DNA of 47,061 nt. It comes from a virus. Made by a program: the position numbers and the translations under genes. The first letter of the stretch is position 1; every line of letters begins with the position of its first letter. Positions 1 to 47,061 of this stretch are shown here, one piece after another. Where the stretch lies: positions 1 to 47,061 of the IMG/VR virus record IMGVR_UViG_3300042261_001239; one strand, given 5' to 3'. The notes under the pieces are model-generated. The model had not been told where the DNA came from. It searched no databases and was given only the letters and a program-made list of their open reading frames with translations.

Positions 1-189
1 GGAACTAGGGGACTGATGGAAGGGCTTAGAGACATTCTTGGAACTGAGATAGAGGACATTAAGATAGACGAGTCGAATGAGAATTCGATTGTGAATGCTA
101 AGAGGAAGGAAGAACTTGCGATCACCAGAAACGACATTGAAATAAATGATGAGAACAGTTTGGAGATCGATGAGGATCTATTTAACTAA
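1..189 (+). CDS. C-terminal part of an unidentified protein upstream of terminase
   Basis: An open frame enters the window at base 1 and stops with TAA at 187-189, giving 62 residues of an acidic tail that ends in EIDEDLFN. The codon use (gag/gaa, aga) is like that of the neighbouring genes, so I treat it as real coding sequence cut by the window edge. In T4 the small terminase (gp16) lies directly before the large terminase, so that is one candidate. Too little is visible to recognise a family, and I make no functional claim. It stops 14 bases before the terminase start. Confidence 0.6.
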   Translation, partial: GTRGLMEGLRDILGTEIEDIKIDESNENSIVNAKRKEELAITRNDIEINDENSLEIDEDLFN

Positions 190-203
190 ATTGCCTTTTC
201 CCT

Positions 204-2012
204 ATGGCGGAAGAAATAGAAGAAATAGAGAGTAATTATTGGTCCACGAAGAGGGTTGAAGAGCTCTTGTGGAAAGTTGAGGAGGAAGGTCTAAATTATA
301 AAGAGGTCGACAACCCCTTCCACGATGGAGACCCAGAACTTAAGAGAGCCAATATTCTCTGGGAGTATACCCCTGAGGAAATTTTAGAAATTCAAAAGTG
401 TGCCAAGGACGTGACATACTTTGCTAAGTATTGTCAAGTTATGATGGACCACGGTCTGGACTATATTAAACTCCGAGACTATCAAGAATCTGTTCTCAAA
501 GAGTATCAAAGTCATAGATTTAATGTTTTTCTAGCTCCTAGACAGGTTGGTAAATCCATTATGTCTGGAGTAATGCTGGTTTGGTATCTTCTCTTTAACC
601 ACGATAAAAATGCAATGATCCTGGCAAACGTTGGTGCGACTGCAGAAGAATTAATGGGTAAGACCAAAGAGATTGTTAGGGGTCTTCCTTGGTTTTTAAA
701 ACCTGGAATTGTGGTAAACAACGTCATGTCTATTAAATTTGACAATGGGTGCAGAGCAATTGCAAAAACAACAACAAAGACTTCTGCAATTGGTTTTACC
801 ATCCACTTTCTATACATGGACGAGTTTGCCCACATCCATCCAAACTTCATTGAATCCTTCTTTAGATCTACATATCCCACCGTTTCTTCTTCTAAGGTTT
901 CTAGAATTATTATCACCTCAACTCCTAACGGACAAAATAAATTCTGGGAGATCTATCAGGGAGCTATGACGGGTGAAAATACCTTTAATCCGATTAGAGT
1001 CGACTGGTGGCAGGTTCCTGGCAGAGATGAAAGCTGGAAGAAAGATGAGATTGCAAACTTGGGGAGCGAAGAACTATTCAACCAGGAATATGGAAATCAG
1101 TTCCTGAGTTCCTCTACTCTTCTTCTGGGATCTAAAGAACTCCAGAAGATTAAATCTAATGAAACTGAATACGTTTGGAAAGAAGTTGATGCACTGGACG
1201 ATCTGGGAGTTAGGTACGATAATTTCAGATGGCACCCAAAATTCGACCCAAACTCAACGGATTTAACGGGGAAAAAATACGTTCTTTCTATAGATTTAGC
1301 TGGAGGAGGCGGAGGGGACTTTACGGTTCTTAATATTTTTAAAGTTGTTCCTCTTCCGAAGAGGGTAATTGAAGAGATGGACGAGTTTGAAGACGAGTCT
1401 GACTTCTTTGGTCTCCTTCAAGTCGGAGTTTATCGGGATAATGCTGTCGAGCTGGATGACTTCAAAAAGATCTTAGAATGCATTATAACTCAGGTTTTTA
1501 GTCCGGAAAGAATTAAAATTCTCTTGGAACTCAACTATAAAGGGGAACTTCTAATGGACAAAATTCTCAATAACGACTTTATTAGCGAAGAAATTTTTGT
1601 TTACACTAAACACAGTGAAACCGCTAGAGTCAAGAAGCCAGGAATTAAATACAGTTCAAACAACAAGCTTAGATATTGTGAAGAGTTAAGACAGATAATT
1701 AAGAAGAATAGAATCATAGTGAATGAAATGAAATGGACAATTTCTGAGCTATTCTCCTTTGGTATGAATGGAAGGGGATCTTATTCGTCTCAATCTGGAC
1801 ACGATGATGTTGCAATGACTTTGGTCAATCTCTCTGCTTTGTTTGGGTCCTCTGATTTTATAGATTTGATTGAAGACCTTTATGATGAAATAGAAGGACC
1901 TTACAAAATGTTAATCGACAAAAAGATCGACGGGGACACTTACCCTGACGGAGATAATGGTCTCAAAACTAAAGATGGGGGATTTTATGGATCTATTAGT
2001 TCCCTCCTCTAA
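204..2012 (+). CDS. 17: Terminase large subunit (T4 gp17-like)
   Basis: DNA-packaging motor: an ATPase that drives DNA through the portal, fused to a nuclease that cuts concatemers. At 602 residues it is close to T4 gp17 (610). The ATPase half has a Walker A motif APRQVGKS at residues 111-118 and a Walker B motif LYMDE at about 203-207. The RNase H-fold nuclease half has the first metal-binding aspartate in VLSIDLAGG (D364) and a late SGHDD motif near 531-535, as in other TerL proteins. The start ATG has no Shine-Dalgarno, which is normal for this window. Gene order terminase-sheath-tube follows T4 17-18-19. The protein should act at the prohead portal. I see nothing missing. Confidence 0.95.
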   Translation: MAEEIEEIESNYWSTKRVEELLWKVEEEGLNYKEVDNPFHDGDPELKRANILWEYTPEEILEIQKCAKDVTYFAKYCQVMMDHGLDYIKLRDYQESVLKEYQSHRFNVFLAPRQVGKSIMSGVMLVWYLLFNHDKNAMILANVGATAEELMGKTKEIVRGLPWFLKPGIVVNNVMSIKFDNGCRAIAKTTTKTSAIGFTIHFLYMDEFAHIHPNFIESFFRSTYPTVSSSKVSRIIITSTPNGQNKFWEIYQGAMTGENTFNPIRVDWWQVPGRDESWKKDEIANLGSEELFNQEYGNQFLSSSTLLLGSKELQKIKSNETEYVWKEVDALDDLGVRYDNFRWHPKFDPNSTDLTGKKYVLSIDLAGGGGGDFTVLNIFKVVPLPKRVIEEMDEFEDESDFFGLLQVGVYRDNAVELDDFKKILECIITQVFSPERIKILLELNYKGELLMDKILNNDFISEEIFVYTKHSETARVKKPGIKYSSNNKLRYCEELRQIIKKNRIIVNEMKWTISELFSFGMNGRGSYSSQSGHDDVAMTLVNLSALFGSSDFIDLIEDLYDEIEGPYKMLIDKKIDGDTYPDGDNGLKTKDGGFYGSISSLL

Positions 2013-2029
2013 AAAACGTTTCTCCCCGA

Positions 2030-2040
2030 GATATATAAAT
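2030..2040 (+). promoter_or_regulatory. Putative late promoter box before the sheath gene
   Basis: GATATATAAAT, resembling the T4 late -10 box TATAAATA. The same core recurs before most virion and cargo genes in this window. It lies 70 bases before the sheath ATG; a second copy is closer. Confidence 0.5.
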
Positions 2041-2051
2041 CAAACTAGTAA

Positions 2052-2067
2052 TCCCATTTTTATGGGA
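2052..2067 (+). other. Small perfect hairpin in the sheath leader
   Basis: TCCCAT and ATGGGA pair perfectly across a TTTT loop. No T-tract follows, so it does not look like a terminator. It sits between two late-promoter-like boxes, so it would be in the leader of transcripts from the first box. It could stabilise the sheath mRNA 5' end or be fortuitous. Confidence 0.35.
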
Positions 2068-2077
2068 AAGCGGTTAG

Positions 2078-2086
2078 ATATATACA
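2078..2086 (+). promoter_or_regulatory. Second putative late promoter box before the sheath gene
   Basis: GATATATAC, 23 bases before the sheath ATG at 2110. It has the GATATAT core but C in place of the usual A at the end. Two boxes in tandem would fit the high expression a sheath protein needs. Confidence 0.45.
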
Positions 2087-2109
2087 AAGCAAAAAATATC
2101 ATCTAAATA

Positions 2110-5100
2110 ATGGCACAAAGAGTCAAACTTGATTTATCCCAATTTAAAGCTTCTGGAGTTTATACCTTGGAGTTTGATGCGTCGGCGAACGTTATCCTAA
2201 CGACCCAAACTATCCGTCTGGTGGTAGGATTTTCCAACCAAGGGCCTTTCAACGCACCAGTTTACATTCCAGACGTTACAACTGCAATTGCAGTATTTGG
2301 AGAAATCGATAAAAATCTAGAGGCAAAAGGATCTTTCTTTCAAAGATCTATCCTCACCTGCTTGAATGCAGGACCTGTTTTCGCTCTTAATCTACTAAGA
2401 CTAAACAACGATGACGACAGTCCTACTGCAGATAAAACTCCATATTTTGGATACTCTGTAGATACCGAGCAGTCAAACGGAATTCTAAGAGAAAAACTAT
2501 ATGCTTCTTATTACAATAAGGAGAGATTTTGGTATGCAGACACAAATTATTTCTTAGCTACTAGATCTGTAGTGGACCAAGGTAGAATTTTTAACCTGGT
2601 AAACTTGGGTTCTAATGCAATGTCCGTGATTGTTAGAAAATCTACCGATGCTAATCCTCCTCTTGCAGGCTACGATATTTTTGCCCTTGATTGGTATGGA
2701 GCAGGAAACGTCCCAAGCTACGTTAATCCGTACGACTATATTGCCGACTGGTTTATAGATGTTATTGCAATCTCTGGAGACTGGACTAATTATGCAGCTC
2801 TTTCTCAAGATCCTCTATGGAGTTCATTCTTTACTCCTAATGGATTCATTAAGAGTCAAATGAATAACTTCTTGAATAGACCAGAGGTAGAGATCGTTTC
2901 TGTAACTACTGGATGTCTAATTATAGATTTCGTTGATTTGAACGGAAACAACCAGTACATCCAAACTCTCATAAACAACAACACTCCTTCTAACGGTTTA
3001 TTCTGTGCAGTTGATGAGAATGCACTAGAAAATCTTTGTGAAAACCCTTACAAAGTCGATTTGGTTGGTAACCACTTAATTGATGAACTTTCCGGAGACA
3101 GAGACATTCAAGATGCTAAACTTAACTTCTTGAGTTATGATCAGAATCTTCTTCAGGATTACCTTTATACTAAAAACTACAGCACTCTTACCCCCTCTAC
3201 TGGAGGAACAATGCCAGTTGGAACCCTATATTGTCTACCAAGCACCGGATACACAATTGGAATTACTGGATCTGAATGGGGTGGAACTGCAGGTATTCCT
3301 TCTGCTTGTTTCCAAGCTTATGACTCAACACAGTACATAGCAGGACTTCACTTCTTAGTAGCTGCAACAGGAGCTTCCGGATCAACTATTACAGCTTCTG
3401 ATCTACAGAATCTTAAAACATTCTTAACCCCTTCCAGCACTTCGTCGCCTTACGTAGTAGGTCAAGTAACTGGAATTACTGGAACTAACACGGATTCTAC
3501 CATATCTCAGTTCCAGAATAACAGTCTAGTAAAACTTAAAGTTGCTAACGTCACTGAAGTAAGCGGAAACCTTAGAATTGCTTTTAGCCACCCTCTAGAT
3601 ATCGACAAATATAGAAACCTGGGTATCGTAGTAACCCCAATAGCAGAAAACTGGACATCTACCACTTATGTTCCTAGCGGAATAACCGGGGGAGTAATAG
3701 GAGTGACTGGATATCAGTTTGGATCTTCGGACTCTTTGGGTGTTCAATTTACTGTTAATCCGGGAGGAACTGGAGCGACTTCAGCAGCAGGTCCTACTGG
3801 ATATATAAATGCTTTGGCTGGTCAGCTTTCCACTCCTTTCTATCAAAATGTTCTCTATGCAGAACTTCAAGATGGCGATTTGATTTACACCAACTCTGAT
3901 CTTACTACCAACATCAGATATATTTCTTACTACGAAGGAGTTGACAGAGACCAATACTCTTACTATTACGCTTTTGCTTACTCTAACGTAGCTAGAACTA
4001 CCAGCACTCTCGTTGCAATTCCAAACTTTGGAGCAACGTATGCTTCTACTACAACAGGCCAGGTTGCTGGATTCCCAGTAAACTATAAGATCGACATAGT
4101 TTCTTCCGTAGCAAGTATTAACGAATTTATAGATGTTTATGGAGGACTAAGTGGAAAAGTTAGTGTTACTTCCTTCAAGATCGACTCTAGTTTATTTACA
4201 GTTTCTGTGGGAGATCTCTTAGTTTCAACCGATCAAGATCTGTGTCAAATTGCAAACACCAACAGACAGCAGAGATTGACCAAAGTAACTTCTGTAGCTT
4301 CTACTCCGGTTGCTAACATTGTAACCGTAACAACAGCTAGACCTATCTACTTCTACCCAGGAGGAGTTAGTGGACTACAAGTTCAGAAGTTCCAATCCAT
4401 TCCTCAATTTACTACTTCTTTCGACTTTACATATCTCGAAGGGTTCCAGCTTGGAGATTATCACAAGCCAAACGGAACAGATGCTAGAGTAACTGAGATT
4501 CTGGATGTTATGTATAACACCAACATTGCAGCAACCCTAGCAACTAAAGATGTTATTTCTTTCAGATACATCGTTGATACCTTCAGTGGAGTAATTCTAC
4601 CAAACTCTAAATATCAACTAAGTAAACTAGCAATGATGAGACAGCAAGCTCTTGCCTTCATCAATGCTCCTTCAATGGCTCAGTTCCAAGCTTCTACCGA
4701 CCCTAGATTTACTGCAGCTCCTACTGCAGCAGATCCATATCCTTCTTTGCAGACTAGATATATTGCAGACGGCGGTAACTTGGCTCTAAATCCATCTTAC
4801 ACCTTCTCTCTTCCAACTCAAGCACAAGGAGCTTCATTTGCGGCTTTCTATTCTCCTTACATTACACTAAGGGAAAACAACAGAAACGTAAACGTTCCTC
4901 CTGCAGCATTTGTTTCGAATAACTTTGTAGCTAAATTTGCAAACGGAGAGCCATACGCTATCGTAGCAGGTCAGAAGAGAGGAACAATTTCTGGAACTAA
5001 TCTAGTTGGTCTGGAATACGACTTTACTCTAGAAGATAGAAGCTACTTAGAGCCTTTTGGAATCAACCCAATCATTAAAAAGAGAGGACTTGGAGTTGTT

Positions 5101-5481
5101 ATATTCGGTAACCAAACTGCTTATCAAACAGTCAACTCTGCATTTAGCTTAGTTCACGTAAGAGACCTTCTGATTAGCGTAGAAAACGACGTTGAGCAGA
5201 TTCTTTCTAATTACCTATTTGATTTCAATGAGGATTCGATCAGACTTGAAATTAAGACCCTAGTAGACAACTATTTAGACGGAGTTAGATCTGGAGGAGG
5301 TATCTATGCTTATCAAGTAATCATGGATTCTTCTAACAACCCTCCTTCAGTAATTGATCAAAACATTGGTATTATTGATGTTATACTAGAACCTGCTAGA
5401 GGAATTCAGAAATTTGTTAACAGAATTACTGTAACAAGAACTGGAGGTATAGCTTCTGGAGGATTTATTCAGTTCGTCTAA
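2110..5481 (+). CDS. 18: Contractile tail sheath protein (T4 gp18-like), enlarged
   Basis: Forms the contractile sheath around the tail tube. At 1123 residues it is much longer than T4 gp18 (659). The C-terminal 150 residues carry the conserved sheath core: a GLGVVIFGNQTAYQ stretch, then VHVRDLLISVENDVEQIL, and a final domain with QNIGIIDVILEPARGIQKF. The N-terminus resembles the sheath start (a short beta segment, then the VGFSNQGPFNAPVYI region). The additional length lies in the middle (roughly residues 330-800), rich in G, T and S (for example repeated TGITG motifs), and is probably surface-exposed decoration. It is preceded by two late-promoter-like boxes and followed by the tube genes. 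Confidence 0.93.
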   Translation: MAQRVKLDLSQFKASGVYTLEFDASANVILTTQTIRLVVGFSNQGPFNAPVYIPDVTTAIAVFGEIDKNLEAKGSFFQRSILTCLNAGPVFALNLLRLNNDDDSPTADKTPYFGYSVDTEQSNGILREKLYASYYNKERFWYADTNYFLATRSVVDQGRIFNLVNLGSNAMSVIVRKSTDANPPLAGYDIFALDWYGAGNVPSYVNPYDYIADWFIDVIAISGDWTNYAALSQDPLWSSFFTPNGFIKSQMNNFLNRPEVEIVSVTTGCLIIDFVDLNGNNQYIQTLINNNTPSNGLFCAVDENALENLCENPYKVDLVGNHLIDELSGDRDIQDAKLNFLSYDQNLLQDYLYTKNYSTLTPSTGGTMPVGTLYCLPSTGYTIGITGSEWGGTAGIPSACFQAYDSTQYIAGLHFLVAATGASGSTITASDLQNLKTFLTPSSTSSPYVVGQVTGITGTNTDSTISQFQNNSLVKLKVANVTEVSGNLRIAFSHPLDIDKYRNLGIVVTPIAENWTSTTYVPSGITGGVIGVTGYQFGSSDSLGVQFTVNPGGTGATSAAGPTGYINALAGQLSTPFYQNVLYAELQDGDLIYTNSDLTTNIRYISYYEGVDRDQYSYYYAFAYSNVARTTSTLVAIPNFGATYASTTTGQVAGFPVNYKIDIVSSVASINEFIDVYGGLSGKVSVTSFKIDSSLFTVSVGDLLVSTDQDLCQIANTNRQQRLTKVTSVASTPVANIVTVTTARPIYFYPGGVSGLQVQKFQSIPQFTTSFDFTYLEGFQLGDYHKPNGTDARVTEILDVMYNTNIAATLATKDVISFRYIVDTFSGVILPNSKYQLSKLAMMRQQALAFINAPSMAQFQASTDPRFTAAPTAADPYPSLQTRYIADGGNLALNPSYTFSLPTQAQGASFAAFYSPYITLRENNRNVNVPPAAFVSNNFVAKFANGEPYAIVAGQKRGTISGTNLVGLEYDFTLEDRSYLEPFGINPIIKKRGLGVVIFGNQTAYQTVNSAFSLVHVRDLLISVENDVEQILSNYLFDFNEDSIRLEIKTLVDNYLDGVRSGGGIYAYQVIMDSSNNPPSVIDQNIGIIDVILEPARGIQKFVNRITVTRTGGIASGGFIQFV

Positions 5482-5509
5482 TTCAATTTTTAAGGGAAAA
5501 GAAAAACAG

Positions 5510-5518
5510 GATAAATAG
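5510..5518 (+). promoter_or_regulatory. Putative late promoter box before the tube genes
   Basis: GATAAATAG, close to the T4 late box TATAAATA, 17 bases before the tube ATG at 5536. Confidence 0.45.
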
Positions 5519-5535
5519 AAAAAAAAGAAAATTAA

Positions 5536-6087
5536 ATGGCTGGATTACCACACTATCAAAATTCCCTGTTTGGGATAAACAAATACGAACCTGTTTACCT
5601 CAACCAGTTTGAAGTCCTAGTTACACCTCCTGCCCCAGTTTTGGGAGGATCTATCCTGATCGAGCAGGTAACCAATATAGGTGGTATGGCTGTAGATAAA
5701 TCACCAGCTGCAGTAGGACAGAAATATAAGTTTGCAACTAGAAACTATGCAGGAGCAAAGCCAGATACTACAGTTTTTGACCTTACTGTTGCTTTTACTG
5801 TCAACCTTAATGATGCAAACTCCATGTATGTCTTCAAAACTTTAAGACAGTGGACGGACTTAATCTACAACCCACTCACCGGTGCAATGGGTCTAAAGAG
5901 AGACTATACAGGAACTATCGTTATCTCGGTGTTTAATAAACAGGGAGATGTGTTTAGAAGAATTACCTGTAGAGACTGTTTTCCGATTAAGCCAATTAAC
6001 GCAATGGAATTAGATTATCAGAGTCAAAATTTATTCACCATATCTCTAGATTGGGCAGTAGATTACTGGGATGATCAATTCCTATAA
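5536..6087 (+). CDS. 19: Tail tube protein (T4 gp19-like), copy 1
   Basis: Forms the inner tail tube through which DNA passes. It has 183 residues (T4 gp19: 163). The family signature is visible in the N-terminal N-x-F-E-V motif (LNQFEVLVTPP), in a central LRQWTDLIYNPLTGAMGLKR segment and in a C-terminal strand pair ending DWAVDYWDDQF. It follows the sheath as in T4. The next gene is a clear paralogue starting with the same MAGLPH. No Shine-Dalgarno; the leader is A-rich (AAATTAAATG). Confidence 0.92.
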   Translation: MAGLPHYQNSLFGINKYEPVYLNQFEVLVTPPAPVLGGSILIEQVTNIGGMAVDKSPAAVGQKYKFATRNYAGAKPDTTVFDLTVAFTVNLNDANSMYVFKTLRQWTDLIYNPLTGAMGLKRDYTGTIVISVFNKQGDVFRRITCRDCFPIKPINAMELDYQSQNLFTISLDWAVDYWDDQFL

Positions 6088-6101
6088 AAAAATAGAAACA
6101 G

Positions 6102-6680
6102 ATGGCAGGATTACCACACTTTACAAATTCGCAGGCAGGCATAAAACTTTACGAACCGGTTTTCTTAAACCAGTTTGAAGTTATTATTACCCCTCCTGCT
6201 GCTGTTACCCTTAATAACACTAGATTTAAAGGGGAAAGCATATTGACCCAGCAGGTTAAAAAGGTTTCTGGACTAGCAGTAGACATTCAGCCTGCGGGAA
6301 CCTCTAATCAGTTCTATAAATTTGCAGAGAGAAGATATGCTGGAGGAGCTCCGAGCGATACTTCGGTTGCCTTTACCATGGATTTTGAAGTGAATTTGAA
6401 CGAGCAAAATTCTATGATCGTGTTTAAGATTCTTAGACAGTGGGCAGACTTAGTTTACAACCCCTTAACTGGTGCAATGGGTCTTAAAAAAGACTATGTT
6501 GGATCTATGGTAATTTCCATTTTCAACAAGCAGGGTGATGTATTTAGAAGAATTAGCTTAAATAACTGTTTTATGACAACGGGATTAAGCACTATGGAGC
6601 TTTCTTATGACCAGGGAGAAGCTCTTTATTCTATAACAACTAGCTGGAAAGCAGATTACTGGCAAGATCAGTTTATATAA
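6102..6680 (+). CDS. Tail tube protein (T4 gp19-like), copy 2
   Basis: Second tube-type protein, 192 residues, starting only 14 bases after copy 1 ends. It shares the MAGLPH start, LNQFEVIITPP, LRQWADLVYNPLTGAMGLKK and WKADYWQDQF. It differs by insertions near residues 35-45 and 65-75. Both copies are intact, so neither looks like a decaying duplicate. T4 has one tube gene plus the diverged terminator paralogue gp54. This copy could be a second tube subunit or a specialised end-of-tube protein. Confidence 0.88.
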   Translation: MAGLPHFTNSQAGIKLYEPVFLNQFEVIITPPAAVTLNNTRFKGESILTQQVKKVSGLAVDIQPAGTSNQFYKFAERRYAGGAPSDTSVAFTMDFEVNLNEQNSMIVFKILRQWADLVYNPLTGAMGLKKDYVGSMVISIFNKQGDVFRRISLNNCFMTTGLSTMELSYDQGEALYSITTSWKADYWQDQFI

Positions 6681-6690
6681 AAAATTAATA

Positions 6691-7227
6691 ATGAAAAATT
6701 TATCAGACTTTAGATCTTTTATCAACCACCTAAATGAGGCAGAGGAATCTATGAGTGCTCCTTTGGATTGGGATCCTAAAAAAGCACAATCTGCTATAGA
6801 TAAGGCGGTTAAGCAAACCGGAGGATCTAATAAAGATAATAAACCCACAGGTCTCAGTTTCAATAATGTTAAGCAGGTGTTTGGAAAAAACGACTACACC
6901 GTTAGGTATGTTATAGCTCAAGCTCTTAAAATAGCAGGGAAAGATCTTTTCCAGACAAACTCTTATAATCCAACTTTAACTGAAAACAAAAAAAGAGAAA
7001 TTGAGAATTTGGATAAGCCCTATTTTTTCAATACCTATTATATAGGAGAAGTGGCTCAAAATGAAACTATGGACAAAATTTCTAAGGGTGTTTTAACTGC
7101 AATAAAACCTCTAGTTACTTCTATGCTAAAAGCTGTTGGCACGGAACAAGATAAGTATTATACTAGTTCAGCTACAAAACTCCCCGAGGTTGCTAAAGCA
7201 AAAATCGATCTGAGTAAGGTTAAATAA
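6691..7227 (+). CDS. Predicted capsid-targeted internal protein
   Basis: A 178-residue protein of unknown function. Its N-terminus MKNLSDFRSFINHLNEAE looks like the T4 internal-protein capsid-targeting sequence (T4: MKTYQEFIAEA) and ends at a likely gp21 cleavage site, LNE before A (residues 14-17). The rest is lysine-rich, without signal peptide or membrane segment. If cut, the mature protein would start at A17 and be packaged inside the head. It starts 10 bases after the second tube gene and is followed by a strong terminator, so it is probably the last gene of the sheath-tube late operon. The targeting role is inference from motif likeness. Confidence 0.7.
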   Translation: MKNLSDFRSFINHLNEAEESMSAPLDWDPKKAQSAIDKAVKQTGGSNKDNKPTGLSFNNVKQVFGKNDYTVRYVIAQALKIAGKDLFQTNSYNPTLTENKKREIENLDKPYFFNTYYIGEVAQNETMDKISKGVLTAIKPLVTSMLKAVGTEQDKYYTSSATKLPEVAKAKIDLSKVK

Positions 7228-7247
7228 TAATTTTAAAGAAACATTTC

Positions 7248-7284
7248 AAGACGGATATTCTATAAAAAATATCCGTCTTTTTTT
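7248..7284 (+). terminator. Intrinsic terminator after the tube operon
   Basis: A 12-bp perfect stem: AAGACGGATATT at 7248-7259 pairs with AATATCCGTCTT at 7268-7279, loop of 8 bases, followed by a run of seven T. It closes the sheath-tube-internal protein unit. Confidence 0.9.
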
Positions 7285-7291
7285 GTGGTCG

Positions 7292-7303
7292 GATACATAA
7301 ATT
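7292..7303 (+). promoter_or_regulatory. Putative late promoter box before the gp26-like gene
   Basis: GATACATAAATT, a variant of the GATATATAA box, directly after the terminator and 17 bases before the ATG at 7320. Confidence 0.4.
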
Positions 7304-7319
7304 ATACTTTATATCTAAT

Positions 7320-8444
7320 ATGGGCAGAGAAAATCAAGGAATTTTGGGAGGTCTTTCTCCCGAAGAAATATTGGCAAGGAAAGAAATGGAAGGGGGAGTA
7401 GTCTATGATGATCCCTTCGTTCCGGATTCCACGGTGAAAAAAATTGAATCTAACCCCTCTGTCGAGGTAAACGATAAACTTTTAATCAAGGAGGAAGTTT
7501 TAAGTCCTGTTGTCGAAAGAGAGACTCCTAAAAAAGAACCAGAAGTTCTTTCTTCCCTAGGTAGAATTGAAAATTTTTCTCCTCCACCTGCTTCCAATTT
7601 TAGTCCTGGCATGGAAGTTGGATGGAAAAATCTTCCTCTCCAGGTTCTTCCCTCTAGGGGTCTTTTCTATCCGGAAGGAACTAAAATTGCTATCAGAGCT
7701 GCAGAAACTAAAGAAATTAGGCATTTTTCTAGTATAGACGAAGATGATCTTTTAGATCTAAATGAAAGACTTAACTTTATCTTAGACAAGTGCAGTATAA
7801 TGAATTTCCCTGATAGGGGGGTAGTTTCTTATAAAGACTTGAAGCAGGAAGACAGATTCTTCTTGGTGATGGCTATTAGGGATTTAACTTTCGTTCAGGG
7901 AGAAAATAGAATTATCCTTACCCCGGAAACTTCTTGTGAGGATAAGAAGTCCTGCCCTATCAATAATGGGATAGAATTAAGAACTGGAGTTTTATCCTCT
8001 TATGAGATAGATCCGAGAGTGATGAAGTACTATTCCCCGGTTACTAGAAACTTTGTTTTCCCTGTTAGAAAACTCGGCAAGGAAATTATCATGAGTGTTC
8101 CTTCTATTGGAGTCATGGAGACCGTTTCTAATTTTGTTATAAATGCAGTTTCTAAAGGTGTTGAGATAGAAGACAGCTTTGCTAAAATTGCTCCTTTTAT
8201 TTTTTCTGATTGGAGAGGTCTAACGGACTCCATTATTAGGGAGAAAATGAGGGAGTCTGATGAGTGGACCAAAGAAGAGTTTTCTTTGTATTTTGAACTT
8301 TCCGAAGCTATAAAAATAGGGACCGAGCTTGATGTAAACTTCAAGTGTCCCACCTGCGGTGCCGAGGTCACCGCCCCCATTACCTTTCCCGGAGGGTTCA
8401 AATCTCTTTTCGTTATTTCAGATATCTTTAGAGAACTTCTTTGA
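7320..8444 (+). CDS. gp26-like baseplate hub / tail assembly protein (zero-frame product)
   Basis: A 374-residue protein ending at TGA 8442-8444. It has a low-complexity N-terminus (about 100 residues), then LQVLPSRGLFYPEG and a helical region, a cysteine pair in ETSCEDKKSC and a late zinc-knuckle-like CPTCG. This layout resembles the T4 baseplate hub family (gp26; T4 208 residues), in which a CxxC is followed by a helical tail. That expected helical tail is absent from this frame but is present in the +1 frame immediately after the stop. The last codons are CTT CTT TGA, the same CTT-TGA step as the E. coli prfB frameshift site. The full product would be about 431 residues. The position between the tube genes and a long coiled protein also fits a tail assembly chaperone. 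Family call from memory; moderate certainty. Confidence 0.65.
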   Translation: MGRENQGILGGLSPEEILARKEMEGGVVYDDPFVPDSTVKKIESNPSVEVNDKLLIKEEVLSPVVERETPKKEPEVLSSLGRIENFSPPPASNFSPGMEVGWKNLPLQVLPSRGLFYPEGTKIAIRAAETKEIRHFSSIDEDDLLDLNERLNFILDKCSIMNFPDRGVVSYKDLKQEDRFFLVMAIRDLTFVQGENRIILTPETSCEDKKSCPINNGIELRTGVLSSYEIDPRVMKYYSPVTRNFVFPVRKLGKEIIMSVPSIGVMETVSNFVINAVSKGVEIEDSFAKIAPFIFSDWRGLTDSIIREKMRESDEWTKEEFSLYFELSEAIKIGTELDVNFKCPTCGAEVTAPITFPGGFKSLFVISDIFRELL

Positions 8445-8445
8445 T
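8439..8445 (+). promoter_or_regulatory. Candidate +1 programmed frameshift site, RF2-like
   Basis: The sequence CTT TGA T occurs with CTT in frame before the stop. Slipping one base forward on CTT lets decoding continue with GAT CTG AAG TTC in the +1 frame. This matches the E. coli prfB heptamer CTT TGA C except for the last base. The upstream sequence TTTAGAGAA is only a weak Shine-Dalgarno-like stimulator. Confidence 0.6.
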
Positions 8446-8616
8446 CTGAAGTTCCGAATGTGGCAAGAGCACGGTCTAGATCCAGATTGGATAGAGAGGA
8501 TTCCTTATTATGAATATCAAATTTGGATTGATAAGCTCAACAAAGCTATAGAGAAGGAGAATAAAGAAGCCTTAGAAGAGTCTGGAAAGAAAGAACTTTT
8601 CAATTTCTCTAAATAG
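8443..8616 (+). CDS. +1 frame C-terminal extension of the gp26-like protein
   Basis: Read in the +1 frame from GAT at 8443, this gives 57 residues beginning DLKFRMWQEHGLDPDWIERI and ending LFNFSK. It is helical and charged, with an IPYYEYQIW motif like the 'mP-x-x-er-x-x-y' helix seen at the C-terminus of gp26 and other tail chaperone proteins. It has no good independent start: the upstream part of this frame overlaps the previous gene, and the first internal ATG (8458) would delete the conserved DLKFR region. I infer it is made as a fusion by frameshifting. A separate 52-residue protein from ATG 8458 is the alternative; a sequencing indel is a third. Confidence 0.6.
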   Translation, partial: DLKFRMWQEHGLDPDWIERIPYYEYQIWIDKLNKAIEKENKEALEESGKKELFNFSK

Positions 8617-8626
8617 AAGATTCCCT

Positions 8627-8637
8627 GATATATAAAG
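8627..8637 (+). promoter_or_regulatory. Putative late promoter box before the 494-residue protein
   Basis: GATATATAAAG, 13 bases before the ATG at 8651. Transcripts from it would have a very short leader. Confidence 0.5.
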
Positions 8638-8650
8638 AAAATCTTTCTTA

Positions 8651-10135
8651 ATGGATTCTAATCAAAAGATACTTAAAGAACTGTCTGACCTTACTAGAAA
8701 TCTAGATGTCCTTATAAAGGAGATCAGGGAGTCGAATAAGATTAATTCAGAGAACCAAAAAACTACGATTAAGAATCTAGAAAATTCTGTCCAGAAAGCG
8801 GAAGACGCTGCAAAAAAAGCTGAGCAGACTGCAAATAAAGAACAAACTCCAAAAAGTGGTGCTACCCCTACTGGTGCAGCAGATTCGGCAAAATCTGCTA
8901 AAGAAGATTTAGACAAAGCAACCAAAGAAACCCAAAAGAGACAAGATGGAATGTTTTCTAGATTTCTGAAGTCTCTTAAAAAGAACTCGGAGGAAGGAAA
9001 TGAAATTTTAAGGAAGGCAAGCTTAAATTCTTTAAAAGAAGCAAACGAGAATCTACTCAAAACCGGGTCTATTAAACAAGCTATTTCTGCTGGTCTTACT
9101 GCGGGGGTAAAAGGAGGAAAAGAGGGAATTTTATCTCTTGGAGCAAAAAAAGCAGCTTCTGCTATAAGTGAAAAGAGAGAAGAACTCAAGAACAGGGAAA
9201 GAGTCCCCAAGGAGGAGAAGAAGGAAGATGATGATAAAAAATTTAGTCTGAAGGATCTTAATCTTTTTAGAAAAAAAGAAAAGGAAAGCAAGGAAAAATC
9301 CACAGAGACTCCTTCTAAAAAGGACGAAAAGAAAGGTCTCTTCGAAAAACTTTCTGAAAGATTCTCTAAAAAGAAAGAAGAATCCAAAGAGGAAAATAAA
9401 GACTCGATTAAGAAAGAAGAACCAAAACTAGAGAATAAGGTTCCTACTTCCGCTGCAATTACCACTCCCCCGGTTAAAACTGCGGAAATTTTACCAAAGG
9501 AGGAGAAAAAAGATGCTAAAGGAATTTTCTCTTCTATCCTAGAAAAAATCGGAGTTAAAAACAAAGAATCTAAATCAGGGGAAGGAAATTTAACAGCGGA
9601 GAAGGGAACTGGATCTACTCCGGTTCGAACCGAAAGCTCACCTAAATCAGATACCCTAGAGGAAAGAAAAACTTTTAAGGAAAGAGCTAAAGAAAGAATA
9701 GAGGGGGGAGTAATAGGAAAGTCGGTAAAAGAAGCTAAGTCTCTCTTTTCTAGAGATAAGAAAGAAAAGGTCGAAGCAAAATCTGAAATGAAAAAAGAAG
9801 GTCCTAGTCTTACTTCTTCTTCTCAGAAATCTTCTCCAAACCAAACTTCTTCCACCCAATCTCCGGAAAAGAAGGAAGGAAGCACACCTGCTGCTACACC
9901 ATCCTCATCTTCCTCGACTCCATCGTCAGATTCTAAAGACAAGAATTACTCTTCGACCGACACTTCTGGGTCTACCCCCGACAAGAAAAGCTCCGGAGAC
10001 CAATCTCACACTATAACCCCCGAGGATATTAAGGATATAAAATCTTTGCTATCTTCAATTAATGCTGCGCTAAAAAGTCCTTTGATGGTAAAGGACAATA
10101 AGCCTTTTAGACCAAAGTCTAATATGTTGGAATAA
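8651..10135 (+). CDS. Lysine/glutamate/serine-rich coiled protein of unknown function
   Basis: A 494-residue low-complexity protein. The first 80 residues look like a coiled coil (ILKELSDLTRNLDVLIKEI, then a QKAEDAAKKAEQTA stretch). A short less-charged helix follows at about 138-175 (KQAISAGLTAGVKGGKEGIL). Then come K/E/S-rich segments with repeats of the type KKEESKEENK, a P/S/T-rich linker, and a final conserved-looking helix ending FRPKSNMLE. It sits straight after the gp26/chaperone-like gene under a late-type box. The tape measure follows the frameshifted chaperone in many phages, so a tail or hub role is possible, but the sequence does not look like T4 gp29. Function not recognised. 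Confidence 0.75.
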   Translation: MDSNQKILKELSDLTRNLDVLIKEIRESNKINSENQKTTIKNLENSVQKAEDAAKKAEQTANKEQTPKSGATPTGAADSAKSAKEDLDKATKETQKRQDGMFSRFLKSLKKNSEEGNEILRKASLNSLKEANENLLKTGSIKQAISAGLTAGVKGGKEGILSLGAKKAASAISEKREELKNRERVPKEEKKEDDDKKFSLKDLNLFRKKEKESKEKSTETPSKKDEKKGLFEKLSERFSKKKEESKEENKDSIKKEEPKLENKVPTSAAITTPPVKTAEILPKEEKKDAKGIFSSILEKIGVKNKESKSGEGNLTAEKGTGSTPVRTESSPKSDTLEERKTFKERAKERIEGGVIGKSVKEAKSLFSRDKKEKVEAKSEMKKEGPSLTSSSQKSSPNQTSSTQSPEKKEGSTPAATPSSSSSTPSSDSKDKNYSSTDTSGSTPDKKSSGDQSHTITPEDIKDIKSLLSSINAALKSPLMVKDNKPFRPKSNMLE

Positions 10136-10171
10136 TTTAGAGACAATTTTTAGGGAAGTTAAGAGACAGTT

Positions 10172-10183
10172 CGTATATTTTAA
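10172..10183 (+). promoter_or_regulatory. Putative non-late promoter box before dCMP deaminase
   Basis: CGTATATTTTAA, 25 bases before the ATG at 10209. The CGTATATTT core recurs before ligase, Fpg and, as a variant, the FEN nuclease. Confidence 0.4.
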
Positions 10184-10208
10184 GGAAGTTTAAGAGTTTT
10201 AGCATATT

Positions 10209-10775
10209 ATGACCAATAAAAGCGGTGTAGAACACCTAAAGACTTTAAAGATAAAGTTCGAGGAAGACGAAAGATCTGAACTCCCTTTCTGGAGAGTTAC
10301 CCCCTCTGAAAGAATTTTTCATTACGGAAACCATCTAGATTCAATAGCTCTGGATGAAAAGACAAAAAAAACAGATCTAGTTTATCTTAGAATGGCAGAA
10401 ATATGGGGAACAAATTCTCACTGCACTAGGATGAAAGTGGGGTGTTTGATAGTCAAAAACAAATCTATTATCTCTGACGGATATAACGGGAGTCCTTCGG
10501 GATTTTCTAATCAATGTGAGGATGAGAGTAACGTGACTCTTCCGTATGTTTTACACGCAGAAGCAAATGCAATTACGAAATTGGCTAAAAGTACAAACAG
10601 CTCAGAGGGATCAACTGTCTACATAACAGCTTCCCCTTGTTTTGAATGCTCTAAGCTAATTATACAATCTGGGATAAAGAGGGTAGTTTTTAAAGACATT
10701 TATAGAAAAAGAGAATCTCTTAGCTTTCTACTGGAAGCTGGGATCGAAGTTGTAAGAATTGGAGAAATAAATTAA
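10209..10775 (+). CDS. cd: Deoxycytidylate (dCMP) deaminase
   Basis: Zinc-dependent deaminase converting dCMP to dUMP, feeding dTMP synthesis for phage DNA. At 188 residues it is near T4 Cd (193). The zinc site is complete: HAE with H116 and the catalytic E118, and PCFEC with C144 and C147. The N-terminal substrate region has NSHCTRMKVGCLIVKN and SDGYNGSPSGFSNQC, typical of dCMP deaminases. The first 55 residues are additional to the core. The gene starts a small unit with the sigma factor 19 bases downstream and is preceded by the CGTATATTT box. Confidence 0.93.
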   Translation: MTNKSGVEHLKTLKIKFEEDERSELPFWRVTPSERIFHYGNHLDSIALDEKTKKTDLVYLRMAEIWGTNSHCTRMKVGCLIVKNKSIISDGYNGSPSGFSNQCEDESNVTLPYVLHAEANAITKLAKSTNSSEGSTVYITASPCFECSKLIIQSGIKRVVFKDIYRKRESLSFLLEAGIEVVRIGEIN

Positions 10776-10794
10776 AAAAAATTAATATAGAGAA

Positions 10795-11406
10795 ATGCAA
10801 AAAGAAATTAAGAAGGAGAAGAACATTCAGGTACTTGCGAACAATTTTATTGATTCTAGGGATGAAAGAAGTTTTAAGGCACTTTACGAGAGAGTAAAAC
10901 CGGGGGTATTAAATCATTGTTATGGGATTCTAAAAGATCCGGAACTAGCAGAAGATGCTTTTTTAAATGCTATGGCCAAAGTCTGGCAAAAGATAGACCA
11001 ATATGATAAGTCCCGAGGAAATTTTTCTACCTGGTGTTATAACATAGCTAGAAACGAGTCTTTACTTCTTTTAAAAACAAGAAAAAAATATGTGCATTTG
11101 TCTTTGGAGGATTTGGACTACTCTTCTGCTAAGAACGAGGAGAAAAACCCTTCATACTCTATAGATGAGGATCCCCTTTGGAGATTTGCTAACGAGGGAG
11201 AAACGATAGATGATATGTACGAAACGGCTATTGAAGAAATTAGGTCCCTTCCTGTCTTATACAGAGACATCATGATAGACAGAGAAATTAACGGAATGAA
11301 GTATAAGGACATTGCAGAAAAATATGGGATAAAGAAAAGGTCTATTGCTACTAGAATTAGAAGAGCTAGAAATAAAATTAGACAAAAAATGGAGGAAAAC
11401 AAGTAG
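10795..11406 (+). CDS. ECF-like sigma-70 family RNA polymerase sigma factor
   Basis: Transcription initiation factor of two-domain (region 2 plus region 4) architecture, 203 residues. Region 2 spans about residues 22-92, with LYERVKPGVLNHCYGILKD, AEDAFLNAMAKVWQKI and the promoter-melting segment FSTWCYNIARNESL. Region 4 spans about 146-195, with a helix-turn-helix around MKYKDIAEKYGIKKRSIATR followed by RRARNKIRQK. The linker is acidic. The phage also encodes a separate gp55-like factor at 20771, so this protein may serve a second promoter class or take over host polymerase. It follows dCMP deaminase by 19 bases. Confidence 0.9.
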   Translation: MQKEIKKEKNIQVLANNFIDSRDERSFKALYERVKPGVLNHCYGILKDPELAEDAFLNAMAKVWQKIDQYDKSRGNFSTWCYNIARNESLLLLKTRKKYVHLSLEDLDYSSAKNEEKNPSYSIDEDPLWRFANEGETIDDMYETAIEEIRSLPVLYRDIMIDREINGMKYKDIAEKYGIKKRSIATRIRRARNKIRQKMEENK

Positions 11407-11434
11407 TTTACTCTATAATAAACAAAAATGTTCT

Positions 11435-11872
11435 ATGTTTAGGATTTTTAAAGTATTAAAAGAAATTAAACTCTTTAGAGAGTACTTATCTGTTATAAGG
11501 AAAGAATCTAAAGATTCTCCAGAATGGTCTAGATTTAGATTAAGGAAAGATTGGTTTGGAAGGATTTATACGGTTATAAACCTCCCTCCAGAAGTTACTC
11601 AGTCCCCAGATTTTCCTAAATATGCTAGGCCTTCCTTTGTTTTCGATCAGATAAAGCCCATAAATCAATATTTGACTAAACTGAGACTCCAAGAGCTTTT
11701 AGCTCCCCTCCTTAATCCTATAGAGGGAACTGATGAAGAGTCCTTTTTGGTAATCTATTCTTTTGTTTTTAGACAGATAACTTGGATTTGGGTACTGAGA
11801 GTAGTTATAGAGATTTTTATAATCTCCTTGATAGTTTCTAATTGGGCGTGGATTTCTTCCTTCCTTCCTTAA
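11435..11872 (+). CDS. Small membrane protein of unknown function
   Basis: The open frame extends upstream into the sigma gene. I chose ATG 11435 (MFRIFKVLKEIKLFREYL) because the upstream part only mirrors sigma coding sequence in another frame. This gives 145 residues: a basic, soluble N-terminal half, then a strongly hydrophobic C-terminus from about 105 with one or two membrane helices (WIWVLRVVIEIFIISLIVSNW). It is a candidate host inner-membrane protein. It ends 3 bases before the nuclease start, suggesting co-transcription with it. No family recognised. Confidence 0.6.
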   Translation: MFRIFKVLKEIKLFREYLSVIRKESKDSPEWSRFRLRKDWFGRIYTVINLPPEVTQSPDFPKYARPSFVFDQIKPINQYLTKLRLQELLAPLLNPIEGTDEESFLVIYSFVFRQITWIWVLRVVIEIFIISLIVSNWAWISSFLP

Positions 11873-11875
11873 TTT

Positions 11876-12679
11876 ATGGACCTGGATTTAATCAAGAAGG
11901 ACTTAGTCCGTAAACTTTCTATTTTTAAGGACCCAAACTTTGTATTTGAGGAGGAAGCTCACACTTATCACTACAAAGATATAAAGTATGAATCTGTAAC
12001 TTCCTATATCAAAAGGTTTAAAACCCCATTTGATAAAGAGTATTGGTCAAAAAAGAAAGCTGCAGAAAGAGGGGTTGATGTTTCTGTTGTCTTGGACGAA
12101 TGGCAGGGAAAAGCAGATGTTGCTAACGACCTTGGAACTAGAGTCCATAAGTGGATAGAAGATTTCTGGTCGGGAAATTCCAGGGATCTGACTTCAGAGG
12201 ACGATCTGGAGTTTGTTGAGAGGATTAATAAGTTTATGGACCTCTACGAGAGAAAATTTAAGAATTTAGTCCCTCTAACTTCTGAACTTAAGATTTTCTG
12301 TAGAAAATGGAAGCTTGCAGGAACAATAGACCAACCATTTTTAATGTGGGACGAGAAGCAAAATAAGGTTCTATTTCTCATTGGAGACTGGAAAACAAAT
12401 AAGGAATTTAGATTTGACGACCATCCAAAGGGAAAATATAAAAAGCTGTTACATCCCTTCTCTCACTTGTGGGAGAATCACCTCAATGAATATTCAATCC
12501 AAGTCAGTCTTTATAGACTTATGCTGGAGGAAGAAATTGGAATAGAATCCCATGGCGGATTCTTGTGTCACATAGGTCCCGAAGGTCCCGCCAAAATCCA
12601 TCCTATTAAGGACCTCAGAGAACCTCTAAAAATTTATCTTCAACACAACAGAGAGGAATTTGATATATTTAGTGTTTAA
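11876..12679 (+). CDS. PD-(D/E)XK superfamily nuclease (RecB/Cas4-like exonuclease fold)
   Basis: Probable DNA exonuclease, 267 residues. Visible motifs of the fold in order: GTRVHKWIE (H91), SELKIF (E137), LAGTID (D152), IGDWKTNK (D171, K173), and NEYSIQVSLYRLMLEEE (Q209, Y213), the QxxxY helix of the RecB-type group. All expected catalytic residues are present. The N-terminus FEEEAHTYHYKDIKYESVTSYI is typical of phage members of this group. Likely roles are processing of DNA ends, recombination, or degrading host DNA. It follows a small membrane protein by 3 bases. Confidence 0.82.
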   Translation: MDLDLIKKDLVRKLSIFKDPNFVFEEEAHTYHYKDIKYESVTSYIKRFKTPFDKEYWSKKKAAERGVDVSVVLDEWQGKADVANDLGTRVHKWIEDFWSGNSRDLTSEDDLEFVERINKFMDLYERKFKNLVPLTSELKIFCRKWKLAGTIDQPFLMWDEKQNKVLFLIGDWKTNKEFRFDDHPKGKYKKLLHPFSHLWENHLNEYSIQVSLYRLMLEEEIGIESHGGFLCHIGPEGPAKIHPIKDLREPLKIYLQHNREEFDIFSV

Positions 12680-12724
12680 GTGAAACTTTTATCTGAAAGA
12701 AATATAAAATAAAAAAATCTAAAA

Positions 12725-13249
12725 ATGACAAAGAAAAAATCCGAAACAATTGCTCCTAGCGAGATCGAAGCTGGATTTCCCCAAGCTGGACCTTCTGACT
12801 ATGCCGACACTTTTATCGACAAGTTGGATCATGAAAAAATCTCCAAGATTGAAAAAGATCTAAACGATTTAAAAGAAAAAAACTCCAAGAAAGTTTATGC
12901 AGTTAAACTCAGCTCTGACCTACTAGGATCCCTGATCGACTTTATTGAATTTGACTGTGAATGGACTCAAACTGAGTCTCTAGGAGTAATTGAGGTTCAT
13001 AAAACCTTATCTAAAATTAAGAAGGAAGGAGTAAAAGACAATACCATCTTTTTAAATGCTCTTCCTTTGGAAGCTACTCACTACTTCCTTTCTAAATCTA
13101 AAGGAAAAGGATTGGAAGAAGCTGAGAATTTTATCAATTTATACAAGCCTCTTTCAATTGCTCTAGAAGAAATTAAGAAAGATGCAGCTGAAATACAAGG
13201 ACTTGAAAAAGAACTTTCTGCTGCTCAACAAGGAATTGAAGCAATCTAA
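12725..13249 (+). CDS. Hypothetical protein, 174 residues
   Basis: Not recognised. The N-terminus is polar (TKKKSETIAPSEIEAG), residues 30-60 look coiled (HEKISKIEKDLNDLKEKNSK), the middle is a mixed alpha/beta domain with a WTQTESLGVIEVHKTL segment, and the C-terminus is coiled again (EIKKDAAEIQGLEKELSAAQ). No signal peptide or membrane segment. It has A-rich upstream sequence and is closed by a strong terminator, so it ends the transcription unit that starts at dCMP deaminase. The pattern could be a small structural or scaffold-type protein, but I cannot assign it. Confidence 0.75.
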   Translation: MTKKKSETIAPSEIEAGFPQAGPSDYADTFIDKLDHEKISKIEKDLNDLKEKNSKKVYAVKLSSDLLGSLIDFIEFDCEWTQTESLGVIEVHKTLSKIKKEGVKDNTIFLNALPLEATHYFLSKSKGKGLEEAENFINLYKPLSIALEEIKKDAAEIQGLEKELSAAQQGIEAI

Positions 13250-13264
13250 CCATTTCCAAAAGTT

Positions 13265-13294
13265 AAAAAAGAGCACCAAAAGTGCTCTTTTTTT
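13265..13294 (+). terminator. Intrinsic terminator
   Basis: GAGCAC at 13271-13276 pairs with GTGCTC at 13282-13287 across CAAAA. The stem extends with six A on the left pairing into the T7 tract on the right, which would make it work on both strands. It ends the 10209-13249 unit. Confidence 0.92.
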
Positions 13295-13320
13295 GCGTAT
13301 GGGGGTTTAAACATTTTTGA

Positions 13321-13329
13321 GATATATAG
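13321..13329 (+). promoter_or_regulatory. Putative late promoter box
   Basis: GATATATAG, 27 bases before the ATG at 13357 and just after the terminator. Confidence 0.45.
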
Positions 13330-13356
13330 GAATAGAAACCAAATTTTAACAAGAAT

Positions 13357-13647
13357 ATGAATAAATTAGACAATTTTTTGTCCAAACACGGAATTAAAGT
13401 AATTTTAGTTCTTCTGCTTCTAACTTTCTTTAGATCTTGCGGAACTAACTCGGAACTAAAAAAAGTTAAGAAGGAGCTTCAGGCACTCCAGACCCAAGTC
13501 AAAGATTTTCCTAGCAAGAAAGATTTAGAGATAGAAGGGTTAAAATCCGAAAAAAGAATGATCCAGTCTACAGACAGAAAAATGATGGACGTAAACAGAC
13601 AGTCTGAGATTGATAAAGAAATAAATAAACTCCAGTCTGCTAAGTAA
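13357..13647 (+). CDS. Small membrane-anchored coiled-coil protein
   Basis: A 96-residue protein with one N-terminal hydrophobic helix (VILVLLLLTFF, residues 16-26), followed by RSCG and then a coiled coil (ELKKVKKELQALQTQVKDF) to the end. The C in FRSC could suggest a lipoprotein, but arginine at -2 does not fit a lipobox, so a simple membrane anchor is likelier. Size and layout recall i-spanins, but no partner o-spanin or endolysin lies beside it. It ends 8 bases before the four-helix membrane protein, so they are probably co-expressed. Confidence 0.7.
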   Translation: MNKLDNFLSKHGIKVILVLLLLTFFRSCGTNSELKKVKKELQALQTQVKDFPSKKDLEIEGLKSEKRMIQSTDRKMMDVNRQSEIDKEINKLQSAK

Positions 13648-13655
13648 TTAGAAGC

Positions 13656-14528
13656 ATGAAAAATAAACTTGTACATAGATTTATCATAGGGACTTTTGTC
13701 TCTTTGTACTTGCTTGTTAGTGTTATTTCAACTATACACGTTATAGATTTTTTCAGACTTTCTAATCCTTATTGGTTAGCGGTTTCCCTTGCAATTGCTT
13801 TTGAACTGGGTGCAGCTGCGTCTTTGGCTTCTTTGATTATTCTAGAGAAGATGAACAAAGGTCTTATCTGGTCTTTGTTTGCAGTCATCACTCTTATGCA
13901 AATGCAGGGTAATATGTACTATGCCTTTGTTAACATGGAGAACTTCCAGGGATGGTCTGAACTTTTTGGGTTAATCGAGGAGGATATTATCTATCAAAAA
14001 AGAGTTTTAGCCGCAGTTTCTGGAGCAATTCTCCCACTTGTGGCTCTTGGATTTATTAAATCTTTGGTCGACTATATTAAACCCGAGTCACAGTCTCCGG
14101 TGGAAGAAACCAGTAAGATAGAAGAAGACTCTAGTGTCGAAGAAGTTAAGAAGGAAGAAGTTCAGATCGAGATTAAAGAGGATAAATTTTCTTATAACCA
14201 AGAAGAATTAGAGGAAATAAAGGATTGGGATGTAACCCTAGAAGACGGTTTGCAAGAGGAGCTAGTGTCAGAGGAGGTAAAAGAAGAAAGGGATGAGGAC
14301 CATGAATTAGACCTCGCTTTGAATGAAATGGTGAAAGATATTGAAGTTTCTTCTGAAGACCCATCTAGTAACCCCTCCAACGTTGTTAGCGGTTACTACG
14401 GGGACATCGTCATAGATGGAAATGGAATACAAACCGAGGAAGAAAAAATTCTTCCCGTCAATTCTAATAAAAGAAGGGAACCTATAGACAATTCTTCTAA
14501 AGTCTATATAAGCCCAACAAGATTATAA
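13656..14528 (+). CDS. Four-helix membrane protein with acidic cytoplasmic tail
   Basis: A 290-residue protein. Four hydrophobic helices lie at about residues 9-31, 40-62, 68-90 and 115-142 (FVSLYLLVSVISTIHVI; LAVSLAIAFELGAAASLASL; LIWSLFAVITLMQMQGNMYY; VSGAILPLVALGFI). The remaining 145 residues are an acidic, glutamate-rich soluble tail. No transport or enzymatic motif is visible. It could reside in the host membrane late in infection. It lies between the small anchored protein and a pair of beta-rich proteins, starting 8 bases after the former and ending 1 base before the latter. Function unknown. Confidence 0.75.
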   Translation: MKNKLVHRFIIGTFVSLYLLVSVISTIHVIDFFRLSNPYWLAVSLAIAFELGAAASLASLIILEKMNKGLIWSLFAVITLMQMQGNMYYAFVNMENFQGWSELFGLIEEDIIYQKRVLAAVSGAILPLVALGFIKSLVDYIKPESQSPVEETSKIEEDSSVEEVKKEEVQIEIKEDKFSYNQEELEEIKDWDVTLEDGLQEELVSEEVKEERDEDHELDLALNEMVKDIEVSSEDPSSNPSNVVSGYYGDIVIDGNGIQTEEEKILPVNSNKRREPIDNSSKVYISPTRL

Positions 14529-14529
14529 A

Positions 14530-15216
14530 ATGGCCATAATACTAGGAGCAACAGGATTTATTCCCGGTTCCACCGGATACAACTTTGACGGAGGTAGTTC
14601 TGAAAACGAATCTAACCTCTATCTAGCTGACAGTAACAGCAGTGAAAACATCTTCATCCCTGGAGGGAGTGCAGAATTTAAAGTTGATTACGCTATTATA
14701 GCTCCAAATCCGACCGCTCTTAGAAGAGTGAATTTAACTTTTGCAGACTTTAACGATCCGGTAAACGTTAGATTCTATAACACTGCTCTTAATGTTGCAT
14801 GGCAAAAGTACACAGAAGAGACACTTAATTTAGTAAGTTTTTTCCATCCCATTCAGAATTTTTCTAACTATCAAAAACAGACCTTTAATATCCCCGCTAG
14901 ATCCACAATTAATTTTGACATTGGGAACTTTGACGAAACTTTTGGAGAGGTTAGTTTACTTATGGCTCAAGCTGAATATCTCCCCCATTTGACAGCAGAT
15001 CCCTATAACGTTATCTATTGGAACTATAAAAATTCACCTAGATATGTTATGGGGGAGTTTATGGTTTTGACGGGAGCAGTCAAAACATCAGGAAACTGGA
15101 AAGGGTGGCAAGTAGATCCAAGCCTAGAACCAGACTATGATGGTATCACCCCGGGGTTTGTTTTTACCAATCCAACCAATTACACGGTTCGAATATCAAT
15201 ATTAACAGCTAACTAA
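14530..15216 (+). CDS. Beta-rich protein of unknown function, paralogue 1
   Basis: 228 residues, G/N/T-rich, with an N-terminal ATGFIPGSTGYNFDGG segment and predicted beta strands throughout. It has no cysteines or membrane segments. The C-terminal part (GEFMVLTG, then a W-containing loop and GFVFTNPTNYTVRISIL) matches the next gene (GELMILSG, then GGITITNPHDAMVVKLEIM), so the two share a domain. The last base of its stop overlaps the next start. Candidates are head decoration, neck or tail-fibre-associated proteins. I cannot choose between them. Confidence 0.72.
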   Translation: MAIILGATGFIPGSTGYNFDGGSSENESNLYLADSNSSENIFIPGGSAEFKVDYAIIAPNPTALRRVNLTFADFNDPVNVRFYNTALNVAWQKYTEETLNLVSFFHPIQNFSNYQKQTFNIPARSTINFDIGNFDETFGEVSLLMAQAEYLPHLTADPYNVIYWNYKNSPRYVMGEFMVLTGAVKTSGNWKGWQVDPSLEPDYDGITPGFVFTNPTNYTVRISILTAN

Positions 15217-15761
15217 TGGCAACTAGACCAATTATATGTCCTCCTCTGGTTTATCCGGGATTTGTTTTCTATAAAGACAAGTTTGTCTTGGACCAGGACA
15301 ACACAAAAACCACTTTTTTTGATCTCTCCCAGCTTCTTATAGGAGTAACTGCATATTCTAGGCTAAAGATAACTCTTCAGCCGAGCACTTCGGTTATGCT
15401 AAGTCAGTCCGATCTAGTTGATAACGAAGGTTTTGTTAGATGGATTGCTATTAAGGCTTCTTATCCTCCCCCAGTAAGTCCTATCCTTTATAATGCAGAA
15501 GTTCCCGTAGTCCCAGGATACCCTAGACCGACCAACGGAACTCCCCAGAATCAAAAATATTTAAACTGGACATACGAAGGAAACACCTATCCTCTGGGGG
15601 AACTTATGATTCTTTCCGGTAACCCTGCAGGGTCTATTGATGCAGATGCTATTGGGTGGAATCTTTCTAACCAGGATATAGCTTACTCTGGAGGGGGGAT
15701 TACTATTACTAACCCACACGATGCAATGGTAGTAAAACTAGAAATAATGGTCGCTAGATAA
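15216..15761 (+). CDS. Beta-rich protein of unknown function, paralogue 2
   Basis: 181 residues; its ATG overlaps the previous stop (TAATG), implying translational coupling. It shares with its neighbour the GE[FL]M[VI]L[ST]G motif and the final TNP strand pair, and lacks the glycine-rich N-terminus. Proline-rich loops (SYPPPVSPILYNAEVPVVPG) lie in the middle. Soluble, no signal peptide. A hetero-oligomeric virion component is a reasonable guess from tight coupling and beta-rich composition, but not shown. Confidence 0.72.
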   Translation: MATRPIICPPLVYPGFVFYKDKFVLDQDNTKTTFFDLSQLLIGVTAYSRLKITLQPSTSVMLSQSDLVDNEGFVRWIAIKASYPPPVSPILYNAEVPVVPGYPRPTNGTPQNQKYLNWTYEGNTYPLGELMILSGNPAGSIDADAIGWNLSNQDIAYSGGGITITNPHDAMVVKLEIMVAR

Positions 15762-15779
15762 AAAAACTAAAAAAAGATT

Positions 15780-15792
15780 GAATATATAAAGG
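15780..15792 (+). promoter_or_regulatory. Putative late promoter box
   Basis: GAATATATAAAGG, 54 bases before the ATG at 15847; first of two boxes in this gap. Confidence 0.4.
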
Positions 15793-15814
15793 AAAAATTC
15801 CTCAGAAGAAGGAA

Positions 15815-15825
15815 GATATATAATC
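15815..15825 (+). promoter_or_regulatory. Putative late promoter box
   Basis: GATATATAATC, 21 bases before the ATG at 15847; second of two boxes in this gap. Confidence 0.5.
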
Positions 15826-15846
15826 TGTAAAAAAACAATCAGGAAA

Positions 15847-18687
15847 ATGGATTTAATAACAAAACTACAAAATCTAAAAGAATCTACTCAGTCTAGAGAG
15901 GTTAAGGATTTGTGTGACACCTACATTAACGAATTGAAGAGTGGAAACACCTCCGTTAACGAGTCTCTAATCGTAGAATCTTTGGAGGAAAAGATCGAAA
16001 ATACAATTTCTCCTCTGGAAGCTCTTAGAAACGAAGAGCTAGAAAGATCTAAGTCTAGAGCTAAAATGCTAGCAGAGTCTTGGGGAGGGATAAATTCTTT
16101 CTCACCTTCTAGAAATGCTGGTTCCTATGTTGATGGGGAGAAGAAAGAAGAAAGAAGAGTTAGCGAGATTGAGGGAAAGCTTAATGAAGCTCTTTCTGAA
16201 ATGGCTAGATTTGATAAAGCTGCCGAATCTTACGTAAACTCAAACAGAGTTGAAGAACTAGGAGTTCTAGAATCTGTTCTATCTTTGGTTCAAAAGCCAA
16301 TTTATGAACATGCTAGCTTTAAACTTCTTTGCGAAAACTATGTAAATCTAATTAAGAATAAATCCATCCCTGAGTATTGGATTGCAGAGTCTTTCGTTTC
16401 TGACTTCACTAACTACTCTTGGGACTCTAGTGTTAAAGAAGCAGTTAATAGAATTACTGAATCCATTAATACTCTAAGACCTGAGATCGAAGTTTCTAAA
16501 GCCCTTTATCAGATTCAGAACACAGGAAATTCTGATTTTTATTCCCCCGTGAAGGAATCTATTTCCAAATGGTTAGTTTCTGAGTCTAAGTCTATCCCTG
16601 CATTATCAAAAGAGCTAGGGGTTTGGTCTTTCAATCCGATCGTTAGAAACTTGATTAATACTCTTTCTGTATTAGAATCAAACGGATCTAAGGTTAATCT
16701 CCCTATGGTTAATGGAAATTCTGAAGTTAAGAAAGTTTACTCCCCAGTACTGGTTGAAGGAGGAAAAACTATTTTTGCAATAGGAAAAACTCTTTTCGAA
16801 GGATCCTCAGAAGGAATAAGAAAAATTTCTAATAATGAAATTGCTTCTCTAGACAAAGAATTTATGGGTCTTCTAGAATCTTTTTATACTAATGGGGTTA
16901 AAGCAGATTCTAAGGGAATTTCTATCTATTCAGGAGACACTAGAATTTCTATCGTTCAGGAGAACGAAGAGAATAAGATTTACATTAATAATGACGTAGC
17001 TAGATTTGATGATTACAATCAGCTTGCAAAGATAATTTCTCTAAAAGTTTCTAATACTCTTGGACTAAATGAAAATAAAATCATCTACGACGTTATCAGG
17101 ATTTATGAAAATTTTGATAGTATAGTAGAATTGGATTTTGCTAAGACCATTGTTTCTAAGATCTATGAAGGAGCTTCTGTTAACCTTATCAAGTGGGACG
17201 GAAAAATGTATCTTCACAAGATTAACGAGTCAATGAGAGAAAATTCTCTCTATTCAGTAAACGGATCTCAAGCTTCTAACATAGTTAAAGACTTTTTGAG
17301 ATACGACATTTCAGAAGGATTAACCGAGTTCTTGGACGGAGAGAAGAAGATAAAGTCCATCATGCTTAACGATAGAAAGAAAGTTATTGAAAATATTTCT
17401 ATCGTAGAGTCCGAAATGAAGAAAATCGAAGCTCTAGTTGCTACTAATCCTCTATACAAAGGATCCAAGCAGCTTTCTCAAGCTTATAATATCCTTGAGA
17501 ATGAGCTCCAGTCTCTTAAATCTAAATGGTCTACAATCAATGCAGAACTAGATTCTATTGACAACAATTCAGTAGAAATTGAAGATCTGATGGAAGATTC
17601 TAAATTTACCGTAGGAGACTATGTTAAAGTTAAAGAGAACGGAAATACTGGAAAGATTATTTCGGTAGACACAACTTCTGGTTCTTACACTGTTCTTTTA
17701 GATAGTGGAAAAACTGGAGATTATGGTGTAGAAGACATTATGGATCTAGAAGATGCTTTCAAAAAATCTTCCGATGAGAATGAAGAAGGAGGAGTAAAAG
17801 AATCTACACAGCCTCTTGCTAAAGCACCTTCAACTGGAAAAAATCCGCACGGAAAATCTCCAGCTCAAGTTATGAGATCTAGCATTTCTATTGCTCCTTC
17901 TAACAAGTCTCAAGATAAATCCGGAAAAACAGACGTTGAAAATCTTAAAGATGCAAATCTTGAAGAAGCTCCTAATAGCAAGAACAAACCTACTGACTAT
18001 GAAGTTAACGACGAAATTGGGTACAATCTAGAAGAATCCCAAGATTCTTTAGTAGTAGCTCCAGGTGGAAAATCTAAAGCGGACATGTCTACAGAATTTG
18101 AAAAATCTGGACTCAAAGCTGCTAATTTAGCTAAAGCTCCTGGTAAAGAAGAAGGAGACGCGGATTATAAAGTACACTTTCCCGAGCCAAAGGGAAATAA
18201 GAAGGCTGAAGTAATGGGAAATTCTCATTTAGCTTCTGCTCCGGGAATGGGAAAGTCTAAAATGGACGAGTCTGATCTTTCTAAGCTCAATCCAGAACTA
18301 GCTACAGCTCCAGGAAAAGCTGAAGGAGATGCAGGATATGCTATCAAGTATCCACATCCTTCTTCTCACAGCCCCGAAATAGACAACCCTTCTAATATGA
18401 ACTTAGCAGATACCCCCGAAAAGGGATCTAAAGTTCCAGCTAAAGACAAAACTAATCCTAACTTTGCTATCGCTCCTGGTAAACTAGTAGGAGATGCTGG
18501 ATATGAAGTTGAATACCCAGAACATGTTGGAGGAGAGGAATATATCGACGACCTAGACACCATGAACTTAGCTGGTACCCCTTCAAAGGGAGCTGAAGGA
18601 GATATTGACTATGAGGTTAATTCCGAAATGGGATACAACCTAACAGAAGGGTTTGAAAGACCTAGTCCTGAACTAAAAAAAAATTAA
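15847..18687 (+). CDS. Large internal-protein-like polypeptide with C-terminal repeats (frame interrupted at an A9 tract)
   Basis: 946 residues as read. The N-terminus MDLITKLQNLKESTQ has a possible gp21 site (LKE before S, 10-13) and further VNE-S and IVE-S steps by residue 45. Residues 40-580 are mostly helical. About 586-635 is a small SH3/KOW-like domain (GDYVKVKENGNTGKI, then YTVLLDSGKTGDYGVEDI). From about 655 there are degenerate repeats with an 'NLA-x-APGK-x-x-GDA-x-Y-x-V-x-YP' pattern. The stop at 18685 follows nine A. In the -1 frame, coding sequence of the same style continues to 18872, so the true product is probably about 1008 residues. Two late-type boxes precede it. Confidence 0.8.
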   Translation: MDLITKLQNLKESTQSREVKDLCDTYINELKSGNTSVNESLIVESLEEKIENTISPLEALRNEELERSKSRAKMLAESWGGINSFSPSRNAGSYVDGEKKEERRVSEIEGKLNEALSEMARFDKAAESYVNSNRVEELGVLESVLSLVQKPIYEHASFKLLCENYVNLIKNKSIPEYWIAESFVSDFTNYSWDSSVKEAVNRITESINTLRPEIEVSKALYQIQNTGNSDFYSPVKESISKWLVSESKSIPALSKELGVWSFNPIVRNLINTLSVLESNGSKVNLPMVNGNSEVKKVYSPVLVEGGKTIFAIGKTLFEGSSEGIRKISNNEIASLDKEFMGLLESFYTNGVKADSKGISIYSGDTRISIVQENEENKIYINNDVARFDDYNQLAKIISLKVSNTLGLNENKIIYDVIRIYENFDSIVELDFAKTIVSKIYEGASVNLIKWDGKMYLHKINESMRENSLYSVNGSQASNIVKDFLRYDISEGLTEFLDGEKKIKSIMLNDRKKVIENISIVESEMKKIEALVATNPLYKGSKQLSQAYNILENELQSLKSKWSTINAELDSIDNNSVEIEDLMEDSKFTVGDYVKVKENGNTGKIISVDTTSGSYTVLLDSGKTGDYGVEDIMDLEDAFKKSSDENEEGGVKESTQPLAKAPSTGKNPHGKSPAQVMRSSISIAPSNKSQDKSGKTDVENLKDANLEEAPNSKNKPTDYEVNDEIGYNLEESQDSLVVAPGGKSKADMSTEFEKSGLKAANLAKAPGKEEGDADYKVHFPEPKGNKKAEVMGNSHLASAPGMGKSKMDESDLSKLNPELATAPGKAEGDAGYAIKYPHPSSHSPEIDNPSNMNLADTPEKGSKVPAKDKTNPNFAIAPGKLVGDAGYEVEYPEHVGGEEYIDDLDTMNLAGTPSKGAEGDIDYEVNSEMGYNLTEGFERPSPELKKN

Positions 18688-18872
18688 AATCGGCTCTTGG
18701 TAAAGTTTGGTCTTTTGCTCCCGAGAACGAAGAGCAAGAAGCTAAAAAGCCAAAGCCCGAGATAGAAAGTCTCGAAGGAAAAATGAGTGTAGCCCCAGAC
18801 GGCAAAAAGAAAAAGTCTGAGGATACACTCATTTCCAATGAAGACGAAGGGGACGAACAAGAGAAAGAATAA
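18675..18872 (+). CDS. -1 frame continuation of the repeat protein
   Basis: After the A9 tract (18675-18683), the -1 frame is open to TAA 18870-18872. It encodes a K/E/P-rich tail with SALGKVWSFAPENEEQEAKK and MSVAPDGKKKKSEDT. The SVAP and GK-rich style matches the upstream repeats, and no other gene explains this 190-base stretch. Either the A9 tract is a slippage site (polymerase or ribosome) or a base was lost in sequencing; ten A would restore one frame. The next gene starts 6 bases after this stop, the spacing expected if this is the true end. Confidence 0.65.
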   Translation, partial: KKKLKSALGKVWSFAPENEEQEAKKPKPEIESLEGKMSVAPDGKKKKSEDTLISNEDEGDEQEKE

Positions 18873-18878
18873 TTTAAA

Positions 18879-19670
18879 ATGAGAATAAAATCATATTTAG
18901 AGTTTATTAACGAGGCAGAAACTGTCCCACATTCAGAGAAAGAAATTGCGGGCCTAGCTAAAGATCCTAAAATAATATCTCTAGTTTCAAAGATAGTTAA
19001 AAAAGATTCCTCTGAAGTTAAGAAAAAAATTGAGTCTTCTTCTCAAGTTACAGAAGAGGAAGATCTAAACGAGTCACTAGGAATAACTCTTGCTTTGGCT
19101 CTCCCGATGATTTTAGAAGCTGGAGGGTCCCTAGCCAATTTGATCAAAAGAAATTTTGGTCTGGACGAGAAAAAAATGGAAGAATATAAAAATTGGGAAT
19201 TTGAATATGAAAAACTAAAGAAAGAAATAGGAGAGCACAAGAAGTCCCTTACCAGTCTTTCAAACCCCTCAGAAAAAACAAAACACGAAGAAATGTTGGA
19301 GAGGTTAAAAAAAATGAAAGAAGAAAGAGATGAGAAGTTCGGGTCAAAAGTGGGAGAAAAGCTTACCCATGCAGGACACTCTTTACATAAAGTTTATACT
19401 GGCCCAATTAGAGCTTTATTGTGGGGGGTGTCTAAATTTACTTCCCCAACTAGCGATCTAAGAAAGAAGGAAATTAGAGATAAAATAGCAAATATTGTAT
19501 ATGCTGCTTTAATGGTTGGATATGCAGGATATGGAGTTTGGCATTCTTTATCTCATCTAAGTGGAGTTTCGGAAGCAGCTACAGCTATCTTAGACGGAAC
19601 AAAGGGAGGAAAGAGCGTTTCTGAAATCCTAGCTGGAATTCCTTCTCTGATAAAAGCTTTTGCTGTATAA
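18879..19670 (+). CDS. Predicted capsid-targeted internal protein
   Basis: 263 residues. The N-terminus MRIKSYLEFINEAE is the best match in the window to the T4 capsid-targeting sequence (MKTYQEFIAEA), with a site INE before A13. A second likely site, LNE before S66, follows an acidic stretch. The mature part has a hydrophobic helix (SLGITLALALPMILEAGGSL, 66-85), a coiled coil (about 95-155), and another hydrophobic helix near 203-222 (NIVYAALMVGYAGYGVW). Cleaved, it could be a packaged protein able to interact with membranes after ejection. This is inference from motif and composition; no enzyme motif is visible. Confidence 0.75.
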   Translation: MRIKSYLEFINEAETVPHSEKEIAGLAKDPKIISLVSKIVKKDSSEVKKKIESSSQVTEEEDLNESLGITLALALPMILEAGGSLANLIKRNFGLDEKKMEEYKNWEFEYEKLKKEIGEHKKSLTSLSNPSEKTKHEEMLERLKKMKEERDEKFGSKVGEKLTHAGHSLHKVYTGPIRALLWGVSKFTSPTSDLRKKEIRDKIANIVYAALMVGYAGYGVWHSLSHLSGVSEAATAILDGTKGGKSVSEILAGIPSLIKAFAV

Positions 19671-19701
19671 ACTAGGGAATCTATTTTCCTTTAAAAAAAT
19701 T

Positions 19702-19711
19702 GATATATAAA
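19702..19711 (+). promoter_or_regulatory. Putative late promoter box, very close to the start codon
   Basis: GATATATAAA ends 5 bases before the ATG at 19717. If used as a -10 box, the transcript would be leaderless or nearly so. Confidence 0.45.
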
Positions 19712-19716
19712 AAACT

Positions 19717-20046
19717 ATGAAAAACCTAATGACTTTCGGACAACTTAACGAATCTCAGATATTTGAAGCTTTTGGAAAAGGTGCAGGTAACGGGCTGAAT
19801 CCTCTCTTCAAGAAAAACTTTATGGACATGGCTACTAAAGCATATGGATATAAGGCAAGTGGAGAAACTCTTTCTAGAGATATCGACGGAATTAAATCTA
19901 CTATCACGGTGAAAGATTCGGGGATAAAGTCTGATTTAATTGGAGATTATCCCCTAACCAAAACTAAAGCTGTAGACTACGTTAAATTTTTGAATAAAGT
20001 AGGAGACGAAGCAAGAAAACAAGCTAAAAAAGCAGTTAAAAAATAA
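19717..20046 (+). CDS. Small predicted capsid-targeted internal protein
   Basis: 109 residues, basic. The N-terminus MKNLMTFGQLNESQIFEAFG has two possible gp21 sites: LNE before S13 and IFE before A18. The mature remainder is lysine-rich with a C-terminal KQAKKAVKK, suitable for DNA contact, as in T4 internal proteins. It overlaps the next gene by one base (TAATG). No family recognised. Confidence 0.72.
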   Translation: MKNLMTFGQLNESQIFEAFGKGAGNGLNPLFKKNFMDMATKAYGYKASGETLSRDIDGIKSTITVKDSGIKSDLIGDYPLTKTKAVDYVKFLNKVGDEARKQAKKAVKK

Positions 20047-20687
20047 TGAAGAATCTTAAAAGTTTTAGCGATTTTTCAATAAGTGACGATTTTCACGTAG
20101 TTGAAAGTATCTTTATAGACGTTCAGCCGGACAACTATTTTGAGGGAGTTCTTCTCGAGGCTAAAAAATTCATTGACCAGAAAGAGCTCGCAGAAGAAGT
20201 AAAAAAATCTTTAGCTGACGGAGAGATTGTTTATATTAAAGTACTGGGAAATCCAAAAAGACCTGTTAGAACGGTAACCCACAACTTGGCTAAAATGCTG
20301 GTAGAACTTATAAATTCTGTTGCTTATGGGGAATTTAGAAGAAGATGGTCCAATCTAAGTGAAGAACAATTTGACGAGGTAATTGCTACCACTTTAAAAG
20401 ATGTTCTACAGGACTGGCACAAAAGCGTCGATAAGCCAGGTCTAACAGATGGACAGATTTATGGTAATTTGAGGACCCTCATTAAAACTAGATTACTAGG
20501 TGCAAACAATCAACTTATGAGGAAAGTGGTTAAAGAGCCCTCCGGGTCTAGCCAAGTTGACTATGATGCAGTAGACAGAGCAGTAAACAAAATCCTAACC
20601 GGAACTACAGATAGACCTTATAGACCAGCAGTAAAAGCTCCCGAGCCCGGAGAGAAGAGCTGGTTCGACTACGATCCAAACATGTGA
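20046..20687 (+). CDS. Predicted capsid-targeted protein of unknown function
   Basis: 213 residues, starting on the last base of the previous stop. It begins MKNLKSFSDFSISDDF, sharing MKNL-x-x-F with 6691 and 19717. Possible protease sites are VVE before S21 and, more convincingly, LLE before A39. The mature part has an alpha/beta domain with VYIKVLGNPKRPVRTV, a helical FRRRWSNLSEEQFDEV segment and a proline-rich acidic tail ending WFDYDPNM. No catalytic motif is recognised. A strong terminator follows directly, closing this late unit. Confidence 0.7.
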   Translation: MKNLKSFSDFSISDDFHVVESIFIDVQPDNYFEGVLLEAKKFIDQKELAEEVKKSLADGEIVYIKVLGNPKRPVRTVTHNLAKMLVELINSVAYGEFRRRWSNLSEEQFDEVIATTLKDVLQDWHKSVDKPGLTDGQIYGNLRTLIKTRLLGANNQLMRKVVKEPSGSSQVDYDAVDRAVNKILTGTTDRPYRPAVKAPEPGEKSWFDYDPNM

Positions 20688-20705
20688 TCGGAATTTTCCG
20701 AAACT

Positions 20706-20753
20706 AAATCCGCACTAGTTGATATAACAAATTAAGTGCGGATTTATTTTTTA
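20706..20753 (+). terminator. Intrinsic terminator
   Basis: AAATCCGCACT at 20706-20716 pairs perfectly with AGTGCGGATTT at 20735-20745 (11 bp), loop of 18 bases, followed by ATTTTTT. It separates the cargo genes from the gp55-like gene. Confidence 0.88.
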
Positions 20754-20770
20754 CGCTAAAATATTTTTAA

Positions 20771-21127
20771 ATGGCAGACTACGTTAAAAACTCAGATTTG
20801 ATGAAGGCAATTTTGGAATCTAAAGAAAAGGGCCAATTAACTCCTCAAACAATTAGCATGTTCTATTTGATGATACAAGGGATATCAAAGAAGATGGCAT
20901 ATAAAGACCCAGAAGATAAAGAGGACTGTATGGCTTTTGCTATGGAAGACCTTTGTAAATACTGGGATAGATTCGATCCCCAGAAGTCCAACAACCCTTT
21001 TGCATACTACACTCAAATTGCTAAAAATGGATTTGCTAAAGGGTGGAAGAAAATTCATCCCCCAAAATCTCCAAAAACCATTCCTTTTTCTCATATAACG
21101 GGAGAGGATAATTCCTACAACGTTTGA
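20771..21127 (+). CDS. 55: Late-transcription sigma factor, short T4 gp55-like
   Basis: T4 gp55 directs host RNA polymerase to late promoters. This 118-residue protein aligns by eye with the first two-thirds of gp55. Shared features are the start YVKNSDLMKAIL (T4 YVNNKELLQAII), the segment GISKKMAYKD (T4 GLSKRFNFSG), an acidic DCMAFAMEDLCKYWDRFD helix, and PFAYYTQIAKNGFAKGWKK (T4 PHAYITQACFNAFVQRIKK). T4 gp55 has 185 residues, and the C-terminal sliding-clamp-binding part seems absent here. The protein would recognise the GATATATAA boxes found before virion genes (inference). It starts after a terminator and overlaps no other gene. Confidence 0.8.
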   Translation: MADYVKNSDLMKAILESKEKGQLTPQTISMFYLMIQGISKKMAYKDPEDKEDCMAFAMEDLCKYWDRFDPQKSNNPFAYYTQIAKNGFAKGWKKIHPPKSPKTIPFSHITGEDNSYNV

Positions 21128-21130
21128 TTT

Positions 21131-21613
21131 ATGTCGATCAAGAAAGTAAAGCCCAATGGAAGATACAAGTCCGGTCTTTACGAGCCACTAAATCCGGACA
21201 AATACATAGGAGATCCCCACAATATTGTGTGTAGATCTTCCTGGGAATTTAGATTTTGTAAATACTGCGACACCAATGAAAAAATACTAAAGTGGTCTTC
21301 TGAGCCCCTCCAAATTCCTTACTATAATCCGCTAGACAAAAAGGAACATACCTATCATGTAGATTTTTATATGAGAATTCTAAAGGACGATGGGATAGAA
21401 GCGGATTGGATAGTTGAAATAAAACCAGAGTCTCAGTACAAAAAACCAGAGCTAACTCAGCCTCACACACTCCCCAAGTTAAAAGCATATAACGAAAAAA
21501 TGCAGCTTTGGATCACGAACCAGTCTAAGTTTAAAGCTGCTAGAGAATGGGCATCTAAAAGAAACTATAATTTTGGAGTCATAGACGAAAATTTCCTATT
21601 TAAAAGTCCCTAA
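21131..21613 (+). CDS. 4: Head completion protein (T4 gp4/gp50-like)
   Basis: 160 residues (T4 gp4: 150). The family pattern is visible: KYIGDPHNIVCRSSWEFRFCKY near the N-terminus (T4 has KYRGDPKKITYRSNWE), then KWSSEPLQIPYYNP, YHVDFYMRI, WIVEIKPESQ, and a C-terminal helix with TNQSKFKAAREWASKRNYNF. The fold is nuclease-like, with D/E residues in VDF and EIKP as in PD-(D/E)XK proteins. In T4 it completes the filled head before tail joining. It lies 3 bases after the gp55-like gene and 3 bases before the next gene. Confidence 0.88.
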   Translation: MSIKKVKPNGRYKSGLYEPLNPDKYIGDPHNIVCRSSWEFRFCKYCDTNEKILKWSSEPLQIPYYNPLDKKEHTYHVDFYMRILKDDGIEADWIVEIKPESQYKKPELTQPHTLPKLKAYNEKMQLWITNQSKFKAAREWASKRNYNFGVIDENFLFKSP

Positions 21614-21616
21614 TAA

Positions 21617-22225
21617 ATGGATTTTAGAGAAAAAATAATAGAATACAGAAAAGAAGCTCCTTCCGTTGCTTCGTTGTCTACTAAAACGGACCTTTATTTT
21701 CTAGAAAAATATGGGAACAGGGGAGAAGGAGGAACTTTTAAATACAACGGAGTTTTATATCCCGGTAGTATTTATTTTTTTAATTATAACACAGATTCTA
21801 AAATTACAGACAAAGTTAAGTTTATCGATAGGAATCCCCTAGTTCTTTACATTTCCTCAGAAAGAGTAAATCAAGAGCTGATAGTAAAGTGCATAGATTT
21901 AACCATAACTCCCCCGGATCAAAGAGTTGAGATTCTCCAAAGACTGTATGAAAAATTTTCAGGGATTTTGGAGAACAACGAAAAGAAAACTTTTAAAGGG
22001 GAATCTCCCGACCCTATACTTTTAAATTCTAAAGATCTTCCTCAGATTTTTAAAGATACAGGATATAAATTTTCTTTTACAGGGTTCAAGTTTAAGTATA
22101 TGGAGCAAGTTAAGTTTGTAGACTATTCCGACTGGTATAAACTTCCTTATTTAAAATATTCTCTCGTTCAAGGGATGTCCATCAACGAGATATATAATGA
22201 CTATAGATCGAAATTAAAAGAGTAA
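21617..22225 (+). CDS. Conserved phage protein of unknown function
   Basis: 202 residues. The segment GVLYPGSIYFFNYNTDSKIT followed by FIDRNPLVLYI is a pattern I associate with a widespread phage family of unknown function found near structural genes (PG-x-IY-x-F-x-Y ... D-x-x-PLVL). The second half has LKYSLVQGMSINEIYNDYR. No catalytic motif, signal or membrane segment. It stands between head completion gp4 and the first portal gene, which favours a head, neck or baseplate role; it is not recognisably T4 gp53 or gp2. Confidence 0.72.
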   Translation: MDFREKIIEYRKEAPSVASLSTKTDLYFLEKYGNRGEGGTFKYNGVLYPGSIYFFNYNTDSKITDKVKFIDRNPLVLYISSERVNQELIVKCIDLTITPPDQRVEILQRLYEKFSGILENNEKKTFKGESPDPILLNSKDLPQIFKDTGYKFSFTGFKFKYMEQVKFVDYSDWYKLPYLKYSLVQGMSINEIYNDYRSKLKE

Positions 22226-22257
22226 CTATATCTATAAAGTAAAGACTTAAAAAGTAA

Positions 22258-23883
22258 ATGGCAGGTTTTATAGAAAATCCACAGGGCAGCCCAATATTCC
22301 AAAGAATTAGAGATTCGGTTAAGAATCTAAGTAATTTTGGTTTAAACTATGGGGACATGGTGGTAAAAAATTCCCAGGCCATTGGACAAACGGAAGCAGC
22401 CTTTTTAAAGAAAGGTTTAATCGAAGACGAGACTATGCTATATGCCTTGGCTAGGCAAGATACAACTTCTAAGCAGTACGTTTCTTATTTTGATAAAGAC
22501 TATAAGGGAAAAAGAGATTATCTAAGAAAATTTTCCCTTAATCCAGAGATCGAATTTATTCTCGATCTTGTTAGTGACGAGTCTATTTCTTACGATACCC
22601 ATAACTTCTTCGCCTATCCAGCCTTTTTAAATTTAACGGGGCTAAAAGAAAAAGTCATAGAAAAAATAAATGAAAATTATAAGAAGCTCTATGACATGTT
22701 TGGCTTCACCGACGATATTAGTGCTTGGCAATACTTTAAGCAGTTCCTGGTAGATGGATATGTAGCTTTTGAAATTATCTACGATGATAAGGGAAAGAAT
22801 ATCATTGGATTTAAAGAGATCGACGCAATGACTCTAATGCCTTCTGTAGAGAAGCAAAAAGATGGAACCTATCTCAATGTTTGGTGGCAATATTTTAAAG
22901 ATCCTAGAAGAAAAAGGATGCTTTATGACTCCCAAATTATCTATATCTCTTATGCTAAGGGAAACACTGTTTCGAGAGTAAGCTACACCGAAAGACTTAT
23001 TAGACCCTATAACATCTTAAGAATTATAGAATACACGAGAGTTATTTGGTCGGTTATGAATGCTTCCTTTAGAATGAAAATGACTATTCCAATCGGAACT
23101 AGATCCCAACAGAAAGGAATGCAAACACTCGGAGAGCTGATGAGCATTTATAAAGAAGATGTCAGTCTTAACGATCAAAGTGGAGAATTGTTTGTAAACG
23201 GAGCTCCAAAGATACAGTTTTTCAAGAACTATTTGATGCCCTCAGGAGTCAATGGAACACCTACGATAGAGCCAATCAATAACGTTGGTCCTAATCTTAA
23301 TGATCCTGCTCCACTAGCTTATTTCTTTGATAAACTAATTAATGAATCTAAGGTGCCCAATTCCAGATTTACTGGACCTGATGGAGGAACAATGGGAAAA
23401 TATGCTAATGCAGCAGAAGGTCTAGATAAGCAAGAAATTAGATTTGCTAAGTTTATAGATAGACTTAGAACTGCTTTCCAGGACATTTTAGTTAAACCCC
23501 TTTGGATTCAAATGTGTAAAGATTTTCCAGAGTTGGAAAAAGATTACATGTTTAAAAGTCAATTGGGATTGGATTTTGTTTCTGATAACCCTTTCAAGAG
23601 GAATCAAGAGATGGAAATCATCACCAAGAAGAAAGAGTCTGTCGACAAACTTATAGCTCTAACTGATGATACCGGAGGAGGATTTTTCTCGGTCCCCTAC
23701 TTAATAGAAAATTATTTAGGTCTAACCGAAGACGATATCAGAGCAAACGAAGAAGCTAAGAAAAAAGCGGAAGAGAAGAAAAAAGAAGAAGGGGCAGCCC
23801 CGGCAGCAGGAGCAGCTCCGGCCGCACCAGCAGCAGAGACTCCAGCAGCAGAGACTCCGGCTGAAACCCCAGCAGCAACTTAA
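22258..23883 (+). CDS. 20: Portal vertex protein (T4 gp20-like), copy 1
   Basis: Forms the dodecameric ring for DNA entry and exit. 541 residues (T4 gp20: 524). Family features: LNPEIEFILDLVSDESI near residue 100, the wing/stem region IIYISYAKGNTVSRVSYTER, and the late helix KQEIRFAKFIDRLRTAFQDI (T4 [20 protein letters not shown]), followed by VKPLWIQMCKDF. The last 45 residues are a low-complexity alanine/proline/glutamate tail with AETPA repeats. A paralogue follows after 6 bases. Confidence 0.93.
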   Translation: MAGFIENPQGSPIFQRIRDSVKNLSNFGLNYGDMVVKNSQAIGQTEAAFLKKGLIEDETMLYALARQDTTSKQYVSYFDKDYKGKRDYLRKFSLNPEIEFILDLVSDESISYDTHNFFAYPAFLNLTGLKEKVIEKINENYKKLYDMFGFTDDISAWQYFKQFLVDGYVAFEIIYDDKGKNIIGFKEIDAMTLMPSVEKQKDGTYLNVWWQYFKDPRRKRMLYDSQIIYISYAKGNTVSRVSYTERLIRPYNILRIIEYTRVIWSVMNASFRMKMTIPIGTRSQQKGMQTLGELMSIYKEDVSLNDQSGELFVNGAPKIQFFKNYLMPSGVNGTPTIEPINNVGPNLNDPAPLAYFFDKLINESKVPNSRFTGPDGGTMGKYANAAEGLDKQEIRFAKFIDRLRTAFQDILVKPLWIQMCKDFPELEKDYMFKSQLGLDFVSDNPFKRNQEMEIITKKKESVDKLIALTDDTGGGFFSVPYLIENYLGLTEDDIRANEEAKKKAEEKKKEEGAAPAAGAAPAAPAAETPAAETPAETPAAT

Positions 23884-23889
23884 GAATAA

Positions 23890-25494
23890 ATGGCAGGTTT
23901 TTTAGATAGCACCCCACAGAATAGATTCCTATCTCAAGTCTACAAGAATCTAAGTAGAATTGGAAAATTTGGAATGGAGTATGAAGACATGGTCATTCGT
24001 AATTCTCAAACTATTGGGCAAACTGAGTCCCAGATGTTTTCCGAAGAAGGAAACGGGTTTACAAACGACAGTGCTTTCTATTGGACCCTCGGATATCAAG
24101 ACACCAGGATAAGAAAATATATTGCTTATTTTGATAAAGACTACCTCGGGAAAAGAGACTTTCTAAGAAAATTTGCTCTTAACGGAGAGATAGATTTTAT
24201 CTTGGAAACTGTTTCGGACGAAGCCATTAACTACGATGACAAGAATTTTTTCTGTCAGCCCCTTCTCAATAATTTAGATCTAAAAGATAAAATAATAGAA
24301 AAGGTTCACGAGAACTTTAAAACTCTCTATATGCTATATGCTTTCCAGCAAAACAACCTTGCCTGGCAGCTATTTAAGCAGTTTTTGATAGACGGATTTC
24401 TTGCTTTTGAAATTGTTTATTCTACTGACGGGAAGAAAATAGTTGGATTTAAAGAACTAGATCCAACGTCTCTTCAGCCCCACACAGAAAAAGCTCCGGA
24501 CGGATCTTTCGAACAAATTTGGCTCCAGTACCCTAAGGATAGTCAGCTTTCTAGAAAGCTTAAGTCGGAACAAATAATTTATATTTCGTACGCTAAAGGA
24601 AATTCGATTTCTAGAGTTAGCTATGTTGAAAGACTGATCAGATCTTATAACATTCTGAGAGTGATGGAAAACACCAGAGTTATTTGGAATGTTATGAATG
24701 CCTCTTATAGATTAAAGTTTGTCATTCCGGTTGGAACCCAATCCCAGCAGAAAGCAATGCAAACTCTTGGACAGTTAATGTCTTCATATAAGGAAGAGGT
24801 AACCATGAACGACACATCCGGTGAACTTTTGGTCAACGGAACACCAAAGATCCAGTTTTACAAAAACTATCTCTTCCCTGAGAAGGACGGAGTTTCCCCA
24901 CAGATCGACGTATTGAATGCAAACGGTCCAGACTTTAATGTAATGGAAAATGTAATCTACTTCTATAATAAACTGAAGATGGATTCTAAGATACCTTACG
25001 CTAGATTTGCAGGTAGAGGAGCAACCCCGACCAATTATCAAATTGCTATAGACCAGTTAGAGAGAGATGAAATTAGATTTGAAAAATTCTTAACCAGACT
25101 TAGATCTATTTTCCAAGAAATTGTGGTTAAGCCTCTTTATATCCAGATGTGCTTGGATTTTCCTGAACTTGCCAAAGACAGAAGTTTTAAGGCAAATTTA
25201 GGATTAGATTACTACAATGATAATCAATTCTCTAAATTTTTAGAATTAGCACATTTAACCAAAGCAACTGATTTTGTTACTGCTTTAGGGGACATGAAGA
25301 TGAAAGTTGGGGAGGAAGAGAAGCCATACTTCGACAAAGACTTTTTAATTAGGAGATTTGTTCCTCTAAGTAGAGACGAGTTTCAAAAGAACAAGAAGTA
25401 CAAAGATAAGGAAAAAGAGCAGGCAGAGAAAGCTAAAAAAGAAGGCGGGAAAGAAGGAGCAGCAGAAGGCGGAGGAGAATCCTTTACTCTTTAA
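23890..25494 (+). CDS. Portal vertex protein (T4 gp20-like), copy 2
   Basis: 534 residues, clearly paralogous to copy 1 along its whole length: GFLDSTPQNRFLSQV start, KYIAYFDKDYLGKRDFLRKF, IIYISYAKGNSISRVSYVER, TQSQQKAMQTLGQLMSSYKE, ERDEIRFEKFLTRLRSIFQE and VKPLYIQMCLDF. The C-terminal tail is lysine/glycine/glutamate-rich instead of alanine/proline-rich. No truncation or frameshift. Two intact portal genes in tandem are unusual. They could form a mixed ring, or one could serve a different vertex or stage. It is the last structural gene before the replication block. Confidence 0.9.
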   Translation: MAGFLDSTPQNRFLSQVYKNLSRIGKFGMEYEDMVIRNSQTIGQTESQMFSEEGNGFTNDSAFYWTLGYQDTRIRKYIAYFDKDYLGKRDFLRKFALNGEIDFILETVSDEAINYDDKNFFCQPLLNNLDLKDKIIEKVHENFKTLYMLYAFQQNNLAWQLFKQFLIDGFLAFEIVYSTDGKKIVGFKELDPTSLQPHTEKAPDGSFEQIWLQYPKDSQLSRKLKSEQIIYISYAKGNSISRVSYVERLIRSYNILRVMENTRVIWNVMNASYRLKFVIPVGTQSQQKAMQTLGQLMSSYKEEVTMNDTSGELLVNGTPKIQFYKNYLFPEKDGVSPQIDVLNANGPDFNVMENVIYFYNKLKMDSKIPYARFAGRGATPTNYQIAIDQLERDEIRFEKFLTRLRSIFQEIVVKPLYIQMCLDFPELAKDRSFKANLGLDYYNDNQFSKFLELAHLTKATDFVTALGDMKMKVGEEEKPYFDKDFLIRRFVPLSRDEFQKNKKYKDKEKEQAEKAKKEGGKEGAAEGGGESFTL

Positions 25495-25497
25495 TTA

Positions 25498-25510
25498 GAC
25501 CGTATATTTA
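25498..25510 (+). promoter_or_regulatory. Putative non-late promoter box before DNA ligase
   Basis: GACCGTATATTTA, 20 bases before the ATG. The same GACCGTATATT occurs before Fpg (32589). Confidence 0.5.
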
Positions 25511-25532
25511 TGTAGATAAAGATAATCTACAT
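25510..25532 (+). promoter_or_regulatory. Perfect inverted repeat covering the ligase start codon
   Basis: ATGTAGAT (25510-25517) and ATCTACAT (25525-25532) form an 8-bp perfect stem with a 7-base loop. The A and T of the ligase ATG (25531-25533) lie in the right arm, so folding would hide the start codon. It may be an RNA switch, a repressor operator, or fortuitous. Confidence 0.4.
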
Positions 25533-26871
25533 GAAGAAAGAACTCAGAATACTATTAGCCGTAGAATCCCTAGAAGGAAACGGATCCCAGAAAGAAAAAC
25601 AGAGACTGATCTCCGAAAATTTATCGGAGGAGATGTTATACATCCTGGACGTTTGTTTTAATCCATTCATCACTACCAAACTTCACAAGTTAGATCTCAG
25701 TCAGAATTTAGAGGTTCCTGAGTTTCCTGGGTTTGACACTTTTAAAAACCTGGTAGAGGACCTTAAAAAAGCTCCAGCTGCTAATGACTCCCTAAGATCG
25801 AGAGCTAATGCCCTCATAAATTCTACCATTAACGAGGAAAACTTAGCAGAAGACATGGATCTTCGGGTAATTCTAATGAAGATCCTAACTAAAAGGATGA
25901 ACATCGGGATCGGAGCTAAACTGATTAACAAGGCGATAGGAAGAGAACTAATTCCCGACCCTTCTTTAATGTTAGCTTCGGATGACCAAAAAGAAGTAGC
26001 TAATTGGGATAAAATTTACTGCGAGGAAAAGTATGACGGGGTTCGTGTGATAGCTGTAGGAGACAGGGAAAAAGGTTTTCAGTTCTACACCAGGTCTTTT
26101 AATGAGCTGGATAAATCTAAACTTTCTAGGATCGAGGGAGAATTAGTTCAAGTTTTGAATAATGCGAGTATTGTTGGGGAAGTATTCTTTGATGGGGAGT
26201 TAACCGATTCGAATAGAAAATCTGTTTCGGGAAAAGTAACTCAAATTCTGAAAGGAACCGCTCCAAACGATATTGACAAAGATTTTCTCTTTAATATCTT
26301 CGACCTTGAAAAAGCAGAAGTTTTAAAAACAGGAAAAGGAACTGTTCCATTCGTAAGAAGAAGACAAGAGCTTGCTTTATTAATGGGATTTCTTAAGGAC
26401 GAGTCAAAAGTTAAATTGGCTAGACAGTGGGTGGTAGATTCGATGGAAGAAACCCAGAAAATTTATGGTTTGATAGTTTCAATGGGAGGAGAAGGAGTTA
26501 TTTTAAAACCGGCAGATCACGTCTATGAATGTAAGAGAAGCAGGAATTGGGTGAAGCTAAAACAGATCCAAGATTGTGACCTAGAGATTACTGGCTGGTT
26601 CCCTGGAGAAGGGAAGAGGGAAGGATTTATTGGAGGGTTTATCTGCAAAGACGCCAGTGGAACCCTAGAAGTTCGGATCGGATCTGGATTTACTGATAAA
26701 GATCTTCAAGAACTAAGCCAAGATCCAGACTCTCTCATTGGTAAAATTGCAGCAATCCAATACAATGAGCCAATTACAGACAAGTTTGGAGGACGCAGTT
26801 TGTTCCTCCCCCGCTTCATCGAAATCAGATCCGATAAGACTGTAGCAGATGATATGACTAAGATGTTCTAA
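25531..26871 (+). CDS. 30: ATP-dependent DNA ligase (T4 gp30-like)
   Basis: Seals nicks during replication, recombination and repair. 446 residues (T4 gp30: 487). The nucleotidyltransferase motifs are complete: adenylated lysine in EEKYDGVRV (K167), GEVFFDGELTD (motif III region), GGEGVILKP (motif IV) and NWVKLKQIQ (motif V). A C-terminal OB fold follows. The N-terminal 150 residues resemble the helical domain of gp30. It opens the replication block, with the CGTATATTT box and an inverted repeat over its start codon. Confidence 0.93.
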   Translation: MKKELRILLAVESLEGNGSQKEKQRLISENLSEEMLYILDVCFNPFITTKLHKLDLSQNLEVPEFPGFDTFKNLVEDLKKAPAANDSLRSRANALINSTINEENLAEDMDLRVILMKILTKRMNIGIGAKLINKAIGRELIPDPSLMLASDDQKEVANWDKIYCEEKYDGVRVIAVGDREKGFQFYTRSFNELDKSKLSRIEGELVQVLNNASIVGEVFFDGELTDSNRKSVSGKVTQILKGTAPNDIDKDFLFNIFDLEKAEVLKTGKGTVPFVRRRQELALLMGFLKDESKVKLARQWVVDSMEETQKIYGLIVSMGGEGVILKPADHVYECKRSRNWVKLKQIQDCDLEITGWFPGEGKREGFIGGFICKDASGTLEVRIGSGFTDKDLQELSQDPDSLIGKIAAIQYNEPITDKFGGRSLFLPRFIEIRSDKTVADDMTKMF

Positions 26872-26915
26872 AACAAGAAACTAATGGACCCCCAGAACAC
26901 TATAATGTCATATCT

Positions 26916-27863
26916 ATGATTCAGGATCTTCTCACCGAAAAATTAAGACCTAAAGAAATAAGACATATGATCCTCCCCCCGAGGATCCGCAGTCTTTTTG
27001 AAAACAAAGGTCTAAATCACAACGTACTTTTAGCCGGATCTCCTGGCTGTGGAAAAACAACTTTAGCTAAGATTCTAGCTAAAGATCTACCTCACATTTT
27101 CATCAATGTTTCCGACGAGAGCTCGGTAGACACTATCAGGAATAAAATCAATGACTTCTGTTCAAATATTTCTGTCCTAGACGGAAAGTCTTCTAAGAAG
27201 GTAGTGATTTTAGACGAGTTTGATGGAGCTTCAGACCAGTTCTATAAAGCACTAAGGGGAACGATTGAAAAGTTCGCAGGCAACACGAGATTCGTTGCTA
27301 CGTGCAATTATATCAATAAGGTCCCAGATGCAATTCAAAGTAGATTTGAAGTTATCAATTTTGATCCTGTAAACTCTGAAGAGGAAGAGGCTATCAAGGA
27401 CGAATGGAAATCTAGAGTTAGACTAATTTTAACTAAAATGGGAATATCTATCGAAGATGACTCCTTGTCAGCTTTCGAGAAAACTTATTTCCCGGATTTC
27501 AGGTCTGCCTTAAACAGGATCCAATCTTGGTCTATTGAAGGTGTAACAAAGCTAGATCTTGCCAAAGTTAAAGAAGCAAACTGGTCTTATGAGGACCTTT
27601 ATAAAATGTTAATGACTTCTAAGGACCCTGTTAATAACTATCAAGTTATTGTTGGTCAATATTCAACCAAAGTTGATGATGTTATGACCTCTCTTGGAAG
27701 TGAGTTTATCGACTGGATTGTTAAAAACCATCCGGACAAATCTAAGATCATCCCAGCAGTTATTGTTTTAGTTGCTTCTCATCAAGCTCAGAGAATTGTG
27801 GTTATCGACCCTGTTGTTTCTCTGCTCTCCCTATTTTTCCAAATCCAAAAACTAATAGACTAA
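26916..27863 (+). CDS. 44: Sliding clamp loader ATPase subunit (T4 gp44-like)
   Basis: AAA+ ATPase that opens and loads the sliding clamp onto DNA. 315 residues (T4 gp44: 319). Walker A is GSPGCGKTT (41-49), Walker B VVILDEFDG (96-104), sensor 1 TCNY (near 129-132), and SRFEVINF carries the SRF motif of the family. The N-terminus EKLRPKEIRHMILPPRI is typical. The preceding sequence carries CACTATAATGTCATATCT, possibly a promoter. The sliding clamp itself (gp45) is not in this window. Confidence 0.93.
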   Translation: MIQDLLTEKLRPKEIRHMILPPRIRSLFENKGLNHNVLLAGSPGCGKTTLAKILAKDLPHIFINVSDESSVDTIRNKINDFCSNISVLDGKSSKKVVILDEFDGASDQFYKALRGTIEKFAGNTRFVATCNYINKVPDAIQSRFEVINFDPVNSEEEEAIKDEWKSRVRLILTKMGISIEDDSLSAFEKTYFPDFRSALNRIQSWSIEGVTKLDLAKVKEANWSYEDLYKMLMTSKDPVNNYQVIVGQYSTKVDDVMTSLGSEFIDWIVKNHPDKSKIIPAVIVLVASHQAQRIVVIDPVVSLLSLFFQIQKLID

Positions 27864-28177
27864 TGGACTTATTACCAGAAAAAATAAAAAGAAAAGGTTT
27901 TACCTATGAGCTAGAAAAGAGAGGAAATAAAGCTCTCATGTACCGTCAGATAGACGATGAAGATGGAATTTTAATTGCCTATGAAGTTTTTAAGATTAAA
28001 GTAGACCCGCCAAAGGTTGTTTTTGGAATTCCTCTAAATGAAAGGGAAGTTTTTCCTGCCAATGAAGATTTCGGAAAATGGGCTTGGGCTTGTAGAGACA
28101 AGGATAGGGCAGAAAGAAGATTTCAGGGGTTAGAGGTTTCTTCAGACGGAAACCCGGAGGAGGAAGAAGATGAGTAA
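27863..28177 (+). CDS. Hypothetical phage protein
   Basis: 104 residues, overlapping the clamp loader stop (TAATG). It contains YEVFKIKVDPPKVVFG and REVFPANEDFGKWAWACRDK followed by a helix with ERRFQGL. This 'YEV-F ... P-x-x-E-x-F/P-x-n-x-x-FG-x-x-AW' arrangement occurs in small phage proteins of unknown function. The C-terminus is acidic (EEEEDE). The position is that of gp62 in T4, but length and sequence do not match gp62. Overlaps the next gene by 8 bases. Confidence 0.7.
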   Translation: MDLLPEKIKRKGFTYELEKRGNKALMYRQIDDEDGILIAYEVFKIKVDPPKVVFGIPLNEREVFPANEDFGKWAWACRDKDRAERRFQGLEVSSDGNPEEEEDE

Positions 28178-28514
28178 GTCGGCTATTTTAGCCGTTTTGC
28201 TTATTATAGTTGGCCAGGCAGGAGCTTGGTTCCAACAGTTTTCTCAGTCTAGATTCGAATGGATGAAGAATAATCTTTGGGTTAATATTTTCATCATTGG
28301 ATCTATAGTATCCTGCTCTTTTGTTTTTGCAGCAAAATACGGGATGGAGTCTTTTGGGAGTGCTTGGTCTTATAGATTGGTCCAGTTTTGCATTGGTGTG
28401 TTTGTTTTTACCTATTTAACTCAAGTTTTTCTTGGGGAGAATATTTCGGTTAAGAACGGAATTTGTATAGGCCTATCCGTTCTAATTATTTTAATCCAGG
28501 CCTTTTGGAAATAA
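28170..28514 (+). CDS. Small four-helix membrane protein
   Basis: 114 residues, almost entirely hydrophobic: helices at about 4-22, 36-57, 68-88 and 94-113. The arrangement and size recall small multidrug/DMT-type half-transporters, but no key residue confirms this. It overlaps the previous gene by 8 bases and ends 3 bases before the kinase, so it is embedded in the replication operon. Function unknown. Confidence 0.7.
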   Translation: MSKSAILAVLLIIVGQAGAWFQQFSQSRFEWMKNNLWVNIFIIGSIVSCSFVFAAKYGMESFGSAWSYRLVQFCIGVFVFTYLTQVFLGENISVKNGICIGLSVLIILIQAFWK

Positions 28515-28517
28515 AAA

Positions 28518-29036
28518 ATGAAAAAAAGATTAATTATTGTAGGAAAAGGGGGGTCCGGAAAGGACCACTTAAGAAAAATTTTAGTAGAAAAGGGATTTAG
28601 GTATTGCATCTCTCATACGACGAGACCCATTAGAGAAGGGGAAGAAAACGGAAAAGACTATTGGTTTGTATCAAGTTCTGAACTACCTTCGATGGCGAAT
28701 GACTTTTATGAAGCCGTTTATTTTAATAACTGGTTCTATGGGACTTCGATAAAGGAGTTCTATTCTTCTAATCTTTTCATTATGACCCCGAAGGGAATTT
28801 CTAAATTAAAGTCAGAAGATAGGGAAGAGTCTGTGGTGGTTTATCTAAACATAGATGAGGAAACTAGAAAGAAAAGACTTAGAGAAAGAAGAGATGCAGA
28901 CGATGTGGAAAGAAGGCTTCAAGCAGACTTCCACGACTTCCACGAGTTTGAAGATTTTGACTATGAAATAAAAGACCCATCTTTTACCGACATAGGAGAA
29001 ATTGGGACCGTATCTTTCTATACAAGCCATGATTAA
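28518..29036 (+). CDS. Guanylate-kinase-like nucleoside monophosphate kinase
   Basis: Probable (d)NMP kinase supplying dNDPs for phage DNA. 172 residues, short for guanylate kinase (about 200). P-loop GKGGSGKDH (residues 9-17), then the GMP-binding signature HTTRPIREGEENGKDYWFV, an EAVYFNNWFYGT segment (GMK: NxYGT), and RRDADDVERRL in the lid region. The lysine-to-aspartate change after GSGK is unusual for GMKs (often GKST). It overlaps the FEN nuclease start by 8 bases. Confidence 0.85.
   Translation: MKKRLIIVGKGGSGKDHLRKILVEKGFRYCISHTTRPIREGEENGKDYWFVSSSELPSMANDFYEAVYFNNWFYGTSIKEFYSSNLFIMTPKGISKLKSEDREESVVVYLNIDEETRKKRLRERRDADDVERRLQADFHDFHEFEDFDYEIKDPSFTDIGEIGTVSFYTSHD
29006..29018 (+). 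promoter_or_regulatory. Possible non-late promoter box before the FEN nuclease
   Basis: GACCGTATCTTTC, matching the GACCGTATATT box with one or two changes, 10 bases before the ATG at 29029. It lies inside the kinase coding region, so codon constraint is an alternative explanation. Confidence 0.3.
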
Positions 29037-30165
29037 TATACTAGTAGACGGCAATTACATCTTTCACAAAACCTTTGGGGTTTTTGGTGGATTTGGTGTT
29101 AAAAATCCAGCGGAAGTTTTAGGAACTCCTGGAGAGCAAGCAATGTTTATTCGAAAAGTCTCAACTGACCTTTGTGCAGGTCTTAAACTCCTTCCACAAG
29201 GGGGAAGGCTGATCTTTACTTCCGATAGCAGATCCTGGAGAAAAGACGTGGAAATAGAAGATGGAGGGTATAAATCTAACAGAGTTAAAGATGAAACAGT
29301 AGACTGGACAATATTTTTTGACCTGATGACAGAGTTCGGACATCAGCTAGAGTCCCAAGGGTTCATCTTTTCTAAAACTAAGGGAGCAGAAGGGGATGAC
29401 CTCCTTTATTTTTGGTCAGATCATTTTAACTCTCTCGGAGAGAACTGCATCATTATCAGCGGAGATAAGGACATGCACCAATTGGCAAGACATAATGATA
29501 AAGGATGGACTGTAATCTGGAATAACAACTCCAAAAACAACATATTGGCGGTTCCCCCCGGATGGGAAGAAAATTGGGTTAACAAAAATGAATCCATCTC
29601 TATCTTTGACATGGGAGCTGCAATCTCACCAGACAAGGAAAAGATCAAAGAGTTTTTGAAGAAGGTAACCATCGAAGAAGTTAAAAGAAGAGATTTTGTT
29701 TTCAATAAGATGCTTACTGGAGACAAAGGAGATGCAGTTCCTGGGGTTTGGTACACTGCAGCTCCCGGAGGAAGATTTAATGGAATTACACCTAAAAAGG
29801 CAGAACAGATATTAGAGTCCCTAAATCAGTCTAAGTGGAAAGAGTCTAAGTTTATAGACATGCTGCAGGACCAGGAATTCCTTTCCTGGATATCTGGATT
29901 TGTTCTTAGGATTCTAAAAGATGTTGACAACTCGGAAAACAGACAAAAAGTATCTAAAAATCTTCTTAGAAATTATACTCTAATGTGGCTAGATAGAAGC
30001 GTAATGCCTGAGTTTGTTACCGAAAATTGCACCTCAGAAATTTCTAGAGGAATGGAACTTCCTAAGAAGAACGTAACTACAGACAGGATAAAGCTTCTGG
30101 AAGGTACTTCTTGGGTTGTCACCCCCTCGGCTCCAAAAGCTTTTGACCCTTTTTCTAATTTCTAA
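29029..30165 (+). CDS. rnh: 5'-3' exonuclease / RNase H (T4 rnh-like, FEN family)
   Basis: Removes RNA primers and flaps. I start at ATG 29029 because the family core begins at once (MINILVDGNYIFHK, D7); the 9 codons upstream overlap the kinase. 378 residues (T4 RNase H: 305). Metal-site acidic residues appear in order: D7, D66 (SDSRSWRKD), E121-D123-D124 (GAEGDDL), D146 and D148 (SGDKDMHQLA), D232 and D235 (TGDKGDAVPGV). The YKSNR segment after D66 is typical. A C-terminal region beyond T4 length is present. It ends one base into the next ATG (TAATG). Confidence 0.9.
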   Translation: MINILVDGNYIFHKTFGVFGGFGVKNPAEVLGTPGEQAMFIRKVSTDLCAGLKLLPQGGRLIFTSDSRSWRKDVEIEDGGYKSNRVKDETVDWTIFFDLMTEFGHQLESQGFIFSKTKGAEGDDLLYFWSDHFNSLGENCIIISGDKDMHQLARHNDKGWTVIWNNNSKNNILAVPPGWEENWVNKNESISIFDMGAAISPDKEKIKEFLKKVTIEEVKRRDFVFNKMLTGDKGDAVPGVWYTAAPGGRFNGITPKKAEQILESLNQSKWKESKFIDMLQDQEFLSWISGFVLRILKDVDNSENRQKVSKNLLRNYTLMWLDRSVMPEFVTENCTSEISRGMELPKKNVTTDRIKLLEGTSWVVTPSAPKAFDPFSNF

Positions 30166-30590
30166 TGGAACTATTTGACGTAATTAAAAAGATTTTCAAT
30201 AAAAAAGGATGGGACGACGTTGGAAGAAACGATAAAGTTCGGAACTTTTTTATGATTAACCGAATCATGTCTATACAATGGCCTATCCAAGCTCACCAGT
30301 TTAACCACACTAAGGTTTCTCCAGCTCCCGTAGCGGATTGGTGGCACGGAACCATGTCCAACTATTACAGCAAAGTTCCAGGATGGATTTTTACTAAGAC
30401 AAAAAAGAAAGAAGGGAAAGAAGAAAAAAAGATAGATTTTTCCTCCTACGAGGAAGCAGAGTCTTTTGTTAGATCCAGATTTGAAATTTCTAAAAGAGAA
30501 ATATCCGAAATGAAAAAATTCTACCCGGAGAAGTATGAATCTTGGATCAAAGAAATATCTGAGCAACTAAAATCTATCAACAAAGATTGA
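30165..30590 (+). CDS. Possible clamp loader small subunit (gp62-type)
   Basis: 141 residues. The start ELFDVIKKIFNKKGWDD followed by FFMINRIMSIQWPIQAHQFN resembles proteins annotated as the clamp loader small subunit in distant T4-type phages ('F-L-x-x-I-x-x-K-x-W ... FMINR-x-x-S-x-x-p-x-x-x-x-x-x-N'), rather than T4 gp62 itself. The C-terminus is helical (EISEMKKFYPEKYESWIKEI). Location in the replication block between FEN nuclease and other genes, 2.3 kb from gp44, fits. Assignment from memory of the pattern; hypothetical is the safe alternative. Confidence 0.5.
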   Translation: MELFDVIKKIFNKKGWDDVGRNDKVRNFFMINRIMSIQWPIQAHQFNHTKVSPAPVADWWHGTMSNYYSKVPGWIFTKTKKKEGKEEKKIDFSSYEEAESFVRSRFEISKREISEMKKFYPEKYESWIKEISEQLKSINKD

Positions 30591-30604
30591 AAATATATAA
30601 GAAG

Positions 30605-31150
30605 ATGAAGAAGGAACATTCTAAGTTGATGGAGAAGGTTCTCCAAAGTTTAGACTGGGATAGTATCCTAGAGATAAATAGAGTTCTAAGGATTGGAACT
30701 GGAATGGGAAGTGAAATAGTTCCCGGGGTTAAGAAAAAACCCTTTGGTGAGAACATAACTAAAAATGATTTTAAATCAGAACTTAGAGCTCTGATTAAAT
30801 ACTCTATCGAAAATCATGTCCCCCAGCTAAATTATGGAAACTGGATTATTTATTGGGTTAGTGACGACTGGGACGTTGAAGTGACTTTTCCTCAAGAAAT
30901 GGATGACGACGCTGTAGACGATCTAGACGATGATGATACTTTCTTTGTGATGGAACCTCAATTGGAAGTAATATATTCCCCGCAAAGGATTAGTTTAAAG
31001 GGAGAAATTTCGGACCAGGAAGGGGAGAGAAAAGACCACGTCAACCTAGAAGAAATGTTAGAAAAAGCTATCAAAAGTGAAGACTATGAGCTTGCTACTA
31101 AAATTAGAGATCTAATTTCTCAAAATAGAGAAAAAAAATTAGATAAATAG
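30605..31150 (+). CDS. Hypothetical acidic protein with a UVR-like C-terminal helix pair
   Basis: The frame is open from TTG 30587, but I prefer ATG 30605, giving 181 residues (MKKEHSKLMEKVLQSL). The centre is acidic (DDDAVDDLDDDD). The C-terminus, LEEMLEKAIKSEDYELATKI followed by RDLI, looks like the UVR helical motif of UvrB/UvrC (L-x-x-x-x-x-x-A-x-x-x-E-x-YE-x-A-x-x-x-RD-x-I), a protein-binding element. No catalytic domain. Function unknown. Confidence 0.7.
   Translation: MKKEHSKLMEKVLQSLDWDSILEINRVLRIGTGMGSEIVPGVKKKPFGENITKNDFKSELRALIKYSIENHVPQLNYGNWIIYWVSDDWDVEVTFPQEMDDDAVDDLDDDDTFFVMEPQLEVIYSPQRISLKGEISDQEGERKDHVNLEEMLEKAIKSEDYELATKIRDLISQNREKKLDK
31142..31150 (+). promoter_or_regulatory. 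Possible late promoter box
   Basis: GATAAATAG at the end of the previous gene, 18 bases before the TTG start at 31169; identical to the box before the tube gene. Confidence 0.35.
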
Positions 31151-31168
31151 AGAAAATAAATCTTTTAC

Positions 31169-31654
31169 TTGAAGCATATTATTCCCATTAATGAATTTTT
31201 TCAGGACGTTGGAGTCTTCGGGGACACTTACGGGTACGGGGGTGCTAACGGGGTTTTTAAGGTTACTTATAAACCTTATAAAGACCTTTCTGTCTCGGTG
31301 GGTCCCGATCCAGATGTTCCTCGGTATAAAAAAGGATCCGAATATCACGTGGGAGACTATGTCACTGCAAAGCCCATCAATTCTAAGAAAAGGATCGCGG
31401 GAATGATAATCAAGAACGTTCTCAGTAGCGACGGAAAAAACTACAAGTACTTTGTTCAGATTAAGAACAAAAACAAGAAGGAGGAAGAAGTTGTTGAAGT
31501 TGTTCCTAGCACTATCAAATTCCTAGAAGGAGGAGATAGAGGATTTAAACAGAGAGCTGCTAAATTTAACATGGATGCTGCAGCAGGAGACGTTTACAAT
31601 TCTCCCTACGTTTATAATAATAACGTAGGTGGAGAGCAAGTAGATGGATCTTAA
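31169..31654 (+). CDS. Hypothetical protein with SH3/KOW-like segment
   Basis: 161 residues from a TTG start at 31169; no in-frame ATG exists before residue 70. The N-terminus MKHIIPINEFFQDVG resembles the window's capsid-targeting-like starts, but the protease site is not clear (INE before F). A central segment (EYHVGDYVTAKPINSKKRIA, then IKNVLSSDGKNYKYFVQIK) resembles the KOW-like part of the 15847 protein. The tail is asparagine- and tyrosine-rich. If cargo, it is the only one inside the replication block. Function unknown. Confidence 0.62.
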   Translation: MKHIIPINEFFQDVGVFGDTYGYGGANGVFKVTYKPYKDLSVSVGPDPDVPRYKKGSEYHVGDYVTAKPINSKKRIAGMIIKNVLSSDGKNYKYFVQIKNKNKKEEEVVEVVPSTIKFLEGGDRGFKQRAAKFNMDAAAGDVYNSPYVYNNNVGGEQVDGS

Positions 31655-31700
31655 TTAACTGTATTTTGAAACTACTAGTTCCCAGAAGCGTATAACTGAT

Positions 31701-32588
31701 ATGCTTTTGAACAGAACTGCCCACAGAATAGGATATCTGGGACCTATGAAATCCTGGGATGGTAAAAAAGTAGAAACTCTAAACCAACTCCTAGATTTTT
31801 TAATTTTACATTTAAATCACAACCAGAACAGAAAAATTCAAATGTTCTGTGTTGATGTTCAGGATATTGACTTCAAAGGAATAGATTTTTCCGGGATAGA
31901 AGAAGATTCTTTAGAGCAGGAAAAAATAGACATAGTTTCTAATTTTATCTCTTTTAACAAATCGAGATTATTTTTTTCCCTCTCTAAGAGCTATTTTTTA
32001 GGAAGTCAGATCTCTGAAGTGGTAGAGGAGACTAAAGAAATACTGAAAAAAATCTCGTCCTTTATGGATCTTTTAGGGTCTAAAGACCCTTCTATTTTAA
32101 TAAGAGTTGGAAGTGCTTATGGAAACAGGAAAGAAACTTTATCTAGATTTTGTTCCGAGGTGGAATCTCTTCCGGAAAGTGTATCTTCTAGACTGGCAGT
32201 AGTTAATGATGAAAAACCCAGTCTTTTTTCCATTACGGATCTTTTATCCGGTGTTTTTTACTCTGTAAAAATTCCTATTTGTTTTAGATTTCTCCCCCAC
32301 AGTTTTAATGATGGCGGGCTAACTTTTAGAGAGGCTTTGTTTCTAAGCTCCTCTACTTGGCCGGTAGGGGTTAAGCCTCTTTTTATTTATGCAGAATCTG
32401 AAGTAATTGATGAGTTTGGTCTTCCTACTAGTTCTCACCCTTCTGAACATCTCCAGTTTAGAATTCCGACATTTAATCTAGAGATAGATGTTATTGTAGA
32501 TTCAAAGGGAAAAGACCTTTCTTGTGTAAAGTATATGAAAGAAAGTAGGGCTTTAAAGCCTATAGTTATCAACAGAGTTCCGGAGTAA
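31701..32588 (+). CDS. UvdE-like TIM-barrel protein, probably catalytically impaired
   Basis: 295 residues with the layout of UV-damage endonuclease UvdE: RIGYLGPM start, ILIRVGSAYGNRKETLSRF (family: HPGGAYGDK-x-x-x-x-x-RF), SRLAVVNDEKPSLFSITDLL (family: RL-x-LENDD), IPICFRFLPHSFNDGGLT (family: P-x-x-FD-x-x-HH-x-x-N). At several metal-ligand positions the usual residue is changed: H to R135, E to V168, D to R196 and the first H of HH to P199. The fold seems kept and the active site altered. It is followed by Fpg, so a repair-related role is plausible. Confidence 0.7.
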   Translation: MLLNRTAHRIGYLGPMKSWDGKKVETLNQLLDFLILHLNHNQNRKIQMFCVDVQDIDFKGIDFSGIEEDSLEQEKIDIVSNFISFNKSRLFFSLSKSYFLGSQISEVVEETKEILKKISSFMDLLGSKDPSILIRVGSAYGNRKETLSRFCSEVESLPESVSSRLAVVNDEKPSLFSITDLLSGVFYSVKIPICFRFLPHSFNDGGLTFREALFLSSSTWPVGVKPLFIYAESEVIDEFGLPTSSHPSEHLQFRIPTFNLEIDVIVDSKGKDLSCVKYMKESRALKPIVINRVPE

Positions 32589-32600
32589 GACCGTATATTC
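32589..32600 (+). promoter_or_regulatory. Putative non-late promoter box before Fpg
   Basis: GACCGTATATTC, 14 bases before the ATG at 32615, sharing GACCGTATATT with the box before ligase. Confidence 0.5.
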
Positions 32601-32614
32601 TATCATACATTATT

Positions 32615-33412
32615 ATGCCAGAATTAGCTGAAGTTAAATTAACGGCGGACTACGTCAATAAGATGGTCCGAGGAAAAAAATTTGATAGGGTTAGGAAGAA
32701 CCCTTCTCACAAAGGAAAACTATTTGATCACCCAGATCTATTTGAGATTTCTGCAGTTTCTCGGGGAAAGGAATTTAAATTATTATTAAATCATCAAGGG
32801 GGGACTGAGCATCTTCTCATGACTATGGGGATGTCTGGGTATTTTAAGTTAACCCCTTTCGGAGAAGAGGTGAAGCATTCCCACCTTATGTTTGATTCCA
32901 CAGATGGAACGACTCTCTCGTTTGTAGACGTGAGAAGATTTGGTAAATGGGGATTCGGGGATTGGAATAAACTCCGGGGGCCTGACCCAGTTTATGAACA
33001 CGAAGAGTTTTACTCTAACATCATGAACAATCTTGAAAAGAAGGATTTTTATAAGCCCCTTCACGAGGTTTTAATGAACCAAAAGTACTTTAATGGGATA
33101 GGAAACTATCTAAGAGCTGAGATTGTTTATCGTCTTGAAGACGTTGATCCCTTCCAGCCTGCAAAAAATGCGATAAAAGGACCTAAAGGAAAAATTCTTC
33201 TGGATCTTTGTAAAGAAATACCACACCAAGCCTACCTCCTGGGGGGAGGAAATCTTTATACCTGGGAAACTCCCCAAGAATTAGAAATTCATACTTCTCT
33301 TGGATCCTGGACCGACTGGATGAAGTGCTATGGAAACAAAAGTATGGCTTCGGAAGTAGACAATATTGGTCGTAGATTTTGGTATGACTCTAAATGGAAA
33401 AGAAATGATTAA
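32615..33412 (+). CDS. Formamidopyrimidine-DNA glycosylase / endonuclease VIII family (Fpg/Nei)
   Basis: Base-excision repair glycosylase/AP lyase, 265 residues. The catalytic N-terminus is MPELAEV with P2 and E3 (usual MPELPEV). K52 in SRGKEF and the MTMGMSGYF strand match the family. The helix-two-turn-helix is LMNQKYFNGIGNYLRAEIVY. The C-terminal zinc finger is degenerate: only one cysteine remains (KCYG), and the segment ends IGRRFWYDSKWK, so this looks like a 'zincless finger' member as in NEIL1-type enzymes. Overlaps the exonuclease start. Confidence 0.9.
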   Translation: MPELAEVKLTADYVNKMVRGKKFDRVRKNPSHKGKLFDHPDLFEISAVSRGKEFKLLLNHQGGTEHLLMTMGMSGYFKLTPFGEEVKHSHLMFDSTDGTTLSFVDVRRFGKWGFGDWNKLRGPDPVYEHEEFYSNIMNNLEKKDFYKPLHEVLMNQKYFNGIGNYLRAEIVYRLEDVDPFQPAKNAIKGPKGKILLDLCKEIPHQAYLLGGGNLYTWETPQELEIHTSLGSWTDWMKCYGNKSMASEVDNIGRRFWYDSKWKRND

Positions 33413-34103
33413 AAAAACCGACATAAAAAACATTTTATACTTTGACGTTGAAACTGCAGGAGGGTATAAGAATTACGAGTCTTTGATGGAGAAAAATCCA
33501 AGACTGGCAAAACTCTGGGAAAGAAGAGCCAAATATTTTAGATCAAATTCTCCGGGAATGGAAGACTTGTCTGATTCTGAAATTTATCTACAGAAATCTG
33601 GTCTAGAACCAGAATTTGGTAGGGTTGTTTGTGTTTCTTTCGGAGTTTGGGACGAGCAAGAAAAACACCGGCTAACTTCTTTTTATGGGGAGGATGAATT
33701 GGAAATATTAGAAAAAACTTCAAAAGTCTTAATCAATGCTGTAGCGAAAGGAATGAAGATTTGCGGGCACAATGTTAAGATGTTTGACATTCCTTTTCTC
33801 GGGAAAAAAATAATCTTTAATGGTCTGGACGTACCCCCCAATCTCCAGATGTGGGATAAAAAACCTTGGGAAGTCCCTGTAATAGACACCGCCGAATTTT
33901 TCTCCTTTGGAAGCTGGTCTCAAAAGTTCTTAGGTCTAGACCTTCTTGCTTGCTCTTTAGGAATAAATTCTCCGAAGGACGACATAGATGGATCCCAAGT
34001 TCATGGAACCTTTTGGGAGGACCAAGAGTTTGAGAGAATTAAAGAATACTGTGAAAAGGACGTTATTACAGTGATGGACATTCTTAAGAAAGTCTCCAGA
34101 TAA
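33405..34103 (+). CDS. DEDDy 3'-5' exonuclease (PolB-exonuclease-related)
   Basis: 232 residues from ATG 33405, which overlaps the Fpg stop and is 8 residues before the first motif; an upstream TTG would add residues that only mirror Fpg. Exo I: LYFDVET (D14, E16). Exo II: CGHNVKMFDIPFL (N123, D128). Exo III: YCEKDVITVMDIL (Y215, D219). All four acidic residues and the tyrosine are present. Similar stand-alone proteins are related to the proofreading domain of family B DNA polymerases. Probably supports repair or replication fidelity. Confidence 0.88.
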   Translation: MIKKTDIKNILYFDVETAGGYKNYESLMEKNPRLAKLWERRAKYFRSNSPGMEDLSDSEIYLQKSGLEPEFGRVVCVSFGVWDEQEKHRLTSFYGEDELEILEKTSKVLINAVAKGMKICGHNVKMFDIPFLGKKIIFNGLDVPPNLQMWDKKPWEVPVIDTAEFFSFGSWSQKFLGLDLLACSLGINSPKDDIDGSQVHGTFWEDQEFERIKEYCEKDVITVMDILKKVSR

Positions 34104-34127
34104 GATTTAAACATTAAGAAAGATAAG

Positions 34128-34169
34128 AAAGGATTGTTTGGATATATAAAGTCCAAATAATCCTTTTTT
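34128..34169 (+). terminator. Intrinsic terminator whose loop contains a late promoter box
   Basis: AAAGGATTGTTTGG (34128-34141) pairs with CCAAATAATCCTTT (34153-34166): 14 bp including one G-U pair, loop of 11 bases, then a T run to 34169. The box GATATATAAAG occupies the end of the left arm and most of the loop. Confidence 0.85.
34141..34151 (+). promoter_or_regulatory. Putative late promoter box inside a terminator loop
   Basis: GATATATAAAG, 18 bases before the GTG start at 34170. A transcript starting from it would begin within the right arm and so would not form the terminator hairpin. Confidence 0.45.
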
Positions 34170-34964
34170 GTGGAGATAGTAAAATCCTTTCAAGACTACT
34201 TTTTATTTGAGAAGCAAATAAATGCTTTTTATCAGGATGAACTGAATCCTAAATTTTGGACCAGGAGAGTTTCGAAGGACGGATCAAAAGAGAAGTGGGT
34301 TCTGGACCCTCTAGTAAGAAAAAAACTTTTAAAAATTGGTCAAGAGTTTTATGAAAGTCTAAAGGATGTTGTGGGTAGAGTTCCAATCTCGGATATTCAA
34401 CTGACCGGGTCCTTAGCAAACTACAACTGGACCGATCTTTCGGACTTGGACGTCCATATTCTTGTAGATTTTGATAAAATTAAAGCTCCAAGAAAAGTAA
34501 TCGAAGCTGCAGGAGAGGGGGCGAAATTTATGTGGAACATTAGACACGATATAAAGTTAAGAGGTCATGATGTTGAAGTTTTCTTACAGGATTCTGACGA
34601 GAGACACCATATTACGGGCTTATTTTCTCTAAAAGAAAATCTTTGGATTAAGAAGCCACAGTTCGACCCTCCAAAAACTGATGAGGACGATGTAAACAAA
34701 AAAGCAGAAGCAATAGCAAGCGAAGTATCAGCATTAGAAAGCAAATTGATTTCCTCCTACTCTTTACCCAAAGAATCTAGAAATCTTTTCAAGAGGGCTA
34801 AATCCTTAAAAAAGAAAATAAGTAAGATGAGAAGAGAAGGACTTGAAAAGGGAGGGGAGTTTTCTGTTGGCAACTTAGCCTTTAAAAAGCTAAGAAATGA
34901 TGGATATATAAGTAAGCTTATAGACGTCATGTCCAGGGCTTACGATAGAATTTATAGCGAATAA
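34170..34964 (+). CDS. Pol-beta-type nucleotidyltransferase with capsid-targeting-like N-terminus
   Basis: 264 residues from a GTG start directly after a terminator T run; GTG is preferred because the N-terminal motif MEIVKSFQDYFLFEK follows. That motif matches the window's capsid-targeting pattern, with possible cleavage LFE before K15. The enzyme core is LTGSLANYNWTDLSDLDVHI: G80-S81, then D92 and D94 as metal ligands (GS-x-x-x...D-x-D). A later DVEVFLQD gives the third acidic strand. Such enzymes transfer AMP or other nucleotides to proteins, RNA or small molecules. If packaged, it could modify a host target on ejection, as T4 Alt does by ADP-ribosylation (inference). It overlaps the next gene by one base. 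Confidence 0.78.
   Translation: MEIVKSFQDYFLFEKQINAFYQDELNPKFWTRRVSKDGSKEKWVLDPLVRKKLLKIGQEFYESLKDVVGRVPISDIQLTGSLANYNWTDLSDLDVHILVDFDKIKAPRKVIEAAGEGAKFMWNIRHDIKLRGHDVEVFLQDSDERHHITGLFSLKENLWIKKPQFDPPKTDEDDVNKKAEAIASEVSALESKLISSYSLPKESRNLFKRAKSLKKKISKMRREGLEKGGEFSVGNLAFKKLRNDGYISKLIDVMSRAYDRIYSE
34903..34912 (+). promoter_or_regulatory. Possible internal late promoter box
   Basis: GATATATAAG inside the end of the nucleotidyltransferase gene, 51 bases before the next start. It also encodes Gly-Tyr-Ile in a plausible coding context, so it may be chance. Confidence 0.25.
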
Positions 34965-37477
34965 TGAAGTTAATATTTTTACCCAAAGGAGGAGCAGGAA
35001 TTTCTGATGGCGGAAGTTTCCCTATTATGGAAGTTCCAATGTCAGCCGAGGGCGCAGAGAAAACTACCCTCAACGACTTTCAATGGTGGGCTCCTACCGA
35101 TAAATGGCAAGAGTGGCTGAAAAAAAATCCTAGGTCCTGGAAAGCGGAATCTGAGGTTTTCGATCAGGAGGAAGTCTACAACATGATAATGGAGTCCTTC
35201 AACTCTTATGATGAGGACCCGGAGTCGGTTATGGGATTTGAGGAGTTCTCAAGCTTGTTCGAAGAGGAAGAAAAAAAGGAGAACGAAGAGGGTCAAGTTT
35301 CAGTCTCCAAAGAAGAAGCTTCTAAAAAATTAACGAAGTTTACTTTTGCCTATAATAAACTTCTGGAAGAAAATAAAATTGAGCTAAATTTAAGTCTAGA
35401 TAAACTTACCCCAAGTCAGTTTTACGCACTTATTTTAGATATGGTAGACGACAAGGGGCAGGACGTTCCTGAGACTAGAAATGCCTACAAGATGAAGATT
35501 TTGCCTTCTGACGCAAAAGCTAAGTTCTATCTTGCACAAATGACGGAAACTGCTCTAACTGGACCCATACCAGATGATCAACCAATAGGCACTACCTTCG
35601 CTAAAGTTGCTGGGTTTGTTGGGAGAGCCGCTCTTGGCGGAGCTCTAGCAGTTTTAGGAATTTCTCTTGCTTACAAGATGGTTGGTTCTGCTTTAACAAG
35701 ACTAGGAATTAGATCCTGGTTTACAAAGATTATTCCTAACGCTTTTAAGTCTGGTTCAATCCGGGGTGCTTCATCACTAGCTAGAGGATTTAAATCTGCT
35801 AAATATTTTTTTACCTCTATTGGAGGAATTAGACCCTTCCTGATGGGAGCTGGAAGATTTAAGGGATTTATCCCCTCTCTTTTAAAAAGCGGGAAATTTA
35901 TGTCAGCTATTAGATCTGGAAGTTCTGCAGTAGGGGCAGCAAGAGCTGCAGCCGGAGCAGGAAAAGCTACTAATCCAGTTGGGTGGGCTATAACAGCTTT
36001 AACTGTTGGTCAGCAGCTTTATAACTGGTTCAGTTCTAATCAAGCTCCTAGATATGGAGAAATAGAAGACGATGGTGTTGGAGCTCAAAACTCTTTTTCT
36101 CCTGGATCTATTCCCGACGGACAGAATATTACAGTCTGCTGGACTCAAGAAGCTGGGTCTAGTGGATTTCTTTCTTTTTTAGCCAGCATAGTTATCGCTA
36201 ACGATACAAGAACCACCATGGAACTGGTGAAGTTGGGGAACTTTAACGGAAAAGCAGTTTTTTACTTGGTTGATGTTCACTCAGAGTCATATAAAAAACT
36301 TCTGGAAGAAAACTCTATGATCTTAATTTTCTTTGATCAGGGAGCTAAATTTGAGCATGGATTTTTTGATAATGACGACTTGAAATTAGAAGTTTTGAGT
36401 ATTAAAGATGCTGCTGGACTTTCCGCTAATACTATTTTCCATGGATACTGTGCATGGGAGGATTTCCAAAGCGCTTATGAAAAAGCAGACGACAAAGCTC
36501 TAGAAGTTCCAGAAAATGCTCCGGACGAATATTCTTTCTACTTTAAGTATGGAAAATCTAATAGAGAGATAAATGTTACTGGAAAACTAGTAAGAGATTT
36601 AAGCTCGATAGACACGGTTAAAAATACTTTTAATTTTGAGAACCCTAACGAAGGAGGAGATGAAAAGCCTACTACCGAGTCATATTCCTTCGATATTTCT
36701 AAGGATGTAATGTCATTCTTTGAATTTTCTGAATCTGGATTTCCAACTTCTTTAATGTTACTAGAAGATGAAGAAGAAAAAGCCGCTGGAGAAGTTTCTG
36801 ATGCAAAACTAACCGAAACCCAAAAAATTGCTCCCTACTCAGTTGAAAAAATAGAATATGCTGATAAAGCTTTAGAAGACCAAGAACTTCCTGATCTTCT
36901 AACATTTATCATACCTAGCGAGTATTTGGAAGCAGAGGATAATCAGAGTATTGATGTTGATCCCATCCAAGATGTAACAGTAAAATCACCTAAAAAAGGA
37001 GTTATAGTTATAGAAACTCAAGAAGCACCAGAACCGGTTCCAGTTGAAGTTGTTGGAGCTACCGGAGCTACAGGTTCCCAAGAACCTGAGGTAGAGGGAG
37101 GAGTTCCGGTTGAAGTAACTAAAGACGAGGTAAAAGTAAAATATAGAGACAATCCGGAAATTCTTAATGACTTAGGAATTCCTGATGTTACTAAGATTAA
37201 AGACAAAGATAGAGACGATAAAATTAAATTCCTAGATTTTATAACTCCAGAAGAGAAAGAAGAACTAGGAATAGGAGACTGGGACTTTATTAAAAAAGTT
37301 AAAATATCTAAAGACGGGAAAGGAAATCCTTTAGTTATTAGATTCAAAGCTGGTGGGATGGCGAAAGATAGAAAGAGAAAAATTAAATCCAGCGATGAAA
37401 ATTTCGATACTGCTTTAAAGGTAGCTGAAAGAATTTTAGCTGGATTTAAAGAAGCAGAGGATAAAGAAGAAGATTAA
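34964..37477 (+). CDS. Large predicted internal virion protein with hydrophobic domain
   Basis: 837 residues, starting on the last base of the previous stop. Residues 1-75 look globular. An internal segment MGFEEFSSLFEEEE (about 90-103) resembles the capsid-targeting motif plus gp21 site (LFE before E101), as if residues 1-100 were a removable propeptide. Residues 215-355 are rich in hydrophobic, glycine/alanine helices (GRAALGGALAVLGISLAYKM; AARAAAGAGKATNPVGWAI), suggesting membrane interaction. The second half is acidic, with a KSPKKGVIVIETQEAPEPVP linker and a DNA-binding-like basic end (GGMAKDRKRKIKSS). It may be ejected with DNA to help cross the envelope (inference). Confidence 0.72.
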   Translation: MKLIFLPKGGAGISDGGSFPIMEVPMSAEGAEKTTLNDFQWWAPTDKWQEWLKKNPRSWKAESEVFDQEEVYNMIMESFNSYDEDPESVMGFEEFSSLFEEEEKKENEEGQVSVSKEEASKKLTKFTFAYNKLLEENKIELNLSLDKLTPSQFYALILDMVDDKGQDVPETRNAYKMKILPSDAKAKFYLAQMTETALTGPIPDDQPIGTTFAKVAGFVGRAALGGALAVLGISLAYKMVGSALTRLGIRSWFTKIIPNAFKSGSIRGASSLARGFKSAKYFFTSIGGIRPFLMGAGRFKGFIPSLLKSGKFMSAIRSGSSAVGAARAAAGAGKATNPVGWAITALTVGQQLYNWFSSNQAPRYGEIEDDGVGAQNSFSPGSIPDGQNITVCWTQEAGSSGFLSFLASIVIANDTRTTMELVKLGNFNGKAVFYLVDVHSESYKKLLEENSMILIFFDQGAKFEHGFFDNDDLKLEVLSIKDAAGLSANTIFHGYCAWEDFQSAYEKADDKALEVPENAPDEYSFYFKYGKSNREINVTGKLVRDLSSIDTVKNTFNFENPNEGGDEKPTTESYSFDISKDVMSFFEFSESGFPTSLMLLEDEEEKAAGEVSDAKLTETQKIAPYSVEKIEYADKALEDQELPDLLTFIIPSEYLEAEDNQSIDVDPIQDVTVKSPKKGVIVIETQEAPEPVPVEVVGATGATGSQEPEVEGGVPVEVTKDEVKVKYRDNPEILNDLGIPDVTKIKDKDRDDKIKFLDFITPEEKEELGIGDWDFIKKVKISKDGKGNPLVIRFKAGGMAKDRKRKIKSSDENFDTALKVAERILAGFKEAEDKEED

Positions 37478-37513
37478 TATCGTAAAAAGATTAATTTTTC
37501 TCAGAAAAGATTA

Positions 37514-37524
37514 GATATATAAGA
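37514..37524 (+). promoter_or_regulatory. Putative late promoter box before the protease-scaffold gene
   Basis: GATATATAAGA, 17 bases before the ATG at 37542. Confidence 0.5.
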
Positions 37525-37541
37525 AATAACAAAAATTAGAA

Positions 37542-39608
37542 ATGTATTCAGTTTCCTCAATTAACGAACAGATGGTTTTCATTCTGGAAAAGCAGAATCA
37601 AATCCTAGAAGCATCTAAGGAGATGACTTCAGAAGGAAAGGATTATGTCCTTAAAGGGATTGCTGCTCAATTCGGAAAAGAAAACAATAATAATAGAATC
37701 TACGAGGAAGGAGAATATCTTCCGCACCTAGATTATCTTAAAGACAAAATCAAACAAAAAAGACTAGTTGGTGAATTAGATCACCCCGAGAAGTTTGATA
37801 TTTCCCTAAGCAACGTTTCACACGTAATCGAAGATTTAGAGTACGACAAAAGTGGAAGGGTCCTTAACATTAAAGTTAGACTTCTAGATACTCCAGCAGG
37901 ACAAATTGCAAAAAGACTTGTTGATGCTGGTGTGCCCCTTTCTATTTCTTCCAGAGCAGCAGGTAACGTTGGACCAGACAAAAAGGTTCAAATTAAGAAA
38001 ATTTTTACTTATGATCTAGTAGCGGATCCCGGCTTCCAAGACGCTCAACTAGAGAGAGTATATGAAAGCGCTGGATTTTCTCACGAAGATTTTATATATA
38101 AGAGAGAAAAAAGCGTTGTTAGCAGATTAGAATGTCTAAACGAATCATTAGGACTAAAAAATACAGATTCTTTGAGGATATATAATGTTAACGACAACGA
38201 AGAATTTAAAAAAATATTCAATACAGATAAAAATAAATCCGCTATTATGGAGAATACCAACAGAGAATTTGTAAGTGCTGAAGAACTAAACCAGTACACA
38301 ATGTTCTTAAAGAAAGAAATGGATGCTATGAAGGCTGAAATTTTTAGTTTAAGATCAGGTAGAGTTGAAGAAGGTCAAGCACTAAGCTTTAACAAGCCTG
38401 AGCCTGCTTTAGGAAACGGCTACAACAACGGCCCTTCTGCTACTTCAGATCAATCTATCGAAGACAGAGTTGCTAGACTAGAAAAATATTCTAATTACTT
38501 AGCTGAGACTCTAGATGGAGCTATTAAGTATGGAGAATATTTGGCTGAAAATTTAGACAGCAGCATCAACTACTCTAAATATCTAGCAGAGAACTTAGAC
38601 AAGAACATTTCTTACTCTAAGTATCTAGCAGAAAACGTAGACAAGTCTATCTCTTATTCTGAATATGTTGCTGAAAATCTTGACAAGTCTGTCGAGTACT
38701 CTAAGTATCTAGCAGAAAAAGTTGACGAGTCTATCCAATATTCTGAATATGTAGCTGAAAAAGTAGATACAAACATTTCTTACTCTGAGTACCTAGCGGA
38801 AAATCTAGACAAAGGAATTGCTTATTCTGAATACCTAGCAGAAAAGCTAGATCAGGGAATTGGTTACGCTGAATACCTTGGAGAAAAATTAGACCAAGGA
38901 ATTGGATACACCGAGTATGTTGCAGAAAACCTAAATAAGGGTATCGCTTACTCTGAATATCTAGCAGAAAACCTAAACAAAGGTATTGCTTACTCCGATT
39001 ATTTGGCGGAAAAAGTTAAAAATAACATCGCTTATTCTGAGTATATCGCAGAAAGCGTAAATAATAATCTCGGAGATTCTATCAACGAGAATGCAAGAGA
39101 ACAAGCAGATTTTGCTTCTAATGCAGGACTATTCGAATCAGGTTTTGCTGGTGACTATTCAACAGTTTCCGGTAAGATTGATGCACTAATAGAGTCAGTT
39201 CAAACCCAGAAAACTGAAACGCTACAAAGAAATGCGGCTGTTAAGTTCCAGTCGCCTGCTCAAACCCAAAAAGCAGACCAGGTTCTAAACGAGAACTTGA
39301 ACGAAAATGCTAATCCAAGCTCAGGTTACAAATTCATTGATGAAGCTCCAGAGGAGTATGCTCAGATTTGGGAATCTCTAACTGAAGGTCACAAGCAATC
39401 TATCATTGCTCAAGCAGCTTTCTACAATCTAGAAACCCCTTATCAGATTAAAAACTTCTGGTCAACCAGACAGCTAGGAAGAAACATCGGACTTCAAAAA
39501 CTCACCGAGAACGAAAACATCGAAACCAACGAGACCCCCGTAACTCCAAGAGGATATTCTAACGATTATCTAAATGCAGTTGCTAAGGCTCTTGAAGGAA
39601 GATTCTAA
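37542..39608 (+). CDS. 21: Prohead core protease (T4 gp21-like) fused to a scaffold-like coiled-coil
   Basis: 688 residues; T4 gp21 has 212 and the scaffold gp22 269. Residues about 30-170 are the protease: GELDHPEKFDI with catalytic H81, a VRLLDTPAGQIAKRL segment, and VPLSISSRAAG with the catalytic serine (S136/S137). Residues 316-511 are 14 tandem copies of a 14-residue unit (type YSEYLAENLDKGIA), i.e. two heptads each, a coiled coil. The C-terminal 90 residues (EYAQIWESLTEGHKQSII) form a separate domain that could bind the capsid protein. I infer that protease and core scaffold functions are combined. It lies directly before the capsid gene. LNE and ILE steps suggest self-processing. Confidence 0.85.
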   Translation: MYSVSSINEQMVFILEKQNQILEASKEMTSEGKDYVLKGIAAQFGKENNNNRIYEEGEYLPHLDYLKDKIKQKRLVGELDHPEKFDISLSNVSHVIEDLEYDKSGRVLNIKVRLLDTPAGQIAKRLVDAGVPLSISSRAAGNVGPDKKVQIKKIFTYDLVADPGFQDAQLERVYESAGFSHEDFIYKREKSVVSRLECLNESLGLKNTDSLRIYNVNDNEEFKKIFNTDKNKSAIMENTNREFVSAEELNQYTMFLKKEMDAMKAEIFSLRSGRVEEGQALSFNKPEPALGNGYNNGPSATSDQSIEDRVARLEKYSNYLAETLDGAIKYGEYLAENLDSSINYSKYLAENLDKNISYSKYLAENVDKSISYSEYVAENLDKSVEYSKYLAEKVDESIQYSEYVAEKVDTNISYSEYLAENLDKGIAYSEYLAEKLDQGIGYAEYLGEKLDQGIGYTEYVAENLNKGIAYSEYLAENLNKGIAYSDYLAEKVKNNIAYSEYIAESVNNNLGDSINENAREQADFASNAGLFESGFAGDYSTVSGKIDALIESVQTQKTETLQRNAAVKFQSPAQTQKADQVLNENLNENANPSSGYKFIDEAPEEYAQIWESLTEGHKQSIIAQAAFYNLETPYQIKNFWSTRQLGRNIGLQKLTENENIETNETPVTPRGYSNDYLNAVAKALEGRF
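38487..39074 (+). repeat. Tandem 42-bp repeat (14 units) encoding a coiled coil
   Basis: Fourteen consecutive 42-bp units, each coding a 14-residue block with invariant tyrosines at positions 1 and usually 4, and consensus YSEYLAENLDKGIA. Synonymous codons vary between units, so the repeat is old and kept at protein level. It is inside an open frame, and is not a CRISPR array. Confidence 0.92.
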
Positions 39609-39643
39609 AAAACAAACCAAAAAATAAAAAATAAAAAAAGTTT

Positions 39644-41362
39644 ATGAAACTTATTAATGAAAAAGAAATCTTCGATACCTGGGCTCCTATCATCGAGTCT
39701 AAAGCAGGTGTTACAGATTCAAGCAAACAAGCATGGCTTTCTAAGTATTGCCACTACCACTCATTGAACGAATCAGCTGGTGCTTACAACTCTCTAGCAG
39801 TTGTTAACGGTATGGGTTCAGTTCAACCTCCCGTGTTCCCTGCAGCTACTCAGGCAGCTTCTACCGGTTCACTTTCACCTAACGCTGGTTTCTACAGCTC
39901 AACATGGCAAGGTTCTGGTGACAAATTCCCATCACTTCTTCCTTTGGCAATTCAGGTTGCTGCGAAGACTGTTGGATTTGACATCGTTCCAGTTATTCCT
40001 ATGTCTGGTCCTTCAGGAATCCTTTCTTACCTAGACTACGTTTACGCAGGTGGTAAGCTTAGCCCTAATGCTAACCAGGTTGGAACTACTGCTGCTGAAG
40101 CTCTTGCAGTTGCTCCTACCATGATTAAAGTTCCAGTAGGATCTACAGCTGCTGCTTTCGTAGTAGGAACTGAGTACTACATCACTAACCCTACTTCTGC
40201 TGGTGCTTATTTGACCACTGATTTCGTAGGTTACTCAAGAATTGATGGTTTCCCTATCTTCAGAATCACTGGAGTTACTGCAGGTGAAACTGTTGCTTCT
40301 GTATGCGTAAGCGCTGGTGGAGCTCTAATCGGTACTACGGTTAACACAATCACTGCTGGAGGTTTAACTACTGGCCCAGCTCAGCTTGTAAAAGCTCTTG
40401 AAGATCACATCCAAGGTTTCTCTGGTGCTGGTTTCTATGATGACCAAGACTACCAAGGTCCTTACGTTGATGGTACCAAGACCTACAACCCAATGCTAAG
40501 AAGCGTAGCGGAAAGCACTTACTACAACTCAATGGGTCTAACCACCTTCACTAAGTTCGTAGAAGCTGACACTTTCCAGGTTGCTGCTTCTGTAACAACT
40601 GAGCAAATCCAAGATCTTAACAAGCAGTTCGGTATCGACGTTATCTCTATGATCGAGAACGCACTTGTTAACGAGGTTTCTCAGGCAATCAACAAGCACA
40701 TCCTTTCTAGAGCATTCCAACTTGGATGGTCTAACTGCGTAAACTTCAACGCTATCGAAGGTCAGAACCTAAACCTAAACCTAGTTCTAGGTGGTGCTAC
40801 TGGTTCTGCTAACGGTCTATCTTACATGGGTAAGACTGACAGCCTTGAAACTATGACTCTACCTGCAGGACCTGCTAACGGAGGTTACGAGAACTTGTCA
40901 ACTCTACAGAGAAGACTATTCTCTAGAATCCTTGCAGCTGCTAACGTTGTAGCTAACAGAGGTAGAAGAGGACCTGCTAACTTCATCGTTACCAACGCTA
41001 ACCTAGCGTCTTCGATGCAGGACATCAGCCAGTTCACCTTCGCTCCTTTCTCTAACACTCTAACTCAAAACAACGGAACTCTATATCCTGTAGGTTCATT
41101 GGCTGGTATGACTGTATATGTTGACCAGAACATGAAGTACAACGATACCAGAATCCTAGTTGGTAGAAAAGGTGGAGATGACGAGCCAGGTCTTAAGTTC
41201 ATGCCTTACATGATGGCGGAGTCAATCCAGACCATCTCTGAAGGTACTATGTCTCCTAAGATCGCAGTTAAGAGCAGATACGCACTAGTTGAAGCAGGTT
41301 TCCACCCAGAAACTATGTACTTCACTTTCTACGTACAAGTTCCAACTGGAGGATTGAACTAA
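39644..41362 (+). CDS. 23: Major capsid protein (T4 gp23-like)
   Basis: Forms the HK97-fold hexamers of the head. 572 residues (T4 gp23: 521). The N-terminal prodomain resembles T4 (MKLINEKEIFDTWAPIIESK; T4 KAELLNKWKPLLEG) and should be removed at LNE before S44, the same kind of site as in T4 (before A66). The body has FDIVPVIPMSGPSGILSYLD (T4: FDICGVQPMNSPTGQVFALR), a KYNDTRILVGRKG region, and RYALVEAGFHPETMYFTFYV near the end. Codons here favour C-ending forms more than elsewhere, consistent with high expression. An A-rich leader precedes it; a terminator follows. Confidence 0.95.
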   Translation: MKLINEKEIFDTWAPIIESKAGVTDSSKQAWLSKYCHYHSLNESAGAYNSLAVVNGMGSVQPPVFPAATQAASTGSLSPNAGFYSSTWQGSGDKFPSLLPLAIQVAAKTVGFDIVPVIPMSGPSGILSYLDYVYAGGKLSPNANQVGTTAAEALAVAPTMIKVPVGSTAAAFVVGTEYYITNPTSAGAYLTTDFVGYSRIDGFPIFRITGVTAGETVASVCVSAGGALIGTTVNTITAGGLTTGPAQLVKALEDHIQGFSGAGFYDDQDYQGPYVDGTKTYNPMLRSVAESTYYNSMGLTTFTKFVEADTFQVAASVTTEQIQDLNKQFGIDVISMIENALVNEVSQAINKHILSRAFQLGWSNCVNFNAIEGQNLNLNLVLGGATGSANGLSYMGKTDSLETMTLPAGPANGGYENLSTLQRRLFSRILAAANVVANRGRRGPANFIVTNANLASSMQDISQFTFAPFSNTLTQNNGTLYPVGSLAGMTVYVDQNMKYNDTRILVGRKGGDDEPGLKFMPYMMAESIQTISEGTMSPKIAVKSRYALVEAGFHPETMYFTFYVQVPTGGLN

Positions 41363-41396
41363 TCCTAACCTTTAAGGAAATTACCTTAGAAATTAT

Positions 41397-41428
41397 AAAA
41401 AGCCTCTGGATATTCCAGGGGCTTTTTT
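41397..41428 (+). terminator. Intrinsic terminator after the capsid gene
   Basis: AAAAGCCTCTGGA pairs with TCCAGGGGCTTTT (one G-U pair) across a short loop, followed by six T. It closes the capsid gene. Confidence 0.9.
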
Positions 41429-41451
41429 CTTGAAGAAAATATTTTTTACGG

Positions 41452-41460
41452 GATATATAG
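41452..41460 (+). promoter_or_regulatory. Putative late promoter box before the coiled-coil cargo cluster
   Basis: GATATATAG, 22 bases before the ATG at 41483 and 23 bases after the terminator. Confidence 0.45.
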
Positions 41461-41482
41461 AACATAAATAACTAAATAGACG

Positions 41483-42658
41483 ATGAAAATAATTCCTAGT
41501 TTTCAAGAATTTGAAAAGAATATTGATCTAAACCAAAAAATAAGTCCTCAACTTGCAGAGTCTTTAGCAAACTGGTTTTCTGAGGACCCTAGATTAAACG
41601 AAGCAAAATTTTTCGATTCTATTAAAAATTTCCTATCTAAAACATTCTTAGGATCTTTATCTTATATAAATATCATTGACAAAGTAAGAGGTGAAGTTTT
41701 AAAACTCGAAAAAGAACTAGTCTCTAAAAATTATGAATATCAAGATGAGATTGCTTCTCTTAAAGGGGATCTAAAAGATCTCTCTGCAGAAGGAAATGAA
41801 TCTTCTATTGCAGCGATAAGAAAAAAATTAGAGTTAAAATCTAAAGAGTATGAGTCATATAAAAAGATGACCGAAACTAGAATTGATAAAGCTCTTGAAA
41901 CTCTTAAAGAAGCAATCAAAGGGAACAGAAGAAGAAACGAATACTATCAAGCAGGAAAAGCCCAGGATGAAGTAGAACTTGCTGAGTTTGAATATACTTT
42001 AGCTAAAAGAAGAGCAGCTTCTGCTGGATCTAATACTTCTCTTGCTAAATCTCTAAGTGACGATTTGAAGAAGAAAGAAGAAGAAATTAAGAAGTTAAAA
42101 GAAGAGGCAGAAAGAAAACAGCAAGAAATGGAGGCTGCCCAGAAAGAAGAAGCTGGAGCAACTGGTGGATCCCCCAGTAAAAATATTTCTGCTGGAACCT
42201 CAAATCTCTCTGAGGAAACCCCAGATTTTAATCAGTCCTACAAAACTGCAAAGGGTACTAGATCTCTTATAGTTTATTACGAAAAACAGCTAGTTACTTT
42301 GAAAGACAGTCTTCACGACGTTAAAAAAGAAGCTCAAAGAAGAATGGTGGAGAACCAAATAAAGAAGCTTCAAAATGACTTAAAAGTAGCGAAAGAAGTG
42401 TTAAGGGGCCATTTAGATAAAAAGATCCTAGACTCCCAGAAAAAACACGAACAACAAATGGCTCTTCAGAAAAAAGCAGCGGAAGAGGCATTTAAAAACG
42501 CTGCAGATAGGCAAAAAGTAAAGCAGGAAGCTGGGATAGAAGAAACCGGAACAAAGGATAACAAGACTAAAGAAGTTAAAGCCCAGGAAAAGAAGGCCAA
42601 AACCGAAAAGCAAGTTAACCAAAATGCCAAGGAAACGTTCAAGAAAATTGTAGGATAA
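41483..42658 (+). CDS. Coiled-coil predicted internal protein, paralogue 1
   Basis: 391 residues. MKIIPSFQEFEKNID shows the capsid-targeting pattern (SFQEF); likely gp21 sites are LAE before S27 and LNE before A41. The rest is almost all coiled coil, with two long segments (about 65-225 and 255-345) and a flexible G/S/T linker near 226-250. A stretch YYQAGKAQDEVELAEFEYTL recurs in the next gene (YWNLKKAEAEVEVAEVLYNL). The C-terminus is lysine-rich. A prohead-core or packaged DNA-binding role is likely. It lies 1 base before the next gene. Confidence 0.75.
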   Translation: MKIIPSFQEFEKNIDLNQKISPQLAESLANWFSEDPRLNEAKFFDSIKNFLSKTFLGSLSYINIIDKVRGEVLKLEKELVSKNYEYQDEIASLKGDLKDLSAEGNESSIAAIRKKLELKSKEYESYKKMTETRIDKALETLKEAIKGNRRRNEYYQAGKAQDEVELAEFEYTLAKRRAASAGSNTSLAKSLSDDLKKKEEEIKKLKEEAERKQQEMEAAQKEEAGATGGSPSKNISAGTSNLSEETPDFNQSYKTAKGTRSLIVYYEKQLVTLKDSLHDVKKEAQRRMVENQIKKLQNDLKVAKEVLRGHLDKKILDSQKKHEQQMALQKKAAEEAFKNAADRQKVKQEAGIEETGTKDNKTKEVKAQEKKAKTEKQVNQNAKETFKKIVG

Positions 42659-42659
42659 G

Positions 42660-43568
42660 ATGTTAAAATTTTCAGAATGGGATAGAATTTATTACTCCAT
42701 GGACGAGTCCATTTCGGACGACGTTCAGAATTGGATAAGCAGAACTCTAGGAGGCAAGATTTCCAAAATAGACGGAATAGTTTCTGATCTTGTTTTCCTC
42801 GAAAAAGATTTTGCCAAAGAATGGGAGAAAACCCAGATGGAAATTTCATCGATGGAAGGACAGATAAGATCTGGAGAAATCTCTCCGGAGGAGGAAGAAA
42901 GCTTTAGGAAAAAAATTAAAGCTAAGAACCAGGAAATGGATAAACTAGAAAATCTAAAAAACCAAAAGATTAAAGCTCTCAACTATAAGGTGAGAGATTA
43001 TGTGGACGACAATCCAAGAATCATAAAGTACTGGAATCTCAAAAAAGCGGAGGCGGAAGTAGAAGTAGCAGAAGTTCTCTATAATCTTGCTAAAAATTTG
43101 TCGGACAAGGAAGTAGAGAAAGAACTCTATGATGCTTATCTAGGAGCAAAAGAGGATCTAAGAAAAAGAAGAGAAGACGTTTATTCTGTAGTCAAGAAGG
43201 ATGTAGATCTTGAACAAGAATCTAAATCTAAAGAGGAAGAGAAGACTAAATATGAAGATTCTGGGAGAGACATTCCTGGGATTAAATCTTTAGTTTCTAT
43301 GAGACCTTCAGAATTTATATCTGAAGTTGGAAGACAGAACAAAGATTCACTAAGAAAGATTAAAAAGTCTCTTATCGAGAGAAAAAATCAAGCACTCAAT
43401 GATCTCAGAGCTCTGAGGAGAGGAAAAAGCAGAGAGCTAGATATTGCTAAACCCGGACAGAAAGAACAAATTCTGAAAAAATATAACCCTAAAATCTATG
43501 AAGTCGGGGAGTTTATAGATAGAATGAGAGAAAAAATTAACTATATAGATGGGAAACTTAATAACTAA
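42660..43568 (+). CDS. Coiled-coil predicted internal protein, paralogue 2
   Basis: 302 residues. The start MLKFSEWDRIYYSMDES is a looser version of the targeting motif, with possible cleavage MDE before S17. Coiled segments fill about 45-185 and 215-300. YWNLKKAEAEVEVAEVLYNL aligns with the previous protein, and the order of segments is the same, so the two are related. Overlaps the next gene by 20 bases. Probably a head core or cargo protein; no enzymatic motif. Confidence 0.72.
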   Translation: MLKFSEWDRIYYSMDESISDDVQNWISRTLGGKISKIDGIVSDLVFLEKDFAKEWEKTQMEISSMEGQIRSGEISPEEEESFRKKIKAKNQEMDKLENLKNQKIKALNYKVRDYVDDNPRIIKYWNLKKAEAEVEVAEVLYNLAKNLSDKEVEKELYDAYLGAKEDLRKRREDVYSVVKKDVDLEQESKSKEEEKTKYEDSGRDIPGIKSLVSMRPSEFISEVGRQNKDSLRKIKKSLIERKNQALNDLRALRRGKSRELDIAKPGQKEQILKKYNPKIYEVGEFIDRMREKINYIDGKLNN

Positions 43569-43836
43569 ATACCAAAATTTCCTTTTTGAAGAAGAGAGCA
43601 TATCCACTCAAATCAGTAACACTAGACTAGAGATGTCTAAAGTTAACGACGAGGGAAAAGCAATAAGATCTAAGTATGATAATGCCTTAGGCTCTGCTAG
43701 TAACGACGAAGCAAAAAAACTCAAGGCGGAGTCGGATTTCTTAGCAGCTAAATCTCAGATCTATGGAAAAATGATCCCTATCATGAATAAGCTAAAATCT
43801 CAGCTAGATCAAAAACTTACCGAATTAAAAGCATAA
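43549..43836 (+). CDS. Small coiled-coil predicted capsid-targeted protein
   Basis: 95 residues, starting inside the end of the previous gene. The N-terminus MGNLITKYQNFLFEEE matches the targeting pattern (compare MEIVKSFQDYFLFEK at 34170), with LFE before E15 as possible cleavage. The rest is a helical hairpin (RLEMSKVNDEGKAIRSKY; FLAAKSQIYGKMIPIMNKLK). The ATG overlap implies translational coupling. Probably a short relative of the two preceding proteins. Confidence 0.68.
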   Translation: MGNLITKYQNFLFEEESISTQISNTRLEMSKVNDEGKAIRSKYDNALGSASNDEAKKLKAESDFLAAKSQIYGKMIPIMNKLKSQLDQKLTELKA

Positions 43837-43840
43837 AAAT

Positions 43841-46237
43841 ATGAGTCAAAGATATTTAAACCTAAATCCAATAGCTAGACAGCTTTCTCTGGAGACATTC
43901 CGTCTTTATGAGAATGAATCTGTGGATGAATTAGTTCAGAAATTGTCAACTTCCCTTTTTGATGTTTATAAAAAAATAATAGTAGATTTTGCTCCTGCAA
44001 AGCAGAGAAGAATTTCAACCGTCAAAGACAAACTAAAAGATACAGCTAATACTTCTTCTGTAAAGTCTCTCATTGCCAAGATGAAAGACTATGCTAAGGA
44101 AACGGATCTAGAATCTTCCTCTTATGCTGATGTTAAGTCCCTCTACATAGATGGAATGATAGAACTTGCAGATGCACTAAAAAGAGTTGCAGAGATAGAC
44201 CCAAAGTTGGAAGACAAGATAATAAAAAATTTCCAACAGAGAGCCACGAAATATGTTTCCTCCTTCGAAGAAGCCATCAAAAAAGATAAAGAAGAGGAGG
44301 AATCTCTAAACGAGTCTTTTAGATTAGGATTAAAGGGAAGAGCAGAAGGACTCAAGCACAAACTCAGAAAAGTTTTAATTCCGGAGTCTTATGGAAAAAC
44401 TGCAGACAACGGCTATGGAAGAAACTGGTATAGAATATTTACTGAGCTGGATCAAAAGCTTTCTTCTCTAGACCATAGAAAAGAGATCTCCAATGAAAGA
44501 GAAAAGAAAGCTTTAAAAGACTTGGAGTCACAAACCGATAAACTTGCCAAGGAGTTTTACACTTATTGCATGAGAGCAGCTGAAGCTCCGTTTAAAAAAA
44601 TCTTAGCAGATGACGACCTTTCTAAAAAGTTTGACGAGGTGAAAGATATGGTTTCTTCGGCTATGGACATTTTAACAAGAGCAACCGTTGAAGAATCTAA
44701 TGTGGAAGACGAGGAAAGAGAAAAGATAGAGGGTCACGACCAGAAGATTAACTCTCTAGTTTTCCCCCTCAAGATTGGTGATGATGACGATGACAAAAAA
44801 TTTAAAGGGTCTTTATTAATTGCAAACCTTCAAAAGTCCCTAATGAATGCTTTCCCTCCTATCAAGGATCTTCTTTCTAAAAGAGGAGGAGCGGATGGAA
44901 AATATACAGCTGCTTTTGCAGCCGCAATTAAATCTCTTCAGGGAGTTTTAGGAAACAAGAATCAGAATGGTGAGATTGATAGAGCACTCCTGGATGTTAT
45001 TTTAGACGCTGATAAAATTTCTAAATCCGACAAAGAAGCAATTGCGGATAGCTTAGACATTTTGAGAGTCTCTTATGTTAACGAGTCTAAAGTTCTAAGA
45101 GCGTCCGAGTTCTTTGGATTTGTGAACGAAGCTTCTATCCACATCGATGCGGATAAATTAGCTTCTGAAATTGAGAAAAACATAAAAGACCTTTCCGAGC
45201 CCGAAACATCAAAGGGAGGAAGATCTGCTCTAGGTCATGGAGATAGGTCCGACAATACGGACCAAGCCTATGAACTAGCAAAACTTCTTAGAAGCAAGGG
45301 ATTTGTTAAAGGGATAGAAGAGGAAAACTTTTTAAGGGAGGATGGGACGCTAAGAGCTTCTTATTCCCCGGAGTTTATGATAGCTTGGACCAAGACCGCA
45401 GAAGATGCGAAAGAAGGGGACCTTCCATTGTTTTTCTGGGTTAATTATAAGGGAAGCAAGATTGATGGACTCTATCCAGCAAAGAGACTTTTAACTAGTG
45501 CTAAAAAACCAGTTAACTGGCCGAAGTGGAAAGAAATAGCGGGAGATGTAGATGAAGAAGATGTAAAAGACTTTGCAAGCTGGTACACTAGCTATTACTC
45601 TAATTTTGGAGGAATTGATTCTGATGCAGTATCTTCCTTGGCTAAAACTATTTTTTCTCATAATAGAGAAGAAGGAGAAGAAAATGTTAAAACCTACGAT
45701 AGACTTTATCCATATTTCGGAACCAAGCAGTTTAAGAGTCATTACCTTTCTTCAGAAGGAATGGAAGCAGTTAAGTCTGCATTCTTAAGAGGATCTCAGA
45801 TCGAAGAAAAAATACAAGATCTTAGCGAGTCGGACTTTGCTCTTCTTGCCAATCTTATAGCATTCACTGCTAATATGTTTACTTATGATAAGAAGTCAGA
45901 GAAATTTGTTCCGGTTTTAGAAATTGTTCTCGATGAAATCTTAACTGATGAGGAACTTAAAAAGTTAAAGTCAGAAGAGTCCCTTGGATCAACCGAAGAT
46001 TCTGGAGACTTTGTTGCTATCTTGGACAAGAAGCAAGGAGGAATTAGAAAAGCCAGCAGGCAGGACAAAGGAAAAGGAGAAAGCAGAAGCAAATTTATAT
46101 TTGAAGAAAATCTAAAGAGAGCAAAGTCGGTTCACCTGCCAGCAGTCGTTAAACACGTTGCAAGAATGAACGCTAAAACTCCTGATGACCTTTCTAGAAA
46201 TCAGTCTAAAGGAATCTACGTTGTTCCGACAGAGTAG
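43841..46237 (+). CDS. Large predicted internal polyprotein
   Basis: 798 residues. An N-terminal LYE before N25 is a weak site. Two internal stretches look like processing points: SLNE before S159, and VNE-S416 followed by a full targeting-like segment KVLRASEFFGFVNE before A431. It may therefore be cut into about three parts. Residues 324-385 (LLIANLQKSLMNAFPPIKDL, then DGKYTAAFAAAIKSLQGVL) recall a peptidoglycan-binding helical domain; weak. The last third (431-798) has WVNYKGSKIDGLYPAKRLL and a helical core, unrecognised. It is followed at 1 base by the CHAP hydrolase, so the two may act together in delivery through the cell wall. Confidence 0.7.
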   Translation: MSQRYLNLNPIARQLSLETFRLYENESVDELVQKLSTSLFDVYKKIIVDFAPAKQRRISTVKDKLKDTANTSSVKSLIAKMKDYAKETDLESSSYADVKSLYIDGMIELADALKRVAEIDPKLEDKIIKNFQQRATKYVSSFEEAIKKDKEEEESLNESFRLGLKGRAEGLKHKLRKVLIPESYGKTADNGYGRNWYRIFTELDQKLSSLDHRKEISNEREKKALKDLESQTDKLAKEFYTYCMRAAEAPFKKILADDDLSKKFDEVKDMVSSAMDILTRATVEESNVEDEEREKIEGHDQKINSLVFPLKIGDDDDDKKFKGSLLIANLQKSLMNAFPPIKDLLSKRGGADGKYTAAFAAAIKSLQGVLGNKNQNGEIDRALLDVILDADKISKSDKEAIADSLDILRVSYVNESKVLRASEFFGFVNEASIHIDADKLASEIEKNIKDLSEPETSKGGRSALGHGDRSDNTDQAYELAKLLRSKGFVKGIEEENFLREDGTLRASYSPEFMIAWTKTAEDAKEGDLPLFFWVNYKGSKIDGLYPAKRLLTSAKKPVNWPKWKEIAGDVDEEDVKDFASWYTSYYSNFGGIDSDAVSSLAKTIFSHNREEGEENVKTYDRLYPYFGTKQFKSHYLSSEGMEAVKSAFLRGSQIEEKIQDLSESDFALLANLIAFTANMFTYDKKSEKFVPVLEIVLDEILTDEELKKLKSEESLGSTEDSGDFVAILDKKQGGIRKASRQDKGKGESRSKFIFEENLKRAKSVHLPAVVKHVARMNAKTPDDLSRNQSKGIYVVPTE

Positions 46238-46238
46238 A

Positions 46239-47033
46239 ATGAGTCGAATACTTAACTTTAACGAATTTCTATCGGAAGCAGAAATGTCTATCTCCGATCC
46301 AGTTAAAGCTGGAGAGGAATTTGCAAAAGTTTTATCAAAGCACAAAGACGTTAAAGAAGCTCCGAAAGGATCCAACAAAGGACCCGAAGTAAGTCAGTAC
46401 CTTCAAAATACTGGTCTTCCTGGGGGACACCCGTGGTGCATGGCATTTGTTTATTCCATGTTTGAGGAACTATCTAAGGTTCTTGGGACTTCAAATCCCC
46501 TTGTAAAAACTGCAGGAGTTAAGTACCACTGGGACAAAGCAGATTCAGCTTTAAAGATAGATATTTCTGCAGCCAAGAAGGATGTAAATTTAATAAGACC
46601 TGGTCAAATTTTTATTATGACCCGGCCAGGAGCCGGACTCGGACACACTGGCATAGTTGTGAGTGTTGATCCTTCTACTAAAACTCTGACCACTATAGAG
46701 GGAAATACTAATGACCAAAATTCTGGAGAGGGAGACAGAGTTGGAATAAATAAAAGACCCCTGGAAGGAACTCCCTTTCTAGGATTTATAGATTATTTTA
46801 AGACCAAAAGAAGTCCAGAGTTTGAAAGTAATATAGTGAAAGCTCTAAACCCTTCGGAACTTCAAAAACTTACTACCCTTCCAAAAGCAAAAAGCTCCGA
46901 GTTTCCTGAGCAAGGTGTTACAATTCCAGTTGGAGATAAGGCGGTTAAAAAAGCTTGGAAAGAAGCAAAGCCTGGAGACTTTGATGTGAAGTTTGCGGAG
47001 TTTAAAAAATTCTTATCTGGTAACAAGAGCTAA
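46239..47033 (+). CDS. CHAP-domain peptidoglycan hydrolase with capsid-targeting-like N-terminus
   Basis: I start at ATG 46239, one base after the previous stop; the frame extends upstream but overlaps coding sequence there. 264 residues. MSRILNFNEFLSEAEMS is a strong match to the targeting motif, with cleavage LSE before A14. Residues 55-175 are a CHAP cysteine amidase/peptidase: HPWCMAFV (C67), GLGHTGIV (H136), and TIEGNTND (E154/N156). The C-terminal 85 residues are basic. A cell-wall enzyme without signal peptide but with a capsid signal would travel in the head or be released with the DNA. A classic endolysin role is the alternative, though no holin is next to it. Confidence 0.83.
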   Translation: MSRILNFNEFLSEAEMSISDPVKAGEEFAKVLSKHKDVKEAPKGSNKGPEVSQYLQNTGLPGGHPWCMAFVYSMFEELSKVLGTSNPLVKTAGVKYHWDKADSALKIDISAAKKDVNLIRPGQIFIMTRPGAGLGHTGIVVSVDPSTKTLTTIEGNTNDQNSGEGDRVGINKRPLEGTPFLGFIDYFKTKRSPEFESNIVKALNPSELQKLTTLPKAKSSEFPEQGVTIPVGDKAVKKAWKEAKPGDFDVKFAEFKKFLSGNKS

Positions 47034-47043
47034 CGTATATTTA
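47034..47043 (+). promoter_or_regulatory. Putative non-late promoter box at the window end
   Basis: CGTATATTTA directly after the CHAP gene stop; same core as the boxes before ligase, Fpg and dCMP deaminase. The gene it would serve is outside the window. Confidence 0.35.
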
Positions 47044-47061
47044 ATAGGAAATAAACCCAAT

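What the first reader, a model, noticed from the sequence alone, without database searches (positions are those of the whole stretch)
34170..34964. Predicted packaged nucleotidyltransferase: a possible Alt-like host-modifying effector
A GS...D-x-D nucleotidyltransferase core (G80-S81, D92, D94) follows a capsid-targeting-like start MEIVKSFQDYFLFEK. T4 packages Alt, an ADP-ribosyltransferase that modifies host RNA polymerase on entry. A nucleotidyltransferase delivered the same way would be a different chemistry for the same strategy, or an anti-defence effector.
Basis: partly seen in the sequence, partly recalled or inferred. Interest (0 to 1): 0.78.

Follow-up and report, generated by a model that had tools for sequence, protein, structure and literature searches.

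The report
Nucleotidyltransferase packaged in T4-like phage heads
This phage gene encodes an enzyme that very probably transfers a nucleotide onto some target and carries the address tag that T4-like phages use to load proteins into their heads, and a distant relative has already been detected in phage particles without being recognised, so it may be injected into the bacterium with the phage DNA to disarm or reprogramme it.

Summary
ORF 34170-34964 (+, GTG, 264 aa) is a real gene of a widespread, phage-restricted, undescribed family (phrog_36119; 592+ relatives in IMG/VR). AlphaFold gives pLDDT 89.7, with only residues 1-14, the proposed targeting peptide, disordered.

Packaging is well supported. 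(i) The start MEIVKSFQDYFLFE|K fits the T4 capsid-targeting/gp21 logic, roughly [FY]xx[FY][LIV]xE. That pattern recurs 14 times in this phage's scaffold, on other proteins of the window, and in many divergent family members just before the conserved core. (ii) The gene has a late-promoter motif. (iii) In many relatives it sits among head or terminase genes. (iv) The homologue in Synechococcus phage S-CREM2 (ORF156, 'hypothetical') was found in virions by mass spectrometry (6 peptides), where the other non-structural virion enzymes, lysins apart, carry this motif.

What it modifies is unknown. I favour nucleotidylation of a host or defence protein on entry; RNA or a small molecule remain possible. 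It resembles Alt in presumed delivery but is not an Alt homologue, and profile tests do not place it in MNT, MenT, RlaP or CD-NTase families.

The parts
34123..34171 (+). Terminator-like hairpin (21 pairs, U-tract 34164-34169) running into the GTG start codon
   Evidence: Folds at -25.4 kcal/mol, z -6.25, 0 of 200 shuffles as good; similar sequence upstream of the gene in L001, L003, L005
34141..34149 (+). Late-promoter-like motif GATATATAA in the hairpin loop
   Evidence: GATATATA: 13 on + strand, 0 on - strand, 0.96 expected; 11 of 13 within 120 nt upstream of gene starts (sheath, portal, protease/scaffold etc.), none before the replication/repair genes 25531-33411
34170..34964 (+). CDS of the nucleotidyltransferase, 264 aa, GTG start
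34170..34211 (+). Codons 1-14, MEIVKSFQDYFLFE: predicted capsid-targeting propeptide, proposed protease cut after E14
   Evidence: Pattern and shuffles, relatives, disorder in the model, purifying selection
34407..34451 (+). Codons 80-94: G80-S81...D92-x-D94, NTase core motif
   Evidence: G80, D92, D94 invariant in 69 homologues
34575..34577 (+). Codon 136: third catalytic carboxylate, E136
   Evidence: Invariant in 69 homologues, on strand E133-141 of the model
34809..34895 (+). Codons 214-242: conserved motif of the C-terminal helical domain (R221, N235, K239, L241 invariant)
34964..37477 (+). 837-aa protein of unknown function, start overlaps the NTase stop; syntenic in close relatives
   Evidence: No Pfam/PHROG match; synteny
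37542..39608 (+). Prohead protease (gp21 type) fused to a scaffold region; the scaffold holds 14 Y..Y[LVI][AG]E repeats, period 14
   Evidence: PF03420 and phrog_207; repeats
39644..41362 (+). Major capsid protein (gp23 type)
   Evidence: PF07068 E 1.6e-38

Best explanation
A late gene whose product is drawn into the prohead core by an N-terminal peptide resembling the scaffold's own repeats; the prohead protease cuts after E14, the mature enzyme (about 250 aa) stays in the head, enters the cell with the DNA, and its two-metal Pol-beta-type site transfers a nucleoside monophosphate from an NTP to a target, most likely a host or defence protein. Shown by computation: gene, family, active site, late-promoter motif, targeting pattern, synteny. 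Shown by others for a homologue: presence in purified virions. Inferred: cleavage, injection, catalysis, target. My estimates: packaged 0.85; active nucleotidyltransferase 0.85; acts on the host or its defences 0.65; target a protein 0.45, RNA/tRNA 0.2, small molecule or nucleotide signal 0.15. The confidence below is for the whole chain up to 'injected enzyme acting on host or defence', target class left open.
For: Invariant G..D.D + E triad and confident fold. Targeting pattern far above shuffles, shared with other proteins of the same phage and with the scaffold repeats; residues 1-14 disordered. Late-promoter motif; 41 of 80 relatives have one within 60 nt vs 2.6% background. Head/terminase neighbourhood in several arrangements. 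S-CREM2 homologue ORF156 in the virion proteome, 6 unique peptides, 15.2% coverage (PMC10665884; identity of the ORF); in that phage the SAM hydrolase, Cas9-annotated nuclease, kinase and NMNAT-like protein of the virion have F..F[LM].E starts.
Against: No virion data for the window's own clade; the S-CREM2 protein is only 31% identical, has a degenerate start (MKKLISE|L), and the authors caution about co-purification. Cyanophage and Cr30 members lie among replication genes. One subgroup (L006-L012, L036, L039) lacks the N-terminal peptide. No substrate evidence; the GTG has no obvious ribosome-binding site and abuts a terminator.
Confidence: 0.6

Rival explanations
1. Packaged nucleotidyltransferase acting on RNA: it tails or caps host tRNA to stop host translation (MenT-like outcome), or repairs RNAs cut by host defence nucleases.
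For: Pol-beta NTases of phages are often RNA enzymes, e.g. RlaP and CCA-adding (PMC7824862); weak match of 53 of 69 members to the mitochondrial poly(A) polymerase palm domain PF22600; basic conserved residues in the C-terminal domain.
Against: No match of the window protein to RlaP, CCA-adding or AbiEii/MenT families at E <= 1; no RNA ligase seen next to the gene in the annotated loci.
Confidence: 0.2
2. Packaged nucleotidyltransferase that inactivates a small molecule or nucleotide signal, like aminoglycoside nucleotidyltransferases or in answer to cyclic-nucleotide defences.
For: Closest solved folds are AAD(9), AadA, ANT(4'), ANT(6) and the CdnE cyclase.
Against: Matches are weak (E about 1e-3, TM about 0.25) and largely the shared core; no reason for a phage to carry drug resistance in its head.
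Confidence: 0.12
3. An assembly factor: a cytoplasmic or prohead enzyme needed for head maturation or packaging, not an injected effector; its virion detection is residual.
For: Late-promoter motif and head-gene synteny; co-purification warning by the S-CREM2 authors.
Against: Propeptide pattern is that of retained cargo such as T4 internal proteins (PMC9026906); not linked to head genes in cyanophages; the catalytic triad is invariant, unexpected for a structural role.
Confidence: 0.1
4. The N-terminal peptide is only an ancestral first helix of the enzyme and has nothing to do with packaging.
For: Cyanophage members begin MKKLLSELKLTLQSH..., which can be aligned with the end of the extension.
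Against: Residues 1-14 are disordered in the model; the pattern is kept while the sequence varies; other proteins of the same phage share it; members starting directly at the core exist.
Confidence: 0.1

Closest known systems
T4 internal proteins IPI-IPIII with capsid-targeting sequence (CTS)
   Same: Short N-terminal propeptide ending in [LI]xE, late expression, variable cargo behind a conserved tag
   Different: Known T4 internal proteins are small inhibitors of restriction enzymes; this is a larger enzyme with an NTase site
T4 Alt (ADP-ribosyltransferase)
   Same: Presumed strategy: an enzyme packaged in the head, trimmed by the prohead protease and injected
   Different: Different fold and chemistry (NTP-dependent NMP transfer expected instead of NAD-dependent ADP-ribosylation); no homology
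S-CREM2 ORF156 and phrog_36119
   Same: Same family; ORF156 detected in virions
   Different: Function unassigned in both; ORF156 has a degenerate targeting start and a replication-gene neighbourhood
Minimal NTases (MNT/MntA antitoxins, archaeal 2rff, HI0073)
   Same: NTase core, target-normalised TM 0.3-0.5
   Different: Those are about 100 aa, without the C-terminal helical domain or targeting peptide; no HEPN partner seen here
Aminoglycoside nucleotidyltransferases (AAD(9), AadA, ANT) and CdnE
   Same: Best PDB fold matches; NTase core followed by helices
   Different: E about 1e-3, TM about 0.25, 10-16% identity
Pol-beta NTases of polyvalent proteins
   Same: Predicted packaged/transferred protein-modifying NTases in phage-host conflict (PMC5512222)
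   Different: Those are minimal domains of firmicute conjugative elements fused to ArdC-N

Membership tests
Pol-beta superfamily nucleotidyltransferases | G[GS]...DxD plus third acid in a Pol-beta-like fold | tested here: met
   G80, D92, D94, E136 invariant; fold; NTP_transf_2 in 62 of 69, above cut-off in S-CREM2
Pol-beta superfamily nucleotidyltransferases | Nucleotide transfer activity | not testable with these tools
   Needs biochemistry
T4-type CTS-tagged head cargo | N-terminal propeptide of about 10-20 residues ending in [LI]xE | tested here: met
   MEIVKSFQDYFLFE|K
T4-type CTS-tagged head cargo | Late expression | tested here: met
   By motif only: GATATATAA at 34141, 41 of 80 relatives; no transcript data
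T4-type CTS-tagged head cargo | Presence in the virion | tested here: inconclusive
   Met for the S-CREM2 homologue by published MS; no data for this phage
T4-type CTS-tagged head cargo | Cleavage and injection | not testable with these tools
   Needs N-terminal proteomics and ejection assays
T4 Alt / ADP-ribosyltransferases | ART domain | tested here: not met
   No ART family among Pfam/PHROG matches of the window protein up to E 1
MNT/HEPN (type VII) antitoxin | MNT profile and adjacent HEPN toxin | tested here: not met
   NCBIfam MntA matches 1 of 69 members at E 0.0034 and not the window protein; no HEPN annotated next to it in the annotated relatives
MenT/AbiEii | AbiEii nucleotidyltransferase profile | tested here: not met
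   Not among matches of the window protein at E <= 1
RlaP RNA-repair NTase | RlaP profile, RNA ligase neighbour | tested here: not met
   No profile match at E <= 1; no RNA ligase annotated nearby
CD-NTase (cyclic oligonucleotide synthases) | CD-NTase profile | tested here: not met
   PADLOC cyclase models match only 4 and 1 of 69 members (best E 0.0027-0.0039) and not the window protein; CdnE fold match E 2e-3, TM 0.23
SidM/DrrA-type AMPylase domain | SidM_N profile above threshold | tested here: inconclusive
   28 of 69 members match at E <= 0.1, best 1.4e-4, but not the window protein; PDB profile match E 0.019 over the core motif only

The most novel reading that the evidence does not exclude
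A phage-only family of virion-packaged nucleotidyltransferases, common in T4-like and huge phages, is injected and nucleotidylates a host or defence protein: a new chemistry for packaged takeover, parallel to Alt.
Probability: 0.4. Interest if true: 0.82.

Novelty: new variant of a known kind. Interest (0 to 1): 0.66.

Why it matters
Head-packaged proteins are the first phage proteins to act in the cell, yet few enzymes of this class are known. This links an anonymous virion protein of a cultured cyanophage to a large NTase family in phages up to 735 kb, and suggests a sequence rule ([FY]xx[FY][LIV]xE within about the first 25 residues, plus a late promoter) that could be used to list the packaged cargo of uncultured T4-like phages. 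The substrate question becomes directly testable.

Tried and rejected
1) TATAAATA, the T4 late promoter: one hit in the window, fewer than chance; this phage uses GATATATA instead. 2) Sigma-70 promoter and terminator scan: no excess of promoters over shuffles, and its loop limit missed the long hairpin that folding found. 3) PDB sequence searches with profiles: nothing significant. 4) PADLOC and NCBIfam: only weak core-motif matches. 5) Nucleotide search for near relatives among phage records: none. 6) Cellular origin: 11 loci among 84,980 genomes, all in metagenome-assembled genomes, at least three (L105, L106, L109) with a terminase within the locus, so probably phage contigs. 7) Proteomics for Maribacter phage Molly: none in the paper text. 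8) N-terminus as ancestral helix or untranslated sequence: argue against. 9) Two paper look-ups failed on the tool's term rules and were redone with other terms.

Full report
1. The gene. ORF 34170-34964 (+) codes for 264 aa from a GTG. It matches phrog_36119, unknown function, over nearly its whole length (E 2.6e-39). tblastn finds it in 45 phage records, all below 60% identity: Prevotella Lak phages, Maribacter Molly/Colly, several Synechococcus phages, Caulobacter Cr30 and uncultured phages up to 735 kb. The window is the whole of a 47,061-base virus record. It carries two portal proteins, a gp23-type capsid protein and a gp21-type prohead protease, and ORFs that I read as terminase, sheath and tail tube (my reading), so it is a fragment of a T4-like phage.

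2. Enzyme. In 69 aligned homologues G80, S91, D92, D94, H96, E136, W159, P163, R221, N235, K239 and L241 are invariant. This is the Pol-beta NTase signature with its third acid at E136. S81 is Gly in cyanophage members. AlphaFold2 with that alignment gives pLDDT 89.7 and pTM 0.78; residues 1-4 and 6-14 are below 50. The nearest solved structures are aminoglycoside nucleotidyltransferases, CdnE and minimal NTases, but at E about 1e-3 and TM about 0.25 for full-length matches, and target-normalised TM up to about 0.5 for the bare core. The core is classical; the C-terminal helical domain (172-262), with its GEFS..NL.FK.LR motif, has no good match among solved structures. Phage proteins share the whole fold (TM 0.74-0.86 for the best).

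3. Targeting peptide. T4 internal proteins are drawn into the prohead by a 10-19 residue peptide that gp21 removes after L/I-x-E (PMC9026906). The window protein starts MEIVKSFQDYFLFE|KQINAFYQDELNP. Relatives with different N-termini keep the pattern: MKHLKPYTSFINE|GQFYQGELNP (L049), MRYLNKFTDFINE|SEFYQKGLHP (L044), MASRIKNFKQWILNE|GEFYQNELNN (L031), MDPVKSFSDFLFE|NKVGSFYNDELNP (L023). In these the cut would leave the conserved core. Shuffling the same residues gives the strict pattern in 2.0 of 37 sequences; 25 are observed. I chose the pattern after seeing some of these and chose starts by hand, so the size of the excess should be discounted; an automatic pass over 80 non-redundant members labels 30 as having it, with several more missed by its crude anchor. 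The peptide's codons are under purifying selection. In the same phage, proteins at 6691, 18879, 43549 and 46239 start with the pattern (for example MRIKSYLEFINE|A, MSRILNFNEFLSE|A, MGNLITKYQNFLFE|E): 7 of 48 ORF starts match, against 2.3 expected from internal stretches. The scaffold part of the prohead protease fusion holds 14 copies of Y..Y[LVI][AG]E spaced 14 residues apart. The targeting peptide thus looks like a single scaffold repeat (inference).

4. Late expression. GATATATA occurs 13 times on the + strand and never on the other (0.96 expected); 11 lie within 120 nt before gene starts, among them sheath, portal, protease/scaffold and the NTase, and none before the replication/repair genes at 25531-33411. 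The NTase copy lies in the loop of a strong terminator-like hairpin whose U-tract runs into the GTG; similar sequence precedes the gene in L001, L003 and L005. Across 80 non-redundant relatives, GATATATA or ATAAATA is within 60 nt of the start in 41, against 2.6% of random windows. There are no transcript data.

5. Neighbourhood. In the window's clade the order is UvdE-(Fpg)-exonuclease-NTase-837aa-protease-MCP. In a second group the NTase lies between a terminase (opposite strand) and the portal, gp4 and protease. In others it is next to gp4/protease or a terminase. In cyanophages and Cr30 it lies among replication genes, so head-gene synteny is common but not universal.

6. Virion evidence. 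Synechococcus phage S-CREM2 carries a homologue (31% identity, tblastn E 2e-23) annotated SCREM2_gp156, 126012-126725, which passes the Pfam NTP_transf_2 cut-off. The published virion proteome lists this ORF156 as a hypothetical protein with 6 unique peptides and 15.2% coverage (PMC10665884 Table 3); a text search of that paper finds no 'nucleotidyl' and no discussion of ORF156. Apart from two large endolysins, the non-structural virion proteins named there are a SAM hydrolase, a kinase, a Cas9-annotated nuclease and an NMNAT-like cytidylyltransferase; the N-termini of all four carry F..F[LM].E, within the first 10 residues in three and near residue 24 in the nuclease. Over 211 S-CREM2 ORFs the pattern is enriched in virion proteins (Fisher p 0.006-0.009). 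This supports the motif as a packaging tag in the group. Caveats: the S-CREM2 NTase itself has a degenerate start (MKKLISE|L), and the authors warn of co-purification.

7. Mechanism. Most likely: late synthesis, co-assembly with the scaffold, removal of the propeptide, retention with the DNA, injection, then NMP transfer to a target. The first part rests on sequence evidence plus virion detection of a homologue; injection and target are inference. I favour a protein target because protein-modifying NTases are proposed in conflict systems (PMC5512222) and because 28 of 69 members weakly match the SidM/DrrA AMPylase domain, though this may be only the shared core motif. RNA and small-molecule substrates remain open.

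8. Comparison. It is not Alt (no ART domain), and not MNT, MenT, RlaP or a CD-NTase by profile tests. It resembles T4 internal proteins and Alt in presumed delivery. I found no description of a packaged phage NTase of this family in the papers searched; subscription literature, including the S-CRM01 paper, was not available.

9. Open problems. The subgroup L006-L012/L036/L039 starts directly at the core and instead carries a C-terminal extension beginning ENFKT[FY]FEY, itself reminiscent of the motif; whether this is a C-terminal address is untested. How translation starts on a GTG flush with a terminator, without an obvious ribosome-binding site, is also unexplained.

Noticed in passing
34123-34171; similar in L001, L003, L005 just upstream of the gene: A late-promoter-like motif lies in the loop of a terminator hairpin, and the hairpin's U-tract runs straight into the GTG start: terminator, promoter and start codon in under 50 bases.
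   Followed up: partly
22258-23883 and 23890-25494: Two adjacent portal proteins (both phrog_213) 50% identical to each other over 501 aligned positions; possibly a mixed portal ring.
   Followed up: partly
37542-39608: Prohead protease fused to a scaffold with 14 tandem 14-residue repeats Y..Y[LVI][AG]E, each a potential self-cleavage site.
   Followed up: partly
46239-47033: A CHAP-domain cell-wall hydrolase (PF05257) starts MSRILNFNEFLSE|A, a targeting-like peptide: possibly a packaged, injected hydrolase.
   Followed up: no
6691-7227, 18879-19670, 20046-20687, 43549-43836: Further proteins of unknown function with targeting-like N-termini; candidate head cargo or core proteins.
   Followed up: no
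L115 4705-7314 (S-CREM2 gp12): A virion protein annotated as Cas9 (28 unique peptides in the published proteome) has the targeting motif FASFMAE near its N-terminus, supporting true packaging; Pfam finds no domain in it at E <= 0.01.
   Followed up: no
L114 6555-8672 (S-CREM2 gp154-156): Three consecutive genes (NMNAT-like protein, unknown, NTase) all appear in the virion proteome: a possible cargo operon.
   Followed up: partly
L006, L011, L036 C-termini: NTases without the N-terminal peptide have an extension starting ENFKT[FY]FEY, which resembles the targeting motif; a C-terminal or internal address is possible.
   Followed up: no
34964-37477: 837-aa protein with no family match whose start overlaps the NTase stop; syntenic in close relatives; a possible partner.
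   Followed up: no
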